A stretch of 60,313 nucleotides of DNA. Origin: Chitinophagaceae bacterium (GTDB lineage Bacteria; Bacteroidota; Bacteroidia; Chitinophagales; Chitinophagaceae). The DNA is taken from NCBI GenBank assembly GCA_947447265.1, contig CANFKC010000031.1:1-60313 (forward strand). Direction: 5' to 3'. Both the position numbers and the translations under genes were made by a program. The notes beneath the pieces were generated by a model. The model worked only from the letters and a program-made list of their open reading frames with translations, was not told the origin of the DNA and made no database searches. The number at the start of each line of letters is the position of its first letter. Position 1 is the stretch's first letter. Shown here piece by piece: positions 1 to 60,313 of this stretch.

Positions 1-2
1 AC

Positions 3-122
3 TTTCACAACAAAATATTCAACAGCCTTGATGACGTCGAAAATACTCTGAACAATGCACTCGCTCAATATCACATTAGCGCTTCAGATATCAAGCAACT
101 GTCTAAAGGATATGCTTTTTAA
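3..122 (+). CDS. IS630-type transposase, C-terminal fragment (cut by window start)
   Basis: An open frame enters from the left edge and gives 39 residues before TAA at 120-122. It contains FNSLDDVENTLNNALAQY, which resembles the C-terminal tail of IS630/DDE transposases (F-xS-L-x-D/E-V-E...L). A terminal inverted repeat follows at 128-144 and is matched, inverted, at 60176-60192 in front of an N-terminal transposase fragment. That pairing is the main support for the call, because 39 residues alone are weak. The catalytic DDE residues lie outside the window. Confidence 0.6.
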   Translation, partial: FHNKIFNSLDDVENTLNNALAQYHISASDIKQLSKGYAF

Positions 123-127
123 TAAAA

Positions 128-144
128 TTGATAGCGGTTTATTA
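128..144. repeat. Right terminal inverted repeat of IS630-type element
   Basis: TTGATAGCGGTTTATTA here is the reverse complement of TAATAAACCGCTATCAA. The left end at 60176-60192 reads TAATAAACCGCCATCAA, one mismatch in 17. It lies 6 bp after the transposase stop codon, as expected for the right end of an insertion sequence. Confidence 0.72.
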
Positions 145-170
145 TTAGAAAGCAAATTTCGGCATGCCGA

Positions 171-228
171 AATTAACGCAAAGCGTGCGGAGTGTTCGCA
201 AAGAAGGCGCTAAGCCAAAGAGATCTAA
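171..228. repeat. Dispersed GCAAAG-type degenerate repeat
   Basis: The stretch has the cadence aacGCAAAGcg...tcGCAAAGaaggcGCtaAGccAAAG. Repeats of this GCAAAG/GCGCAAAG type are scattered between genes in many bacterial genomes. Related pieces, partly on the other strand, occur at about 10834-10880 and 49318-49378. It does not encode a convincing protein, and its function is unknown. Confidence 0.5.
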
Positions 229-301
229 GCCGATTTTTGAAGTTCAATTAGTATTACAGGAGCATATAAAACGTATAGCGTTTCGGAAATGCGATGCCCT
301 A

Positions 302-1270
302 TTAAATTATCCCTTCTCGCATCAGGTCGTGTATATGCAGCATGCCGGCGTATTGGCCTTCTTTGGTTACTACCAGTTGCGAAATATTATTGGCCCGCAT
401 TAATGCCAGCGCCTCAGTAGCGAGTTCGGTAGCATCAATTGATTTTGGGTTTATTGAAAGGATGTCTGCAGCGGTGATTTGTGCGGGGTTTTCATTCTTT
501 TCTAACATGCGGCGGAGGTCGCCATCTGTAATAATGCCTGCTATAGCGCCATCGTCACTAATTACCGCGGTTGCGCCCAGGCGCTTGCCCGATATTTCAT
601 AAATTATTTCGCGCAGGCTGCTACCGGTTTTTACTTTTGGTTGTGCGTTGGCATCGCTCATGTCGTCTACCCTGAGGTACAGGCGTTTGCCCAATGCGCC
701 ACCAGGGTGGTAGCGTGCAAAATCTTTTTCAGTAAAGCCCTTGAGGTTAAGCAAGCATACCGCCAGCGCATCGCCCATTACCATTTGTGCGGTAGTGCTG
801 GTAGTGGGTGCCAGGTTGTGCGGACAAGCTTCTTTTTCCACGGTAGTATTCAGGAAAATATTGGCCTGCGTTGCTAGGTACGAAGTATCATTACCGCAAA
901 TGCCGATAACGGGATTGCCGAAGTTTTTAATAAGCGGTACCAGCACCTTTATTTCAGGGCTGTTGCCGCTTTTGCTTATAACAATTGCCACATCGTCGGG
1001 CTGGATCATACCGAGGTCGCCATGAATAGCATCGGCAGCGTGCATAAAGAGTGACGGTGTGCCTGTTGAATTTAACGTAGCCACTATTTTCTGGGCTATT
1101 ACGGCGCTCTTACCGATGCCACTTACCACTACCCTTCCCTTGCTTTCATGAATGGTGCGAACCGCCTCAATAAATGAAACGTCAATATATTTCATAAGCA
1201 TGGTCACCGATTCGGCCTGAAGCCTGATGGTTTCGAGTGCATTTTCGAGTACTGATTCCGCTGAAAACAT
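302..1270 (-). CDS. kdsD: Arabinose-5-phosphate isomerase (SIS + two CBS domains)
   Basis: This 322-residue protein matches the KdsD/KpsF family, which interconverts D-ribulose 5-phosphate and D-arabinose 5-phosphate, the first step toward KDO for lipopolysaccharide. The SIS domain (about 35-180) shows SGIGKS at 50-55, HAADAIHGDLG at 78-88 and ISKSGNSPE at 98-106, and HPGGALGKRL near 190. Two CBS domains fill about 207-322. Length and order are normal for the family. The ATG start is fixed by the TACCTTTG promoter element only four bases upstream, which suggests a leaderless mRNA. No other KDO gene is adjacent. A different sugar-phosphate SIS isomerase is possible but less likely given the full motif set. 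Confidence 0.93.
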   Translation of the reverse strand: MFSAESVLENALETIRLQAESVTMLMKYIDVSFIEAVRTIHESKGRVVVSGIGKSAVIAQKIVATLNSTGTPSLFMHAADAIHGDLGMIQPDDVAIVISKSGNSPEIKVLVPLIKNFGNPVIGICGNDTSYLATQANIFLNTTVEKEACPHNLAPTTSTTAQMVMGDALAVCLLNLKGFTEKDFARYHPGGALGKRLYLRVDDMSDANAQPKVKTGSSLREIIYEISGKRLGATAVISDDGAIAGIITDGDLRRMLEKNENPAQITAADILSINPKSIDATELATEALALMRANNISQLVVTKEGQYAGMLHIHDLMREGII

Positions 1271-1274
1271 GGGG

Positions 1275-1282
1275 CAAAGGTA
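1275..1282 (-). promoter_or_regulatory. Bacteroidota -7 element abutting kdsD start
   Basis: On the minus strand TACCTTTG is followed by CCCC and then the kdsD ATG. This matches the Bacteroidota TAnnTTTG -7 box and would put transcription start at or next to the start codon. pheS has the same TAnCTTTGCCCCATG arrangement. Confidence 0.6.
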
Positions 1283-1442
1283 AATTAGTGAATTGTAAAT
1301 TGTGAATTGTAAATGATAAATTGTTTACTGCAAGGAATGGCGGGAGAACTTGTGTCTGTGCCGTTGCGCAGGTACTACGAATAAACATTAAGTTAATGAC
1401 ATTGGTGTGTGACAAGTAACCCTAGCCGATGCGAAATAGAAA

Positions 1443-2708
1443 TTGCCCTATCTTTATCGCTTCAACACCTTGCAATTGTCGCTATCAGTCAAACAGTTTT
1501 CAAATACCCTCCAGCATATAATTATTTTTATACCTGCCATCGTTTTTTTCGCGGTAGTAAGCAGGTATGCATTGAATAGACCTTCTGTTGACGATTTCGA
1601 TGCCATACTGGCCTTTATGTGTAGGTACAGGCAAGCGCATGGAGCCGACCGTTTTTTAATGTTATTTGAGCAGATGAATGAGCACCGGATATTTTCATCG
1701 CGGGTAGTATATGTGCTTTATGATGCCTTAACGGGTGGCATAAATTTCAGGAACCTTATTTTCCTGGGTAACCTGGAGTTGCTGATCTTCTTCGTAATAC
1801 TTGTTGCGTTCATAAAGAAGGCTATTCCGCAATATTGGTTCGTCGCTTCGCTGGTTACCGGTATTGCTCTCTTTGACCTGAACAGCTGGGAAAATATGAA
1901 TTTCGCCACCGGTTCTATCCAGAACTTTGGTATACTCTTTTTATTTACGGCCGCACTGTTTTTCTACAATGCGAAGGGGAAATGGCAAGCTGCACTAGCT
2001 GTATTACTGCATATTACCTGCACTTTTTCCAGCGGCAATGGGTTGGTTGCGTCTGCGGTACTGTTACTGTTCAATTTTTTTAATGGCAACAGGCTCAATA
2101 TGTACCTGGGCACGGCGGTCTTCGCGTTGTGTTGCCCGCTTTACTTTTTGCACTATAACCGGGTGGAAGAAACGATGGTGATTGCGCCTGCCGGCCACAT
2201 TATCCAGTATTTTTTCCAGTTTGCCAGCAATCACATTTACTACGACAACAACAATACGCTTTCGGTTACGGTGGGTGTAATTATTGTGGGCGGAATTGTT
2301 GCATTATTACCGGTTACGGGCAGGTTTAAATTAAAGGAACATACTACGCCATTGGTCTTCCTGCTGGGGTTTGTGCTGGCTTCGATGGCGCTCATAAGCA
2401 TATTCAGGGCAAATTTTGGTTATTACATACCTAGCCGATACTTGCTCTACCCCAATACATTACTGGCCCTGCTGTTCATTTTTATTCTGCTTAAAGCGCC
2501 TGTGAAAATAGCTAAACCTGTCGCGGTTGCTTTTACCTTGCTGCTACTGGTCACTTACAATATGAACTTCCGGGGTAGTATTGAAAAGCTGGCCACATTA
2601 CGAGCCAGAATAGAAAACCCTGAGCTTGATTATCCTAACAAAAACCGTGCTATTGCTGTGTTGGCAGAAGCATGTGCATTGAGGATATATTATTTAAGAG
2701 AGCAATGA
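1443..2708 (+). CDS. Polytopic inner-membrane protein, unknown function
   Basis: This hydrophobic protein of up to 421 residues has roughly ten membrane segments. A conserved-looking loop contains RPSVDDFD (about 46-53), followed by WENMNFATGSIQNFG (about 148-162) and SSGNG. The overall look, an early luminal acidic loop and many helices, resembles uncharacterised Bacteroidota membrane proteins and distantly the GT-C glycosyltransferase fold, but I cannot assign a reaction. The frame is closed by TAG at 1437-1439 and the first in-frame ATG is only near residue 60, so translation probably begins at a TTG (1443, 1470 or 1476). TATCTTTA at 1450-1457 looks like a -7 element, which would favour one of the later TTG codons. 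It stands alone between kdsD (divergent) and a convergent lipoprotein gene. Confidence 0.7.
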   Translation: MPYLYRFNTLQLSLSVKQFSNTLQHIIIFIPAIVFFAVVSRYALNRPSVDDFDAILAFMCRYRQAHGADRFLMLFEQMNEHRIFSSRVVYVLYDALTGGINFRNLIFLGNLELLIFFVILVAFIKKAIPQYWFVASLVTGIALFDLNSWENMNFATGSIQNFGILFLFTAALFFYNAKGKWQAALAVLLHITCTFSSGNGLVASAVLLLFNFFNGNRLNMYLGTAVFALCCPLYFLHYNRVEETMVIAPAGHIIQYFFQFASNHIYYDNNNTLSVTVGVIIVGGIVALLPVTGRFKLKEHTTPLVFLLGFVLASMALISIFRANFGYYIPSRYLLYPNTLLALLFIFILLKAPVKIAKPVAVAFTLLLLVTYNMNFRGSIEKLATLRARIENPELDYPNKNRAIAVLAEACALRIYYLREQ

Positions 2709-2817
2709 TGGGGTGTTGAAAGTACTTAGTTGTGTGACACCTCTGTGTGTTATGCTGTTTTGTTGGGTGATCACTTGGATAGACTGTAGCGTGCATAACA
2801 AAAGGCTTTCAGGTTTC

Positions 2818-2849
2818 GCTTTGACAACTTTCTAAAAAGTTGTCAAAGC
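2818..2849. repeat. Palindrome of the TTGACAAC family (possible terminator)
   Basis: Perfect 14-bp arms (GCTTTGACAACTTT and its complement) surround a 4-base loop CTAA. It sits between the convergent membrane-protein and lipoprotein genes, where a two-way terminator would be expected, but it lacks a clear T-run. A diverged copy, including flanking GTT...TG sequence, lies at about 43209-43260, and a related hairpin lies at 34409-34443. Confidence 0.7.
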
Positions 2850-2880
2850 GGTTGATGTGCGGGGTAAATTGACTGCACAA

Positions 2881-3966
2881 TTATTTCCCGCTTTTCACCA
2901 TCAATTCTGTATTCATCACCTTTACCATGAGGTAGGGGTGCGCTATTTCGCGCTTGTGCAGCAAAACAACAAATGGCTTATTGAACATTAGCAATTTGGG
3001 TTTCTTTGCCGGACGATCTTGTTCCATCACGGGAGCCGCCGGAGCTGCTGCAATCTCAACCACAGCAACCGACTCTACTTTTGTGCCATTTTCGTCGAGA
3101 ACGAATGCGGTAGACTGTTTTGCTTTTACAATACTGACAGTGTCATTCTTCAGAATAATAAAGGTGTTCAGGAAATCGGAATATGTTTTTTCCAGATTGA
3201 AGCGCAGCTTTGGTATCATGACTTTATCCTCCTCATCAAAAAAATACCTGTCGCGCCTTGCTTCCATTTTTCGCTGTGCATCTCCCAGCTTCCTTGCTTG
3301 GGCTATGTCGGTTAAGATAGCTTCGAGACTGCCAGCGCGGTTGAACCCTTTTGCAAGTATTATTTCCTGTGTTGTATCCTTAGGAGTAATACTGAGCATG
3401 AACTTTTCATCACTTTCGTAATACAGTATGTTCATTTTCGCCGCTATCTTTTCATTGAACCATGGCATGCCAAATGCGCGAACCGGGGTGCCATTAAACA
3501 AAAATTCCTGCTCCACTGTATCCAGTATTTCCTCGAAAGGGAGCGCCTTCTTAAATGACGCAGTAATTCTTATGCCCTCATTGTCGGCCGGTTCTACTAA
3601 AACATCATATTCACCCTTGCTGAGCGAGCCTTTGTAGGAGGTCGCTTCATCTACTTGCTTCAGGGCGATACATGGCTCCACCAGCCTAAACGGATTGCCT
3701 AATTGATGGTGCAGTTCTTCCCACGCAAACAGGAACGCAGGTGCATAGATAACATTGTCGCCAGGTAATACAGCATTAGACACAGCAGCTACCATTTCTG
3801 TCGCTTTTAAACTACCTATACTTTTCACGGCAGGGAAATCTGCATTTTTCTCCGGAACAGTTTTAGGGGCGGCTGGATGTTCGCTTTTCGGCGCCTGCTC
3901 TTTGCATTGTGTCAGTGAAGCAAGTATAGCAGCGCCCAGCAGTATGTTGAGGACATATTTTTTCAT
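2881..3966 (-). CDS. Serpin-like lipoprotein (copy 1)
   Basis: The 361-residue product begins with a lipoprotein signal peptide ending in the lipobox LTQC (Cys21). The rest follows the landmark order of a serpin: NVIYAPAFLFAWEE (cf. serpin N-x-F-x-SP near helix B), SFKKALPFEE...EFLFNGTPVRAFGM (cf. FKGxWxxPF...T...F...V.MM), LRFNLEKTYSDFL, DENGTKVESVAVVEIAA in the place of the hinge and reactive loop, and FNKPFVVLLH...PYLMVKV (cf. PFLFxIxx...ILFMGRV). The hinge residues are not the small-residue run of inhibitory serpins, so protease inhibition is doubtful. The fold assignment is my inference from motif order. The next gene upstream is a paralogue sharing promoter and tail sequence. Confidence 0.55.
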   Translation of the reverse strand: MKKYVLNILLGAAILASLTQCKEQAPKSEHPAAPKTVPEKNADFPAVKSIGSLKATEMVAAVSNAVLPGDNVIYAPAFLFAWEELHHQLGNPFRLVEPCIALKQVDEATSYKGSLSKGEYDVLVEPADNEGIRITASFKKALPFEEILDTVEQEFLFNGTPVRAFGMPWFNEKIAAKMNILYYESDEKFMLSITPKDTTQEIILAKGFNRAGSLEAILTDIAQARKLGDAQRKMEARRDRYFFDEEDKVMIPKLRFNLEKTYSDFLNTFIILKNDTVSIVKAKQSTAFVLDENGTKVESVAVVEIAAAPAAPVMEQDRPAKKPKLLMFNKPFVVLLHKREIAHPYLMVKVMNTELMVKSGK

Positions 3967-3969
3967 AAT

Positions 3970-4007
3970 GGCGAGTTTGCAATGGAAAGATACTCATTTT
4001 TTAAAGC
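3970..4007 (-). promoter_or_regulatory. Duplicated promoter region of serpin-like copy 1
   Basis: This 38-bp block is identical to 5036-5073, upstream of copy 2. It contains TATCTTTC (minus strand, 3985-3992), a TAnnTTTG-like -7 element about 18 bases before the ATG. The two genes are therefore likely to be expressed in the same way. Confidence 0.55.
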
Positions 4008-4027
4008 TGAAGTGTGTTGGTATGCGC

Positions 4028-5032
4028 TCACTTTTTCACCATCAATTCTGTATTCATCACCTTTACCATGAGGTAGGGGTGGCTGATTCCTTTTTTGCGA
4101 AGCATGATAATAAAAGGTTTATTGAGCACTAGCGCCTTTCGCTTTTTCTTCAACGGCGCTGCAACGTAATCAAGCTTAAAGGTTGCTTCCGATTCTACCT
4201 TCGCTCCTTCTTCGTCGAATAGGAAAGCGGTTCGTTGAGAGAGTTCTTTTAGTTCGTGCTGTTTATTGCCTGCGGTAAAACGGGTAGTAGCATATTCTTT
4301 GAAATCCTTCAACAGATTGAATCTTATTACGGGTATCAGTAGTTGGTCGCCCTGGGTTAAGTCTAGCCGCCCGCTAATGCCCTTTTGCAGGGCTTCCTTG
4401 CCAATGCAATTGTCAATTGATGTCAGCGCCTTATCCAGCGATCCGGCAGCGTTAAAGCCCATTGCGAGTACAATTTCCTGCAAGGTGTCTTTCGGGCTTA
4501 TTTTAATAATGAATTTATCATTGCTTTCATAATAGAGCACACTTGTAGCTGCCGCGAGCTTACTCTTGTAATACGGCATACCGAATGCCTTTACCGGGCT
4601 GCCCATAAACAAAAACTCGTCTTGTGCGGGTTCCATCTTATCTGCAAACGGTAACGATTTTTGAAAATATGCCGAAATATCTGCCTGGCCTGTGACAGGG
4701 TCAATCGTCACTTTGCTATCGTACTCACCCCTGGTCAGTGAAGCTTTGTAGGAAGTAGCATTAGCAATGGTTTGAAGTTCATGTGCCGAATCAGGAAACA
4801 GGGTTTTTGAGCCGAGTGTGTTGGTCATTTCCTCCCATGCAAAAAGTATGGTTGGTGAATAAATGACATTTGTGTTCTCTGCCGGAGGTATTGACAATTC
4901 TGGCACAAAGCAGGTTTTCTTAAGGTTTTCTATCTCAACTACTTTCGGAAAGTCCCGTTCGCTCTGCCGGCATTGCGTAATAGTAACAAGTATAGCAGCA
5001 CCCAGCAGGTAATGAAGGACATATTTTTTCAT
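4028..5032 (-). CDS. Serpin-like lipoprotein (copy 2)
   Basis: This 334-residue paralogue of the downstream gene has the same signal peptide type with lipobox ITQC (Cys21). It keeps the same serpin-like landmarks: NVIYSPTILFAWEEM, YFQKSLPFADK...EFLFMGSPVKAFGM, IRFNLLKDFKEY, DEEGAKVESEATFKLD in the reactive-loop position and LNKPFIIMLRK...PYLMVKV. Its loop between the hinge and the NKPF strand is shorter than in copy 1 (about 28 versus 35 residues), so the putative bait region differs between the copies. The last 48 bp of coding sequence are nearly identical in both copies, which points to recent duplication or gene conversion. Surface or periplasmic anchoring in the outer membrane is expected. 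Confidence 0.55.
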   Translation of the reverse strand: MKKYVLHYLLGAAILVTITQCRQSERDFPKVVEIENLKKTCFVPELSIPPAENTNVIYSPTILFAWEEMTNTLGSKTLFPDSAHELQTIANATSYKASLTRGEYDSKVTIDPVTGQADISAYFQKSLPFADKMEPAQDEFLFMGSPVKAFGMPYYKSKLAAATSVLYYESNDKFIIKISPKDTLQEIVLAMGFNAAGSLDKALTSIDNCIGKEALQKGISGRLDLTQGDQLLIPVIRFNLLKDFKEYATTRFTAGNKQHELKELSQRTAFLFDEEGAKVESEATFKLDYVAAPLKKKRKALVLNKPFIIMLRKKGISHPYLMVKVMNTELMVKK

Positions 5033-5035
5033 AGT

Positions 5036-5073
5036 GGCGAGTTTGCAATGGAAAGATACTCATTTTTTAAAGC
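5036..5073 (-). promoter_or_regulatory. Duplicated promoter region of serpin-like copy 2
   Basis: Identical over 38 bp to 3970-4007. The TATCTTTC -7-like element is at 5051-5058 on the minus strand. Confidence 0.55.
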
Positions 5074-5244
5074 AGAATCCGGACCTCCAATTGCCACGTG
5101 GCTTTAGCCCCGGAAATTAATAGCAACCCACTATCTCAAGCCGGACCAATTCAAAATACGATTGGTTTTACCGCCTTTTAGCCAAAAAAAGCTCAAAATC
5201 ACACCTGCTCCACAGAAATGCGGAAGTTCCGACAAATTATTTTT

Positions 5245-5252
5245 TACTTTTG
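5245..5252 (+). promoter_or_regulatory. -7 promoter element of the LutB-like gene
   Basis: TACTTTTG fits TAnnTTTG and ends nine bases before the ATG at 5262, implying a leader of only a few nucleotides. An in-frame TTG overlaps the element and is not a sensible start. Confidence 0.6.
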
Positions 5253-5261
5253 GATAGTATT

Positions 5262-6632
5262 ATGACAGAGCAACAAAGGGTATTTCTTGCAAAAAGTGAT
5301 GTAAAGGCTAACGACCTGGAGCATAAGCGTAAGATCGCCTTTAATATTGATAAGTATAACGATAGCGTAGTAAAGGGTAAGCAGCAGTTTGATAACCTGG
5401 ATATCGCCCGCCGGAAGGCTAAAAACATAAAGTGGAAAACCATTGAGCACCTGGACCAGTACCTGGAACAATTCGAGAAGAATTTTACAAGCAGGGGCGG
5501 TAAAGTAATATGGGCCGAGACCGCTGAAGACGCACAGCAGGCTATTCTGCAAATATGCCGTGAAAAGAACACGAAGCAGGTAGTTAAGGCCAAATCGATG
5601 GTGACAGAAGAAATTCACCTGAATAAATTTTTGGGCGACAATGGTATAGAATCGGTAGAAACAGACCTGGGCGAATACATACAGCAACTGGATGGTGAAG
5701 CTCCCTACCATATTGTAACCCCCGCCATGCATAAAAGCAAGGAGGATGTGGCCCGCGTATTTTTTGAGAAATTAGGTACGGAACCCAACCTGACACCCAA
5801 TGAAATAACGAGCATAGCCCGCCAGAAGCTACGCCAGAAGTATATTACTGCAGAAGTCGGCATAACAGGTGGCAACTTTTTACTGGCTGATGTGGGTGGC
5901 GTTTGTGTTACTGAAAATGAGGGTAATGCGAGGCTATCTACATCTTTCCCTAAAACGCATATTGCTATAGTGGGCATTGAAAAAATGCTGCCTTCTATTA
6001 ACGATCTGCATTTGTTCTGGCCATTGCTGGCTACGTTTGGTACAGGGCAGCAGGTAACTGTTTACAATACCATTTTTACTGGTCCGCGTAAAGAAAGTGA
6101 AACCGATGGGCCGGAAGAGATGTATGTTATAATACTCGATAACGGCCGCACCAATCTATTGCGTAAAGAAGTGCGCGAGAGCATGTACTGCATCCGCTGC
6201 GGCAGTTGCCTTAATGCCTGCCCTGTTTATAAGAATATTGGCGGCCATGCCTACGGTGCTACTTATAGTGGCCCTATTGGTGCGGTAATAACTCCGCACC
6301 TGGAAGGCATGAGCGAGTTTAAGCATCTGAGCTATGCCAGCAGCCTATGCGGCAATTGCACCGAGGTGTGCCCGCTGAAAATAAACATACATGAAATGTT
6401 GCTGGAAAACCGCGCTATTGCAGTAACCGAAAACTTAAACGGCTTTAGCGAAAACAGCGGCTGGAAGCTCTGGAAAATGGCTATGCTCAATCGCAGCATT
6501 ATGAACATGGGTGGCCAGAAAATGAAGGGTAAATTGGTAAATTCGATATTTAAAGACAGCTGGGTAAAACACCGCAGCGACATACAATTCGCCGATAAGT
6601 CGTTTAATGCGATGTGGAAAGAGCGGAGGTAG
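5262..6632 (+). CDS. lutB: LutB/LldF-type iron-sulfur lactate utilisation protein
   Basis: The 456-residue protein has the LutB architecture: an N-terminal LUD domain (about 60-290, with GGNFLLADVGGVCVTENEGN near 205-224) and two 4Fe-4S motifs, CIRCGSCLNACP from residue 310 and CGNCTEVCP near 363. LutB works with LutA and LutC in oxidising L-lactate to pyruvate. Neither partner is adjacent here, so this copy is an orphan in the window. ATG 5262 is preferred over the upstream TTG because a promoter element covers the latter. It is transcribed alone, with a repeat-rich gap downstream. Confidence 0.88.
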   Translation: MTEQQRVFLAKSDVKANDLEHKRKIAFNIDKYNDSVVKGKQQFDNLDIARRKAKNIKWKTIEHLDQYLEQFEKNFTSRGGKVIWAETAEDAQQAILQICREKNTKQVVKAKSMVTEEIHLNKFLGDNGIESVETDLGEYIQQLDGEAPYHIVTPAMHKSKEDVARVFFEKLGTEPNLTPNEITSIARQKLRQKYITAEVGITGGNFLLADVGGVCVTENEGNARLSTSFPKTHIAIVGIEKMLPSINDLHLFWPLLATFGTGQQVTVYNTIFTGPRKESETDGPEEMYVIILDNGRTNLLRKEVRESMYCIRCGSCLNACPVYKNIGGHAYGATYSGPIGAVITPHLEGMSEFKHLSYASSLCGNCTEVCPLKINIHEMLLENRAIAVTENLNGFSENSGWKLWKMAMLNRSIMNMGGQKMKGKLVNSIFKDSWVKHRSDIQFADKSFNAMWKERR

Positions 6633-7093
6633 TTAGCAGTCGGTAATTGGCAATTTGCAGTCGGCAGTTTGCAGTCCCCATGCCTATCTTTGTAGTTCGC
6701 TATTAACTGTACTACTCCGTTAGGAGTTACCACTCTGTAGCAAGATGTGCAATTATAGGACAATGCTCCGTCAGGAGCTACCCTTTGATTAAATTGGGTA
6801 TACCGCTGGATGGGTAACCTAACTACAACTATCCAATCATTTTTTACAGGCATTACAAACTCCCTTCCGTTAATCCTTCCCGCCAAATGAAGCGGGCCAG
6901 GCTGTTACAAACGAGGGCGAGGTAGGCTGGAAAGTAAATACCATAACGCGATATTCCCCTCCTGCTGCTGTGCTATTCCATTTTTTTAAGTAATTTCAGT
7001 CAGATACACACCTGATTGTTATCTTTACCTACCTTAAGCCTCTTAACATACTTTTGACCTGTTTGTTATGCAGGCCGTTGATATTATTTCAGT
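6633..7093. other. Intergenic region with repeat remnants
   Basis: No credible gene. 6633-6680 is a degenerate CAGTCGGCAATTTGCAGT tract, related to tracts after rpsB, after tsf and upstream of pheS. Two short palindromes, ACTCCGTTAGGAGT (6714-6727) and GCTCCGTCAGGAGC (6765-6778), are of the REP-like type. TACTTTTG near 7051 is a possible -7 element for the deacetylase-like gene starting at 7094. Confidence 0.6.
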
Positions 7094-8422
7094 ATGGATG
7101 CAATAGTAGTATATAGCCCCGTAAGCAGTAACCGGCTCACTTATGTGCTGGACTGGCTGTTTAAGGAACGGCTGCAACTGCCATACCGCATCAGCCATAA
7201 CATCAACGATCTTGGTACGGCGTCTATTATTTATGACCCTATCTTTAATTTGCCAGCTGTCAATGGCATTTTCATGCCGGCATCTGGACTGCTTTCCGAA
7301 ACCGACATTAAACAATTTACACCCGATACCGGCGAATGGAACGGGATGCCTACACTTTTCGCAACCAGAGCACCCGGCTATACCATCAGTTTTGATTTGT
7401 TCAGTGCTATTTTCTACCTGCTATCGCGCTACGAAGAGTATTACAGCTATGTACCTGATAAGCATGGCCGATACCCGGCCGCTGAAAGTATTTTATTTCA
7501 GCAGGGCTGGTTGGCCGAACCAATTGTTGACGAATGGGTAACTGCCTTCGGCAAACTGATAACCAGCAAGCTGGGAATTGTGGTAACCGCTACGCCTTAT
7601 TGCTACCTGCCTACATACGATATTGATATTGCCTACTCCCATGCCTACAAAGGCATTGCACGCATAGCAGGCGCTTATTTACGGGCATTATTAAAGGGAG
7701 ATGTGCACCAGATAAACGAGCGTACCCAGGTACTCAAAAAGAAGAAGACCGACCCTTACGATTCTTTTGCCTGGTTGCGGCAACTGCATTACGACTGTAA
7801 CTACCGGCCCGTTTATTTTATACTCAGCGCACTTAAAACGTCTGCTTTCGACAGGAATATCCATCCGCTGCACCCTGCCATGGTGCGGGTTATCAAGCAA
7901 ATGGATAAAGATGGCGATAGCGGCATTCACCCCTCTTATTTTGCTACTGATAAAGCGGTATTTGAAAAGGAGAAGTCCACGCTCGAAGATATTACCGGTC
8001 ATAAAGTAGTGCTATCGCGCCAGCATTACATAAAGCTAAAAATACCGGCTACTTACCGGTTGCTCACACAATGTGGTATTGCGGCTGATTACAGCATGGG
8101 TTATGGTGCTCACCTGGGTTTCAGAGCCGGCACGGGTAGTTCATTTTTGTGGTATGATATTGAAAATGAACAAGTATCGCATCTGCGCGTGCATCCGTTC
8201 TGCTTTATGGATACTACGGCGCACTTTGAGCTCGGGCTGCCTACCGAACAGGCGTTTGAAGCGCTGAAAGGCATGGGTGAACAACTAAAAGAAAACAACA
8301 GTACCCTGATAACCATTTTTCATAATTTTTCGCTCGGTACAGCCCGGGAATGGCACGGCTGGCCAGAAGCGTATAAAAAATTTATGATGCAGGAAAGTGG
8401 ATTGTTTCCAAAAGATGTTTAG
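7094..8422 (+). CDS. Polysaccharide deacetylase-family protein (DUF7033 + NodB-like)
   Basis: The 442-residue protein matches a Bacteroidota family with an N-terminal alpha/beta region (DUF7033-like, about 1-165) and a C-terminal NodB-type polysaccharide deacetylase-like barrel. The barrel opens with LPTYDIDIAYSH (about 172-183), where YDID stands for the usual metal-binding D-D motif, followed by GIHPSY and later LSRQHYIKLKIPATYRLL and ADYSMGYGAHLGFRAGTG. Members sit near polysaccharide loci and are thought to remove acetyl groups or modify glycans, but the substrate is unknown. No signal peptide is seen, so it is probably cytoplasmic. It is a single gene followed by a strong terminator. Confidence 0.78.
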   Translation: MDAIVVYSPVSSNRLTYVLDWLFKERLQLPYRISHNINDLGTASIIYDPIFNLPAVNGIFMPASGLLSETDIKQFTPDTGEWNGMPTLFATRAPGYTISFDLFSAIFYLLSRYEEYYSYVPDKHGRYPAAESILFQQGWLAEPIVDEWVTAFGKLITSKLGIVVTATPYCYLPTYDIDIAYSHAYKGIARIAGAYLRALLKGDVHQINERTQVLKKKKTDPYDSFAWLRQLHYDCNYRPVYFILSALKTSAFDRNIHPLHPAMVRVIKQMDKDGDSGIHPSYFATDKAVFEKEKSTLEDITGHKVVLSRQHYIKLKIPATYRLLTQCGIAADYSMGYGAHLGFRAGTGSSFLWYDIENEQVSHLRVHPFCFMDTTAHFELGLPTEQAFEALKGMGEQLKENNSTLITIFHNFSLGTAREWHGWPEAYKKFMMQESGLFPKDV

Positions 8423-8540
8423 ATAGTAAAATATTGTCTGGACATTGAAACTATATAGTAATCACCCCATCCTTACCGAAATTCTCCGGGATTTTGTTTC
8501 AGTTGACAGGTAATGCACTCCAGCTATACTGCACAATAAA

Positions 8541-8575
8541 AAAGCGGTTGTCCGTGAGACAACCGCTGATTTTTC
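8541..8575. terminator. Bidirectional intrinsic terminator
   Basis: Arms AGCGGTTGTC / GACAACCGCT with a five-base loop are flanked by an A-run on the left and TTTTT on the right. It can end the deacetylase transcript (+) and also a minus-strand transcript coming from the small lipopeptide gene at 8941-9060. Confidence 0.85.
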
Positions 8576-8580
8576 GCCAT

Positions 8581-8940
8581 TACTAAGATAGGGGTTTATG
8601 TACTAGGGGGTTTATAGCATTGTAGTGTTAAGTGATAAGGGCTTACAGGGTTATTGTTCACAATGCTGTAAGTAAAAGTTAGCAGGGTTATAGCGAAGGG
8701 TTTAAAGGCTAAAGAGGGTTTATAAAAGAAATGATAGGTAAAAAAGAAAGGGTAAACAGGTAGTTTATACTTCTAAATGATAGTAGGTTAAAAATTAAGT
8801 AGGGTTTACTGGTAGGGTCTATTGAAAAAAAGTAGGGTTCAAGGTTCGGTTTAGCGTTAGGTGCTCATAGCTGATAGTTTGGTTTAGAGGTTAAGAAAAT
8901 AGGGCTTAGTGATAGGGGTTATATACAAAAGGTTCAATCA
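8581..8940 (-). ncRNA. Candidate G-depleted long 3' UTR or ncRNA
   Basis: By hand count, 360 bases of plus strand hold about 26 C and 101 G, so a minus-strand RNA would contain only about 7% G against 28% C. About nine copies of AACCCT or TAAACCC are scattered along it (minus-strand sense). The stretch starts right after the stop codon of the small lipopeptide gene and ends at the terminator at 8541-8575, as a 3' UTR or processed RNA would. No frame is open. Transcription is inferred, not shown. Confidence 0.35.
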
Positions 8941-9060
8941 TTATCTTACTATTGTTTTCCGGGTCTGGGCGCCTTTGTTGTATTCTGTTTTTTGACAGCT
9001 TACCATCATCAACACCACAATCCCATATATCGCTAATAAAATACCGAGTGTTCTTTTCAT
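8941..9060 (-). CDS. Small (39 aa) lipopeptide, hypothetical
   Basis: The frame reads MKRTLGILLAIYGIVVLMMV, then SC, then QKTEYNKGAQTRKTIVR and TAA. It has a basic N-terminus, a hydrophobic helix and a cysteine at residue 22 in a lipobox-like setting (MVSC), so the mature peptide could be a 17-18 residue lipid-anchored basic peptide, somewhat like entericidins in layout. The ATG, composition and position directly before the G-depleted tract and terminator support it. It is too short for certainty. Confidence 0.4.
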   Translation of the reverse strand: MKRTLGILLAIYGIVVLMMVSCQKTEYNKGAQTRKTIVR

Positions 9061-9423
9061 ACAAGGGTTTTAAAGGGGCTGGTAGTATATATGACGAGGT
9101 GTTGAGTGGTTTCGTTAGGAAAGTTTGAAAATATTTTTTGGGATTCCTTTTTCACTTATGGTGGGTTCCAACTTTCGTTAGCCTTTCTGCAGCAACTTTC
9201 GTGCCAGATTATAAAAAAGTGCATTATTTGTGCTAGTTGAAGCGCTGGTATTGCTTTGGTATTAATTAAGAGTTAGTAATAGCTGGTTATGCTATCTTTT
9301 TTGCCGCAATTAAATTTTGTTTCATTATCTCTACCTCGATTCAACATTTGTTAAAGTGTTATCTTTTTTGGCTGGTTATATACTAATGCAGCACCAAATG
9401 CGTTTCCAGATAAACGCCTTTAT
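9061..9423. other. Intergenic region, no gene seen
   Basis: No open frame with convincing composition. TATCTTTT near 9361 could be a weak -7 element for the gene starting at 9424. Confidence 0.5.
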
Positions 9424-9921
9424 ATGAAACGCATTCTTATAGTTTTTGCGATGCTCTGCATCAACCTGAGTTTACTGGCTAATAACGGACATAGCGACAG
9501 TGATTTTAGCCGACTGAAAAAGTTGTTGCCAGGTAACGTAACACGGGCCGAACTGAAGCAAATATTCGGTGAGGCAGCCACTATAAATATTAATAACGGG
9601 ACAGGTGAAGAGAATTGGCAATACAGCATTGGCGAACCCAGTATGGCTTTGCGCTGGGATACCAGGAATGAGCGCCTTAAAGATTTTAGTTATTCAGTAA
9701 AGAACAAGAATTTACAAAACTGGTCGGCCAACTATGGCGCTTCGCTTGAAACCGGCACCAGCACGCTTAAACAGGTATTAGAACTTCTGGGCGAACCTAC
9801 CAATATGCAGGTACGAACGGACAACCAGCAACTTAGCTACGTATACGCCAACACACGTGTTGATTTACAGTTCGCTGGTGGCGTGCTGAGCGCTTACCAT
9901 GTTAGCAACATAAAAAAGTAG
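9424..9921 (+). CDS. Secreted protein with two BamE/SmpA-like repeats
   Basis: The 165-residue product has a signal peptide (about 1-19, ending LLA-N). Two halves each begin with the helix pattern seen in BamE/SmpA/OmlA folds: LLPGNVTRAELKQIFGEA (about 35-52) and GTSTLKQVLELLGEPTNM (about 117-134). Each is followed by a beta-rich stretch, WQYSIGEPSMALRW and LSYVYANTRVDLQFAGG. BamE-like domains are small periplasmic or lipoprotein modules in envelope assembly or protease inhibition. No lipobox cysteine is present, so the protein is probably soluble in the periplasm. The fold call is inference. Confidence 0.6.
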   Translation: MKRILIVFAMLCINLSLLANNGHSDSDFSRLKKLLPGNVTRAELKQIFGEAATININNGTGEENWQYSIGEPSMALRWDTRNERLKDFSYSVKNKNLQNWSANYGASLETGTSTLKQVLELLGEPTNMQVRTDNQQLSYVYANTRVDLQFAGGVLSAYHVSNIKK

Positions 9922-10103
9922 CACAAGTCATACAATGTAATTAGGTTAGGGTAAAAGCGGTGCAGAGCTGCAATTAAAAACCTAAACTACGAAATTGGTA
10001 AGTAATGCATAAAAGGGTGTTCGGTGTTTATAGCAACGAGCACCCGTTTTATTTATACCGTTATTTTAGTGGCAGCATGAATTATATTTGGTGAAATTAT
10101 ACC

Positions 10104-10745
10104 ATGAGCACTGTTCCGACTGCCAGAGCGAGGGAGGAAATACTGAAATTGGGTAGCGACCGCCAGGCGCTGCCACTGCTGGTATTAGAACAATTTGACT
10201 CATTTTTTGCAGCAAATGATTATGCGGGGTACTACAAGTGGAGCAATGCAGGTGGGGCACACTACTTCATTTATGATGGTAAGGGGAAGCTCAATAAACA
10301 ATACCGGATAGTGATAGAGATGTATTGGGACGAGATGAATTTCACGATCGAAAGGTCACTCAACAAATGGGAAAAGTTCACTGATTTTTTAAGGGTAGTT
10401 GGCACCTCGATATTCTGCCTGTTCTGGATATTTTTGCTTGTAGCTTCTTTTACCGGCGGCAGCGGCGGTTCCTTGGATATTCCTAGCGGCGGCTATGAGT
10501 CTAAACGCAAAAAGAAAAAATCTGCACAGGGCCTGAAGCCAAACAAAAAGCAGGCATCACCACGAAGTTTTAAGCTGAGTAGTAGTGCTCGCGATATTGC
10601 GCCGGACACGGAGCTAACTAATGCCATTACACCGGCTACTTACGAGGCAGCAATAAAGCAGCACCGAGCCTTCTTTGAGCAGTATTTGCTGCAGTCCATT
10701 CGCGGAGAAGAGTGGATGGTATGGCGAGAGGGATATGTATCCTGA
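10104..10745 (+). CDS. Unknown membrane-anchored protein
   Basis: I do not recognise this 213-residue protein. One membrane segment (about 97-116, GTSIFCLFWIFLLVASF) divides an N-terminal soluble half from a Ser/Gly linker and a very basic stretch (SKRKKKKSAQGLKPNKKQ, about 132-149). The C-terminal 60 residues are again globular-looking. The ATG at 10104 follows TATATTTGG near 10084, a possible -7 element. It is followed by a repeat fragment and a two-way terminator. Confidence 0.6.
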   Translation: MSTVPTARAREEILKLGSDRQALPLLVLEQFDSFFAANDYAGYYKWSNAGGAHYFIYDGKGKLNKQYRIVIEMYWDEMNFTIERSLNKWEKFTDFLRVVGTSIFCLFWIFLLVASFTGGSGGSLDIPSGGYESKRKKKKSAQGLKPNKKQASPRSFKLSSSARDIAPDTELTNAITPATYEAAIKQHRAFFEQYLLQSIRGEEWMVWREGYVS

Positions 10746-10833
10746 AAATGATTTAAACCCACTGGTTGCTAACAATTGCCACGGCTTTTTCACTGGTTGA
10801 GTTGCGCCTTTGATACCTTGAATATGCTACAGA

Positions 10834-10880
10834 TTGCGTCTTCGCGACTTTGCGCGAGCCTATTTATGCTTGACTTAATG
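10834..10880. repeat. Dispersed CTTCGCGACTTTGCG-type repeat
   Basis: Reads gcgTCTTCGCGACTTTGCGCGag, a degenerate member of the same class as 171-228, on the opposite strand. It is non-coding. Confidence 0.5.
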
Positions 10881-10927
10881 ACATTCCCTTACGTACTTCG
10901 TGGTAAAGAACTCCACAACGCCACAAT

Positions 10928-10957
10928 AAAAAATGCCACCCGAAAGGATGGCATTTT
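10928..10957. terminator. Bidirectional terminator
   Basis: Arms AAAATGCCACC / GGATGGCATTTT (one mismatch) with A-run and T-run on either side lie between convergent genes. Confidence 0.8.
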
Positions 10958-10978
10958 GAAAAATATTATTTGTAAATA

Positions 10979-11707
10979 TTAGTTGTTGCTTGGTGTTGGT
11001 ACAACATAGCTGGCAGAAATGATGCCGTTTACGAAGTGTACGCCTGCAAGAGATTCGATAGTGTTGATATCAACCTTATGCAATTCTAATTTGTCGTTAG
11101 GATTGTATGGTTCGATGTTATGGAACTCATAGCACAGGTATTCGTCAGTGCTAGGGATGTAGATCACTTTCCAGCAATATTCAGGAACGATGATGTTGTT
11201 GGTTGCACCAATAACCCAGTTACGGCCTACAGTACCAGCAAATACTTTTATCTTCTTGAATTTTTTAGCCTTTATTTTTTCCTTTTCATGTAATTTTTCC
11301 CAAAGGTTTTTGTAGAGATTCTTTGGCATTGGCATTACGTTAGTGTAGTAGTAACTTTCGCGGTATGCATCTTTATCGCAGGTGTTTTCTTCAGGCGACA
11401 TCATTTGCGCATGATCGAACTGTGTGAAAGTATAATCGTCTTTTAACGCAGAATATTCAGGCAGCTGAGGGTCAGTATCTAAACGAACGCCATTTTCACC
11501 TTTTTGTTTGCTGCAATTGAACAACTCTGGGGTAAGGGTATAAACCACTAGTACAGGAAGATGTTGGGATTTAGAGAAATAAGAGGTGAAATTCTGGTTT
11601 CTTACTTTAACTATATCCTGTGCATGAGATTTAAAACTTAAAGCAATGAATAACATCATCACCAGTTTTGCAGAGCGTTGTAGCATTCCCTTTTGCATAT
11701 TTGCCAT
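10979..11707 (-). CDS. Secreted DNA/RNA non-specific endonuclease, divergent
   Basis: The 242-residue protein has a signal peptide (about 8-30, ending SHAQ) and then follows the NUC1/Endonuclease_NS plan: LPVLVVYTLTPELFNC (cf. V-x-Y-x-L-T/S at the start of the domain), DYTFTQFDHAQ (about 91-101) in place of the D-R-G-H catalytic box, YYYTNVMPMPKNLYKNLWEKL (about 119-139; cf. T-N-M/x-x-P-Q...N...W..L-E) and KIKVFAGTVG (cf. V-Y-x-G). His99 would be the general base, but the D-R-G of DRGH is replaced by Q-F-D. Metal-binding Asn candidates are 130 and 134. Activity is uncertain. Family membership is inferred from motif order. Confidence 0.65.
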   Translation of the reverse strand: MANMQKGMLQRSAKLVMMLFIALSFKSHAQDIVKVRNQNFTSYFSKSQHLPVLVVYTLTPELFNCSKQKGENGVRLDTDPQLPEYSALKDDYTFTQFDHAQMMSPEENTCDKDAYRESYYYTNVMPMPKNLYKNLWEKLHEKEKIKAKKFKKIKVFAGTVGRNWVIGATNNIIVPEYCWKVIYIPSTDEYLCYEFHNIEPYNPNDKLELHKVDINTIESLAGVHFVNGIISASYVVPTPSNN

Positions 11708-11903
11708 TTATTCGGTTATTAATTTTTATAAGTAACGGATTGTTGCAGCGATAAAATTAGAACTTTCACCCAATTTTTTATAATTAAAACTGCTTTTTTA
11801 ATTGCAATGATACAATTTTTTAGCTTTATTGCCGTCTCTGGCTGCTATTAGTTGCAAAATCATAATAAAATCAACAGTTGCGAAGCAAAAAAGTACCGTG
11901 TTT

Positions 11904-12665
11904 TCACTCTTCTTCTGCCTGATTTTCATCTTCGCCGGCAAATCGTATCAATTCTGCTTCCATTTTATCGTAAACCAGTTTCTTAAGTGCTGGCATCTCG
12001 GCGACCGTCATGCCGGCTACACTAACCGGTTCCAGGAATTTTATCCTATTTCGGCCCGGCCACAATTTCCACCAGCCGCTGAAGTGCCAGCGTGCACTTG
12101 TATCGGGTAATATCAGCGGCAAAATATCGGTGCCGGTAGTTAATGCCAGGCGGAAGGCCCCATCGTAAAAATCTTTGAGCGGAGCCGGGGTTTCGTTAAA
12201 GGTGCCTTCGGGAAAAATGATAATATTGCCTTCGTGCTTTAATACGCGCCACATCAGCTTCATGCTTTTGGCGCGGCTTTGAGCGCTGCTGCGGTCAACC
12301 AGTATTACTATCTGCTTGTAAATAAAGCCGATGAAGGGGATCTTCACTATTTCCTTCTTGCCCAGCGGCCTGAAGTAACTATTTACCGCTGGAAAAATAA
12401 CCAGCGTATCCATGTAAGAAATATGGTTAGCCACAATAATGTACCTGCCTTCCGGCATCGGGTCGCCATCATTGGTTACCCGCATGCCAATTAACCACAA
12501 CCAGGTATAGCTCCAGCCCTTTATAATGCTATGTATGGCATGGCGTGCTGCCGGTTTGCCACTGGTGCTTATAAGGGCTATAAATGGCAGAACAGTAACA
12601 ATGCTTATAATGAAGGAGAGCGCAACATAAATTGTATAAAAAGGCTGCAGTATTTTGCGATACAT
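11904..12665 (-). CDS. plsC: 1-acyl-sn-glycerol-3-phosphate acyltransferase
   Basis: The 253-residue protein has two N-terminal hydrophobic segments (about 11-33 and 50-62) and the PlsC acyltransferase motifs: NHISYMD (80-86, the H-x4-D catalytic box), LVDRSSAQSR, FPEGTFNE (about 152-159, glycerophosphate binding) and LPLILPDTS. It would acylate lysophosphatidic acid to phosphatidic acid at the inner membrane. Length and motif spacing are typical. It is the last of a run of minus-strand genes from 14.9 kb and may be cotranscribed with the gene at 12727-13233. Confidence 0.92.
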   Translation of the reverse strand: MYRKILQPFYTIYVALSFIISIVTVLPFIALISTSGKPAARHAIHSIIKGWSYTWLWLIGMRVTNDGDPMPEGRYIIVANHISYMDTLVIFPAVNSYFRPLGKKEIVKIPFIGFIYKQIVILVDRSSAQSRAKSMKLMWRVLKHEGNIIIFPEGTFNETPAPLKDFYDGAFRLALTTGTDILPLILPDTSARWHFSGWWKLWPGRNRIKFLEPVSVAGMTVAEMPALKKLVYDKMEAELIRFAGEDENQAEEE

Positions 12666-12726
12666 GGCACGTAGGTCGTATTAATAAATAAGCGGGTATA
12701 ATTGAAAGTACTGGATCAATACCCTA

Positions 12727-13233
12727 TTAACCCTTGCTGGCAGCAGTGGTAGTGGTAGAAACCGAACTCATGGACGGGAACAATGGCCTACCCACATCTT
12801 TTTTACCTGGCCATGGTGTTTGTGCAATGAAAATGACCAGCGCAATGAAAGAGAACCAAAACAGTCTTTTAAACTTAGGGGCGCTATCTATTATCTTCTT
12901 GGTTACATTATAGCCCATGTGTACTAACACAATAGCGAGTATCATGCCAATAGGGTGCTCAATGGTATAAAAACGGCTGGCATGCGTTTCGAATGCCATG
13001 CCTTTTTTAAGCATAAGTATATGTCCGTTAAAATAATAGACGGCCAGGCCGGCCAGTAACTGAAGGTCGCAGCTGATCATCATGAACAAAGCCATTTTAC
13101 GGTTGGTTTTCGCAAACTCTTTTTTGCCCAGCATACCCATGAGGCTCTGTACCACAACAATAAGGGTGAAAATCAATAAAAAATATCGTAATATACTGTG
13201 TATATTGTTGAAGTAAACTATGTATGGTGACAT
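12727..13233 (-). CDS. Four-helix membrane protein, unknown
   Basis: The 168-residue protein has four membrane helices (about 14-32, 47-66, 88-108 and 125-143). A His near the middle (IEHPIGMILAIVLVHMGY, about 91-108) resembles heme-ligand positions, and similar small Bacteroidota proteins are often labelled cytochrome b-like. The evidence for heme is thin. The C-terminus is GRPLFPSM followed by a Ser/Thr-rich tail. Confidence 0.65.
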   Translation of the reverse strand: MSPYIVYFNNIHSILRYFLLIFTLIVVVQSLMGMLGKKEFAKTNRKMALFMMISCDLQLLAGLAVYYFNGHILMLKKGMAFETHASRFYTIEHPIGMILAIVLVHMGYNVTKKIIDSAPKFKRLFWFSFIALVIFIAQTPWPGKKDVGRPLFPSMSSVSTTTTAASKG

Positions 13234-13304
13234 AAACTTTTTTTATTTACAAATGTAGTGTTCCCAGTTCAAAAAAACGTGTAAATGCGCGTTAAATGTA
13301 GGCT

Positions 13305-13844
13305 TTACCAGTCCATGCGTTGCCTGAGCCTGTAAATATGCTCGTAATGGAGCCTGCTGTGCCATGCATACATGGCCAGCATCTCCCAGAGCGGCACATA
13401 CCTGCCATGTTCGGGATGGTAATAGCTGCGTTCCCATTGTTCAGGTTTCATGGTGCTGAATATGGCTACCATGCGGGCATGCAGGGTGTGCAGCATGGTT
13501 ACAGAAATATTTACCGGAACTGCCTGTACATCATCAAGCTCGGCCCAGAGTGCTTCGGCATAAGGTTTAATAGTTGGCGCATCTTCAGTAAGCGCAAGCT
13601 TCAGCCTTATATATGCGTTTACATGGCTATCGGCAACGTGGTGGACTACCTGCTGAATGGTCCACCCGCCTTCGCGATAAGGTGTTTGCAACTGCCAGGC
13701 ATCAAGGTTTTCAATACAACCGTCCATCCAGGTGGGTAGTATTTTTATTACGTTCAGCCATTCTGCCAGTTTTTCGGGCGTATAGCTTTCCTGCTTCTGG
13801 TACTTACCTATAGGGTACTTCAGTTGTTCTATATCAAGGCTCAT
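13305..13844 (-). CDS. YfiT/BstA-like DinB-fold metal-dependent transferase
   Basis: The 179-residue protein matches the YfiT branch of the DinB superfamily. The N-terminal YPIGKYQKQESYTPEKLAEW is characteristic, followed by YREGGWTIQQVVHHVADSH (about 58-76) and LAMYAWHSRLHYEHI near 159-173. The His in HHVADSH and the H-x3-H pair near the C-terminus form the usual three-His metal site. YfiT/BstA proteins transfer bacillithiol or act as hydrolases; which applies here is not known. It lies 6 bp downstream of the SGNH-like lipoprotein gene, so the two probably share a transcript. Confidence 0.88.
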   Translation of the reverse strand: MSLDIEQLKYPIGKYQKQESYTPEKLAEWLNVIKILPTWMDGCIENLDAWQLQTPYREGGWTIQQVVHHVADSHVNAYIRLKLALTEDAPTIKPYAEALWAELDDVQAVPVNISVTMLHTLHARMVAIFSTMKPEQWERSYYHPEHGRYVPLWEMLAMYAWHSRLHYEHIYRLRQRMDW

Positions 13845-13850
13845 AGCTAG

Positions 13851-14873
13851 TTATTTATTTCGGTAAAGCTGGTCGTAAAAATCTTCTTCGGTATTTGTGG
13901 GCAAATAGATTTTCTTCTGGCGGGAAAATTTGTTGCGCTGCGAAAAATACTGGTCCAGTATATCACCACCGTCGGTGCAAACTATTAACAGGTCGGCTTC
14001 TACGTATCGAGCTTTTTCGCGGTATAACGATTCAAAATCGTCCATTGTATAATGCGGCATACCTGCATTAATAATTTCCTTATCGGGATACCTTTTTTGC
14101 AGAAGCGCGGTAGCGATAGCAGAATTTTCCAGGTACTGGTTAAATATTTTATCGTCGCCTAAAATAAGTATGTGCTGCTTTCTTTTCGGGAAGGTGATAT
14201 TGTGGTCCATACGGAAACCCTGTGCGTTGCCTTTAAGGCGGAAACGGGTTGTTTTTTCTTCATCCTGTACTTCATCAATGCCGGGCGGAAGATCGCCGAA
14301 TACCGCGGGTTTAGCCTTGCCGGTAGGGTCTTTCGAGCTTCTCTGTTCGCTGTATTTGTCAATAATTTCGCCGAGCAGATCAGCAATGTAAGCAGCACCT
14401 GTTTGTGACCATATTCCTTCTTCAGGGAAGAGGGCAATTTCACCGATATCTTTTGTAGCTAACTGAGGTGAAAGGTCGTAACAGTCGAGCCCCAGGTTAT
14501 CGCAAGCCTTCAGTATAAAGGGTATACCATAGGTATTGGCAAGGGTAATATTGCGGCCAACCTCTGGTGTCATAATAACTACAATGAGTTTAGTGCAATC
14601 GTAGTCGGTTTCTGTTTTTAAAGCGATGAGTGTGTTTTTATAGCTGAGCTGCAATTCGCCATAGACCCGGTTCCCGGCCATTTGCTGCAATATCTCGTCA
14701 TGCGGCACCTTGGGGAAGTCCTCAATTATCTTTCTTTTGCGCGCATCGAAGGCCATTTCATTAATGCTTTTATGCTTGCCTTTACAACCGACGAGCCCTA
14801 TGGCAATAACAACAGCCATAGCTGTTATAAATACCCCTTTAAACCCCCAATTGCCCAACTTTGTAAAACTCAT
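13851..14873 (-). CDS. SGNH-hydrolase-like lipoprotein with altered catalytic block
   Basis: The 340-residue lipoprotein has a signal peptide ending GLVGC (Cys30). Residues about 85-175 form one alpha/beta region (LIVVIMTPEVGRNITLANTYGIPFI). The second half opens with HILILGDDKIFN (about 233-244), continues IINAGMPHYTMDD and ends in DLLIVCTDGGDILDQYF, which follows SGNH-hydrolase block order. The nucleophile Ser of block I (GDS) is replaced by Asp and the block III G-x-N-D is not conserved, so catalysis is doubtful. Related proteins are common in Bacteroidota lipoprotein sets. yfiT follows 6 bp downstream. Confidence 0.6.
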   Translation of the reverse strand: MSFTKLGNWGFKGVFITAMAVVIAIGLVGCKGKHKSINEMAFDARKRKIIEDFPKVPHDEILQQMAGNRVYGELQLSYKNTLIALKTETDYDCTKLIVVIMTPEVGRNITLANTYGIPFILKACDNLGLDCYDLSPQLATKDIGEIALFPEEGIWSQTGAAYIADLLGEIIDKYSEQRSSKDPTGKAKPAVFGDLPPGIDEVQDEEKTTRFRLKGNAQGFRMDHNITFPKRKQHILILGDDKIFNQYLENSAIATALLQKRYPDKEIINAGMPHYTMDDFESLYREKARYVEADLLIVCTDGGDILDQYFSQRNKFSRQKKIYLPTNTEEDFYDQLYRNK

Positions 14874-15034
14874 TAATTGTTCTTTAACCTTTCGTATGTC
14901 CGCTATAGTGCGGGTAAAGACCGAGCCTTAAAGTTAGTTATAAAAACGAAAGTTGCCCGTTATCGTATACAACAGCGAACAGATTGGGTAAATTCAGGTG
15001 TTACGCGCATAGTCGCCCAAGCCTGGCGGAAAGT

Positions 15035-15063
15035 AAAAAGGCAGACCGACCGGCCTGCCTTTT
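15035..15063 (-). terminator. Terminator after pheS
   Basis: Arms AAAAGGCAG / CTGCCTTTT just downstream of the pheS stop codon (minus strand), followed by a T-run. Confidence 0.75.
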
Positions 15064-15080
15064 CTAAATTATCTTCATCG

Positions 15081-16106
15081 TCATACGCTCTGGAACTGCC
15101 GCAGGAAGCGCACATCGTTCTGCGAATACAGGCGGAGGTCGTTAACCTGGTATTTTACCTGTGTGATGCGCTCTACACCCATACCAAATGCGAAACCGGT
15201 ATAGACTTCGGGGTCAATGCCGAAGTTGCGGAGCATATTCGGGTGCACCATTCCGCAGCCCAATATTTCAACCCAACCGGTATGTTTGCAAAGGTTGCAA
15301 CCGCTGCCGCCACACACTGTACACGAAATATCCATTTCAGCACTTGGTTCGGTAAACGGGAAATAAGAAGGGCGGAAACGCACCTTGGTATTTTCGCCAA
15401 ACATCTCTGTTACGAAATAGTAAAGCGTTTGCTTAAGGTCAGCAAACGAAACATTTTTATCAACATAAAGGCCTTCGCACTGGTGGAAGAAGCAATGCGC
15501 ACGGGCGGAGATAGTTTCGTTACGGTAAACCCTGCCCGGGCAAATTACCCTTATTGGTAAGGGCTGGCTTTCCAGTATGCGCGCCTGGGCTGAGGATGTA
15601 TGCGTGCGCAGCACCCAGTCAGGATTAGTGGAAACATAAAATGTATCCTGCATATCGCGTGCAGGGTGGTGCTGTGGCATATTCAGCGAAGTAAAGTTAT
15701 GCCAGTCATCTTCAATTTCAGGGCCTGTAGCAACGCTAAAGCCTATACGTTCAAAAATGGAAATGATCTTATTTTCGACCACCCTAAGCGGATGGCGGGT
15801 ACCCAATGGCAATGGGGTGCCGGGCAGCGTATTATCAATAGCCGGACCTTTAGCCGCCGCAGAAGCCTGCAGGCTTTTAAAAGATTCGTACTTCTCTTCT
15901 GCAAGAATTTTAAAACCGTTCAGCAACTGGCCTGCCTCCTTGCGTTGGTCGGCCGGAACGGTTTTCATTTCACCGAATATCATTTTTACAATACCCTTGG
16001 TACCCAGGAAACGGATACGGTAATCTTCCAATTCAGCGGCATTTGCGGGCACAAATGAATTGATCTCTTGTTCGTATTGTTGTATTTGCTCTTGTAATGA
16101 AGCCAT
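15081..16106 (-). CDS. pheS: Phenylalanyl-tRNA synthetase alpha subunit
   Basis: The 341-residue product is full length for the PheS alpha subunit: N-terminal coiled-coil (about 1-80), then the class II core with THTSSAQARIL (about 190-200), RNETISARAHCFFHQCEG (motif 2 region) and GFAFGMGVERI (motif 3). It charges tRNA-Phe with PheT, which is not in the window. The ATG at 16106 is chosen over an in-frame TTG at 16127, because TATCTTTG ends four bases before this ATG. In the middle, CTVCGGSGCNLCKHTGW shows four cysteines, a small zinc-like insert seen in part of the family. Confidence 0.95.
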   Translation of the reverse strand: MASLQEQIQQYEQEINSFVPANAAELEDYRIRFLGTKGIVKMIFGEMKTVPADQRKEAGQLLNGFKILAEEKYESFKSLQASAAAKGPAIDNTLPGTPLPLGTRHPLRVVENKIISIFERIGFSVATGPEIEDDWHNFTSLNMPQHHPARDMQDTFYVSTNPDWVLRTHTSSAQARILESQPLPIRVICPGRVYRNETISARAHCFFHQCEGLYVDKNVSFADLKQTLYYFVTEMFGENTKVRFRPSYFPFTEPSAEMDISCTVCGGSGCNLCKHTGWVEILGCGMVHPNMLRNFGIDPEVYTGFAFGMGVERITQVKYQVNDLRLYSQNDVRFLRQFQSV

Positions 16107-16110
16107 GGGG

Positions 16111-16118
16111 CAAAGATA
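16111..16118 (-). promoter_or_regulatory. -7 element abutting pheS start
   Basis: Minus strand TATCTTTG-CCCC-ATG. The same layout is found at kdsD, and a leaderless transcript is likely. Confidence 0.6.
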
Positions 16119-16326
16119 ATTCGACAATTTGGTAATTCGACAATTATGCAGTTGGCAATTTGCAGTCCTTGCGTGCTGAGTTATTCAAAATTGTAGAAAC
16201 AAGGTTCTTGGCCAAAAATTAGTCTTCAATAGAAAATTCGCAGTTAAGCAGTTAAAAACAAGCACCAGAACATGGACTTGTCCATCCACGAATACTGCCA
16301 ATTACTAATTGTCTACTGCAGACTGC

Positions 16327-17001
16327 TTAGATTTCTGCCTTCTTATTGAGATCGAAAAAGCCGGCTTTTATGGCGTAAATAGCCAATCCGGTGCGCGATG
16401 TGGTTTGCAGTTTGGCAAAAAGCGCCTCCCTGTAGCCATCAATGGTGCGGGGGCTTAGGAACATTTTATCAGCAATTTCTTTATACGTGAGCTCGGTGCA
16501 GCAGTAGTTAAGAAAGGTGGTTTCCCTATCATTGAGGTCGAGTTGAGCTTTAACATTGGGATCATGAAGCAGGTGCAACATTCGGCCTGTTACCAGTTCA
16601 GAATGATAGAAACCATGCTTGTACACTTCCTGAATAGCTATTTTCAGGTCTTCGGGGTCATTGTCTTTAAGAACATAGCCGTTAGCGCCATTGCGCAGCA
16701 TTTTTATAATATTAACCTCGGTGTCGTACATGGAAAGCGCGAGGATCTTTATTTTAGGCCAATTGTTTTTGATAGCGTTTGCGGTATCGTAACCGTTCAT
16801 TTCCGGCATGTTAATGTCCAGTATGCAAACGTCTGGCAATTCGGCCGCGGCTTCCAGTTTTGTTATAAGTTCTTTACCGTTACTGGCCTGCATTACGACA
16901 GTAATACCATCAAAAGCCGTCAATATTTCAGCAACACCCTTGCGCAGCATTGCATGGTCATCGGCCAGCGCAACTTTTATTACCGGAGTTGTTGTTTTCA
17001 T
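16327..17001 (-). CDS. NarL/LuxR-family response regulator
   Basis: The 224-residue protein has a receiver domain (about 7-125; acidic D14-D15, phospho-acceptor D62 in CILDINMPE, conserved Lys in YVLKDNDPED) and a C-terminal LuxR-type helix-turn-helix (about 152-215, LNDRETTFLNYCCTELTYKEIA...SPRTIDGYR as separate blocks). The kinase gene lies 11 bp upstream, so the two form a two-component operon. The target genes are not evident. Confidence 0.93.
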   Translation of the reverse strand: MKTTTPVIKVALADDHAMLRKGVAEILTAFDGITVVMQASNGKELITKLEAAAELPDVCILDINMPEMNGYDTANAIKNNWPKIKILALSMYDTEVNIIKMLRNGANGYVLKDNDPEDLKIAIQEVYKHGFYHSELVTGRMLHLLHDPNVKAQLDLNDRETTFLNYCCTELTYKEIADKMFLSPRTIDGYREALFAKLQTTSRTGLAIYAIKAGFFDLNKKAEI

Positions 17002-17012
17002 TTGCGAGTCGT

Positions 17013-17822
17013 TTATGCCTGGGCGGTTGTCCCGGTTCCCGGCGATACATTCTTAATTTCAAGCGTTACTGTGGTGCCGGCATCTTTTTTTGAATTTACC
17101 CATATTTCGCCTTGCAGCAGGCGCGCCCTTACCTGCATATTATTGAGGCCCAGGCCTGCATTGGCAGCATCGAATACATCGAAGCCGGTGCCATTGTCTT
17201 TTACTTCTACTTTGAAAGACGATGGGGCGTAGTGCAAGGAAATATCAATTGCCGTTGGTGTGGCATGTTTTATGGCATTGGCCATAGCCTCCTGCACAAT
17301 ACGAAATACCAGCAGTTCTTTTTCATTACCCAGGCTATACTCTTCGCCAGTTGTATGCAGATTGCACTGAAGGTCTTTGGCAGAGCAGATATAATCGAGG
17401 TCTTTTTGAATGGCTGTGGCGAGGCCTGCATGATCAACAAAGGCACTATTGAGGGTATGGCTTATGTTGCGCAGGTCGTTAATAGCCTTGCCGAGTATTT
17501 CATTGCTTTGGGTGGCCTTTCGCACTATATCAGGTTCGCAGGAGTTGTTTTTTATATTGTAGAGCTGCATTTTAACCATGCTCAGCAATTGCCCAATATT
17601 ATCATGTATCTCTTCGCTGAAATATTTAAAAGATTGCTCCTGCACCTCAAGCCGGCTTTGCAAGAGTTGGGATTTATATTGTTCCTGTAGGTTCTCTGTT
17701 TCTAATAAATACATTTGTTGTTTGCGTTTGTATTGCACAACAAACAATACCAGTGAGCTGGCAAAAGCGATAATTATCAGGGTGCCTAAAATGAAGATGA
17801 GAAAAACTTCATCGTGTACCAT
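17013..17822 (-). CDS. Sensor histidine kinase (HisKA_3 / HATPase_c)
   Basis: The 269-residue kinase has one N-terminal membrane helix (about 6-30), a short coiled coil, a HisKA_3 dimerisation domain with phospho-acceptor His73 in SEEIHDNIGQLL, and a HATPase_c domain with N-box EAMANAIKHA, G1 DNGTGFD and G2 GLGLNNM. No periplasmic sensor domain is present, so the signal may be sensed in the membrane or through a partner. It is cotranscribed with the downstream response regulator. Confidence 0.92.
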   Translation of the reverse strand: MVHDEVFLIFILGTLIIIAFASSLVLFVVQYKRKQQMYLLETENLQEQYKSQLLQSRLEVQEQSFKYFSEEIHDNIGQLLSMVKMQLYNIKNNSCEPDIVRKATQSNEILGKAINDLRNISHTLNSAFVDHAGLATAIQKDLDYICSAKDLQCNLHTTGEEYSLGNEKELLVFRIVQEAMANAIKHATPTAIDISLHYAPSSFKVEVKDNGTGFDVFDAANAGLGLNNMQVRARLLQGEIWVNSKKDAGTTVTLEIKNVSPGTGTTAQA

Positions 17823-17883
17823 ATTTCTAGTATTGCACTAAAATATAGCATCAACAATGAATATTCAAATTATTACTAAATAT

Positions 17884-18519
17884 TTATTTCGAATACTTTC
17901 TTTCAGCCAGGAACGCCCACGTAAACAAAAGTGATTGAATTATATTACAACAGCTATTGATCATCCATAAACCGCTCATCAACTCCTTTCTTTTGAATCC
18001 CCACATTAATTCGTGGCTACTAAAATAGTGCCCGGTAGAATACAGCATGAACATGCCGGTGAAGTATATAAATAAAGCTATTACACAAAGGAAAAAAGAG
18101 GATTCAAAAACGTTTTTTATTTGAGTGTCGACCATTATTGCATGCAATGAAAGGACACAATAAATGATGTATGAAAATGATAAAATTGCAGCGCTAACAC
18201 TACTAAAAGCAAAAAGGTTGCTGACTAAAAATGGTATTGCGATTAGAAACGAGGCTATACCGATAAGCATTACCCACCGGGGCTTTTTGTGAAGTTTACG
18301 ATAGAAATATGCACTAATTAAAAAGTACTCCAGAAATATGTAAATGTTGGCAAATAATTCCTGGTTCGGAGATTCTTTAAAAAGTCGGCCTATTAATATA
18401 TTAAAAACCAGGCCAAATGCGACATAGCACCACATCAGGCCTGGCTTTTTTTTAATACCTGACAGTAATGGTACTACTGGCGAAAATGTAGATATAGTTC
18501 CAAGAACTTCTTTAATCAT
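17884..18519 (-). CDS. Polytopic membrane protein, unknown
   Basis: The 211-residue protein has six or seven hydrophobic segments and short charged loops, for example YRKLHKKPRW (about 72-81). The ATG overlaps the stop codon of the upstream gene as TAATG, so translation is coupled. It sits 61 bp upstream of the histidine kinase gene on the same strand, and membrane proteins of this size often accompany such kinases in Bacteroidota. No function assigned. Confidence 0.65.
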   Translation of the reverse strand: MIKEVLGTISTFSPVVPLLSGIKKKPGLMWCYVAFGLVFNILIGRLFKESPNQELFANIYIFLEYFLISAYFYRKLHKKPRWVMLIGIASFLIAIPFLVSNLFAFSSVSAAILSFSYIIYCVLSLHAIMVDTQIKNVFESSFFLCVIALFIYFTGMFMLYSTGHYFSSHELMWGFKRKELMSGLWMINSCCNIIQSLLFTWAFLAERKYSK

Positions 18520-19082
18520 TATGGATAGAGTTCGCTTAACTCGCCTAGATACAAAACGTTATTCGTTGCATTTAGAGCAACTATTGCAACAGTGAATTTA
18601 CCATTGTCGATTGCTTTATAAAAATGAAATTTTACAACATCGTTATTAGTAATTTGGTTGATTCCACGAAAAAGATAAGCAGAGAATACTGGTATAACCT
18701 GCGCAGGTTCTCCTACAATTGTCATATCATTTGTAGTTTTATTTAGTTCGTCATATTCAAAATTTATTTTGCCAGTATTTGCAGCATCAAGTATTATCTG
18801 GTTCATCTCGGCAAGTAACCTTACTTCAGGAGATGGTACTGGAAATGGATGAAAATATGCTCCTACCATGCTTTGAAATTTCAGTTGTGTAATACTGTGC
18901 TGTCCTGCAATTAAAGCCAAATTTGGAGGGTCATCAGTAACTGCGCCTGACGGGTGTTCGGCGCTGAGCACATAGTCTCGAAAACCTACAAGAAGGCCGT
19001 CTTCCTTTGCTGGGTATCGTCCCTTAAAATCAACATAATGGTGTTCAGGAACAATTCGTGTTCCGCATTTGTCGTGGCTCAT
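18519..19082 (-). CDS. Hypothetical soluble protein
   Basis: I do not recognise this 187-residue protein. No signal peptide or membrane segment is seen. It starts MSHDKCGTRIVPEHHYVDF and includes AEMNQIILDAANTGKINFEY and a C-terminal beta-rich part ending LYLGELSELYP. It is coupled by TAATG to the membrane protein downstream. Both genes are visibly A/T-rich compared with neighbours such as moxR, which may mean later acquisition. Confidence 0.6.
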   Translation of the reverse strand: MSHDKCGTRIVPEHHYVDFKGRYPAKEDGLLVGFRDYVLSAEHPSGAVTDDPPNLALIAGQHSITQLKFQSMVGAYFHPFPVPSPEVRLLAEMNQIILDAANTGKINFEYDELNKTTNDMTIVGEPAQVIPVFSAYLFRGINQITNNDVVKFHFYKAIDNGKFTVAIVALNATNNVLYLGELSELYP

Positions 19083-19227
19083 TACTATGTTCTTTTAAAT
19101 TGTTTGATAATAATTAAAACTGAAAAATAAATAATCCATTGTACATTTTATAATCTTTATCAGATTAATGATGTAAAAGTAATACGACTACTGGCAGTAG
19201 CTCCCCGTATTTTCCCCGTATTTCCTA

Positions 19228-19267
19228 AAAACAAACTGTCCCGCACCACGGGCGCAGGACAGTTTTT
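19228..19267. terminator. Terminator after the MoxR gene (two-way)
   Basis: AAACTGTCC (19233-19241) pairs with GGACAGTTT (19257-19265). On the minus strand a T-rich tail follows, so it would end the MoxR transcript. Confidence 0.75.
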
Positions 19268-19293
19268 ACTTTTAATTTTTGATTTCTAATTTA

Positions 19294-20298
19294 TCAAGGC
19301 ACTTCCACCACGTTCAAAATCTCGTTCAGAATCTGCTCGCTGGTGATATTTTCGGCTTCTGCTTCGTAGGTGAGGCCAATGCGGTGGCGCATCACATCGT
19401 GACAAACTGCACGGATATCTTCCGGTATCACATAGCCACGGCGCTTTATAAAGGCGTAAGCTTTAGCAGCCAGTGCCAGGTTTATACTTGCACGTGGCGA
19501 GCCACCATAACTAATGTATGGTTTCAGCTTAGCCAGCTTGTATTCTTCAGGGAATCGGGTGGCGAAAACGATATCCAGTATGTACTGTTCTATTTTTTCA
19601 TCCATGTATACTTCACGTACTAACTTACGGGCCTTCAGGATATCCTCGGTTTTTACAACCTGGTTTATTTTGGCCATACCGCCCGGGTTAAGGTTGGTAC
19701 GTATAATGTGGCGTTCTTCTTCTTTTTTAGGATAAGTGATTATTATTTTCAGCATGAACCTGTCCACCTGGGCTTCCGGCAGTTCATAAGTACCTTCCTG
19801 TTCAATCGGGTTTTGCGTCGCCAAAACCAGGAAAGGCTCTTCCAGCGGATAGGTGTTATCGCCAATAGTTACCTGGCGCTCCTGCATGGCTTCCAGTAAG
19901 GCACTTTGCACTTTTGCAGGGGCACGGTTAATTTCATCTGCAAGAATGAAGTTGGCAAAAATCGGACCTTTACGCACAGCAAATTCATGTTTCTGCGGGT
20001 TGTATACCATGGTACCCAGAACGTCGGCAGGCAACAAATCGGGTGTGAACTGGATACGCGCGAACTTTGCATGAATAGCGGATGCGAGCGATTTAATAGC
20101 GAGCGTTTTCGCAAGACCGGGTACGCCTTCCAACAATACGTGGCCGTTTGCAAGCATACCGATCATAAGGCGCTCCACCATTAGCTTCTGGCCTACAACG
20201 GCTTTGTTGAGTTCCATGCTCAGCAGCTCAATAAATGCGCTTTGCTGGTGTATGCGTTCATTTAATTCTCTAATGTCAACTGATGATGATATTTCCAT
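19294..20298 (-). CDS. MoxR-family AAA+ ATPase
   Basis: The 334-residue ATPase has Walker A GVPGLAKT (58-65), Walker B ILADEINRAPAKVQ (about 117-130), sensor-like LATQNPIEQEGTYELPEAQ and an arginine-finger region QVDRF. MoxR ATPases act as chaperones or maturation factors, usually beside DUF58 and von Willebrand factor genes; none is adjacent here. Length and start (MEISSSVDIREL) are typical. Confidence 0.93.
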   Translation of the reverse strand: MEISSSVDIRELNERIHQQSAFIELLSMELNKAVVGQKLMVERLMIGMLANGHVLLEGVPGLAKTLAIKSLASAIHAKFARIQFTPDLLPADVLGTMVYNPQKHEFAVRKGPIFANFILADEINRAPAKVQSALLEAMQERQVTIGDNTYPLEEPFLVLATQNPIEQEGTYELPEAQVDRFMLKIIITYPKKEEERHIIRTNLNPGGMAKINQVVKTEDILKARKLVREVYMDEKIEQYILDIVFATRFPEEYKLAKLKPYISYGGSPRASINLALAAKAYAFIKRRGYVIPEDIRAVCHDVMRHRIGLTYEAEAENITSEQILNEILNVVEVP

Positions 20299-20497
20299 AG
20301 ATATTCAAATGTGAAAGTCAAAAATAAACAGGACGTAGTTATTTATCAATGCGATGCGAAGATTTTAACTTTTTTTAAAAAGCCATTAAAATTGCATTCT
20401 GAAGCACTAAGTGCAATGATAAACTATTAAGGGTTAATTTTACCTTTTCTAACAAAAAACCACCCTGCCCTGCAACTTGCAACCGGGCCCTGATAAT

Positions 20498-20824
20498 ATG
20501 GATAATTTTGAACAACGCTGGTTAGATACACAAAATATGCTTCGGGAACGTTTTGGGAAAGTGCCCGATATGGAAGGCGTACTTTACCTGATAGGCTTCA
20601 ATGAATTAGGCTCTCCCGACGAAAAATTTTCGAAAGAACAGAAGCAAGACCTGATGCACATTGGTGTTTGCACTTTGCTTAGCCTTGCAGGTTATTACGA
20701 ACCGGCCGGTAAAGATGTAGATGGTTGGCCGCATTTCCATAAATTAGAAGTGCCTGCGCCAACCGGCGTTAATGAACAGGAGAAAATACTTAAGGAGTGC
20801 GCCATTACGTACTTTGGAATGTAG
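20498..20824 (+). CDS. Conserved-looking hypothetical protein (108 aa)
   Basis: The protein starts MDNFEQRWLDTQNMLRERFG and contains MEGVLYLIGFNELGSP and YEPAGKDVDGWPHFHKLEVP. There is no signal peptide or membrane segment. ATG 20498 is preferred to an in-frame TTG at 20477. TACCTTTT near 20438 may be its -7 box. The name and role are unknown; it reads like a small cytoplasmic Bacteroidota protein. Confidence 0.65.
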   Translation: MDNFEQRWLDTQNMLRERFGKVPDMEGVLYLIGFNELGSPDEKFSKEQKQDLMHIGVCTLLSLAGYYEPAGKDVDGWPHFHKLEVPAPTGVNEQEKILKECAITYFGM

Positions 20825-21244
20825 GGTGAAAATTAAAAAGGAAAAATTTAAACTAAAAAACGACCATTTACTGCTCACAATCCGTGATGGTTTGTGGGGT
20901 GCATTTTTTCAGTAATTCTGAGCGCTGTTTTGGGTGAGGTACATCTGATACAGTCGTTTCCAATATCTGCCAGGGAAACAGATAAATATTTGTGTTTTCA
21001 TATTAATTCAAATGTACAAGACCTGTGATTTCATAAGCCAACTGTAGCGTATTTTTACAACCTTCTAAAAATAATTGTACAATAAATTGATTGATTATCA
21101 ACTAGTTGCAATGATGCCTTAAAAAAAACTAATAAAATATTTGGTGTTGTTGTTCGCTGCTTTTACCTTTGCCCTCCCTTAAAACAAGATCAGTTCTGTT
21201 TTTATGGAATAAAATTAAAAATAAGTAAAATACAGATTTAGCAA
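20825..21244. other. Intergenic region and rplM leader
   Basis: No gene seen in 420 bp. The right part contains the promoter at 21140-21171 and a 70-80 base A-rich leader before rplM. L13 operons in other bacteria are often autoregulated through the leader, but no clear structure is evident by eye. Confidence 0.5.
21140..21171 (+). promoter_or_regulatory. Promoter of the rplM-rpsI-rpsB-tsf cluster
   Basis: TTTG (21140-21143), 20 bases, then TACCTTTG (21164-21171) fits the Bacteroidota -33/-7 consensus with correct spacing. It is the best promoter match in the window, as expected for ribosomal genes. Confidence 0.75.
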
Positions 21245-21685
21245 ATGAGACACTTAAGTTTTAAAACACAGTCTGCAAACGAAAAGATCGTAAAACGTGA
21301 CTGGTATGTTGTAGATGCAACCAACCAAACGCTTGGCCGTATGTGCTCAAGGGTTGCTGCCACGCTTCGCGGTAAGAACAAGGTTTATTATACACCTCAC
21401 TTCGATTGCGGCGATTATGTAATCATCATTAACAGCAGCAAAGTTGTACTTACCGGTAACAAACTGGAAGATAAAGAATACCAGACGTACTCTATGTACC
21501 CAGGTGGACAGAAGATCGAAACTGCAAAGGAAATGATCAGCCGTCGTCCTAACCTTATGATTGAGCGTGCTGTAAAAGGTATGTTGCCAAAAAATCGTTT
21601 AGGTCGTGCTATGTACAAGAAATTGTTCGTTTATGATGGAGCAGATCATCCACATAAAGCTCAGGCTCCTAAAGAAATGAAATAA
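21245..21685 (+). CDS. rplM: 50S ribosomal protein L13
   Basis: The 146-residue protein contains [20 protein letters not shown] (about 19-38), the L13 signature around [20 protein letters not shown] (about 110-129) and YAGADHPH-like [13 protein letters not shown] at the end. It is full length and forms the first gene of the rplM-rpsI-rpsB-tsf cluster, 66 bp before rpsI. Confidence 0.98.
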
Positions 21686-21751
21686 TTCCGGTAGCAATCG
21701 GGTGTAGGTAAAACAATAATCTAAAAAATAATAAAACCATTCATAAATAAA

Positions 21752-22141
21752 ATGGAAAAACAAAAAAACGCTGTTGGTCGCCGTAAAGAAGCCGTTGCCC
21801 GTGTATATCTGAGCAAAGGAACTGGCAACATAACAGTTAACGACAAAGAATACAAGAAGTACTTTTCTATCATGTACCTGCAGAATCAGGTAGAGCTTCC
21901 ATTGAAAACAGTTGATGGCATCAGTTCTTTTGATATTGTAGTTAATGTACAAGGTGGTGGAACGAAAGGCCAGGCAGAAGCAATTAAGATGGGTATTTCC
22001 CGTGCATTAGTTGAATTGAACGCTGAATACAAGCCATTGTTGAAAAAACATAGCTTGCTTACCCGTGATAGCCGCTCTGTTGAACGTAAGAAATTCGGTA
22101 AACGTAAAGCACGCCGTAGCTTCCAGTTCTCTAAACGTTAG
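21752..22141 (+). CDS. rpsI: 30S ribosomal protein S9
   Basis: The 129-residue protein starts with GRRKEAVARVYL (about 10-21) and ends in the basic KKFGKRKARRSFQFSKR tail that reaches the P site. GGGTKGQAEAIKMGISRAL is the S9 signature. It follows rplM and precedes rpsB in the expected order. Confidence 0.98.
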   Translation: MEKQKNAVGRRKEAVARVYLSKGTGNITVNDKEYKKYFSIMYLQNQVELPLKTVDGISSFDIVVNVQGGGTKGQAEAIKMGISRALVELNAEYKPLLKKHSLLTRDSRSVERKKFGKRKARRSFQFSKR

Positions 22142-22213
22142 TATGTGGGTAGTGGTGCGAACTATTGCACAGCTATCGGAAAAAGTATTTTTAACCAACA
22201 AGAAATTATTCAA

Positions 22214-23215
22214 ATGGAAGATAATAAAACGTTACACCAGCAGCTGCTTGAAGCTGGCGTTCACTTCGGTCACCTGAAGAAAAAATGGAACCCAAAGATG
22301 TTGCCATTCATCTTTGCTGAAAAGAATGGCATTCACATCATTGATCTTAACAAGACCATTGAAGGTCTTGATGAGGCTGCACAGGCAATGAAATCAATCG
22401 CTAAGAGCGGTAAGAAAATCATGTTTGTTGCAACCAAAAAGCAATCAAAAGAAATAGTTGCGGAAGCAGCAGCTAAAATAAATATGCCTTTCGTTACTGA
22501 ACGTTGGTTAGGTGGTATGCTTACCAACTTCCAGACCATCCGTAAGAGCGTTAAGAAAATGTTGAGCATCCAGAAAATGCTTGAAGACGGTACTATGGAT
22601 AGCGTTACCAAGAAAGAGCGTCTTACCCTTACCCGTAGCAAGGATAAAATGGAAAAAGTATTAGGTGGTATCTCTCAGATGGGCCGTACTCCTGCCGCTT
22701 TATTTATTGTGGATATCAGCCATGAGCATATTGCACTTGCAGAAGCTAAGCGTTTAGGTATCACTACCTTTGCGATGGTAGATACAAACAGCGATCCTAC
22801 TAAAGTTGATTTTGCAATACCATCAAATGATGATGCTACAAAATCAATCTCTATCATAACTAACTACCTTACTGCAGCCATCATGGAAGGTTTGCAGGAG
22901 CGTGCATCAGTAAAAGACGGTGACGATGAAACAGCTGAAGAACTGGCTGAAAGGACTCGTGGCATGGAAATTACTGAAGAAGATAACGAAGGTGGCCGTG
23001 GTCGCGGTGGCCGTGGTGCTGGCCGTGGTCGTGGTGCAGCAGCAGGTGGCCCTGGTGGCGCACCGGGTGGTGCAGGTCGTGGCCCTGGTGGTCCTGGCCG
23101 TGGCCCAGGTGGCGGTACCGGTCGTGGTGCGGGTGGCGGAAGCCGTCCTGGCCAGGGCGGTGGCGGCAACAGGCCGGGTGGCGCAAGTGGCCGTCCGAAC
23201 CCAGTAAAACGCTAA
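22214..23215 (+). CDS. rpsB: 30S ribosomal protein S2 with RGG-type C-terminal extension
   Basis: The first about 255 of 333 residues are ordinary S2: LEAGVHFGHLKKKWNPKM (about 9-26), FVTERWLGGMLTNFQTIRKS, ADP/DISHEHIALAEA and FAIPSNDDATKSI. From about residue 258 the protein becomes a tail of roughly 75 residues made almost only of Gly, Arg, Pro and Ala, with GRGRGGRGAGRGRG and PGGPGRGPGG patterns. Such RGG tails bind RNA or mediate weak contacts. The ATG at 22214 (MEDNKTLHQQ) is preferred to an in-frame ATG-like start at 22145, because homologues begin here. It lies in the rplM-rpsI-rpsB-tsf cluster. Confidence 0.95.
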   Translation: MEDNKTLHQQLLEAGVHFGHLKKKWNPKMLPFIFAEKNGIHIIDLNKTIEGLDEAAQAMKSIAKSGKKIMFVATKKQSKEIVAEAAAKINMPFVTERWLGGMLTNFQTIRKSVKKMLSIQKMLEDGTMDSVTKKERLTLTRSKDKMEKVLGGISQMGRTPAALFIVDISHEHIALAEAKRLGITTFAMVDTNSDPTKVDFAIPSNDDATKSISIITNYLTAAIMEGLQERASVKDGDDETAEELAERTRGMEITEEDNEGGRGRGGRGAGRGRGAAAGGPGGAPGGAGRGPGGPGRGPGGGTGRGAGGGSRPGQGGGGNRPGGASGRPNPVKR

Positions 23216-23315
23216 TTCAGTCGGCAGTCAGCAATTTGCAGTTGACAGTCTTCGTAGGGGTTCAAAATTTTGAATCCTGTTTGAAAAAAGGCTTAACACT
23301 AAAGATAACAGTTCA

Positions 23316-23341
23316 TTAAAGCCCCTTTTTTGGGGCTTTAA
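23316..23341. terminator. Hairpin between rpsB and tsf
   Basis: TTAAAGCCCC / GGGGCTTTAA arms with a TTTTTT loop. It may partly terminate between rpsB and tsf, so tsf could have its own promoter or lower readthrough level. Confidence 0.7.
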
Positions 23342-23399
23342 TAATAAAATACGAATTTTGCAACCTCAATATAAAAATTGACAAAAGAAAAGATTTAAA

Positions 23400-24242
23400 A
23401 TGAGCACAATAACAATATCAGCAGCTGAAGTTAACAAGCTGCGCCAGCAGACAGGAGCAGGCATGATGGATTGCCGCAAAGCACTTACTGAAAGTAATGG
23501 TGATTTTGAAGCAGCTATTGATTACCTGCGTAAAAAAGGCCAGAAAGTTGCTGCTAACCGTAGCGACCGTGACGCTAAAGAAGGTGTGGTTATAGCACGT
23601 TCTAACGCTGAAAACACTTATGGTATCATCGTTAACCTTAGCTCTGAAACAGATTTCGTTGCTAAGAATGCTGACTTTATCGCTTTCGCTAACCAGATCG
23701 TTGAAATCGCGATGTCAAGCAAAGTAACTAATGTTGAAGACCTTAAAGCTCAGCCTATGGAAGGCGCTACTGTTGGTGACAAACTGATGGAAAACGTTGC
23801 TAAAATCGGCGAGAAGATTGACATCATCCGTTTTGAGCAGGTTACCGCTCCTTCAGTTGTTGCTTATATCCACTCTGGTTACCGCATTGGTGTACTGGTA
23901 GGTATGAACCAACCAGCTACTGAAGAGTTAGTTAACGCAGGTAAGGACGTAGCGATGCAGATAGCAGCGATGAACCCACTTGCTGTTGATTCTGACCAGG
24001 TATCTGAAGAAATGATCGCTCGTGAAAAAGCAATCGCTATCGACCAGATCATGGCTGAAGGTAAAACAGGCGAAATGGCTGAGAAAATAGCTGTTGGTAA
24101 ACTGAACAAATTCTTCAAAGAAAATACTTTATTGCCACAGGCTTTCGTAAAAGACAACGGTAAAACTGTTGGCGATTACTTAGGTTCAGTAAGCAAAGGC
24201 TTAACAGTTGTTAGCTTTAAGCGTATTGCTGTAGGTGGATAA
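23400..24242 (+). CDS. tsf: Elongation factor Ts
   Basis: The 280-residue protein has the N-terminal UBA-like domain (LRQQTGAGMMDCRKAL, about 13-28), the SETDFVAKNADFIAFA motif (about 82-97) that contacts EF-Tu, and the C-terminal core ending DYLGSVSKGLTVVSFKRIAV. It exchanges GDP for GTP on EF-Tu. It follows rpsB as in most bacteria, separated by a hairpin. Confidence 0.97.
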   Translation: MSTITISAAEVNKLRQQTGAGMMDCRKALTESNGDFEAAIDYLRKKGQKVAANRSDRDAKEGVVIARSNAENTYGIIVNLSSETDFVAKNADFIAFANQIVEIAMSSKVTNVEDLKAQPMEGATVGDKLMENVAKIGEKIDIIRFEQVTAPSVVAYIHSGYRIGVLVGMNQPATEELVNAGKDVAMQIAAMNPLAVDSDQVSEEMIAREKAIAIDQIMAEGKTGEMAEKIAVGKLNKFFKENTLLPQAFVKDNGKTVGDYLGSVSKGLTVVSFKRIAVGG

Positions 24243-24288
24243 TTTTTAGTTGACAGTTATTTAGTTAGCAGTTGACAGTTGAATATTC

Positions 24289-24325
24289 AAATAGCCGGTA
24301 TCTTTTGGGTGCCGGCTATTTTTTG
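24289..24325 (+). terminator. tsf terminator
   Basis: AATAGCCGG / CCGGCTATT arms followed by TTTTTT. Confidence 0.85.
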
Positions 24326-24491
24326 TGCCACAATAGGAATAGCATCGTTAGTGTATTCGCGGTGGTGAGTGACTAATGTGTGGTTTTCGGGTGCAATCTG
24401 ACCGGCAAAAAATACCATGCTATAATTTGAGCTCGCCTTTTCTAAGTGTGGCAAGCCAGTTATTCGCCGGACGGATTCCGGCTACCTTGCA

Positions 24492-24514
24492 CGGCGTAGC
24501 TATAAGCTACGCCG
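24492..24514. repeat. Palindromic element
   Basis: CGGCGTAGCT / AGCTACGCCG perfect 10-bp arms, loop ATA, no T-run. REP-like. Confidence 0.6.
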
Positions 24515-24625
24515 AACTACCGGGTACCCTCATTTTTCACTTTATTTAACCTTCAACGCCTGCAATAACAAAACTTTCCCGCCGTTTTTATATGGTTATA
24601 ACAAAAACCTGTATTTTAGCGCATC

Positions 24626-25579
24626 ATGAAGCTTGACCTGTCCATAGTTATACCCCTTTTTAATGAAGAAGAATCCTTGCCTGAATTGGTAGAATGGATA
24701 GAAAAGGTATGTAAAGCGCATAACTATGCCTACGAAGTTATAATGATAGATGACGGTAGCAGCGACAACAGTTGGGATGTTATCGGGAGCTTATCAGCAC
24801 GTTTCCCTGCTGTAAAGGGCATAAGGTTTCAGCGTAACTATGGCAAAAGCCCGGCATTATACGAAGGCTTTAAAGCTGCACAGGGCAATGTCGTGATAAC
24901 CATGGATGCCGATTTACAAGATAGCCCGGACGAGATACCGGGATTGTATGAAATGATTATCAATGACGGTTACGACCTGGTAAGCGGCTGGAAGAAAGTG
25001 CGTTATGATAATGCAGTAACCAAGAACCTGCCTTCAAAGCTTTATAATGGCGTAAACAGGGCGCTTACAGGTATTAAGCTACATGATATGAACTGCGGCC
25101 TGAAATCGTACAAACGCAAAGTAATTAAGAGTATTGAAGTATATGGCGAAATGCACCGTTTTATACCGGTGCTTGCAAAAAATGCCGGTTTCAAAAAAAT
25201 AGGCGAAAAAGTGGTGCAGCACCGCGCCCGCAAATATGGCACATCGAAATTTGGCTGGGAGCGCTTTATTAATGGCTTTCTTGATCTGCTTTCCATACAG
25301 TTTGTAAGCCGTTTTGGTAAAAAGCCCATGCACCTTTTCGGGTTCTTAGGTTCCATTACATTCCTAACCGGTTTCATTATTACCATCTGGCTCATAATAG
25401 AGCGTTTCCGTGAGGGCTCGGGTTTCGGCCTCACCAATAAGGTGGGTTTCTATATGGCACTGACTACCATGGTAATGGGCACATTATTCTTTCTTACTGG
25501 TTTTATAGCGGAGCTGGTGGTGCGTAATGCAGCCGACCGCAACCACTATTTAACCGAAGAGAAAATAGGGCTGGACTAA
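24626..25579 (+). CDS. Family 2 glycosyltransferase (DPM1/GtrB-like)
   Basis: The 317-residue protein has a GT-A domain with VIPLFNEEESLPELV, IDDGSSDNSW (about 40-49) and the metal/nucleotide motif MDADLQDSPDE (about 94-104), then two C-terminal membrane helices (about 235-260 and 275-300). This matches polyprenyl-phosphate glycosyltransferases (GtrB/ArnC/DPM1), which load a sugar onto undecaprenyl phosphate. The sugar is unknown. TATTTTAG, six bases before the ATG, is a weak -7 element. It converges on the STAS gene 9 bp away. Confidence 0.9.
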   Translation: MKLDLSIVIPLFNEEESLPELVEWIEKVCKAHNYAYEVIMIDDGSSDNSWDVIGSLSARFPAVKGIRFQRNYGKSPALYEGFKAAQGNVVITMDADLQDSPDEIPGLYEMIINDGYDLVSGWKKVRYDNAVTKNLPSKLYNGVNRALTGIKLHDMNCGLKSYKRKVIKSIEVYGEMHRFIPVLAKNAGFKKIGEKVVQHRARKYGTSKFGWERFINGFLDLLSIQFVSRFGKKPMHLFGFLGSITFLTGFIITIWLIIERFREGSGFGLTNKVGFYMALTTMVMGTLFFLTGFIAELVVRNAADRNHYLTEEKIGLD

Positions 25580-25588
25580 GCCACGCGC

Positions 25589-25963
25589 CTACTCCTCGCC
25601 AAACAAATCACGTTCCAGTATCTCCATGCTTATAATGTCTACTGCCTCTATCATTTTAGGCGCAACATTCAGCAACAGGTCTGTTTCATTGGCTTTTAAT
25701 GCAGCTCCTACATTGGGATTGATGCCTGTAAAAACGAGCGATTGCTCATTGCTATAGCTATCTTCATGCAACTGAACAAACACTGCGAGGGCGCTTTCTT
25801 CTACATCAGTAATGTGTTGAAGGTCAATAATCAGGTTGTTACTGCCGTTTAGTCTTGTTTCATTGCACTTATTAACTACTTCTTCTGCTAAATTGGCATC
25901 TAATTTGCCTGTTACTGGTATAATAATTGCAAAAGCATCTTTGGTATCAATTTTGAAATCCAT
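25589..25963 (-). CDS. STAS-domain protein (anti-sigma factor antagonist-like)
   Basis: The 124-residue protein is a single STAS domain: AFAIIIPVTGKLDANLAEEV (about 11-30), NNLIIDLQHITDVEESALAVFVQLHE (as LIIDLQHITDVEESAL, about 43-58) and LVFTGINPNV (about 75-84). The residue usually phosphorylated in SpoIIAA-like proteins, a Ser in D-S/T-S-G, is replaced by VEESA, where Ser58 is possible. No cognate anti-sigma kinase is adjacent. It probably takes part in a partner-switch pathway. Confidence 0.8.
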   Translation of the reverse strand: MDFKIDTKDAFAIIIPVTGKLDANLAEEVVNKCNETRLNGSNNLIIDLQHITDVEESALAVFVQLHEDSYSNEQSLVFTGINPNVGAALKANETDLLLNVAPKMIEAVDIISMEILERDLFGEE

Positions 25964-26110
25964 TGTTAAGCTAATTTATTTCTCTAAAAATAGTACTTCT
26001 TAGCTTTTCTTACGTAATTATACATACAGATTGTTTCAGAGTAGTTTTTTAAAGCGATAGGCTAAGCAAATACCACTATTAAAAGGTATAAATAATTGAC
26101 CTTAACAGGA

Positions 26111-26118
26111 TATCTTTG
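26111..26118 (+). promoter_or_regulatory. -7 element of clpC
   Basis: TATCTTTG, 36 bases before the clpC ATG. No good -33 TTTG at the right spacing. Confidence 0.5.
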
Positions 26119-26154
26119 AAATCGTTAACTTTATAATTAAAACAGGACTTAAAC

Positions 26155-28695
26155 ATGGATTCTAATTTCTCGCCTAAAGTAAAGGAAATCATATCCTACA
26201 GTCGTGAAGAAGCCCTCAGACTGGGGAATGACTTTATAGGCACTGAACATTTGTTACTGGGTCTCATTCGTGAAGGAGATGGCATGGCGCTTCGGGTACT
26301 GCAAACGATGCAGGTTGACCTGTTTGAACTTCGCAAAGAGCTTGAAGTAGCTATAAAAGATAAAAACAACAAGCCTTTGGCCAATATCAATAGTCTGCCC
26401 TTAACCAAGCAGGCGGAAAAGGTAATAAGGATAACTGTACTTGAGGCAAAATCACTGAAAAGCCCGAGTGTGGAAACTGAACACCTGATGCTATCGATAC
26501 TGAAGAATAAGGAAAATGTTGCTACCCAGATACTACACCATTACGATGTAGATTATGAGCGCTTTAAGAGCGAACTGAGCATACTGCAGGGCAATGCACC
26601 ATCAGCTGATTACAGCGATCCGGGATCGGAAGACTTTGATGATGAAGAAGAGCGCCGCCAGTTTCAGCAGCAACGCAAGGCTCCGGCCGGTGCGGCAAAA
26701 TCTAAAACCCCGGTGCTTGATAATTTCGGCAGGGACATTACCAAATTCGCTGAATTAGGTAGCCTTGACCCGATTGTAGGCAGGGAAGAAGAGATAGAGC
26801 GCGTGTCGCAAATATTAAGCAGGCGTAAAAAGAATAACCCTATACTTATTGGTGAGCCAGGTGTTGGTAAAACCGCTATAGTTGAAGGTTTGGCACTACG
26901 TATTGTTCAGCGCAAAGTATCGCGTGTATTGTTTGATAAACGTGTAATAAGCCTTGACCTCGCAGCATTGGTAGCCGGTACAAAATACCGTGGCCAGTTT
27001 GAAGAGCGTATGAAGGCTATTATGAACGAGCTGGAAAAGAACCGTGACGTGATATTGTTCATTGATGAAATCCACACCATAGTAGGTGCGGGCGGCGCAT
27101 CTGGTTCGCTTGATGCTTCGAACATCTTTAAACCGGCACTGGCACGTGGCGACCTGCAATGCATTGGCGCATCAACACTGGATGAATACCGCCAGTACAT
27201 TGAAAAGGATGGTGCATTAGACCGTCGTTTCCAGAAGGTATTGATTGAACCACCAAGTGTGGAAGAAACCATTACCATACTTAACAACATCAAGTCTAAG
27301 TACGAAGATTTCCACAACGTTATTTACGATGCAGAAGCAATTGAAGCTTGTGTGAAGCTAAGTGACCGGTATATGACTGACCGCCTGCTGCCAGACAAAG
27401 CCATTGATGTAATGGATGAGTCGGGTGCACGTGTTCACTTGAAGAACATCAACGTTCCGGAGGCTATACTTGACCTGGAAAAGAAGATAGAAGACATAAA
27501 GCAGGAAAAGAATAAAGTGGTGAAGAGCCAGCGCTTTGAAGAAGCTGCGGCACTGCGCGACAGGGAAAAAAGGTTGGGCGAAGAGCTGGATAAAGCGAAG
27601 GCTGATTGGGAAGAGGAAGCTAAACACAAGAAATACCCTATTAACGAAGAGGCAATTGCTGAAGTGATACATATGATGACGGGTATACCTGTTATGCGTA
27701 TGGTAGAAGCTGAAAGCCAGAAGCTACGCCGTATGGATGAAGATCTGAAGGGTGTGGTTGTTGGCCAGGACGAAGCGATAGCGAAAATTGTAAAAGCCAT
27801 ACAGAGAAACCGCGTAGGTCTGAAAGATCCACGTAAACCAATTGGTTCCTTCATTTTTCTGGGCCCTACCGGTGTAGGTAAAACAGAATTGGCGCGCGCC
27901 CTTGCACGCTATATGTTTGACAGTGATGATGCGCTGATTCGTGTTGACATGAGTGAGTACATGGAAAAGTTCTCGCTCAGCAGGTTGATAGGTGCGCCTC
28001 CGGGATATGTGGGTTATGAAGAAGGTGGCCAGCTTACAGAAAAGATCCGTCGCAAGCCTTACTCAGTAGTGCTTTTAGATGAGATTGAAAAAGCGCACCC
28101 GGATATATTCAACATACTGTTGCAGGTATTGGATGATGGTCAGTTAACTGATGGTTTAGGCCGCAAGGTTGACTTTAAGAATACATTGATCATCATGACA
28201 TCGAACATCGGTGTTCGCCAGTTGAAAGATTTTGGTGCAGGCGTTGGTTTTGCTACAAATGCTAAGGTGAGTGTTGCAGAAGAAAGTAATAAAGGTGTAA
28301 TTGAAAAGGCGCTGAAGCGTACCTTCTCGCCTGAATTCCTCAACCGTATTGATGATGTTATCATCTTCAATTCATTGGAAGAAAGCCATATTGGCCAGAT
28401 CATCGAGATCATTATGAAGGATGTAATGAAGCGCCTGAATACATTAGGCTTTACCATGACGCTTTCAGAGGGTGCGAAGAAGTTTATTGCCGAAAAGGGT
28501 TATGACCAGCAATTTGGTGCAAGGCCGCTGCACAGGGCGATACAGAAATACCTGGAAGATCCGCTGGCAGAAGAAATACTGAACCACCGCATAAAATCGG
28601 GCGACAGTGTAACAGCCGACTACAGCGAAGAAGAAAAGAAAATAGTTTTCGTTTACGACCCTACCAATAAAAAAGAAGAAGTAAAAGAGTCGTAA
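26155..28695 (+). CDS. clpC: ATP-dependent Clp protease ATPase subunit ClpC
   Basis: The 846-residue protein has the full ClpC layout: Clp N-domain repeats (about 1-145), AAA+ module 1 ([15 protein letters not shown] near 233), a UVR-like middle segment ([15 protein letters not shown] near 460), AAA+ module 2 ([15 protein letters not shown] near 569) and the ClpP-type C-terminal domain with [20 protein letters not shown]. It unfolds proteins for ClpP, not in the window. Start [13 protein letters not shown] is standard. Confidence 0.97.
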
Positions 28696-28717
28696 TAGCA
28701 AGAGATAAAGCAATAAA

Positions 28718-28754
28718 TTAAGGGCTGCATGTTAACATGCAGCCCTTAATTTTT
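28718..28754. terminator. Bidirectional terminator after clpC
   Basis: A perfect palindrome at 28718-28749 with arms TTAAGGGCTGCATGTT and its complement, then a T-run on the plus strand and A/T on the other. It serves clpC and the small lipoprotein gene that converges on it. Confidence 0.9.
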
Positions 28755-28793
28755 ATAGCTATTTAGAAAAAGAGTTACAAAACCCTTTGTTGA

Positions 28794-29012
28794 TCAATGG
28801 AAACGGCCCCTTCTTGGGTGCGGACGCATGCCATAGCGGTGTTTACTCCAGTAACGTGCGTGCCTGTCCCAGCGGCGTGGTGCACCCCAGTGGTGATGCG
28901 ACTTGTTAGGAGGCAAAACAAAAGCCCTGTGTGGCCTTGCGGGAGTAGTGACCCTGCAGCTGCAGAAAGCCAGGAAAATAACAGTAATAACGAGTATGAG
29001 CAGGTGTTTCAT
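28794..29012 (-). CDS. Small basic His/Arg-rich lipoprotein
   Basis: The 72-residue product starts with a lipoprotein-type signal (MKHLLILVITVIFLAFCSC, Cys17/19). The mature part is extremely rich in Arg, His, Pro and Trp (SHHHWGAPRRWDRHARYWSK and GMRPHPRRGRF). Composition suggests binding to acidic polymers or metals at the envelope, but I know no function. The frame on the opposite strand is a shadow, without signal peptide or normal composition. Confidence 0.6.
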   Translation of the reverse strand: MKHLLILVITVIFLAFCSCRVTTPARPHRAFVLPPNKSHHHWGAPRRWDRHARYWSKHRYGMRPHPRRGRFH

Positions 29013-29175
29013 TAAGTTCCGTGTGTTATAAATTAGCGTTATGTTGTCCTTTGGAGCGGCGATAAAATAAGATCCTCCATTTTGTCATTGCCCCTTAGCC
29101 ACAAATATACCATATAAACGGTTAAATTTTCAAATAGGTGTCGATGATAAATTACTGGCTTGTTTTCAATCTCCT

Positions 29176-29183
29176 TAACTTTG
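29176..29183 (+). promoter_or_regulatory. -7 element of split metH
   Basis: TAACTTTG followed by CGAACT and ATG (29190): very short leader. Confidence 0.55.
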
Positions 29184-29189
29184 CGAACT

Positions 29190-30227
29190 ATGAATACTTC
29201 CACCGAGGCAACACTCCGCAAACTGCTTAACGAGCGAATACTGATAATTGATGGCGCAATGGGTACCATGGTGCAGCGTTATAAGTTGCAGGAGCCTGAT
29301 TACAGAGGGGAGCGGTTTAAGGACTGGCACACAGATGTAAAGGGAAATAACGACCTTTTGTGCCTTACCCGGCCCGATATTGTTAAAGCGATTCATAAAG
29401 AATATTTACAGGCTGGAGCCAACATAATAGAAACCAATACGTTTAACGCTCAGGTAATTTCTTTGGCCGACTACGATATGCAGCCATTAGCGTACGAAAT
29501 TAATGTAGCAGCAGCTCAACTGGCCCGGGAAGCTATAGCAGAATATAAGAACGAAAGTGGTAATGCCAATGCGGACTGTTTTGTTGCAGGCGCGATAGGC
29601 CCAATGAACAAGACCCTTTCATTATCACCTGATGTAAATAATCCCGGTTATCGTTCGGTTACATTCGATGAAGTAGCTGATGCTTATTACGAGCAGATTA
29701 AAGGGCTGGTTGATGGTGGCTGTGATATTTTGCTGATTGAAACTATTTTCGATACCCTTAATGCAAAAGCAGCTATCTATGCTATAAATAAATATTTTAA
29801 AGATACTAAAACAAAAATGCCCGTAATGATATCGGGCACCATAACTGACGCATCAGGCAGGACGCTGAGCGGACAGACACTGGAAGCGTTTTATATTTCG
29901 GTGAAGCATATTCACCCGATAAGCATAGGCTTAAATTGTGCATTGGGTGCGAGCCAGATGCGACCGCATGTGGAAGAACTTTCAGAAATAGCCGGCTGTT
30001 TTGTAAGCGCATATCCGAATGCTGGTCTGCCAAATGCGATGGGCGAATACGATGAAAGTCCGGAGGAAACGGCGGCAATAATTGGCGAATGGGCCGAAGA
30101 AGGTTGGGTTAATATGGTTGGTGGTTGCTGTGGCACTACGCCAGCGCATATTGCGGCCATAGCCAATGCAATGAAAAATAAATCGCCGAGGCATTTGCCG
30201 GAAATAGCTGCAACTTATGCGGGTTAA
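29190..30227 (+). CDS. metH: Homocysteine S-methyltransferase half of methionine synthase
   Basis: The 345-residue protein corresponds to the N-terminal Hcy-binding domain of cobalamin-dependent Met[21 protein letters not shown] (about 17-36), [27 protein letters not shown] and the zinc-binding Cys residues in GLNCALGA (about 248) and [15 protein letters not shown] (about 311). In Bacteroidota MetH is often split and this half is a separate gene followed by the folate/B12/activation half. The other half is not downstream here; a 400-bp gap and a large T9SS gene follow. ATG 29190 is preferred to a TTG at 29160 upstream of the promoter element. Confidence 0.9.
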
Positions 30228-30628
30228 ACCTGCTGGGTGTATTTATTCTATAATATCAGTTCAGACTGATTGCAACACCTTCAGGAGTATCTCAAAATAA
30301 ATTTATTATACTGCAATATAACCTGTTTTAGACACGGGGATGAGCTTATTGCGTTCAAAAACCATCCAATCTCGCAATATTTTGTATCGTTTTAGTAAAA
30401 AACACCACATAATTTTCTATAAAGCATAGATTATTGTCGGTGTTTTGTTATTTTTATCGCCCTAAAGCCAACTTTTTTTAAAAATCGTATGTCTTTATGT
30501 ACAGTAAACCCACACTTTGCCCGGAAACTGCTGTTTATTTATCAACACAGTTTTCACAAATGGACCACTTAGTGAAAAATAGGCTCATAATCAATGAGTT
30601 AACTTTTTGAGTAAGAAACAGCTTAAAT
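30228..30628. other. Intergenic region, no gene seen
   Basis: A/T-rich with several T-runs. TAACTTTT near 30599 is a plausible -7 element for the first T9SS gene. Confidence 0.5.
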
Positions 30629-33600
30629 ATGAAACAACGGCTACAATTATTAAGTATTTTATTTCTTGGAGTTTTGATTCTGGGTGGCAGCAGGGCTTCG
30701 GCACAGCTGGTAGGTGACTGTGTGTTCCTGAAAGGAAAATACGTTGAAATTGGCGTTGCGCCGAACGGTGGTTATGGCAGCACCCTTGCAGCACCATCCG
30801 GATTCCATCCGAGTGCCCCAACTTTTGGGTTCTGGGATCCGGGTTCAGGTACTACCGTCACCACCAATCAGCATCTTGGTTTCGTTGCTGACTATGGTCG
30901 TGATGGCTGGACAACCGGTACACCGGGATATTTTGGCGATTATTACCTTCCAGGTACTCCACAGGAGGGCTGGGCTATTCAGATAGCAGGTGCAGAATCA
31001 GACGCATATATTCCTATTTACCAGACTGCAGGAACTTCAGGCTATTTCCCTGCCGGTTCCATGACAGGTACCAGCACCGGCTACTCAAATTCAGGTGGTG
31101 TAAGCAAGGCAGTTTGGAGAGGTAATAAAAGCGGTCTTGTTATCAGGCAAACTACGACTCTTGATACCAATAAATTATACTTTACCGTAAATGTTGTGTT
31201 GATTAACACCACGGCTACCACACTTAACAACATATATTATATCAGGACCGTGGATCCTGATAATGACCAAACTAACTCAGGTTCTTACAATACGTGGATG
31301 ACAATTGATTATCAATTGCCTAATCCAGGTAATAAAGTGCTTGTATCTACCACAGGCGTAACTTATACTAATGCTTATCTCGGTTTGGGAACTAAGGATT
31401 GCAGGGCAAAATGCATGTTCTTCCAGGTCGGTGGCGGGTTGAGTCCCAGCTATCCGCTTGACCAGATGTGGGCAGAATCAACACCATATACTTATACACT
31501 TGGTGCAACGAGGAATGATGACGTTGGTATAGCCCTTGATTTTAACATTGGCAACCTTGCTCCCGGCGATAGTACTTCCCTTACATATGCTTACATTCTG
31601 AATGCAGCCTATATTGATAGTGCGTTAAATGCAACGCAACCTGTTTTTCAACTTAACGGTGCGCCGGTTCTTTCAGGTACTACCATTAACTTATGTACTT
31701 ATGGTAGCGCAACTGCAGATTTCAGTATTGACAATGGTGGTTTCTACCATTGGGACTGGAATCCAACTACAGGCGTACCTAACCCTACAAGCAGCACCAA
31801 TAGTATTCCGGTTGCGCCAATTGTTGACGTAACTTATACTGTTACCGGTGTAAATGCTTCTGGCAATTGCGATACGGTACAATATTTTATACGCCTTAAA
31901 AAAGATACGTTCTCTATCCATCTTGCAAACCCTGATACTGTAATCTGTTATGGTGATTCGGTACAGGCAAGGTTAACCGGCCCGCCATTGATCACTTATC
32001 GATGGAGGCCGGCAGCTGGTGTTTCAGATACTACAATCATGAACCCTAAATTCTCTCCGAACGTAACAACTACCTATCGGTGTTATGCGTTTGCAGATAC
32101 TACCTGCGATACTGTAACGCAGAATTTCACGATAACCATAAACAGACCTAAAATTGATAGTATAACGTTCACCAACCCGACAGTCTGTGGCTATCTGGAT
32201 GGAACCTTCACCCTGCATGGGCTGGAGACCGGCTACCTCGATACTTTGCATTACAGCTTTAATGGTACACCGCAACCACCGCTACCGGTAGGGGTGTCGT
32301 CAGCGCATACTATTATTAAAACGGGCCTCGGCGCGGGTGTATATAGCAATATATGGGTGAAAGTGGGTCCATGCCCTACTAACACTGTTGGACCGATCAC
32401 ATTGACCGATCCGGCACCGCCAACAGTATCTGTTGATTCTCATTATGTAAAAACATGCGTTGGCTTGTCAACTTTGATGAATGCATATGTAACACCTACT
32501 GGTATTGCTATGAACTATACCTGGACTCCGCCGACAGACCTCAGTACTTCTACAGCGGCAAGTACTATCGTTACGCCTTCAGTAGCTGGAGATGTTACTT
32601 ATACTATTACCGTTAACCCTGGAACAAACCCATCATGTAACAGTTCTGATACTATACATGTGCATACACTTGCTCCATTTGTACTGAATAACAACGATAC
32701 TACTATATGCCTTACCAGGAGTGTACAGGCGAGGGTTACCGGTTCTAACGAATACGTTTACCAGTGGACGCCGGCAACCGGAGTATCTAATCCAAACATA
32801 AAAAATCCATTAATTACACCTCCGCTTTCTCAGGAATATATAGTTAAGGCTTCTTACGCTAATTGTCCTGACCAGCTGGACAGCTTCCATATTCAAGTAG
32901 ATACTCCAGCTATAGCCAGAGCCGTAATTGACACGATATGTTTGGGTATGAGCGAAAGCTTTGACTTTACCGTTCCGGGTACTGCTGGTACATCAGCATA
33001 TACTTACACCTGGACCACTGCGGTTATGTCAGACCTTAGCAGTTCAACCGTTCCGAACCCAACAATAACACCTGCCACGGTAGGTACAAATTTCTATGCA
33101 CTGGATATTCACCCTACGGCCCTCAACTGTGCGGTTACCAGCAGTGTTACACTCTATGTTATTGATACTAACATTAGCATACGCCCATCGCCAGATACTT
33201 CAATTTGTTTAGGTAAGGTGGTACAGGTAGTTGGTAATGGTGATCCACTGTTTAGTTATCAGTGGTTGCCTACAGCAGGTATCGCGATTTCAAATGTGTT
33301 GAATGCATTGATAGCGCCTGACACATCAGCCCGCTATGTAGTGAGTGCAAACTATGGTCACTGCCCTACTATTTACAGGTCGTTCCAACTGAACGTAGAA
33401 CCAAATCCTGTTGTATATGCAGGTGGAAACAGGTTGTTGTGCTCTTTCGACACACTGCGTGTTACCGCTAACGTAATACCAACATGGTATACCGGATATA
33501 GCTATACCTGGACTCCGGCTGCGGACCTGGATAACACAACAACAGGAACCGTTATCTATTCCGGAGCAACATCGACCGACCTATATGTAACTGTTACAAC

Positions 33601-34402
33601 ACCTTCAGGCTGTACTTCTAAAGACTCAGTTCATGTCACTGTATTCCCTGGTAATTTCGCAACCATTACACCAGATCATTACAGCTTCTGTCCGCATGAT
33701 GCTACAACTCCATCGGTAGCTATTTCGGGCGGTGGTGCAGGTTCTACTTATCGCTGGTATCCTGCGCGTTATCTGGATGACAGCACCAGCAGTGCACCGG
33801 TGATTACACCAGTATCTACACAAACGTATACTGTTATTGTAACTACTGCTAATGGTTGTAAAGACACGCTGAACTACTATGCAACTGTGTTCCCTGCCGC
33901 GCTTATTTCAATTCCAGATTCAGTTACACTGTATCCTGGTGAAAGCTATCAGATTGATCCGCTTACGAACTGTAATAGCTTTAAGTGGTTCCCGCCAGCA
34001 GGACTGAATGCGGATAATGTTTCTAACCCGATAGCAACGCCTGATATAAGCACCAGGTATATTGTTCACGGTACAACTTCAGACGGATGTATTGCAGTTG
34101 ATTCAATCGATATTAATGTTGAAGCAAGTTCTTTAATAGTATTGCCGAATGCATTTACTCCGGGTACTGGTGCTAACAATGAGTTTAAAATCATTACCAA
34201 GGGTATGACAACACTTAACTTCTTCAGGGTATTTAACCGTTGGGGTAATCTGTTGTTTGAAACTACTAACCTGAGCAAAGGATGGGATGGAACCTTCAAT
34301 GGTGCACCTCAGCCATTGGGAGTTTATGTGTACCAGATAGAAGCAGTTGGCGCGAATGGAATGTTGTTCCATAAACAAGGTAACGTTACCCTATTAAGAT
34401 AA
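30629..34402 (+). CDS. Giant T9SS surface protein 1 (shared N-module, Ig-like repeats, CHU_C)
   Basis: The 1257-residue secreted protein has a signal peptide (1-25, ending RASA-Q). Residues about 26-340 form a module shared with the next two genes (DYGRDGWTTGTPGYFGDYYL near 95-114, TVDPDNDQTNSGSYNTWM near 205, LGTKDCRAKCMFF near 250). Then come about eight Ig-like repeats with a recurring C-x-G-x-S/x...Y-x-W-x-P-x-T-G-V pattern. The C-terminus, LPNAFTPGTGANNEF...FNRWGNLLFETT...GWDGTFNG...GVYVYQIEA, is the CHU_C gliding-motility/T9SS type-B sorting signal. The protein should cross the outer membrane by T9SS and stay on or near the cell surface, probably as an adhesin. Unlike copies 2 and 3, its N-module lacks the SSSSxxLA cysteine segment. 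Confidence 0.88.
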   Translation: MKQRLQLLSILFLGVLILGGSRASAQLVGDCVFLKGKYVEIGVAPNGGYGSTLAAPSGFHPSAPTFGFWDPGSGTTVTTNQHLGFVADYGRDGWTTGTPGYFGDYYLPGTPQEGWAIQIAGAESDAYIPIYQTAGTSGYFPAGSMTGTSTGYSNSGGVSKAVWRGNKSGLVIRQTTTLDTNKLYFTVNVVLINTTATTLNNIYYIRTVDPDNDQTNSGSYNTWMTIDYQLPNPGNKVLVSTTGVTYTNAYLGLGTKDCRAKCMFFQVGGGLSPSYPLDQMWAESTPYTYTLGATRNDDVGIALDFNIGNLAPGDSTSLTYAYILNAAYIDSALNATQPVFQLNGAPVLSGTTINLCTYGSATADFSIDNGGFYHWDWNPTTGVPNPTSSTNSIPVAPIVDVTYTVTGVNASGNCDTVQYFIRLKKDTFSIHLANPDTVICYGDSVQARLTGPPLITYRWRPAAGVSDTTIMNPKFSPNVTTTYRCYAFADTTCDTVTQNFTITINRPKIDSITFTNPTVCGYLDGTFTLHGLETGYLDTLHYSFNGTPQPPLPVGVSSAHTIIKTGLGAGVYSNIWVKVGPCPTNTVGPITLTDPAPPTVSVDSHYVKTCVGLSTLMNAYVTPTGIAMNYTWTPPTDLSTSTAASTIVTPSVAGDVTYTITVNPGTNPSCNSSDTIHVHTLAPFVLNNNDTTICLTRSVQARVTGSNEYVYQWTPATGVSNPNIKNPLITPPLSQEYIVKASYANCPDQLDSFHIQVDTPAIARAVIDTICLGMSESFDFTVPGTAGTSAYTYTWTTAVMSDLSSSTVPNPTITPATVGTNFYALDIHPTALNCAVTSSVTLYVIDTNISIRPSPDTSICLGKVVQVVGNGDPLFSYQWLPTAGIAISNVLNALIAPDTSARYVVSANYGHCPTIYRSFQLNVEPNPVVYAGGNRLLCSFDTLRVTANVIPTWYTGYSYTWTPAADLDNTTTGTVIYSGATSTDLYVTVTTPSGCTSKDSVHVTVFPGNFATITPDHYSFCPHDATTPSVAISGGGAGSTYRWYPARYLDDSTSSAPVITPVSTQTYTVIVTTANGCKDTLNYYATVFPAALISIPDSVTLYPGESYQIDPLTNCNSFKWFPPAGLNADNVSNPIATPDISTRYIVHGTTSDGCIAVDSIDINVEASSLIVLPNAFTPGTGANNEFKIITKGMTTLNFFRVFNRWGNLLFETTNLSKGWDGTFNGAPQPLGVYVYQIEAVGANGMLFHKQGNVTLLR

Positions 34403-34798
34403 GAAATTTTGACAAGTTGCATACTCAATATGCAACTTGTCAACACTGATAAAAATTGAAAGTATTTAAAAAGTAAGGCTTACAGAATAGATCCTATCAA
34501 CCTCTTTTGTTCTTTTCTGAAATACCGGTTGCTGCCAGTGGCACTTTAGCGAAGCTAAAATGCCGGCAAAGTCCGATATGAAGAACATGCAAACCAAAGT
34601 ATCAGGATTTATTGTGTAAGCTTTACTAATATGTTAGATTTTAGTGCCACTTTAAATATTTTTGCAACTAATAGTTAAAAGAACAAATATTTATTTCAGC
34701 ACTTTTTAAAAAAATAGGGTTTTTCGCCTTGTTTTTAAGGTTTATTTGAAATGAATATGTACATTAGTATTTCTTAATCCCGGAATAATTAAAAGATT
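34403..34798. other. Intergenic region with palindrome
   Basis: Holds the hairpin at 34409-34443 and a weak stem (TTTAGC-GAA-GCTAAA, near 34545). No gene seen. Confidence 0.6.
34409..34443. terminator. Hairpin after T9SS gene 1
   Basis: TTGACAAGTTGCATA and its exact complement, loop CTCAA. Position suggests terminator or mRNA-stabilising stem; starts with the same TTGACAA as 2818-2849. Confidence 0.7.
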
Positions 34799-37700
34799 AT
34801 GAATAAACGTTTAGGTTTTCTGTTTCTGGCAGCGTTGATTTCAATAGGTAATATTGTTAAGGCACAAATTGTTGGTACGAATTGTTTCGTTCAAGGGCTG
34901 TACCTTGAAACGGGAATTCAGAGGAATGGTTCTCTGGGTGCACCAAGCTCGCCGTCAACATATCACCCTCACAGTAGTGCTTCTATGTGCAGTTCTTCAT
35001 CAAGGGTTTTGGCATCAGTTTACGACTGGGGTCACGATGGATGGACTACAGGTACACCAGCCTACATGGGTGATTATACGCTACCAGGCAGCCCTTGGGA
35101 AGAGTGGGATATTGAGGTCGCGGGTACCAGGGGTACAGGCAACAGTAATACCTGTGGTTTTTCCGGCGCAGGTGGCTTAACAGGAGGTTTTACAAGTTGG
35201 GTAAGTACCGGCACAGGCCAGTTGGGTAATTGGGCCGGTTCATTTATGTCCGGCGGTTTAGCACTTACCAAAGAACACCGTATTGATACACTCGGTTCTG
35301 CCCTGGTAGTAACTGTGAAATTTACTAATACTACAGCTACTCCAATGAATGACGTGTACTATATGAGAACATGCGATCCGGATAATAACCAGTCATGGAG
35401 CGGTGGTTCATTCACTACACGTAATGTTCTTGCTTACCAGAATGACTATTACCATAGAGTAATGGTTACTGCTATTTCTACCGGTTCAGCTTCCGCAACT
35501 GGTACGCCTCCAACTGAATACAGTCTTGGTACAAAAGATTGTCGTGCAAGAGCTGTAATCTATAATAGCTGGCCTATGTCTTCAGGTTGTCGCCTTGCCA
35601 ACGTTTGGGCAATGTCTGCTTCTTGCTTAGGTACTTCCTACTATTCTGCGGGTACACAGGTAACTGGTGACATCGCTATCGGCCTTGTATTCAATGTTGG
35701 TAGCATCCCTCCGGGCGATAGCGCGTTTATATCTTATGCTTACATTTATAATTATAACACGGGTATTGATAGTGCATTCCCAGAGCCTCAGCTGAATGTT
35801 GGCGGCTCAGTAATAGATTCATTGGATACTATTGTTCTTTGTTCCGGTGGTTCTTCAACTATTAATCTTGACGTATTACATGGATCTGATAAATCATGGA
35901 CCTACAGTGATTGGGATTGGGCACCAGCTACAGGCCTTTCTTCTGTTACAGGCCTTTCCAGCATTTTAGATGCTTCTGCACTTACAGGTACTACAACATT
36001 TACTATTACCGGTACTAACCCGAGAATGGGCACCTGCGTTTCAAAAACATTCCTGGTTACTGTTATTCCAGTTTCCACTACACCGCCTACAACGGTTGAT
36101 GCTTCATTTTGCCGAGGCTTAACGTCTCCTCCTTCGCTGGCTACATTTGTAACTACAGCAAGTGGTACTTTACTCTGGTATACAGCCGCAACGGGTGGAA
36201 CCGGTAGCACTACACCGCCTACCATAATTACTTCTACTGTGGGTTCCACAACCTATTATGTTTCACAAACGAGTCCAGGCACAGGTTGCGAGAGTGCAAG
36301 AATACCGATAACTATAACTATATTACCTCCTCCGGTGGTTACTTTAAGCAATAACGGACCGCTCTGCCCAGGTGATGCATTAATCGTTACCGCATCTGAT
36401 ACACTTACTACTACATCAATCACATACGCATGGAGTGGCCCTGGTGGTTATACATCAACCAGCGGTAGCGTTTTCAGAAATCCTTGCGTCTATGCTGACT
36501 CAGGCGTGTACTCTGTTGTACTTACATATAGTGGTGGTTGCACTACTGACCCTGCTACTACAGTAGTTGTTGTCCATGCAACACCAGGCTCACCAACATT
36601 TACAAATCCTACTTATTGCCAGTATGTAACGCCTTCGCCATTATCGGCTACAGGCACTGCAATATTATGGTATACTACTCCAGTAGGCGGAACCGGGTCA
36701 ACTACCCCACCGCTGCCTTCAACTGCAAGCCCAGGTACATTCACCTACTATGTAACACAAACAGTGAATGGTTGTGAAAGTGCAAGGTATCCTGTTGTTG
36801 TAACTGTTAACCCTAAACCATCACCACCATTGGTTTCTAATGTTCCTGGTGAGTATTGCCCTAATGAGCCATTTGGTACATTCAGCATTGGTGCAGGTAC
36901 AGGTACAGTAAAATGGTATAGCGCAATGACAGGTGGCACCGGTTCAACAACTGCCCCTACCATGAGTACTGCTAACCCCGGAACTTATTATACTTATGCA
37001 AGCCAGACCGTATTAGGTTGCGAAAGTGACAGGACACCAGTGCCTATAATTGTAGATGACAGCGTAAAAGCACACTTCATTGCTACATTGCATCGTGGTT
37101 GCACAGAAGATACTGTTATCTTCAATAACTCATCTTATGGTGCAAGCAGCTATATGTGGGATTTCGGTGATGGCATTTCATCTTCAGCGCCTAATCCGTC
37201 ACACATTTACCCTACCCAAGGCATCTATATCGTTAGGTTATATGCTCACAGCCTTCATTGCGTTGACAGCCTTATTACAACTATCGATACAAGGCATCCG
37301 CTTGCTGCAGGCTTTACAATAGCACCTGCAATAGTTTGCCAGGGTTCTCCGGTAACATTTACTGACATCACCACTGCTACTTCGCCAACATATTCATGGT
37401 TGTTTGATGACGGTACTTCAAGTACTGCTGTTAGCCCTTCACACATCTATACCAACACTGGTACTTACCACGTAAGGCAGGTTGTTAAAGATATCGTACC
37501 ATGTTATGATACTGCTTACGGCACCGTTACCGTTGATTCGCTTAGCCCGATATCAGTAACACTGAGTGACAGTGTATTTTGCTTAGGTAGTTACATTACA
37601 CTTACTGCATACTATTCAAGTCTTGGCCATACGCACCTGACATGGGATTATGGTAATGGTGATTCATTACTGGATACCAATCCTGCAGTATACAATTACC

Positions 37701-38293
37701 CTGCTACCGGTACTTATAATGTAACAACTACAGCTTATTACAGGGTTTGTCCTCCGGCTACTACGCATCATACTATATTGGTAGTGCCTGTTCCACGTAT
37801 TGACCTTGGTCCTGATACTACAATATGCCTCGGCGGTATTTCGTTGGCACTTAGCGATTATATTAATGCTGGCAGCAGTTTAGCGCATTGGGCTTGGAGT
37901 ACCGGCCAGACAACTTCTGGTATCACCGTTACAACAGCCGGATCTTACGCTGCTACTGTTACTATCGGTGGTTGCTCTGCTACAGATTCTGTGAACATCA
38001 TTAATGATTGCCATGTAGTATTACCAAACTGCTTTACACCTAACCGTGACGGTATCAATGACTACTTTAACCCTAGAGAGTATTTTGAAAAAGGCGTTCA
38101 GACTTTCTCAATGACGATCTATAACCGTTGGGGACAAGTTGTTTTCGAAACAAACAGCACATTCGGACGCGGTTGGGATGGTATGTATAATGGTACAGAA
38201 CAACCAGAAGGTGTGTATGTATATACTGTGAAAGCAACGTTTGTTGATGGTCAAAATCTGACTAAAACAGGCAACCTTACGCTTATAAAATAA
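34799..38293 (+). CDS. Giant T9SS surface protein 2 (shared N-module, Ig/PKD repeats, CHU_C)
   Basis: The 1164-residue protein has a signal peptide (1-23, ending VKA-Q). The shared N-module (about 24-345) includes YDWGHDGWTTGTPAYMGDYT, CDPDNNQSWSGGSF and LGTKDCRARAVIYNSWPMSS. Ig-like units of about 80 residues with a YYVTQTVNGCESARYPV-type ending (three) and one SGPGGYTSTSG unit fill about 430-750, two PKD domains (YMWDFGDGISSSAPNPSHIY near 778, YSWLFDDGTSSTAVSPSHIY near 870) follow, and CHU_C (CFTPNRDGINDYF ... NRWGQVVFET) is the last 90 residues. Secretion by T9SS and a role in adhesion or gliding are inferred. 103 bp separates it from gene 3. Confidence 0.9.
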   Translation: MNKRLGFLFLAALISIGNIVKAQIVGTNCFVQGLYLETGIQRNGSLGAPSSPSTYHPHSSASMCSSSSRVLASVYDWGHDGWTTGTPAYMGDYTLPGSPWEEWDIEVAGTRGTGNSNTCGFSGAGGLTGGFTSWVSTGTGQLGNWAGSFMSGGLALTKEHRIDTLGSALVVTVKFTNTTATPMNDVYYMRTCDPDNNQSWSGGSFTTRNVLAYQNDYYHRVMVTAISTGSASATGTPPTEYSLGTKDCRARAVIYNSWPMSSGCRLANVWAMSASCLGTSYYSAGTQVTGDIAIGLVFNVGSIPPGDSAFISYAYIYNYNTGIDSAFPEPQLNVGGSVIDSLDTIVLCSGGSSTINLDVLHGSDKSWTYSDWDWAPATGLSSVTGLSSILDASALTGTTTFTITGTNPRMGTCVSKTFLVTVIPVSTTPPTTVDASFCRGLTSPPSLATFVTTASGTLLWYTAATGGTGSTTPPTIITSTVGSTTYYVSQTSPGTGCESARIPITITILPPPVVTLSNNGPLCPGDALIVTASDTLTTTSITYAWSGPGGYTSTSGSVFRNPCVYADSGVYSVVLTYSGGCTTDPATTVVVVHATPGSPTFTNPTYCQYVTPSPLSATGTAILWYTTPVGGTGSTTPPLPSTASPGTFTYYVTQTVNGCESARYPVVVTVNPKPSPPLVSNVPGEYCPNEPFGTFSIGAGTGTVKWYSAMTGGTGSTTAPTMSTANPGTYYTYASQTVLGCESDRTPVPIIVDDSVKAHFIATLHRGCTEDTVIFNNSSYGASSYMWDFGDGISSSAPNPSHIYPTQGIYIVRLYAHSLHCVDSLITTIDTRHPLAAGFTIAPAIVCQGSPVTFTDITTATSPTYSWLFDDGTSSTAVSPSHIYTNTGTYHVRQVVKDIVPCYDTAYGTVTVDSLSPISVTLSDSVFCLGSYITLTAYYSSLGHTHLTWDYGNGDSLLDTNPAVYNYPATGTYNVTTTAYYRVCPPATTHHTILVVPVPRIDLGPDTTICLGGISLALSDYINAGSSLAHWAWSTGQTTSGITVTTAGSYAATVTIGGCSATDSVNIINDCHVVLPNCFTPNRDGINDYFNPREYFEKGVQTFSMTIYNRWGQVVFETNSTFGRGWDGMYNGTEQPEGVYVYTVKATFVDGQNLTKTGNLTLIK

Positions 38294-38396
38294 TTAAATA
38301 TAATAATAGTACCAACTAATTTGACATTAAAGCTGTCTTATATAGTGTAAGAATTTTAGAAAATCCCTTATTTAGTATATTTTTATACCAAGTTTT

Positions 38397-41300
38397 ATGA
38401 AAAGACAATATTTATTTTCACTCGTGTTCCTGGTTTGCGCGTTTTTCGCAAAGTCAGTTTCAGCACAAATTGTCAGCGGAAATCTCTTCCTGCAAGGAAA
38501 ATATTCAGAGATTGGCGCACAGGTAAATGGTTCTTTAGGAGCACCATATGCGCCTACCGGATACCATCCGCACAGTGGCGCTTATGTTTGTAGTTCATCG
38601 TCAAACACCCTTGCAATGGTGTTTGATTACGGTTACGATGGCTGGACCACAGGCTCGCCTCCATTCATGGGTGATTACACCTTGCCAGGTAGCCCTTGGG
38701 AAGCGTGGGCAATTGAAGTAGGTGGTACCGCATGTTATGCACACTCTACCTCTTGTGCTTTCACAGGTTCTCTAACCGGTTCATGGACTTCTTACACCAA
38801 TACTGGTGGCAGGGCCCTTGGTTACTGGACAGGTATCACGGCTTCAGGTGCACTTGCGATAAAGAAAGAGTACAGAATAGACACATTGGCATCTTGCCTG
38901 GTTGTTACTTGTGTATTCACCAACACAACAGCTTCTACTTTAACCGGCATTTACTATCTGCGTTCTTGCGATCCGGATAACAGCCAGTCATGGGGCGGTT
39001 CGTTCACTACAATCAACAATATCGTTTACCAGAACGATTACCTGCACAGGGTAATGGTTACTGCTACTGCAACAGGTTCATCAAGCGGAACTCCTCCTCA
39101 GCCATTGAGCCTTTGTACTAAAGATTGCCGCGCTAAAGCGATCATCTATAATGCATGGCCTATATCAAGCTCTTGCCTGCTTTCTAACCTTTGGTCTGGT
39201 AGTACAAGTTGTGTAGGTACTATGTACACTGCAACCAACTCTCCAGTAACAGGTGATATCGCAATTGGTCTTTTGTATCATGTGTGCGATATCCCTGCTC
39301 ACGATAGTGCTTCTATTTCTTATGCATATGTATTCAACGGTTCAGGTGGTGTTGATAACGCTTTCCCTGATCCTAAAATGGTGGTTAACGGTGCTACTTA
39401 CGATTCTGCTGCAACGCTTACTGCGTGCACAGGCGCATTCAGCGATACTTTACCTGTTAACATAATTAATGCTATTGATAAGAACTGGAAAGGCAGCACA
39501 TGGACATGGGCGCCTTCAACGGCACTTACTTCTACTACAGGTGTTACTAGCAGTGTAATAATACATAGCCTTACTGGTACTATTACTTACACAATTACCG
39601 GTTCTGATACAGGAAGGGGTTGTGGTACTTGTAACCGTAAAACTTTCTACCTGACTATTATCCCAACTACATTTGGCCCTCCGGGAGTTGCTGATGTTTA
39701 CTATTGCCAGGGTGACTATGCAACGCCACTTACTGCTACCGGTGTTAACATACTTTGGTATACCACTGCAACAGGCGGTGTTGGTTCGGCTACTCCTCCA
39801 ACTCCATCGACTTCTACTCCAGGTAATACTACTTATTGGGTAACGCAAATGCCTTGTCCGCCTACAGAGAGTGCAAGGGCTGCGATAACAGTACACGTAA
39901 CAGCTTCTCCGGTAGTTATAGCTGCAAATAACGGACCTATATGCGCAGGTGATACCTTAAAGTTATTCGGTGTCGATACGTTTACAACCGGTACTATAGT
40001 GTATTCATGGAGCGGACCAGGTGGTTTCACATCTACTTCACACAACCCGGTAATACCTAATGCTGCAACAACAGATTCTGGTGTTTACACAGTGGTTCTT
40101 TCAGTAAATGGTTGCGTATCTACTGCTTCTACAACATTAGCTGTAGTACATTACACACCGCCAGCACCAACTGTTTCTGCTGTAACTTATTGCCAGTATG
40201 AAACTTCAGTGCCACTTACTGCAACTGGTTCAAACATTCTTTGGTACTATCCTACTGCTACAAGTTTATATGCCGGAACACCAACGCCTTCAACAGCTGC
40301 GCCCGGTATATTTAACTACTATGCTACACAAACTCAGAATGGTTGTGAAAGTCCACGTGCTGCATATATTGTAACCGTTAATCCTAAACCATCAATACCA
40401 GTATTGGGTGCTGCACCTACATATTGCCAGTACGATTATCCATCACCACTTACTGCTACAGGTTCTAATCTGCTGTGGTATGGTCCGGGTACATTCGGCA
40501 GCACTACTGCACCAACACCAAATACTTCTACTGCTCATGTTGACACTTATTATGTAACACAAACATTGTTAGGTTGCGTAAGTGACAGGGCTATGCAAAT
40601 TGTTACTGTAATTGCTAAACCAGCAGCTCCGGTTGTTAGTGACACCAGCTATTGCCAATTCGCTACTGCTGCACAGCTTACAGCTGGTGGTTCTAACCTG
40701 AAATGGTATACAGTTGCTGCGGGCGGTTCTGCTCTTACAACAGGTGCACCTACGCCATCAACTACTACTGTTGGAACAACAACATGGTATGTTAGCCAGA
40801 CAGTTAACGGTTGCGAAAGTGACAGGGCTGCGATATCAGTTACTATATTGTATCTGCCAAGCTTCACTATCTCTGAAAGCAGGAATTTCGTTTGCCAGTA
40901 TGATACTTTAAGTTTCAACTATAACGGTCCAGGTTTAACAGGCCCTGTGTATCATTGGATCATGCCAAATGGTGCTAACTACATAAATGGTGACTCTACA
41001 ACGCCTGGTGTTATTGTTAGGTTTGATTCATTGTACTTCCAGACTGTAATATTGAGCGTTGGTAGCTATTCCGGAAGGTGTACTACAACTGACACAGTTC
41101 GCATACATGTAGTTCCAGAACCAACGGCTGATGCTTACATTAAGGAGAACATCTGCCAGTACGATACTATTACCATTGCATTAAGTGCAAGGTCATCAAA
41201 TGCTGATGCATTTACATGGGACTTTAATGGAGCAAACATAATAACTGGTAGCTCTAGCACTGGTGGACCATACAAAATTTCATGGACCACACCTGGTATT

Positions 41301-41918
41301 AAGATCATTAAATACCATGCTATTACTGCTGAAGGTTGCTTAGGTAAGGACGTTTTTGATACTGTTAAAGTACATGCTATACCAGACGCAACTATCATTA
41401 CAAGTGCTATCCACGGTGTTATTTGCCTTGAAGACAGCGTAAGTCTTAGCTCTAAAGCTGAAAACCCTTCTTACACTTATTACTGGACTCCTGAACACTT
41501 CTTTAACAACAACAACAGGCACAATATCTGGGGTAAAATAGAACGTGTTGGTTATGTTAAGCTTACTGTTACCGATGCATTCGGTTGTAAGGCTACAGAT
41601 AGCGTATTAATCAGCCCTGAATCATGCTGTAAAGTTGCCTTCCCTACAGCGTTTACGCCTAACGGTGATGGTAAGAACGATGTATTCCGTCCGATATTTG
41701 ATGGTTATCACAGGTTCCATAACTTCCGCATAGTTAACCGTTGGGGTCAGACAGTGTTTGAGTCAACAAACAGCAGGTGCGAGTGGGATGGTACATTCGG
41801 TGGTACTCCTCAGGACATGGGTGTTTACTACTACTTCATTAAATATGATTGCGACGATGCTGGTGAATCAGACCGCAAAGAGCGCATAGAAAAAGGTGAA
41901 GTGACTCTTATCAGATAA
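38397..41918 (+). CDS. Giant T9SS surface protein 3 (shared N-module, Ig repeats, CHU_C)
   Basis: The 1173-residue protein has a signal peptide (1-23, ending VSA-Q). Its N-module is closest to that of protein 2: FDYGYDGWTTGSPPFMGDYT, SCDPDNSQSWGGSFTT, LCTKDCRAKAIIYNAWPISS. At least four Ig-like units share YCQY...LTATGSNxLWY and the YYVTQT..GC.SDRA ending, with one SGPGGFTSTSH unit as in protein 2. A PKD-like unit with FTWDFNGANIITGSS precedes CHU_C (AFTPNGDGKNDVFRP ... NRWGQTVFEST ... GVYYYFIKYD). Gene order and spacing suggest that proteins 2 and 3 are cotranscribed. Confidence 0.9.
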   Translation: MKRQYLFSLVFLVCAFFAKSVSAQIVSGNLFLQGKYSEIGAQVNGSLGAPYAPTGYHPHSGAYVCSSSSNTLAMVFDYGYDGWTTGSPPFMGDYTLPGSPWEAWAIEVGGTACYAHSTSCAFTGSLTGSWTSYTNTGGRALGYWTGITASGALAIKKEYRIDTLASCLVVTCVFTNTTASTLTGIYYLRSCDPDNSQSWGGSFTTINNIVYQNDYLHRVMVTATATGSSSGTPPQPLSLCTKDCRAKAIIYNAWPISSSCLLSNLWSGSTSCVGTMYTATNSPVTGDIAIGLLYHVCDIPAHDSASISYAYVFNGSGGVDNAFPDPKMVVNGATYDSAATLTACTGAFSDTLPVNIINAIDKNWKGSTWTWAPSTALTSTTGVTSSVIIHSLTGTITYTITGSDTGRGCGTCNRKTFYLTIIPTTFGPPGVADVYYCQGDYATPLTATGVNILWYTTATGGVGSATPPTPSTSTPGNTTYWVTQMPCPPTESARAAITVHVTASPVVIAANNGPICAGDTLKLFGVDTFTTGTIVYSWSGPGGFTSTSHNPVIPNAATTDSGVYTVVLSVNGCVSTASTTLAVVHYTPPAPTVSAVTYCQYETSVPLTATGSNILWYYPTATSLYAGTPTPSTAAPGIFNYYATQTQNGCESPRAAYIVTVNPKPSIPVLGAAPTYCQYDYPSPLTATGSNLLWYGPGTFGSTTAPTPNTSTAHVDTYYVTQTLLGCVSDRAMQIVTVIAKPAAPVVSDTSYCQFATAAQLTAGGSNLKWYTVAAGGSALTTGAPTPSTTTVGTTTWYVSQTVNGCESDRAAISVTILYLPSFTISESRNFVCQYDTLSFNYNGPGLTGPVYHWIMPNGANYINGDSTTPGVIVRFDSLYFQTVILSVGSYSGRCTTTDTVRIHVVPEPTADAYIKENICQYDTITIALSARSSNADAFTWDFNGANIITGSSSTGGPYKISWTTPGIKIIKYHAITAEGCLGKDVFDTVKVHAIPDATIITSAIHGVICLEDSVSLSSKAENPSYTYYWTPEHFFNNNNRHNIWGKIERVGYVKLTVTDAFGCKATDSVLISPESCCKVAFPTAFTPNGDGKNDVFRPIFDGYHRFHNFRIVNRWGQTVFESTNSRCEWDGTFGGTPQDMGVYYYFIKYDCDDAGESDRKERIEKGEVTLIR

Positions 41919-41937
41919 TCGCTTAAACTCAATATAG

Positions 41938-41971
41938 AAATGCCATTGTTCGAAAGAGCAATGGCATTTTT
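41938..41971 (+). terminator. Terminator after T9SS gene 3
   Basis: AAATGCCATTG / CAATGGCATTT arms, T-run follows. Confidence 0.88.
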
Positions 41972-42031
41972 CTTTTTGATTCGGGTGTCATTTATGTGTG
42001 CGACGCATTGAAATATTAAGTCACTTTCTCT

Positions 42032-42039
42032 TATTTTTG
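42032..42039 (+). promoter_or_regulatory. -7 element of the aminotransferase gene
   Basis: TATTTTTG then ATTG then ATG (42044): almost leaderless. Confidence 0.55.
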
Positions 42040-42043
42040 ATTG

Positions 42044-43186
42044 ATGCAATTTCCACAGAAACACTCGGTTACAGGGACAAATATATTTAGTGTAATGAGC
42101 GGCCTTGCTATGCAGCATGGCGCCATCAACCTTTCACAAGGTTTTCCTGATTTCCCGATCGACAGCCAGCTGGCCGACTTTTTAGGAGAAGGTGCTTACG
42201 GTAGTTTCAATCAATATGCGCCAATGCATGGGCTTCCAATGCTTCGGCAGGCTATTGCTGACGACTTTAAGCGGAGGTATAATGTAGTGCTCGACGTGGA
42301 GCAGGAGATTACCATTACTCCCGGTGCTACCTATGGCATATACACTGCATTTTCAACCCTACTGCAGGCAGGTGATGAGGCTATTCTGCTGGAACCATCG
42401 TACGACAGCTACATACCCAATATTGAGATGAATGGCGCAAAGGCAGTGCCGGTGGCGCTTGTCGCACCAGACTTTCATGTCGATTGGAATAAGGTTCGGG
42501 ACGCTATTACTCAGCGCACAAAGGCATTGATACTAAATACCCCGCACAACCCAACTGGTGCAATGTGGACCCGAAAGGATTGGGATACGCTGGCTGAGAT
42601 AGTCCGTGATACGGACATTGTAATACTATCGGACGAGGTATACGAACAACTGGTATTTGACGGCGAGAAGCACTACAGCGTGTTGGAACACGAAGAGTTA
42701 CGGCAGCGTTCGTTTGTTTTATTCTCGTTTGGAAAAGTGTTTAATAATACCGGCTGGAAGATGGGCTATTGTATTGCGCCACCGGCATACACAAAAGCCT
42801 TCAGAAGCATACACCAGTTTCTAAGCTTTACCGTAAACACACCGGCACAATATGCTTTGGCAAGCCATATTAATTCAGGGCTGGCTAGCGATGTAAGGGC
42901 CACAATGGAGGGAAAACGCAACTATTTTCTGAAACTGATGGCAGATACTGCCTTTACCATACATAAGCCCAGCAAGGGCAGTTATTTCCAGGTGGCGAGT
43001 TATGAGCGCATCAGTGATATGGGTGATATGGATTTTACCCGCTGGTTAACCATAGAGCATGGGGTTGCCACAATACCCGTAAGCGCCTTCTACCACAATA
43101 AAAAGGATGATAAGCTTATTCGCTTCTGCTTTGCTAAGAAGGAAGAGACGCTGGAGAAGGCGGTTGAGTTATTGAAGAAACTGTAG
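42044..43186 (+). CDS. Class I/II PLP-dependent aminotransferase (methionine/kynurenine type)
   Basis: The 380-residue enzyme begins MQFPQKHSVTGTNIFSVMSG and shows INLSQGFPDFP (about 29-39), TPGATYGIY (about 88-96), NTPHNPTGAMW (about 165-175), LSDEVYEQL (about 196-204) and the Schiff-base lysine in SFGKVFNNTGWKMGY (about 228-242). SQGFPDFP and PSKGSYFQ are typical of the YbdL/kynurenine aminotransferase group, which uses methionine and aromatic amino acids. Exact substrate is not determined. An in-frame TTG just before the ATG is not used. It converges with dnaN, with a shared terminator. Confidence 0.9.
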   Translation: MQFPQKHSVTGTNIFSVMSGLAMQHGAINLSQGFPDFPIDSQLADFLGEGAYGSFNQYAPMHGLPMLRQAIADDFKRRYNVVLDVEQEITITPGATYGIYTAFSTLLQAGDEAILLEPSYDSYIPNIEMNGAKAVPVALVAPDFHVDWNKVRDAITQRTKALILNTPHNPTGAMWTRKDWDTLAEIVRDTDIVILSDEVYEQLVFDGEKHYSVLEHEELRQRSFVLFSFGKVFNNTGWKMGYCIAPPAYTKAFRSIHQFLSFTVNTPAQYALASHINSGLASDVRATMEGKRNYFLKLMADTAFTIHKPSKGSYFQVASYERISDMGDMDFTRWLTIEHGVATIPVSAFYHNKKDDKLIRFCFAKKEETLEKAVELLKKL

Positions 43187-43208
43187 CATTTGTTTGCCGT
43201 GGTTAGTA

Positions 43209-43260
43209 TTGACAACTCTCTGAAGCGTTGTCAAAACCGTTAGTGCAACGGTAGTACCGG
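43209..43260. repeat. Second copy of the TTGACAAC palindrome
   Basis: TTGACAAC...GTTGTCAA arms 8 bp, loop TCTCTGAAGC. Sequence to the right resembles that right of 2818-2849 (CGTT..TG...GGTA). Confidence 0.6.
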
Positions 43261-43288
43261 TGGGTCAAGTTATACGTATCTGCTTAAA

Positions 43289-43324
43289 TTAATAATGGCT
43301 ACCCAACAGGATAGCCATTATTAA
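43289..43324. terminator. Bidirectional terminator between aminotransferase and dnaN
   Basis: TTAATAATGGCTA and its complement with loop CCCAACAGGA; A/T-rich tails on both sides. Confidence 0.88.
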
Positions 43325-43402
43325 TTTGTTTATTAATTCTTATTTTATTGATAGTCATTACTTTACACCTCCCTCTATACGAGAGTGGGCTTGGGTGGGG
43401 CT

Positions 43403-44524
43403 TTACACACCAACCATCAACGGCATAAGCAGAGTGAGCAACTCTTCGTTTTCAACCACCTCAACAGGCTTGAAGATACCTGCACGGGTTGGGCTGCTGA
43501 GCTCAAGTTGAACTTCAGCGCCATCCAGGTTGTTGATCAGTTCTATCATCAATTTGGCGTTGAAGGCTATTTTCATATCCTCACCACTATACTGGCAGCT
43601 GAGCATTTCCTTGCCTTCATAGCTGAAGTCAATATCCTGCGCGCTTATCTGAACGGCATTGCCATTGATATCCAATACTATCTGGTTGGTAGTTTTATTG
43701 GCGAATATACTTACACGGCGCAGCGCGCTGATAAAATCGGCACGGTTAATGGTGAGCCTGTAAGGGTTTTCGGTAGGGATAACGGCTTTGTAATCAGGGA
43801 AGCGGGCATCGATAAGACGGCAGCTGAGGCTGAATTTTTCGCCGGTTACGAAAAGGTGGCTGCTATTGTAAGCCAAAGTAAGTTGCGAAGCATCTTGCGG
43901 CAGGGTAGCGCGCAACTGCTGCAATGGCTTTTTAGGCACTACGAAACCACCATCTTCAGGGCAGTTAACATCGGTGCGGCGGAACTGTACCAGGCGATGC
44001 GCATCTGTAGCAACGAAGGTGATGTTATCAGGCTTCATTTCGAAGTAAACACCGGTCATGGCAGGGCGAAGGGTATCGCTGCTCACTGCAAACAATGATT
44101 TATTGATGCTTTCCAGCAAAGAGATAGACGGCATGGTGAAGGCCGAAGTATCTGACGGAGCCGGTTCTTTCGGGAAGTCATCAGCACGCTCGCCGGTGAT
44201 GCGGTATTTACCGATATCGCTGGCCATTTCGATAGAAAGGTCTTGCTCGTTAACGGTAAAATTTATTGGCTGCTCAGGCAGATTTTTAAGATATTCGGTA
44301 AGTATTTTTGAAGGTATGCAGATGCGCCCGCTACCATCGGCATCATTCACTTCCATCTGCACACGCATCATAGTTTCCAGATCGGTGGCAGTAAGGGTAA
44401 GCGTGGTGCCGCTCAGTTCGAATAAAAAGTCTTCAAGTACTGATAATACTGTATTAGAACTGATTACCCCGCTGATTTGCTGCAGGTTTTTAAGAAGAGT
44501 GTTTGATGTGACAATAAAACGCAT
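43403..44524 (-). CDS. dnaN: DNA polymerase III beta subunit (sliding clamp)
   Basis: The 373-residue protein starts MRFIVTSNTLLKNLQQISGV and has three clamp domains, with FVVPKKPLQQLR, LFVTGEKFSLSCRLIDARFPDY (as FSLSCRLIDARFPDY) and the C-terminal LMPLMV motif. The ATG at 44524 is selected over a TTG at 44554, since TATCTTTG (minus strand, 44542-44549) lies between them. dnaA and recF are not in the window. Confidence 0.97.
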   Translation of the reverse strand: MRFIVTSNTLLKNLQQISGVISSNTVLSVLEDFLFELSGTTLTLTATDLETMMRVQMEVNDADGSGRICIPSKILTEYLKNLPEQPINFTVNEQDLSIEMASDIGKYRITGERADDFPKEPAPSDTSAFTMPSISLLESINKSLFAVSSDTLRPAMTGVYFEMKPDNITFVATDAHRLVQFRRTDVNCPEDGGFVVPKKPLQQLRATLPQDASQLTLAYNSSHLFVTGEKFSLSCRLIDARFPDYKAVIPTENPYRLTINRADFISALRRVSIFANKTTNQIVLDINGNAVQISAQDIDFSYEGKEMLSCQYSGEDMKIAFNAKLMIELINNLDGAEVQLELSSPTRAGIFKPVEVVENEELLTLLMPLMVGV

Positions 44525-44541
44525 GTAATTGATGTTTGTGA

Positions 44542-44549
44542 CAAAGATA
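44542..44549 (-). promoter_or_regulatory. -7 element of dnaN
   Basis: Minus strand TATCTTTG, 17 bases before the ATG. Confidence 0.6.
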
Positions 44550-44626
44550 CGCAATTGGATGCACGGCAGCGGTGCTATATAGGGGTGTGGATAAATAAGG
44601 TTTTTGTGTGAGTTTAGTCGTAAGTC

Positions 44627-44840
44627 GATAGTCGTAAGTCGTAAGCTGTTTTTGGGGAGTCGTGAGTTGTAAGTAGAAAGTCGTTAGTAGAAAGCGTTAG
44701 TGAGTAGATAGTAATTAGTATTTAGTAGATAGTCGTAAGTCGTAAGCTGTTTTTGGGGAGTCGTAAGTCATAAGTAGAAAGTCGTTAGTAGAAAGTAGAA
44801 AGCTTTGGTGAGTGCATAGTAATTAGTATTTAGTAGATAG
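44627..44840. repeat. Two tandem copies of a ~101-107 bp low-complexity unit
   Basis: GATAGTCGTAAGTCGTAAGC begins at 44627 and again at 44728, followed in both copies by TGTTTTTGGGGAGTCGT, AGTAGAAAGTCGTTAGTAG and TAGTAATTAGTATTTAGTAG. Each unit is itself a degenerate string of GTAAGT/TAGTAG words. Non-coding. Confidence 0.8.
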
Positions 44841-45370
44841 AAGTTCGTTGTAAGTGGTTGTTAGGTATATGGTGTTTAGCGTTTTGTGCGAACTGTGTCA
44901 CCCTTTCAGGGGTTTGAAAAATATCAATAGCTATTTTCTCTATAATAATGTCACCTCTTCGAGGTTGGAAGCCGGGAAGGGGGTGATATTTTTTTGGTTA
45001 TGCGGTTGTTAAACGGTGCCTGCAAAATTGAAAAACGTTTTGACAAGTTGCGGGTATTTTGATTGGAGGGTAGTGCGAATTGGGTATAATTTTTAGTTAG
45101 GCGATTGTTAAGTGCTGCCTGAAAATTTGCAAAATAGTTTTGGCGCCTGGCTAGTAAAAGGGGTGTATTTGTGCCGGTTGTAGTGGGTATTGGTAGTGCT
45201 TGCATGGGGCATTTTTGTGTAAAGTTGACGGGTTTTTATGAGGTGGCAAAACGTTATACCCACGATATGCAAATGTGATTTGGAATGAATGTGTTGTGGG
45301 GTGATTTAGAGGGGTTTTTGTGTGAGCAATAGGATAAATTGCCAATGCGGGAGATACTTTATGGGCGACA
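44841..45370. other. Intergenic region with diverged palindromes and repeats
   Basis: CACCCTTTCAGGGGT (near 44899) and CACCTCTTCGAGGT (near 44952) are REP-like. Two diverged direct copies (near 44990 and 45088) share TTGTTAA-x4-TGCCTG and TTTTGxC. A weak minus-strand frame here is repeat-derived, not a gene. Confidence 0.5.
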
Positions 45371-45377
45371 AAGTTTG

Positions 45378-45407
45378 TGGCACGTACGGGAATCGAAACT
45401 CCGTGAT
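45378..45407 (-). other. tRNA 3'-end remnant (candidate attachment-site scar)
   Basis: On the minus strand the last bases read TTCGATTCCCGTACGTGCCA then CA, an intact T-loop plus acceptor 3' side of a tRNA. The preceding T-stem is disturbed (CACGGAGT instead of CACGGG) and no anticodon or D arm precedes it. Such 3' remnants are left by integrase-type elements. It lies 46 bp from tRNA-fMet and next to the restriction-modification genes. No integrase is visible. Confidence 0.45.
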
Positions 45408-45452
45408 ACTTAAAACAGAACAGGAATACATAAAATGCATTCCTGTTACTTG

Positions 45453-45524
<72 letters not shown>

Positions 45525-45641
45525 CTATGCGGCAAAGGAAAGCTTATTTTAATAACTAAACATAACTTTTAGCTGCGCTTAACAATTGCGATAAAATGCT
45601 TTAAATATTGTTATTTTTGTTTCCTAAATAAAATTATAATA

Positions 45642-46619
45642 ATGGCAAAATTTATTACGGGAAAAGAATTGGAAGATGCAATTTGTAGCATTATTTGGGA
45701 TGCCAAAGAGAAATTAGTTATCGTTTCCCCTTTTATAAAATTAGATGAGTACTTTATTCAGCATTTTAATCATCATATAAACAATCCTAGTCTCCATTTA
45801 TTAGTTGTATTTGGTAAAAATGAGTACGATAAGAGTAAAAGCCTAAATTCCGCCGATTTTGAATTCTTTAAGCGTTTTCCAAAAGTCAGCATAGTTTACG
45901 TTGCAAATCTTCATGCTAAATATTATGGAAATGAAAGTAAGGGTGTCATCACGTCAATAAATTTATATGATCATTCGTTCAAAAATAATATTGAATTTGG
46001 TGTTTTTTCAGAAGTCACGATACTGAACAATTTCACTAAATCAACAGATATGGACGCATGGAATAAATGTATTGAAATTGCTGATGCTGGTGAACCAGTT
46101 TATATTAAGAGACCAATCTATAAAAAGAAACTAATTAGCCTTCTAGGAAAAGACTATACAAGCTCTTCCGTGATGTTGGACAATACTGAATCATTCTTTT
46201 CTTTTGGCAATAAGCAGCATACTAATAAGAAACTCACCGACTTCGCTGATGAATTAGATTTTGCAGAGATAGCTAGCGCTCGTCCAACAAGGGAAGATGT
46301 GAATCAAAACCAGGGCAAAAGCAGCCAAACTGAACAAACAAACCAAACTGAAGTCCCATATTTTGTTTCTAATAGAAATGATGCAAAAGTGGAAGGTTAT
46401 AATGGATTTTGTATAAGGACTGGAGTTAAAATTCCGTTTAATATCAAAAAACCGATGTGTTATGAAGCAAATAGAACATGGAGTTCTTTTGGTGATGAAA
46501 ATTACCCTGAAAATTTCTGCCACTTTTCAGGCGAGCCTAGTAACGGGGAAACAAATTATGGAAGGCCTATCTTAAAGAAGTATTGGAAAAAGGCACAGGA
46601 CGTGCATGGATTCAAATAA
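45642..46619 (+). CDS. PLD-family nuclease with zinc-ribbon-like C-terminus
   Basis: The 325-residue protein has an N-terminal phospholipase D-like domain with one HKD-type motif (NLHAKYYGNE: His91, Lys93, with Glu98 where Asp is usual) followed by ITSINLYDHSF. One motif per chain means a dimer would form the site, as in Nuc and BfiI. A Gln/Asn-rich linker (about 220-240) leads to a C-terminal block of the type found in PLD/zinc-ribbon proteins, but where C-x2-C pairs are expected it reads FCIRTG, MCYEA and FCHFSGE, so metal binding is doubtful. Sampled lines are about 25-32% GC, far below the flanks. It lies 39 bp before a second PLD gene and is part of the restriction-modification-like cluster. 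Confidence 0.75.
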   Translation: MAKFITGKELEDAICSIIWDAKEKLVIVSPFIKLDEYFIQHFNHHINNPSLHLLVVFGKNEYDKSKSLNSADFEFFKRFPKVSIVYVANLHAKYYGNESKGVITSINLYDHSFKNNIEFGVFSEVTILNNFTKSTDMDAWNKCIEIADAGEPVYIKRPIYKKKLISLLGKDYTSSSVMLDNTESFFSFGNKQHTNKKLTDFADELDFAEIASARPTREDVNQNQGKSSQTEQTNQTEVPYFVSNRNDAKVEGYNGFCIRTGVKIPFNIKKPMCYEANRTWSSFGDENYPENFCHFSGEPSNGETNYGRPILKKYWKKAQDVHGFK

Positions 46620-46658
46620 AGAGTGTATTTTAATGGTTAGTTTTATTTCATTGATACC

Positions 46659-47453
46659 ATGCAATTAGTTAAAAGTCCCTGGAGAGAATTATTTTATGAC
46701 TTATCTGCTTCTTGTAAGAAGTCAATAAAAATCACATCCCCTTATGTAAAAGATAATGTCGTGTCGCATTTAATGGTATCTAAAAAAGATGCTGTAAAAG
46801 TATCGCTGTTGACATCATTTAAATTAATGAATTACTATTCTGGTGCTTCTGACTTAAACGCACTTGAGCATGTTTTAAAAAATAGTGGCTCTGTAGGTAA
46901 CGTTCAGAAGCTGCACTCAAAAATTTACATTTTCGATGATGAGAAAGCTGTAATTACTTCGGGCAACCTTACCAATGGAGGGTTATCAAACAATTATGAG
47001 TACGGTGTGTATTTCGATGAAAGTGATATTGTTGCTAAGATACAACACGACTTTGTGTTGCTTTCGGAAGATGAAAACACTGGCAAAATTTCAATGTCAG
47101 AAATCAACCAAGCAAAGAATATTCTCTCCAATGTTCCAAAATCAAAACCAATTACTTTACCTGACATTGAGATTTATACAGGTTCGGATGACGTAGAAAT
47201 ATTTACAGGAGGGGTCGATAGCATAACGTCATCTTTAACTGGATGGAAGCTTGAAGTTTTCAATTGCCTTTTGAATATAAAAGGAACTGAATTTACGATT
47301 GCTGATATCAACTTATTTGTTCCCGTTCTCAGTAGGAGGTTTCCTGGGAATAATAATATCGAAGCTAAAATAAGACAGCAGCTTCAATATTTAAGAGATA
47401 TTGGCTTGGTCGAATTTCTAAGCAAAGGAAAATACAAAAAGCTTTGGGTTTAG
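46659..47453 (+). CDS. PLD-family nuclease with DpnI-like winged helix (candidate restriction enzyme)
   Basis: The 264-residue protein has an N-terminal PLD domain with a complete single HKD motif, LHSKIYIFDDEKAVITSGNL (His86, Lys88, Asp93, Ser102, Asn104). Residues about 205-264 (FTIADINLFVPVLSRRFPGN, KIRQQLQYLRDIGLVEFLSK) match the C-terminal winged helix of DpnI-type enzymes, which binds the recognition site. PLD nuclease plus DNA-binding domain is the architecture of BfiI/NgoFVII-like restriction enzymes. It is adjacent to a controller-type HTH gene and a methyltransferase. Cleavage specificity unknown. Confidence 0.75.
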   Translation: MQLVKSPWRELFYDLSASCKKSIKITSPYVKDNVVSHLMVSKKDAVKVSLLTSFKLMNYYSGASDLNALEHVLKNSGSVGNVQKLHSKIYIFDDEKAVITSGNLTNGGLSNNYEYGVYFDESDIVAKIQHDFVLLSEDENTGKISMSEINQAKNILSNVPKSKPITLPDIEIYTGSDDVEIFTGGVDSITSSLTGWKLEVFNCLLNIKGTEFTIADINLFVPVLSRRFPGNNNIEAKIRQQLQYLRDIGLVEFLSKGKYKKLWV

Positions 47454-47457
47454 AATG

Positions 47458-47739
47458 TCAATCAAATCCCTGACTAAAAAACTCCTCCATTGTCATATTA
47501 AATGCCGTCACGATTTTCAACAAGGTTGAAAATCGCAAGTCTTCGCCATGTTCATATCTGAAGTATTGACTGCGGTTGAAGTTGTGTTCGTATGCGAACT
47601 TTTCATGGCTTGAGTATCCTTTTTGTAGCCTTAATGTCTTAATTCTATTTCCCAATTTTTCCATGACGATTTCATTCCCGCTCGGAGAAGTATCGTTTCC
47701 GCTATCTTTTTTGGTACTCATGAGTGCTAAAATAGGCAT
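47458..47739 (-). CDS. XRE-family HTH regulator (candidate R-M controller)
   Basis: The 93-residue protein has a Cro/CI-type helix-turn-helix: KLGNRIKTLRLQKGYSSHEK, FAYEHNFNRSQYFRYEHGED and STLLKIVTAFNMTMEEFF. The start may be 47739 or the next ATG at 47721. It converges with the PLD gene (4 bp between stops) and is divergent from the methyltransferase, with a palindrome in between. This is the typical place for a C protein of a restriction-modification system. Confidence 0.8.
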   Translation of the reverse strand: MPILALMSTKKDSGNDTSPSGNEIVMEKLGNRIKTLRLQKGYSSHEKFAYEHNFNRSQYFRYEHGEDLRFSTLLKIVTAFNMTMEEFFSQGFD

Positions 47740-47742
47740 TTT

Positions 47743-47758
47743 GTAAACGTTCGTTTAC
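47743..47758. promoter_or_regulatory. Candidate operator palindrome
   Basis: GTAAACG-TT-CGTTTAC is a perfect inverted repeat immediately upstream of the XRE gene, in the divergent region shared with the methyltransferase. Confidence 0.5.
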
Positions 47759-47769
47759 CACTAATAAAC

Positions 47770-47796
47770 ATACTGCTAAAATAAATACTGCTAAAA
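47770..47796. promoter_or_regulatory. Direct repeat ATACTGCTAAAA x2
   Basis: Two copies at 47770-47781 and 47785-47796, 15 bp apart, between the regulator and the methyltransferase genes; possible further operator half-sites. Confidence 0.4.
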
Positions 47797-47860
47797 AGGA
47801 TCTTTTTTTGAACGCATTATCATAATTTAGATCTATTCTGCGTCTGCAGATGGGTCAAAA

Positions 47861-48739
47861 ATGTCGTTCGAGTTTTTCAAATCAACTGATGGTAATTTTA
47901 CGCTCCTGCATGGTGATACCATGCAGGTGTTGCCGCAGTTTGACCATAAATTCGATATGGTTTTTGCTGACCCGCCTTACTTTCTTTCTAATAACGGCCT
48001 GTCTATACAAAGTGGTAAAATAGTGAGCGTGAATAAAGGGACCTGGGATAAATCGCAGGGGTTTGACTACATCAATGCCTTTAACCGGCAATGGCTCAGC
48101 CTTGTGCGCGATAAAATGAAGGAGAACGGCACTATATGGATTAGTGGTACTATGCACAATATATTTTCCGTAGGGCAAGTACTTACTGAACTGGGCTTCC
48201 GAATATTGAATGTGGTTACCTGGACAAAAACCAATCCACCTCCTAACTTTTCCTGCCGCTTTTTTACCCATAGCACGGAGCAGATAATATGGGCGCGCAA
48301 AACAGAAAAAGTGCCGCACTATTATAATTACGAACTCATGAAAGAGCTGAACGGCAACAAACAAATGAAGGATGTTTGGGAATTGCCGGCTATTGCCCCG
48401 TGGGAAAAAAAGCAGGGTAAACACCCCACTCAAAAGCCGCTTTCGGTGCTGGTGCGTTCTATACTGGCCTCCACGCAACCCAATGCCTGGATTTTAGACC
48501 CGTTTGCGGGCAGCAGCACTACAGGTATAGCAGCTAACTTGCTAGGCCGCCGTTTCCTGGGTATTGATATGGAAGAGGAGTTTTTGAACATCAGCCGGAA
48601 CCGAAAGCTTGAAATTGAAAGCCCGGTTACCCAACGTTTATTCAAGGAGAAGATTAATGGATTTAAAACAAAGCAGCAGCTGGAATTATTTTTACTAAAT
48701 GAGCCAGCCAGCGCTTATAATGATGGTTTGGTGCTATAG
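47861..48739 (+). CDS. Beta-class DNA adenine methyltransferase (MboII/DpnA type)
   Basis: The 292-residue enzyme has the catalytic motif DPPY at residues 37-40 and the SAM-binding motif DPFAGSSTTGIAA near 212-224, i.e. the motif order of beta-class N6-adenine/N4-cytosine methylases. IQSGKIVSVNKGTWDKSQGF, TNPPPNFSCRFFTHSTEQII and GKHPTQKPL are characteristic of the MboII/DpnA-like group. Its ATG follows a 121-bp divergent region with candidate operators. It presumably protects the site cut by the neighbouring PLD nuclease(s). Confidence 0.92.
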   Translation: MSFEFFKSTDGNFTLLHGDTMQVLPQFDHKFDMVFADPPYFLSNNGLSIQSGKIVSVNKGTWDKSQGFDYINAFNRQWLSLVRDKMKENGTIWISGTMHNIFSVGQVLTELGFRILNVVTWTKTNPPPNFSCRFFTHSTEQIIWARKTEKVPHYYNYELMKELNGNKQMKDVWELPAIAPWEKKQGKHPTQKPLSVLVRSILASTQPNAWILDPFAGSSTTGIAANLLGRRFLGIDMEEEFLNISRNRKLEIESPVTQRLFKEKINGFKTKQQLELFLLNEPASAYNDGLVL

Positions 48740-49065
48740 GCTATTGGAATTACCCTCCGCTTAATTAGACGCAAGGCATTGCGTCTATCCGCTGTTTGTG
48801 TTTAGAATTGATGGGGCAGCTACTCCAACTCTTTGAAATGGTTTATACCCATTGAACGTCAAAAAACGGCACAGATATGATGTTCAACCCTTTCGGGGTT
48901 GGCGCTATAATTCCTCATCCCGTGGGTTTTACCCACGGCTATTCCTATTTAAGTCCTTCGGACTATGCTGAATTTTGATAGTCTAAGTGGTTTAGGAATT
49001 ACCTGCCGCATGTACAGCCGCAAAATATTGCGTCTCTACGATGTTTATGTTTTGTGTTGAGGGGG
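48740..49065. repeat. Intergenic REP-like palindromes
   Basis: Two copies of a GCAAxxxATTGCGTCT element (near 48770 and 49020) flank a composite block at 48864-48985 holding TTCAACCCTTTCGGGGTTG, CCCGTGGGTTTTACCCACGG and AAGTCCTTCGGACT. The block is the same as part of the unit repeated at 59.6-60.2 kb. Confidence 0.75.
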
Positions 49066-49230
49066 TTATTCCACTTCATTCTTCCTGAAAAGGCCTAAAA
49101 CGATGGAGATTACTGCGAGAACGAGCAGGATGTGTATGAGCTGTCCACTGGTTTTGAAGTAGAAAAAGCCTAGTAACCAACCCAGTAACAGTATTGTGGC
49201 TATAATGTAAAAAAGGCTCCTTAAAATCAT
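49066..49230 (-). CDS. DUF5670 / lmo0937-type small membrane protein
   Basis: The 54-residue protein (MILRSLFYIIATILLLGWLL..., then HILLVLAVISIVL) has two membrane helices separated by FYFKTSGQLIH, the pattern of the lmo0937/DUF5670 family. Function unknown, often stress-linked. The ATG at 49230 is chosen because TATCTTTA (minus strand, 49248-49255) precedes it. Confidence 0.75.
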   Translation of the reverse strand: MILRSLFYIIATILLLGWLLGFFYFKTSGQLIHILLVLAVISIVLGLFRKNEVE

Positions 49231-49708
49231 AGTTGTTGTTATCAGGGTAAAGATAGGAGAAAAAGACCTCACCCCAACTGTGTATAGGTTTCAGAGTAAA
49301 TTTTTTAATTGTTTTCACAAATCGGGGAGGTTCACGCAGAGGGCGCAGAGGTTTTCGCAAAGTTCGCGGAGGATGAAGGGGTAAGCACTTGCGGTTGCCC
49401 TGGAGTGGTGGGCGTTTATTGATTGTATTATGTCGACCATGTTGTTGTGAGGTTGCTTCGTACCTCGCAATGACCATGATTTTTATTTTGTTGCAAGTGC
49501 CCATGTTATGAAGGGCGACCGCAAGGGATCGCCCCTACGCTGCTCTAAAGAGGCGGGGGGGGTATTGATCGTATTATGTCGACCATGCTATTGTGAGGTT
49601 GCTTCGTACCTCGCAATGACCGTGATTTTTATTTTGTTGCAAGTGCCTGTGTTATGCAGGGCGACCGCAAGGGATCGCCCCTACGGTGTTATGGGGCGAG
49701 GCTGTTTT
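49231..49708. other. Repeat-filled intergenic region
   Basis: No gene. 49318-49378 is another GCGCAGAGG/TTCGCAAAG-type repeat; 49417-49688 holds two tandem repeat copies (listed separately). Confidence 0.6.
49417..49688. repeat. Two ~125-bp direct copies of palindromic composite, period ~146
   Basis: Each copy runs from TATTGATxGTATTATGTCG through GAGGTTGCTTCGTACCTCG to GGGCGACCGCAAGGGATCGC then CCCTAC. Both inner parts are palindromic. The sequences are of two classes seen scattered in many unrelated genomes. Confidence 0.85.
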
Positions 49709-52700
49709 TTACACATCGTCAATTTCTATGGTTTCGTCTTCTTTGGGGCGGACGAGGGTGTATTTGCGGGCGAAGTTGCACCAGTAGCAGTCGGGTTTGC
49801 CACAGCCGGTATTGAATTCGTGGTTCATGATGCTGGTGTAGCTTTCTTTCAGCTGCTGGCGCACCGTGGTTTCATCTTGCGGAAATACGGGAACAGTGAT
49901 TTGCTTGTATTCGCCGGTTTTGCTTTTTTGAAGATAATCGAAGCGGCCGGTTGTTACTTTCCAGTTTTTATCGTCGTTGTTTTCCAGCAATAGTTTGTAG
50001 AACACCATCTGGCGCCAGTAGTCGCCACCGTTGGGTTCTTTTTCGTTGGGTGGCGATGTGTTTGCGGTGGCCGATTTATCAGGGTCGCCGGTTTTGTAAT
50101 CTATAACGTTGCAGCTGTCGCCGTAAATCTCAATTTTATCAATTTTGGCGGTAACCGGTATGCCATCAAGGTTGTACCGTTTTACGGTATATTCTATCTC
50201 TACATTTTTATGCAGACTGTTTATGTAATGGTCGTAGTATTCGCCAAGCAGGGTAATGCCCTGTTCGGTACGGCGGTCCATCTGTATGCTGTTAAAGGCT
50301 GATGATTCAATATACATGCCGGTCTTGAACAGTTCGAGGAATTGTTCTTTGGTCGGGAACTCGCCCTGATTGGCTTTCATATCGAGGAAGAACCGCTCGA
50401 GCGCATAGTGCACGGCACTACCAAATGCAAGGGCATCATTTTTCTGGAAAGGCACGCGCAGCACCTGTTCGTAATAAAACGCCAGCCTGCACCGCAGGAA
50501 TTTTGATAGTGTGGTATAGCTCATGGTGAGCTGTTGCAGTAAGCGGTCTATCCATTGCGCATTGCCTGTTTTAATCACCACATCAGGAACAGGTTGCAAC
50601 GCCCATTGCAGGTGCTTTTCAATCTCGCCAACAGGCACTGATTGCCTGATGCGCTCTTCGGGTTGCGATATCTCATCAATAAATACAGATGGCTCTATGG
50701 GTTTGCCTGCATTATCGTTAGTGGCGTAAGATACGTATAGGTACTTTTTGGCACGGGTAAGTGCCACATAAAACAGGCGGCGCGCTACTTCGGCTTTGTA
50801 GGTTTGCTGCGTGTCTTCCTCGGTTGCGGTAATGGTATCGGGCATGCGGTAGTTGCCGCCGCCTGACTTTTTATCTTCCCAGAAATTTTTGGTGCAACCC
50901 ACCAGGAATACGTATTCAAATTCGTTGCCCTTGCTGCTGTGCGTGGTGTAGAAGTTTACGCCATTGTCGTTCTGTATTACGCGCTGAACAGGCACGGCAA
51001 TACCTTCATCGTTCATGCGCTCTACCATTTGCAGCAGTTGTACCGATCTTATTTTCGGGCTGCGGTCGTGGGCGTCCTTGACAAATTCGAAAAAGGAATT
51101 GAGCACCTGCATGAGCCATACGTGGTCGGTTTGTTGCAGCAGGTAGCCGACAATGCCGCTTTCGTAAACTATCTTTTCAATGAGCAGCGGCAGCGGATTG
51201 GTTACCTGTTCGCGTTCCCAGTTTTCGAGGTTGTTGCTGAGCCTGCGGATGGCCTCGGGGTTTTCGAGCTCAATAGTTTCCAGCGTGAGGTGGTTGGCAA
51301 TGAGCATGCGCCATTTGATGGCACCGCCTTTGCGGTTGGTTTGTATGTACAGCGCCAGTTGTGCAATATCGGTTGGCGCTATACCGAACCATGGGGCGTG
51401 CATCAGTTCAAACAACAACTCTTCGCCACTAAAGGTCTTTTGCTTTTCCCGAACGAGATAGGATAGTATATTCAGGAGTTGTTCTGCCAGTGGCAGTTCA
51501 AGTATGTTTACTGCTTTCTTTACATTGTAGGGAATGCCTTTGCGCTCCATCAGCGCAATAATATTAGCGGCCTGTTTGTGCTGCGCATAGAGTACCGCAA
51601 CTTCTTTTAGAGCTATGCCTTGCTTTTGCAGTGCCTCTATCTGCATGACCACATCGGCTTCTTCCTGCAAAATGTTATTGTACATTTTAACTACAGGGTG
51701 CACCGTCAGTCCCGGGTCTTTAAACCTGTCGTTGGCAGCGACAATCTGCTTATCAAGGTTTAGCTCTGAAAGTTGGTTTATGAGGCGTTGCTTGTTGTAT
51801 TGTATGGTAGCCATGGCCTTATCAATTATCTGCTGCGATGAGCGGTAGTTGTGGGGCAGTACTACAATTTTAATGGTCTCTTTATAGCGCTCGTAAAAGT
51901 CGATGATGTTACGGATACGTGCGCCCTGAAATTCGTAGATGCTCTGGTCATCATCGCCTACAACAAATATGTTGGGGTCTTCCCAGAAGGAGGTGAGCAC
52001 ATTGATGAGTTCGTTCTGTGCACCGTTGGTATCCTGAAATTCATCGACCAGTGTGAACTGGTAGCGCTCCTGGTAGCTCTGCAGCAGCCATGCATCGCGT
52101 TTAAAAGCTTCGAGCACCCATAGTATCATATCGTTGAAGTCGTACCTGCCGGCCTCCTTCATCTTTTGTTCGTATTGGGTGAAGAGTTGGGCGGCTGCGC
52201 GTGTGGTTTCCATGCGCTTTATTTCTTCATCAATTTTATCTTGCTTCAGGTCGCCCTTCTGGTAACCCTTTCCGTTTCTTTTATAGACGAATTCTTCGCG
52301 TTCCGGCAGCGCCCCTATGTAGGTATCAATAGCCGCTGATATGTTTTCCGGCGAAAGGTATTCGCGTTTCATAATATCGAACAGCTTATTGAGTTTGGGT
52401 ACATCGTAATAGATGTTGCCGCTGAGTTTGCGCAGCGAATGGCCCGATGGCAGGTTTTCGAGAATGCTGTATAGAAGGTCGGTGCGCTCCAGGTCGGTTA
52501 TAGGTTGCAAAGAGCGCAGGCTAAAGCTTTCACTGTTGTTTTGTATTATGCTATTACAAAAGCCATGGAAGGTATGGATGTTGACCTTGTGAGCAGCTGC
52601 ACCCATTATCTGCACCAGCCGTCGGCGCATGCTGTTGGTCGCTTCATCGGTATAGGTAAGGCACAATATTTCGTGGGGCTGCACCTGCGCATCGGTGCGT

Positions 52701-52855
52701 AATAGCGATGCAATACGCATGGAGAGCACTTCGGTTTTGCCTGTGCCCGGGCCTGCTATTACCATTACTGGTCCGTAGATGGTATCTACGGCTAGTTTCT
52801 GGCGTTCGTTGAGTTTATTATATCGTTCTAAGAAAACATCTTCGTTGATGGTCAT
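49709..52855 (-). CDS. UvrD/PcrA-type helicase fused to PD-(D/E)XK nuclease
   Basis: The 1048-residue protein is a superfamily 1 helicase with Walker A AGPGTGKT (34-41), Walker B VDEFQDTNG (near 270) and GDDDQSIYEFQGA, followed by a C-terminal RecB-like nuclease (DKIEIYGDSCNVIDYKTG near 955). One Cys in FLRCRLAFYYE (near 785) and three in CGKPDCYWC (near 1018) match the four-Cys iron-sulfur nuclease of AddB-type proteins. It likely acts as a one-chain exonuclease/helicase in repair or defence. ATG 52855 (MTINEDVFLE) is preferred over an upstream alternative because the sequence before it has no family similarity. Confidence 0.9.
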   Translation of the reverse strand: MTINEDVFLERYNKLNERQKLAVDTIYGPVMVIAGPGTGKTEVLSMRIASLLRTDAQVQPHEILCLTYTDEATNSMRRRLVQIMGAAAHKVNIHTFHGFCNSIIQNNSESFSLRSLQPITDLERTDLLYSILENLPSGHSLRKLSGNIYYDVPKLNKLFDIMKREYLSPENISAAIDTYIGALPEREEFVYKRNGKGYQKGDLKQDKIDEEIKRMETTRAAAQLFTQYEQKMKEAGRYDFNDMILWVLEAFKRDAWLLQSYQERYQFTLVDEFQDTNGAQNELINVLTSFWEDPNIFVVGDDDQSIYEFQGARIRNIIDFYERYKETIKIVVLPHNYRSSQQIIDKAMATIQYNKQRLINQLSELNLDKQIVAANDRFKDPGLTVHPVVKMYNNILQEEADVVMQIEALQKQGIALKEVAVLYAQHKQAANIIALMERKGIPYNVKKAVNILELPLAEQLLNILSYLVREKQKTFSGEELLFELMHAPWFGIAPTDIAQLALYIQTNRKGGAIKWRMLIANHLTLETIELENPEAIRRLSNNLENWEREQVTNPLPLLIEKIVYESGIVGYLLQQTDHVWLMQVLNSFFEFVKDAHDRSPKIRSVQLLQMVERMNDEGIAVPVQRVIQNDNGVNFYTTHSSKGNEFEYVFLVGCTKNFWEDKKSGGGNYRMPDTITATEEDTQQTYKAEVARRLFYVALTRAKKYLYVSYATNDNAGKPIEPSVFIDEISQPEERIRQSVPVGEIEKHLQWALQPVPDVVIKTGNAQWIDRLLQQLTMSYTTLSKFLRCRLAFYYEQVLRVPFQKNDALAFGSAVHYALERFFLDMKANQGEFPTKEQFLELFKTGMYIESSAFNSIQMDRRTEQGITLLGEYYDHYINSLHKNVEIEYTVKRYNLDGIPVTAKIDKIEIYGDSCNVIDYKTGDPDKSATANTSPPNEKEPNGGDYWRQMVFYKLLLENNDDKNWKVTTGRFDYLQKSKTGEYKQITVPVFPQDETTVRQQLKESYTSIMNHEFNTGCGKPDCYWCNFARKYTLVRPKEDETIEIDDV

Positions 52856-53048
52856 GTACTGCTTATTGGGAGGTATGAAGGTAAGGAATGTTTGTCTTTG
52901 TGAATTGCTGTTACAAACCTTCAACTTTGAATAGACACAGGTCGGCTTCGCACTGGCCGGCGCCGTTGACGAGGTGTTCATAAATTTCGAAGGGTGATAT
53001 TTTATTTCAAGATGTGGATTTTATGTCGGCACGCTATTGTTTATACCG

Positions 53049-53639
53049 ATGAAAACGGGTATATTTATGGAGAAACATTGTATTATGGAACTACCCGTAC
53101 TCACTGCCGAATTTGGCAACATTGAGGATAAGCAAGGAAACAGTTATGTGACTCGATCAGTCCTTGATATGAAGGGGGTTGACTTAAAAAGTGGTTCTCC
53201 CGAATTAATCATCGTGATGCTAAATCCGGGTAAATGTGAAATTAGAAATAATAGTGTCAGCTATGATTCTACGTTACATCGAATTAAAAATGTCATTGGA
53301 GGAAAAATTCAGTGGATCCGAATTATCAATCTTTCAGACGTTAGATGCCCAGAGAGCAAATCTTTCTACGAACTCGTGGAGAAATTACCCCCAGAGCATT
53401 CTATTTTTAGCGAGGTTCGAGCACTTGAATTAGATGAATATTTAAAGGGTTGCCAAAATGTCTATTTCGCTTGTGGCACAAGTAAAAAGGCGAACGAATT
53501 ATTGTTACTTGCAAAAAATTCTATAGAAAGCCGAAAGTTGAGGATATTAAATGAATCAGATGACTATTACCATCCGCTAATGAGACCAAACGCAGTAAGA
53601 GGAAAGTGGGAGAGCCAAGTGCTCCTTGCACTAAAATAA
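53049..53639 (+). CDS. DUF1643-like protein
   Basis: The 196-residue protein has LIIVMLNPGKC (about 53-63), the Asp-Ser-Thr stretch SYDSTLHRI and WIRIINLSDVRCP, then a YFACGTSKKANELL segment and YHPLMRP, the landmarks of DUF1643. The start could also be ATG 53067. It ends three bases before the truncated vapC remnant on the other strand, so it may have arrived by insertion there. Function unknown; the family is often found in accessory regions. Confidence 0.65.
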   Translation: MKTGIFMEKHCIMELPVLTAEFGNIEDKQGNSYVTRSVLDMKGVDLKSGSPELIIVMLNPGKCEIRNNSVSYDSTLHRIKNVIGGKIQWIRIINLSDVRCPESKSFYELVEKLPPEHSIFSEVRALELDEYLKGCQNVYFACGTSKKANELLLLAKNSIESRKLRILNESDDYYHPLMRPNAVRGKWESQVLLALK

Positions 53640-53642
53640 GGG

Positions 53643-53702
53643 CTAGAAATTCAAATTGCCCCTGATGGATGCTATAAGAACGTCGGTGTCAACTATAAAC
53701 AT
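53643..53702 (-). pseudogene. Truncated VapC-type PIN toxin (N-terminal 19 codons)
   Basis: Minus strand ATG at 53702 gives MFIVDTDVLIASIRGNLNF then TAG. The start is the classic PIN-domain N-terminus (M-x-x-V-D-T-D/N-V-L-I), with the first catalytic Asp, but the rest of the domain (about 110 residues) is gone. The frame overlaps the stop of the antitoxin-like gene as in vapBC operons. Confidence 0.7.
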
Positions 53703-53923
53703 CCTTCCGCACGTTTTATTGTATCATTTTTACGCATTGCTTTAATATCCATATCCCAGTCAGGTAGCGTATTAAAATAAGATAGATTGTTTGATTCAGA
53801 GGTTGCTTGACTAGTTTTTTTCTTGCGGCTTTTCACAGCTTTGACAGAGACGAAATCCAATTGCTTCAAGAAATTGATTACAAACTTTTCTTTGCCATCC
53901 TTTATTTCCAGTTCAAATATCAT
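53693..53923 (-). CDS. Antitoxin-like protein (VapB/DUF2683-like), orphan
   Basis: The 76-residue protein (MIFELEIKDGKEKFVINFLK, then QLDFVSVKAV and a Lys-rich linker) has the F-x2-FLK-x-LDFVSV pattern of Bacteroidota antitoxins. Its stop overlaps the start of a PIN-type toxin that is cut short, so it is the surviving half of a toxin-antitoxin pair. ATG 53923 is selected over upstream alternatives. Confidence 0.65.
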   Translation of the reverse strand: MIFELEIKDGKEKFVINFLKQLDFVSVKAVKSRKKKTSQATSESNNLSYFNTLPDWDMDIKAMRKNDTIKRAEGCL

Positions 53924-54001
53924 ATTATAAAGGTAAGAAATTCCACTCAAAATCAAGGGAAATGCATTTAAGAATTGGAATTGTGCTATAGAGCAAAACA
54001 A

Positions 54002-55066
54002 CTAATCATTATCCGGTTCCAACTCAAAATACTTCATGGCAATGGGTATGTCGGTATCGGCTATAAATTGCTTGAGAATGGCGGTTAGGTTTTTTTCTAT
54101 TTGGTATTCTGGTTTCGGGGATGTTCGGGCTGCTTTCGATGATTCTTCTACTATGTAGTGTACACCGTTTTTGTCGGTGAATTTTACTGTCTTCACCTCG
54201 CTGTTACCGTGTGTCCACATTACTACATAACGGACTATGTCTTTGTAGTACACTTCATTTAGCCTGTAACGTTGTATGATGTAGTTTTTGAGTTGCTTTA
54301 CGACGACCTTGTTTTTGTAAATGGTAACGGAAAGGTCGCTGGCTGCAAGTAAACATACTACCCAGGTAACAAATACCATTTCGCCGATGCCCAAAAACAA
54401 GATAAGTACAGCTTCAAAAATAGGTCTGCCTGTGAATGTTATTTGTGAAAATAACATCAGGATAATGGCAATATTCAACACGATTACTGCCATGCCCAGG
54501 TAAGGGCCCATAATAAAGTAGATCATTGTTTTGCAGGTAATAATTGGTTCGTCTTTTATAGGTGAACCCGGGTTGTTTTCTTCACTTAATTTACCTGTAA
54601 CATCCGTTGCTAGTAAATTTTCCAGGGTCTCTACAAGTTCATCGAAACCGCTGGCAGTCCAATGTTTTATCAATCTGCGACTGAGTTTCATTTTGCTGCC
54701 ATTGGCCATGTGTAAGGTAAGCGAAATGCAACCTGCTGACCCATATACACTGGTTTGATGGCTGATATCCTGCACCAATATGTTTTGTACAATGCCAGGA
54801 GCAGTTAATCGGCCTCCTACTTTTTGAATAGAGATGTGGTCCGGATAAACTGCCAGTTCTATTTTTTTTGATGCAAGCCTGAGCGATAAGCAATAACATA
54901 GATAGGTGACGCACGGCCAGAACAGGAAAAATAAAAGAACAGAGCGATTTTCCTCCGGATCATTCCCCAGAAGCAGCAGCAGCAAGCAAGTAAGTATGAA
55001 AAAAAGAGCCAGGAAAAGAAGGAATGCTGGTAACCTTTTTATGATATAGGCATGGTGTGTTTTCAT
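54002..55066 (-). CDS. Membrane protein with two PH-like halves, unknown
   Basis: The 354-residue protein has two pairs of membrane helices (about 13-34 and 43-62; about 188-210 and 220-245), each followed by a beta-rich soluble segment (AVYPDHISIQKVGGRLTAPG; VTIYKNKVVVKQLKNYIIQR) that resembles bacterial PH-like domains. This duplicate arrangement is inferred. No function assigned. Confidence 0.6.
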   Translation of the reverse strand: MKTHHAYIIKRLPAFLLFLALFFILTCLLLLLLGNDPEENRSVLLFFLFWPCVTYLCYCLSLRLASKKIELAVYPDHISIQKVGGRLTAPGIVQNILVQDISHQTSVYGSAGCISLTLHMANGSKMKLSRRLIKHWTASGFDELVETLENLLATDVTGKLSEENNPGSPIKDEPIITCKTMIYFIMGPYLGMAVIVLNIAIILMLFSQITFTGRPIFEAVLILFLGIGEMVFVTWVVCLLAASDLSVTIYKNKVVVKQLKNYIIQRYRLNEVYYKDIVRYVVMWTHGNSEVKTVKFTDKNGVHYIVEESSKAARTSPKPEYQIEKNLTAILKQFIADTDIPIAMKYFELEPDND

Positions 55067-55204
55067 GGGAGGTGCAAATATAGTAAAAGTTGTTATTTGG
55101 TTTTAGTTATGGCCATTTTCCGCATTGTAGAAGGAGAAATTCCCGATTTGAAAACAGTTGTAAGGCTATCGGGGTGTTTCTTTGCATCCATTTTTGAAAA
55201 GAAC

Positions 55205-56482
55205 ATGAACAAGAAACTACTTTCAGCACTACTTATTACTTCGGTCTTAATTAATATACATGCTAATGCACAAAAGACACCCGGCATTAAACCATTACAG
55301 CAGACGCCAGCACAGCAATTAATTGCCAGTACCGGCGAAGACTCTCTCAACTCATACGGCGCAGGTCATTCGCGCACGGTGATCTCCGGTTATGGAGAGG
55401 TGCATTTTCAGCGGGATGTGAATGCGCAGGAGTCGATAGCAACACTGAAGCGCGCTGTTTTATTTGTGGGTCACCAGTTTACCGGCAAAATTGCGTTTTT
55501 CTCTGAGTTGGAAGTAGAAGATGCTAAGGTAGAAGGTGGTGGCGCAACCGGGGAGGTATCGATGGAGCAGGCTTATTTGAAATTCAGCCTTAATCCACGT
55601 CAGTACATTATTGCAGGTTTAATATTACCAAGAATCGGTATTGTAAACGAAAACCACCTGCCGATCAACTTTAACGGTGTTGAAAGGCCATTGGTAGAAC
55701 AATTGGTGATCCCTTCAACCTGGAGAGAGATCGGTATTGGTTTTTACGGACAAACAACGGCACTGCCGCTAACCTACAGCGCAGCAATACTCAATGGACT
55801 AGATAATTCCGGCTTTGAGCATGGCAGTGGTTTTAAAGGTGGCCGTGCGGAAGGACAGGATGCGAGAGCCAATGCCATGGCGGTAACCGCAGCAGTACAG
55901 TATTTTGCAGGTAACTGGAAATTCCAGGTATCGGGTTATATGGGTGGTACAACGCAGTTGAGGCCAAAGGCAGCAGATACGCTGCAGCTGGAGTCAGGTA
56001 TGTTTGGTTCGCCGCTTATACTTGCCGAAGCCGATGTGCAGTACAGCAACAAGGGCATTTCATTCAAGGCATTGGGTTGCAATGTTTCCATACCCAAGGC
56101 GGAAAGTATTAATAAGGCGTATGACAATAATACCCCTTCGCAGATATTTGGCGGGTATGCTGAACTGGCCTATAATTTGCTGGAAACAGCAAAGAAAGAT
56201 AAGTGGAAAAGCAAGCAGCTTAACCTTTTCGCACGTTACGAGATGCTGGACCTTAATGCGGGCATACCTACCAACGGACTTGCCGATGGCACGTTGCAAC
56301 AAAACCACATAGTAGCAGGATTGGGCTTCTTCCCGATACCGCATGTTGTGGTGAAGGCTGATGTAAGGTTGCTGCATACGGGTGACCAAAATCCGGCACT
56401 GATAGTGAACCCGGTACCTAACGCAATTGCTTATAAACCCAACAATACGTTTCTTAACCTTTGCATAGGTTATTCGTTCTAA
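55205..56482 (+). CDS. Outer-membrane porin-like beta-barrel protein
   Basis: The 425-residue protein has a signal peptide (1-22, ending ANA-Q), SGYGEVHFQRD, SMEQAYLKFSLNPRQYIIAG and alternating beta strands to the last aromatic residue (LCIGYSF), as in outer-membrane barrels. It resembles Bacteroidota phosphate-selective/porin-like proteins. It is the first gene of a tight operon with Rieske, imelysin and di-heme genes (1-bp gap to the next), so it may carry iron or its chelates. Start ATG 55205 is set by the signal peptide. Confidence 0.75.
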   Translation: MNKKLLSALLITSVLINIHANAQKTPGIKPLQQTPAQQLIASTGEDSLNSYGAGHSRTVISGYGEVHFQRDVNAQESIATLKRAVLFVGHQFTGKIAFFSELEVEDAKVEGGGATGEVSMEQAYLKFSLNPRQYIIAGLILPRIGIVNENHLPINFNGVERPLVEQLVIPSTWREIGIGFYGQTTALPLTYSAAILNGLDNSGFEHGSGFKGGRAEGQDARANAMAVTAAVQYFAGNWKFQVSGYMGGTTQLRPKAADTLQLESGMFGSPLILAEADVQYSNKGISFKALGCNVSIPKAESINKAYDNNTPSQIFGGYAELAYNLLETAKKDKWKSKQLNLFARYEMLDLNAGIPTNGLADGTLQQNHIVAGLGFFPIPHVVVKADVRLLHTGDQNPALIVNPVPNAIAYKPNNTFLNLCIGYSF

Positions 56483-56483
56483 A

Positions 56484-56924
56484 ATGGATAGAAAAGAATT
56501 TTTAAAAACATCGTGCACCGGTATGTGTGTCGCCCTGGGATCGGGCTTTTTAATGAGCGCATTACTTACCGCTTGTAAAACGCCTCTGGGTGTTATTAAA
56601 ACCAGCGCGAAAGATGATATTGTGAGCATTCCGCTTACCGAGTTTGCGCAGACGGACTATAAGCTGATACGCGTAAGCAATTATAATTATGACCTGGCTA
56701 TACAAAAGCAGCCAGATGGCTCCTATTTAACCTTAGTGCTGAAATGCACCCATGCCGCCCAGCCGCTTACCAAAACCGGCGATAAATACTATTGCACGCT
56801 GCATGGCAGCCAGTTCAGCCACGGAGGCGCCGTAATGAAGGGGCCTGCGGATAAAAACCTATCGCAACTTGTCACTAAAATTGTTGGCAACAACATCGCT
56901 ATACGTCTGAATAACTCGCTATGA
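56484..56924 (+). CDS. Rieske [2Fe-2S] lipoprotein
   Basis: The 146-residue protein has an N-terminal membrane/lipoprotein signal (LLTAC31) and the Rieske cluster motifs CTHAAQP (C88, H90) and CTLHGSQF (C104, H107). It would carry electrons in the periplasm. The ATGA overlap with the next gene shows translational coupling with imelysin. Confidence 0.88.
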   Translation: MDRKEFLKTSCTGMCVALGSGFLMSALLTACKTPLGVIKTSAKDDIVSIPLTEFAQTDYKLIRVSNYNYDLAIQKQPDGSYLTLVLKCTHAAQPLTKTGDKYYCTLHGSQFSHGGAVMKGPADKNLSQLVTKIVGNNIAIRLNNSL

Positions 56925-57985
56925 AAAAATTAATTATTGTAATGGGGTTGGTTTTCACATTTTTTGCATGTAGAAAACCAACAGAGAATACCATGCCTGT
57001 AACGACCGTAACCAGCCAGGCTGTAATTACAGATTTTGTGCAGAAGGTGGCGTTACCGCAGTATGCCGGCCTGCTCACCAACGCCACATTGCTGAACAAT
57101 TCGCTTAAGGCACTTAATACAACACCCAACAACGCCAACCTGCAGGCGGCACGCGATGCATGGAGAGCTACCCGCCATTCCTGGGAACAGTGTGAGGGCT
57201 TTCTGATAGGGCCGGTAGAGGATAATAACTACGACCCCGATATGGATACCTGGCCGGTAGACTACCACCAGCTCGATTCATTCATTACCACCAGCACATC
57301 ATTTGACGTTGCAACAGTGCACAGCCTGGAACAATCATTGAAAGGCTTCCATCCGCTTGAGTTTATATTATGGGGTAGAAATGGTGATGCAACCGTTGAC
57401 TCTATTACCGCAAAAGAAAAGCTATACATGGTTTCTCTGTCGCAAGACATACAGAATTCAGTTGACAGCCTGAATTACAGTTGGGCCAGCAATGGTGGAA
57501 ATTTTCAGGCATTACTGCTTAATGCAGGTAGTGGCAGCACAAGGTTTACAACACGGCAGGAAGCAGTACTCGCTATTGCAGCATGCATAACTGATATATG
57601 CGATGAGGTAGGTAATGGTAAATTATACGAACCTTTCAGCCTGTATGATTCTACTAAGACGGAATCACCATTTTCGCATAATTCTATTACCGATTTTACA
57701 AACAATATGATAGGGGCGCAAAACGTTTACCTCTGCACCTATAATGGGCAAACCGGCAATAGCCTGAGTAACCTGGTATCGGCAAAAAACCTGGCGTTAG
57801 ATACTAAGATAAAAACACAGTTTGCTGCTGCTATAAGTGCGCTGGGTAATGTTACGCTCAATTTTGAACCGGCTATTTATCTGCAACGTACCCAATTGCA
57901 AAATGCGATGACTGCTATTACAACATTGCACGCAACACTTGATGGGGAGTTGAAGACTTTTATACAGACATACGTAAAGGATTAA
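56921..57985 (+). CDS. Imelysin-family lipoprotein
   Basis: The 354-residue lipoprotein (lipobox FFAC17) has the imelysin helical bundle with FHPLEFILWG (His144, Glu147, the H-x-x-E motif), WRATRHSWEQCEGFLIGPV (about 75-93) and a second repeat half containing ALGNVTLNFEPAI. Imelysins bind iron and are tied to iron uptake. Its start overlaps the Rieske stop. Confidence 0.92.
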   Translation: MKKLIIVMGLVFTFFACRKPTENTMPVTTVTSQAVITDFVQKVALPQYAGLLTNATLLNNSLKALNTTPNNANLQAARDAWRATRHSWEQCEGFLIGPVEDNNYDPDMDTWPVDYHQLDSFITTSTSFDVATVHSLEQSLKGFHPLEFILWGRNGDATVDSITAKEKLYMVSLSQDIQNSVDSLNYSWASNGGNFQALLLNAGSGSTRFTTRQEAVLAIAACITDICDEVGNGKLYEPFSLYDSTKTESPFSHNSITDFTNNMIGAQNVYLCTYNGQTGNSLSNLVSAKNLALDTKIKTQFAAAISALGNVTLNFEPAIYLQRTQLQNAMTAITTLHATLDGELKTFIQTYVKD

Positions 57986-57993
57986 TTTAGTTT

Positions 57994-59382
57994 ATGAAGA
58001 AGGTTTTTGTGATAGGTGGAATGCTGGCGCTGGTTATGTGCTGCGTTATGTGCCGTAAGGCAGACCAATCCGCACTTAGCGACGATAGCAAATTTGACGC
58101 TCGCTTATCTGGCGGCGCTGCTACATTTTTCGATATTAGTTCGGGGACATTTGGTACGCCAATAGCAGGGCTAAACGAACGTGACGCCTATGTGCATAAC
58201 CTTGGTGATAAGCTATTCGAACAATCTTATGTAGCTGCCCCGGCTCCGCGTTTTGGTGGGCTGGGACCAGCATATAACAACTCATCGTGCGTTAACTGCC
58301 ACCATAATGACGGCTTCGGCGTGCCTTCATTTGGCGCATTGGGTTCATCTTTATTGATGCGCATAAGCATACCGGGTACTGATGAGCATGGTGGGCCAGC
58401 AGTGGCACCTGGTTTTGGTGGTCAGCTGCAGAATTTAGCCATATTCGGAGCCAAGCCTGAAGTAACCGTGAATCTTACCTATACGGAACAGGCATTTAAC
58501 TTTCCTGATGGTGAGGCGGCATCATTAAGGGTTCCGCAGTATGCGTTGGTAAGCCCATACCAGGCTTTGCCTGCGGGGCACATGCTATCGCCACGGCTTG
58601 GGCCGCCGGTTTTTGGGTTGGGCTTGTTAGAACAAATTCCGGAGAGTACCATACTGGCTTTTGCTGACCCTACCGATGCAAATGGTGATGGCATAAAAGG
58701 ACACGCCAACTATGTATACAATCCGTATACTAAAAGGACAGAATTAGGCCGTTTTGGAATGAAGGCTAACACATCAGATCTTTTGGTGCAGGTAGCAACC
58801 GCTTTTCAGCAGGATATGGGCCTCACCAGCTATGTGCAGCCTCAGGAAAGCGTTCACGGGCAGTCACAGATGAGTGTTGTTCCTTCAGTTACAACTACCG
58901 ATCTTGCCGACTCAGAAGTGAATGCCGTTGCTTTTTATGTGCGGACACTTGCAGTGCCGGCACGCAGAAATGTAACCGAAGCAACCGTGCTGAGGGGCGA
59001 AGCGCTTTTTAAACAACTGAATTGCAGCGGTTGCCACATACCTACCATGTATACCGGTGTTTATGTGCCATTGCCTACCCTGAGTAACCAACGCATACAC
59101 CCCTATACCGATATGCTGCTGCACGATATAGGTGCAGGACTGGCAGATAACCGACCTGATTACCTGGCATCTGGCACGGAGTGGAGAACGCCGGCTTTGT
59201 GGGGCCGTGGTTTATTTGAGAAGACCAATGGTAAGCCTTTCTTTTTGCATGATGGCAGGGCGCGGACCTTTACTGAGGCCATATTGTGGCATGGCGGCGA
59301 GGGTAAAGCGAGCCGTGATAAATTCACCCAGCTTCCTAAGGCTGACAGGGCGGCGTTATTGGCGTTTTTACAGTCGTTGTAG
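57994..59382 (+). CDS. Di-heme oxidoreductase (DUF1111/DHOR family)
   Basis: The 462-residue lipoprotein-like protein has two c-type heme motifs, CVNCH (99-103) and CSGCH (344-348), and the DHOR signatures LGPPVFGLGLLEQIPE (about 206-221), GRFGMKANTSDLLVQVA and LHDIGAGLADN. It starts 8 bp after imelysin and completes the iron-handling operon. Confidence 0.93.
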   Translation: MKKVFVIGGMLALVMCCVMCRKADQSALSDDSKFDARLSGGAATFFDISSGTFGTPIAGLNERDAYVHNLGDKLFEQSYVAAPAPRFGGLGPAYNNSSCVNCHHNDGFGVPSFGALGSSLLMRISIPGTDEHGGPAVAPGFGGQLQNLAIFGAKPEVTVNLTYTEQAFNFPDGEAASLRVPQYALVSPYQALPAGHMLSPRLGPPVFGLGLLEQIPESTILAFADPTDANGDGIKGHANYVYNPYTKRTELGRFGMKANTSDLLVQVATAFQQDMGLTSYVQPQESVHGQSQMSVVPSVTTTDLADSEVNAVAFYVRTLAVPARRNVTEATVLRGEALFKQLNCSGCHIPTMYTGVYVPLPTLSNQRIHPYTDMLLHDIGAGLADNRPDYLASGTEWRTPALWGRGLFEKTNGKPFFLHDGRARTFTEAILWHGGEGKASRDKFTQLPKADRAALLAFLQSL

Positions 59383-60175
59383 GTTGGAGAGTAAAGCGCG
59401 TTTTTGTGAGTTAATAGCGACGGCTTGAAAGCCGTGGTGAAGTTGAACAGATTTGCGGCGTTAGCCGAAATTGGCATTCGGGAATTGTTTTATGGAGTTC
59501 GGCTAAAGCCGTGTTTCTTGTTATAGCTACCACGGCTTGAAAGCCGTGGCTATTCGTTGGCATCGGAGTAATTAACAGGGAAAAGGATGGTGCAATAAAG
59601 AGTTCAACCCTTTCAGGGTTGGTCTTATAGCCTCTATTTACCGCGGGTTTTCGAATTTAAGTCCTTCGGACTACGGTGATTTTAATAGTGGAAAGGAGAA
59701 GGCCAATTAATAAGTGCCATTAGTGTTTGGCTAAAGCCGTTTTTCTCGTTACTGCTACCACGGCTTGAAAGCCGTGGCTATTGGGTTGGAAGTGGGTTTT
59801 GAAGAATGTATAGTGCGGTGTATTAAAAAGTTCAACCCTTTCAGGGTTGGTGCTGTAATATCCATATCCCGTGGGTTTTCACCCACGGCTATTTATATTT
59901 AAGTCCTTCGGACTACGGTGATTTAATAGTGGAGAAGAGAAGGCCAATTAATAAGTGCCGTTAGTGTTTGGCTAAAGCCGTGTTTCCCGCTACTGTTACC
60001 ACGGCTTGAAAGCTGTGGCTATTGGGTTGAAGGTAGGTTTTGAAGAATGTATAGTGCGGTGTATTAAAAAGTTCAACCCTTTCAGGGTTGGTGCTGTAAT
60101 ATCCATATCCCGCGGGTTTTCACGCGCGGCTATTTATATTTAAGTCCTTCGGACTATGGTGATTTTTGATCGTCA
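59383..60175. repeat. Tandem ~241-bp array of palindromes (three units)
   Basis: Units start near 59459 (diverged), 59700 and 59941. Each holds GGCTAAAGCCG, CCACGGCTTGAAAGCCGTGG, TTCAACCCTTTCAGGGTTG, CCCGTGGGTTTTCACCCACG (diverged in the first and last unit) and AAGTCCTTCGGACT. Copy 2 and 3 are about 95% alike by eye. Function unknown. The array ends at the IS left end. Confidence 0.9.
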
Positions 60176-60192
60176 TAATAAACCGCCATCAA
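60176..60192. repeat. Left terminal inverted repeat of IS630-type element
   Basis: TAATAAACCGCCATCAA; its complement is found at 128-144 with one mismatch. Confidence 0.72.
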
Positions 60193-60214
60193 AATTATTA
60201 AAATAATAATTTAC

Positions 60215-60222
60215 TATCTTTG
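60215..60222 (+). promoter_or_regulatory. -7 element of the transposase gene
   Basis: TATCTTTG, 16 bases before the ATG. Confidence 0.5.
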
Positions 60223-60238
60223 GTTCAAATAGGGAGCT

Positions 60239-60313
60239 ATGCGAACCTTACAGTTGGTAAATCATCTTACAGATGTTCAATTAAAAGAAAGGCTTGCCTC
60301 AACAACCGGCAAG
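60239..60313 (+). CDS. IS630-type transposase, N-terminal fragment (cut by window end)
   Basis: ATG 60239 gives 25 residues, MRTLQLVNHLTDVQLKERLA then STTGK, before the window ends. It follows an inverted repeat and a promoter element; by position it is the start of a transposase whose far end is represented at 3-122 by another copy. Sequence alone is too short for a family call. Confidence 0.5.
   Translation, partial: MRTLQLVNHLTDVQLKERLASTTGK

Follow-up and report, generated by a model that had tools for sequence, protein, structure and literature searches.

How can a bacterium keep a nuclease that probably cuts DNA methylated at GATC beside an apparently intact methyltransferase for which GATC is the likely site? 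A cell carrying both must keep writer and cutter apart, and this question is raised by a four-gene cluster in a 60,313-nucleotide contig of a Chitinophagaceae bacterium (GCA_947447265.1, contig CANFKC010000031.1), hereafter the window (Table 1). The open reading frames agreed with the positions and orientations given in a preliminary description of this DNA. The regulator, which is convergent to PLD2 and divergent from MT, matched HTH_3 in a profile search (2e-4; 21.8 bits, slightly short of the 23-bit cut-off), and MT matched N6_N4_Mtase (6.7e-58), as expected of the XRE regulator and beta-class methyltransferase described there. The two PLD genes were correctly called AT-rich; they lie on the same strand with a gap of 39 bp, inside a stretch (45001-48000) with a G+C of 0.366, 0.348 and 0.364 in its three 1-kb steps, against 0.42-0.49 in the next steps on either side. 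Further low-G+C steps occur in the window, for example 18001-19000 (0.365) and 53001-54000 (0.366). Gene order 3' of a UvrD-like gene was unlike the window in six readable same-genus flanks (two further flanks were too short to read), so no empty site could be demonstrated.

Table 1. Features of the cluster, in window coordinates.
Feature	Position	Strand	Description
PLD1	45642..46619	+	325 aa; PLD domain with one motif (HxKx4E) at the N-terminus, conserved Cys-containing region at the C-terminus
PLD2	46659..47453	+	264 aa PLD-wH nuclease (predicted); H86, K88, D93; winged helix 195-261
XRE-type regulator	47458..47739	-	translation may begin at an internal Met, 47721
Three xGCTAA boxes	47725..47794	no strand	positions 47725, 47774 and 47789; candidate XRE operators
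Two GATC sites	47799-47802 and 47830-47833	no strand	XRE-MT intergenic region
MT	47861..48739	+	292 aa beta-class DNA methyltransferase, DpnA type (predicted), full length; DPPY and DPFAGSSTTG motifs

By sequence, PLD2 combines a PLD nuclease domain with a winged helix of the DpnI type (PLD-wH), a class already published (PMC11037411). In a Pfam profile search it matched PLDc_2 (1.5e-14) and the N-terminal PLD domain of RE_NgoFVII (PF09565, 2.6e-6), and residues 195-261 matched the DpnI_C winged helix (PF17726, 1e-23). Residues 182-262 also matched the solved DpnI (E 9.9e-16), in line with the winged helix proposed earlier for the second PLD protein. The active-site motif HxKx4D was invariant in 12 aligned PLD-wH proteins; in a thirteenth, L193, Tyr replaces the catalytic His. 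PLD2 K237, R239 and Q243 correspond to DpnI K229, R231 and Q235, which are needed for DNA reading (PMC10101028, PMC4117772), and were invariant in 8 aligned proteins as well as in the 11 domain-bearing members of the 12-protein alignment. The PD-(D/E)XK profile PF06044 had no match in PLD2, and matched the DpnI of L036 at 1.8e-78. These matches suggest a nuclease built like DpnI and probably its functional counterpart, in which the winged helix would read fully methylated Gm6ATC and the PLD domain would cut DNA bearing that mark. Known PLD endonucleases are metal-independent. PLD2 probably works as a dimer, because each chain has one motif.

Helbrecht et al. (2024) found 27 PLD-wH fusions, proposed to be type IV enzymes that depend on methyl-A, and purified none of them (PMC11037411). 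Their published activity is toxicity in E. coli, which is partly contradictory; under induction, Aba4572I was toxic without Dam and seemingly less toxic with Dam (PMC11037411). Fifty-nine plasmid records matched PLD2, none covering more than 80% of it, and the 20 listed of these 59 fell within residues 2-193. One phage record matched residues 195-262 only, and a pattern scan of viral_contigs yielded no PLD-wH relative. Identity of PLD2 or PLD1 with DISARM DrmC was rejected, as NF038319 scored 38.7 and 21.7 bits, respectively, against a curated cut-off of 133; the hits to many PADLOC models of DrmC (best 1e-19) reflect the PLD fold.

The preliminary description had proposed that the two PLD proteins work together, or that one cuts with the help of the other. 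The genes are adjacent, closely spaced, AT-rich and on one strand, and each carries a single motif as described, that of PLD1 being recognized by eye; profile searches of both against Pfam gave strong matches for PLD2 and a weak PLDc_2 match for PLD1 (E 0.0052; 17.1 bits, under the Pfam cut-off of 27). Co-occurrence spoke against the pairing. Matches to PLD1 were found in 12 of 298 genomes of the order, its own included, and the neighborhoods read in 8 of the 11 other genomes held no PLD2, MT, DpnI or D12 nearby. PLD1 had no match in the 9.1-kb L006 locus, which does carry PLD2, nor in any of four other PLD-wH genomes searched (three of them at least 90% complete), and the pattern scan of viral_contigs found no relative. 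Cooperation of the two proteins is therefore not supported, and on this co-occurrence we reject it as very improbable; PLD1 is probably a neighbor of PLD2 and not its partner. Of the four genes that might have been kept together, PLD2, XRE and MT were retained as a trio in the second genome, L006, and PLD1 was not. The tie of the nucleases to the methyltransferase was likewise loosened, as homologues of PLD1 regularly stand without it and those of PLD2 largely do so, a situation that the preliminary description had named as speaking against its proposal.

Between the window and L006, MT was 76% identical, PLD2 59% and XRE 71% over 68 residues. With dN of 0.19 for MT, 0.25 for XRE and 0.36 for PLD2 (dS was saturated), MT was the most conserved of the trio. 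MT is assigned by homology to the DpnA type, the second methylase of GATC operons, and is 58% identical to its counterpart in L. lactis pSRQ700. In L051 an orthologue (73%) stands in an operon of the order D12, R.DpnII (PF04556, 2e-95), an additional gene and MT; this linkage to R.DpnII makes GATC the likely site of MT.

The loci of relatives indicated how the conflict might be settled elsewhere. In Bacteroidota they would represent one locus type, with R.DpnII, DpnI or PLD-wH placed between a D12 methylase and MT. L071 has the order D12, PLD-wH, DpnD-like stretch and MT, and the ca. 100 bp before its PLD-wH gene are 75-91% identical to the stretch before DpnI in L036, L029 and L073; thus PLD-wH occupies the dpnC slot beside D12/dpnD in this relative, though not in the window. 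In L007 and L034, PLD-wH lies directly behind a truncated D12, an arrangement like that reported for Neisseria drg in the dam locus (PMC516771, PMC4269198, PMC6789123). In L071, L027, L036 and L073 the D12 C-terminus gives way to other sequence at one common point; it is kept in L050, L051, L014, L015 and L056. The MT copies beside DpnI or PLD-wH were also altered: of the close-group copies that share a contig with either nuclease, the window and L006 set aside, eight of eight lacked the normal start, which is kept in the window, L006, L050 and L051. Homology begins at residues 7-15 in L027, L071, L074 and L075, and at residues 35, 59, 82 and 218 in L036, L028, L073 and L076, respectively; the L036 copy also has stops and that of L075 is split. 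When a methyl-reading nuclease fills the slot, the nuclease-facing ends of the flanking methylases are thus changed or lost, which may remove self-conflict. Four of the eight altered copies lose only the first 6-14 residues (L027 has an ATG there) and may be active, and the four altered D12 genes retain the catalytic DPPY, so the removal of conflict in these relatives is itself unproven. Against this background the window and L006 are unusual, as MT is full length in both.

In these two genomes the conflict may instead be settled by control. The three xGCTAA boxes of the window, spaced by 49 and 15, recur with the same spacing in L006 (7059, 7108, 7123), and both intergenic GATC sites of the window align with GATC in L006. 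The intergenic region holds two GATC sites in 121 bp in the window (P 0.0104) and four in 171 bp in L006 (P 0.0002, both by dinucleotide shuffle), a pattern seen in two homologous loci. The PLD2, XRE and MT genes of both contain none, which is unremarkable because GATC is scarce genome-wide (observed/expected, o/e, 0.66 in the window's genome, G000, and 0.31 in that of L006). A -7-like TAATTTAG (47823-47830) overlaps the second GATC by a single base, and its spacing to TTTG is not canonical. The boxes, as repeats, are candidate XRE operators, and the promoter is likewise a candidate. Under such an arrangement, MT would normally be kept off by the XRE gene transcribed away from it, together with methylatable GATC sites in the promoter region common to both genes. 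A methylation-dependent nuclease with a linked GATC writer held off by regulation is the reading we tentatively prefer, with slightly less than even confidence. The presence of MT and PLD2 together in two genomes would also fit an ordinary Type II pair.

Such a pair is the main rival, and we consider it rather unlikely. Here PLD-wH would have lost its methyl dependence and would cut unmodified GATC, MT would protect the chromosome, and XRE would time expression. Two genomes carry a full-length MT linked to PLD2 and XRE, and an MT orthologue is found with R.DpnII in a GATC operon; both observations are consistent with this. Yet PLD2 retains the reader residues known from DpnI, the winged helix is reported to be able to read Gm6ATC in all tested fusions (Helbrecht et al., PMC11037411), and 13 of the 15 PLD-wH loci found lacked a full-length MT (some contigs were short); a solitary PLD-wH cutting plain GATC would be hard to tolerate unless another methylase protects. 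A difference that could favor the rival is the IEAK immediately before the reader residues in the window and L006, against IKDK or ITDK in most others; but the solitary, broken L195 shares IEAK, and L008 (PLD-wH) and L076 (DpnI) also vary at this place. IEAK therefore does not mark linkage to MT, and its role in switching methyl dependence was rejected. The earlier view of a restriction-modification-like cluster holds for a PLD restriction-type nuclease with its winged helix, a methyltransferase and a regulator; the two-PLD part is not supported, and the Type II label is doubtful, given a nuclease class thought to need methylated DNA and full-length MT in 2 of 15 loci.

The depletion of GATC in both genomes would also suit a Type II enzyme. 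Across ten PLD-wH genomes (32-160 kb sampled each), o/e was 0.06, 0.09, 0.25, 0.31, 0.46, 0.49, 0.49, 0.49, 0.66 and 0.74; the genome at 0.74 has a broken PLD-wH, and one at 0.49 lacks the catalytic His. For L009, L010 and L012, the analysis covered the locus only. The control median was 0.96, with 5 of 20 genomes below 0.7, and the first seven PLD-wH genomes differed from these 20 controls, which were not matched by kinship (Mann-Whitney P 0.0017). The 20 controls were those with at least 15 kb among 25 fetched; for two of the five left out no sites were expected, the other three were low (0.65, 0.63 and 0 of 12.3 expected), and including these three gives 8 of 23 below 0.7. Two same-genus genomes without PLD-wH were also depleted (0.56, 0.37). 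Depletion was therefore set aside as proof of an active system; it supports GATC pressure in general and not the window locus in particular.

A further alternative, which appears somewhat less probable again, is that the genes have no functional link: MT would have another specificity, be unexpressed or be a passenger, and PLD2 would work by itself as a type IV nuclease. In its favor, no methylase match lies near many of the PLD-wH genes, close-group MT genes next to DpnI are shortened or broken, and other methylases, with sites that would not conflict, are reported beside wH nucleases (Helbrecht et al., PMC11037411). This alternative sits poorly with a full-length MT that has changed less than XRE or PLD2 between the window and L006, with the conserved xGCTAA boxes, and with the R.DpnII linkage of the MT orthologue, which indicates GATC specificity.

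If the writer is indeed held off, its release could be put to use, and a trap contained in one locus is a speculative extension to which we give little weight. Infection, entry of single-stranded DNA or repressor loss would release XRE control, and MT would mark GATC in DNA that is single-stranded while entering the cell or being replicated, in the manner of DpnA, which acts on single-stranded DNA. PLD2 would cut the marked invader first, and the host too if release persisted; on the chromosome, reading would start at the GATC sites crowded before the writer gene itself, in its promoter region, which would close a feedback loop. What the loci show is an interchange of R.DpnII, DpnI and PLD-wH in a shared GATC locus, with flanking methylases changed toward the nuclease, and two exceptions in which a full-length writer is preceded by a region bearing its likely target sites. 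The collected loci make the question of self-conflict directly testable with two small genes.

Among known systems, Aba4572I and CbaI share with PLD2 a PLD nuclease domain and a DpnI-type winged helix; Aba4572I also adjoins a methylase, with the predicted site CGATCG, and for one PLD-wH fusion the adjacent methylase is noted as a possible source of self-restriction (PMC11037411). Compared with these by description, the linked methylase here is DpnA-like and full length, and methylase, divergent XRE and GATC-bearing intergenic region are conserved in two genomes. DpnI of the dpnC-dpnD cassette has the winged helix in common, L071 carries PLD-wH in the slot of DpnI relatives, and PLD-wH of relatives lies beside truncated or altered D12 genes, as do DpnI and Neisseria drg (dam-replacing gene). 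The nuclease domain of DpnI and drg is PD-(D/E)XK, whereas that of PLD2 is PLD, and the window had no match to dpnD or a D12 methylase. In DpnII-type GATC operons (L. lactis pSRQ700; L051), MT corresponds to the second, DpnA-like methylase; R.DpnII is present there, whereas the window locus had no R.DpnII and the genome assembly no D12 match anywhere. BfiI and NgoFVII have the PLD fold in common with PLD2, with one motif per chain. BfiI has its own C-terminal DNA-reading domain, which is B3-like, whereas the reader of PLD2 is a DpnI-type winged helix; for NgoFVII in Pfam, the N-terminal PLD domain alone matches PLD2, whose C-terminus is DpnI_C. A precedent is the epigenetic conflict of PcaRCI/PcaRCII in Pectobacterium, where promoter methylation allows a methylase to coexist in one cell with a nuclease attacking its mark (PMC8989522). 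In that case an RM system is combined with a separate methylation-dependent nuclease, and it is the nuclease gene that is silenced; here the pair shares one locus, and the sites precede the writer.

The preliminary description had named two AT-rich PLD-family nuclease genes, an XRE regulator gene and a methyltransferase gene (MT); their order and orientation were confirmed on the window, the cluster lay in a G+C-poor stretch, and domain matches confirmed the regulator and methyltransferase assignments. The cluster adjoined a tRNA-Met gene, and imperfect direct repeats (GTCGTAAGTCGTAAG...) lay between this gene and dnaN. A gene joining a UvrD-like helicase and a PD-(D/E)XK nuclease domain in one protein had matches in all 11 genomes of the genus that were searched, its own included, and the neighbours on its 3' side differed in the six flanks read in these genomes.

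Coordinates of the features discussed, by sequence
Sequence	Feature	Position	Strand	Product length
Window	Imperfect direct repeats	44614-44865
Window	tRNA-Met	45452-45524
Window	PLD1	45642-46619	+	325 aa
Window	PLD2 (PLD-wH nuclease)	46659-47453	+	264 aa
Window	XRE regulator gene	47458-47739	-
Window	MT (DpnA-type)	47861-48739	+	292 aa
Window	UvrD-like gene	49709-52981
L071	D12 methylase, PLD-wH, DpnD-like stretch, MT	224-3004
L050	Possible GATC restriction module (DUF6996/DUF6997)	3230-4597
L193	PLD-wH	4495-5325

PLD2 carried PLDc_2 and DpnI_C domains, both far above cut-offs in the domain search, and its residues 182-262 matched the solved DpnI (4esj; E 9.9e-16, sequence comparison), bearing out the DpnI-like winged helix first proposed for its C-terminus. 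According to excerpts of two papers (PMC4117772, PMC10101028), DpnI requires K229, R231 and Q235 in this domain. Counted back from the C-terminus in the alignment, these corresponded to K237, R239 and Q243 of PLD2, which were invariant in a first alignment of eight proteins and in 11 of 12 proteins of a second, namely all that had the winged helix; the PLD residues H86, K88 and D93 were invariant in 12 of 12. The excerpted text of Helbrecht et al. (2024, PMC11037411) treats 27 predicted fusions of a PLD domain to a DpnI-type winged helix (PLD-wH) as type IV enzymes with a putative dependence on N6-methyladenine; both fusions tried in E. coli were less toxic without Dam when uninduced, Aba4572I was toxic without Dam under induction, and that text has purification achieved for no PLD-wH protein. 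PLD1 gave a weak PLD match. In matched pieces of its relatives, the C-terminal region was 43-65% identical, versus 27-44% for the PLD part; this region (residues about 245-323, with Cys residues and FCIRTG...) had no Pfam match of its own. The PLD domain had matches in 615 plasmid records, mostly enterobacterial. PLD1 is a separate PLD family, and it is left out of the PLD2-XRE-MT system.

PLD-wH genes were counted in 15 loci (the window and, in other genomes, L006-L012, L034, L070-L072 and L193-L195), with L010 and L012 close relatives of each other; L006 is a second PLD2-XRE-MT locus. L013 was dropped as a different PLD protein. In overlapping genome samples, each including the window's own genome, four full-length PLD-wH genes occurred among 14 genomes with any match, of 396 searched in the order; the class had PLD-wH in 4 of 395 genomes, and the phylum two among nine DpnI_C matches in 395. 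L193 had Tyr at the catalytic His in an otherwise open frame, L195 was broken and L011 lacked the winged-helix end; neighbourhoods were only partly visible for L008 and L009, each on a contig some 4 kb long, and for L011, which lay close to the end of its contig. L012 is a MAG contig labelled Rickettsia typhi, a label that may be wrong; by eye, its PLD-wH gene was flanked by dus-like and NAD-synthetase-like genes, the place it also has in a Rickettsiales MAG. In a winged-helix tree of 26 rows, 25 of them different (15 PLD-wH, the window entered twice, and 11 DpnI), one branch with 100/100 support separated PLD-wH from DpnI; on a small sample and a short domain, this is more consistent with a single ancient fusion than with several.

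The gene order of L071 and the bases upstream of its nuclease indicated a gene slot shared with DpnI. About 100 bases before this nuclease were 89% (L029), 91% (L073) and 75% (L036) identical to those before DpnI, and the DpnD-like stretch was 54% and 60% identical, over 46 and 50 residues, to the DpnD proteins of L036 and L073, with both matches starting at residue 1 of DpnD; its frame was open to the stop, with ATA at the expected start codon. The PLD-wH gene of L071 therefore occupies the place of DpnI (dpnC) in a D12 - dpnC - dpnD - MT cassette, with a common junction element. PLD-wH also lay directly behind a truncated D12 methylase in L007 and L034, whose genomes were both strongly depleted in GATC (o/e 0.09 over 49 kb and 0.06 over 45 kb, respectively, sampled contigs included) and in GGCC (o/e 0.00 and 0.02). 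In L070 it lay between a more distant, full-length methylase (47-49%) and a truncated frame resembling, by eye, the MutH-like gene of L054. Phage-type Dam genes lay near L008 (PLD-wH) and near L035, L030 and L031 (DpnI), Pfam-tested for L035 and by eye for the others.

MT (METHYLTRANSFERASE) had orthologues at 73-78% identity in L051, in L050 and beside DpnI or PLD-wH. L051 is a D12 - R.DpnII - x - MT operon (R.DpnII by PF04556, 2e-95), and in L050 the orthologue is accompanied by an XRE gene and by further putative nucleases. There, D12 and DpnA-type MT lay on either side of DUF6996/DUF6997, XRE and a small frame that matched nothing in Pfam; this may be a further GATC restriction module. Identity to the second methylase of the LlaDCHI system on Lactococcus plasmid pSRQ700 was 58%, and the third gene there also matched PF04556; the best solved relative of MT by E-value was CcrM (2.3e-55). 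We read MT as a DpnA-type GATC methylase. Pneumococcal DpnA acts on single-stranded DNA, according to an excerpt of PMC3573125. The window's genome assembly had no D12 match and two further N6_N4_Mtase matches.

Methylases were altered at related loci, whereas MT was full length here. Of the D12 genes aligned, those of L050, L051, L014, L015 and L056 retained the terminal stretch (RGKxTELLITN or similar), that of L033 had it in shorter form, and those of L071, L027, L036 and L073 had it replaced after one and the same point; D12 fragments occurred in L075, L034 and L007, with a piece before DpnI in L074 (by eye). Because the changed D12 genes retain the DPPY motif, we only infer their loss of function. 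Apart from the window and L006, the normal MT start was missing in 8 of 8 close-group copies sharing a contig with DpnI or PLD-wH. Homology to full-length MT began at residue 14-15 in L027 and L071, 7-12 in L074, 13 in L075 (split in two), and 35, 59, 82 and 218 in L036 (with internal stops), L028, L073 and L076, respectively; in L071, L074 and L075 a usual start codon did not appear until residue 21. L052 held a ninth truncated copy (from residue 59), on another contig than its genome's DpnI. A shortfall of 6-14 residues may affect function. No close-group MT was found within the stretches examined of six DpnI loci (L029-L033, L035); full-length MT occurred in the window, L006, L050 and L051.

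Between XRE and MT, three xGCTAA boxes occurred in both the window and L006 with the same spacing (49 and 15), the first inside the listed XRE frame but ahead of the second Met. The region held two GATC sites in 121 bp (window) and four in 171 bp (L006), both window sites aligning with L006 sites, against dinucleotide-shuffle expectations of 0.19 and 0.38 (P 0.0104 and 0.0002). Upstream or intergenic stretches counted at 15 other loci held a single GATC in all, in the 576 bp before the L072 PLD-wH gene. A -7-like TAATTTAG overlapped the second GATC by one base and lay 16 from TTTG in both loci, unlike the spacing of the usual -7 promoter consensus. PLD2, XRE and MT were free of GATC in both loci (synonymous shuffling P 0.0004, window; 0.0134, L006); this alone is unremarkable given the depletion of GATC across the two genomes (o/e 0.66 and 0.31, respectively), and GATC-free genes are frequent in other GATC systems too.

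Predicted writer and cutter were retained together in two genomes, the window's and that of L006. Most likely, judging from sequence, MT writes the Gm6ATC mark and PLD2 cuts DNA that bears it, and XRE, the boxes and the GATC-bearing region would provide expression control over the resulting conflict. The chief alternative is that PLD2 no longer depends on methylation and forms a genuine Type II pair with MT, and sequence alone does not decide between this pair and a held-off writer. We found no report in the open-access papers searched of PLD-wH conserved beside a full-length DpnA-like methylase and an XRE gene; as excerpted, Helbrecht et al. (PMC11037411) state that 87% of >1,000 winged-helix fusions of all kinds lacked a methylase in a neighbourhood of three genes around the nuclease. 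The same excerpt names tight expression control as one escape from writer/nuclease conflict, and an excerpt of Birkholz et al. (PMC8989522) describes one case resolved via promoter methylation. For the favoured reading, a methylation-dependent nuclease with a linked GATC writer kept off by regulation, such control would look like the XRE gene, xGCTAA boxes and GATC-bearing region found here.
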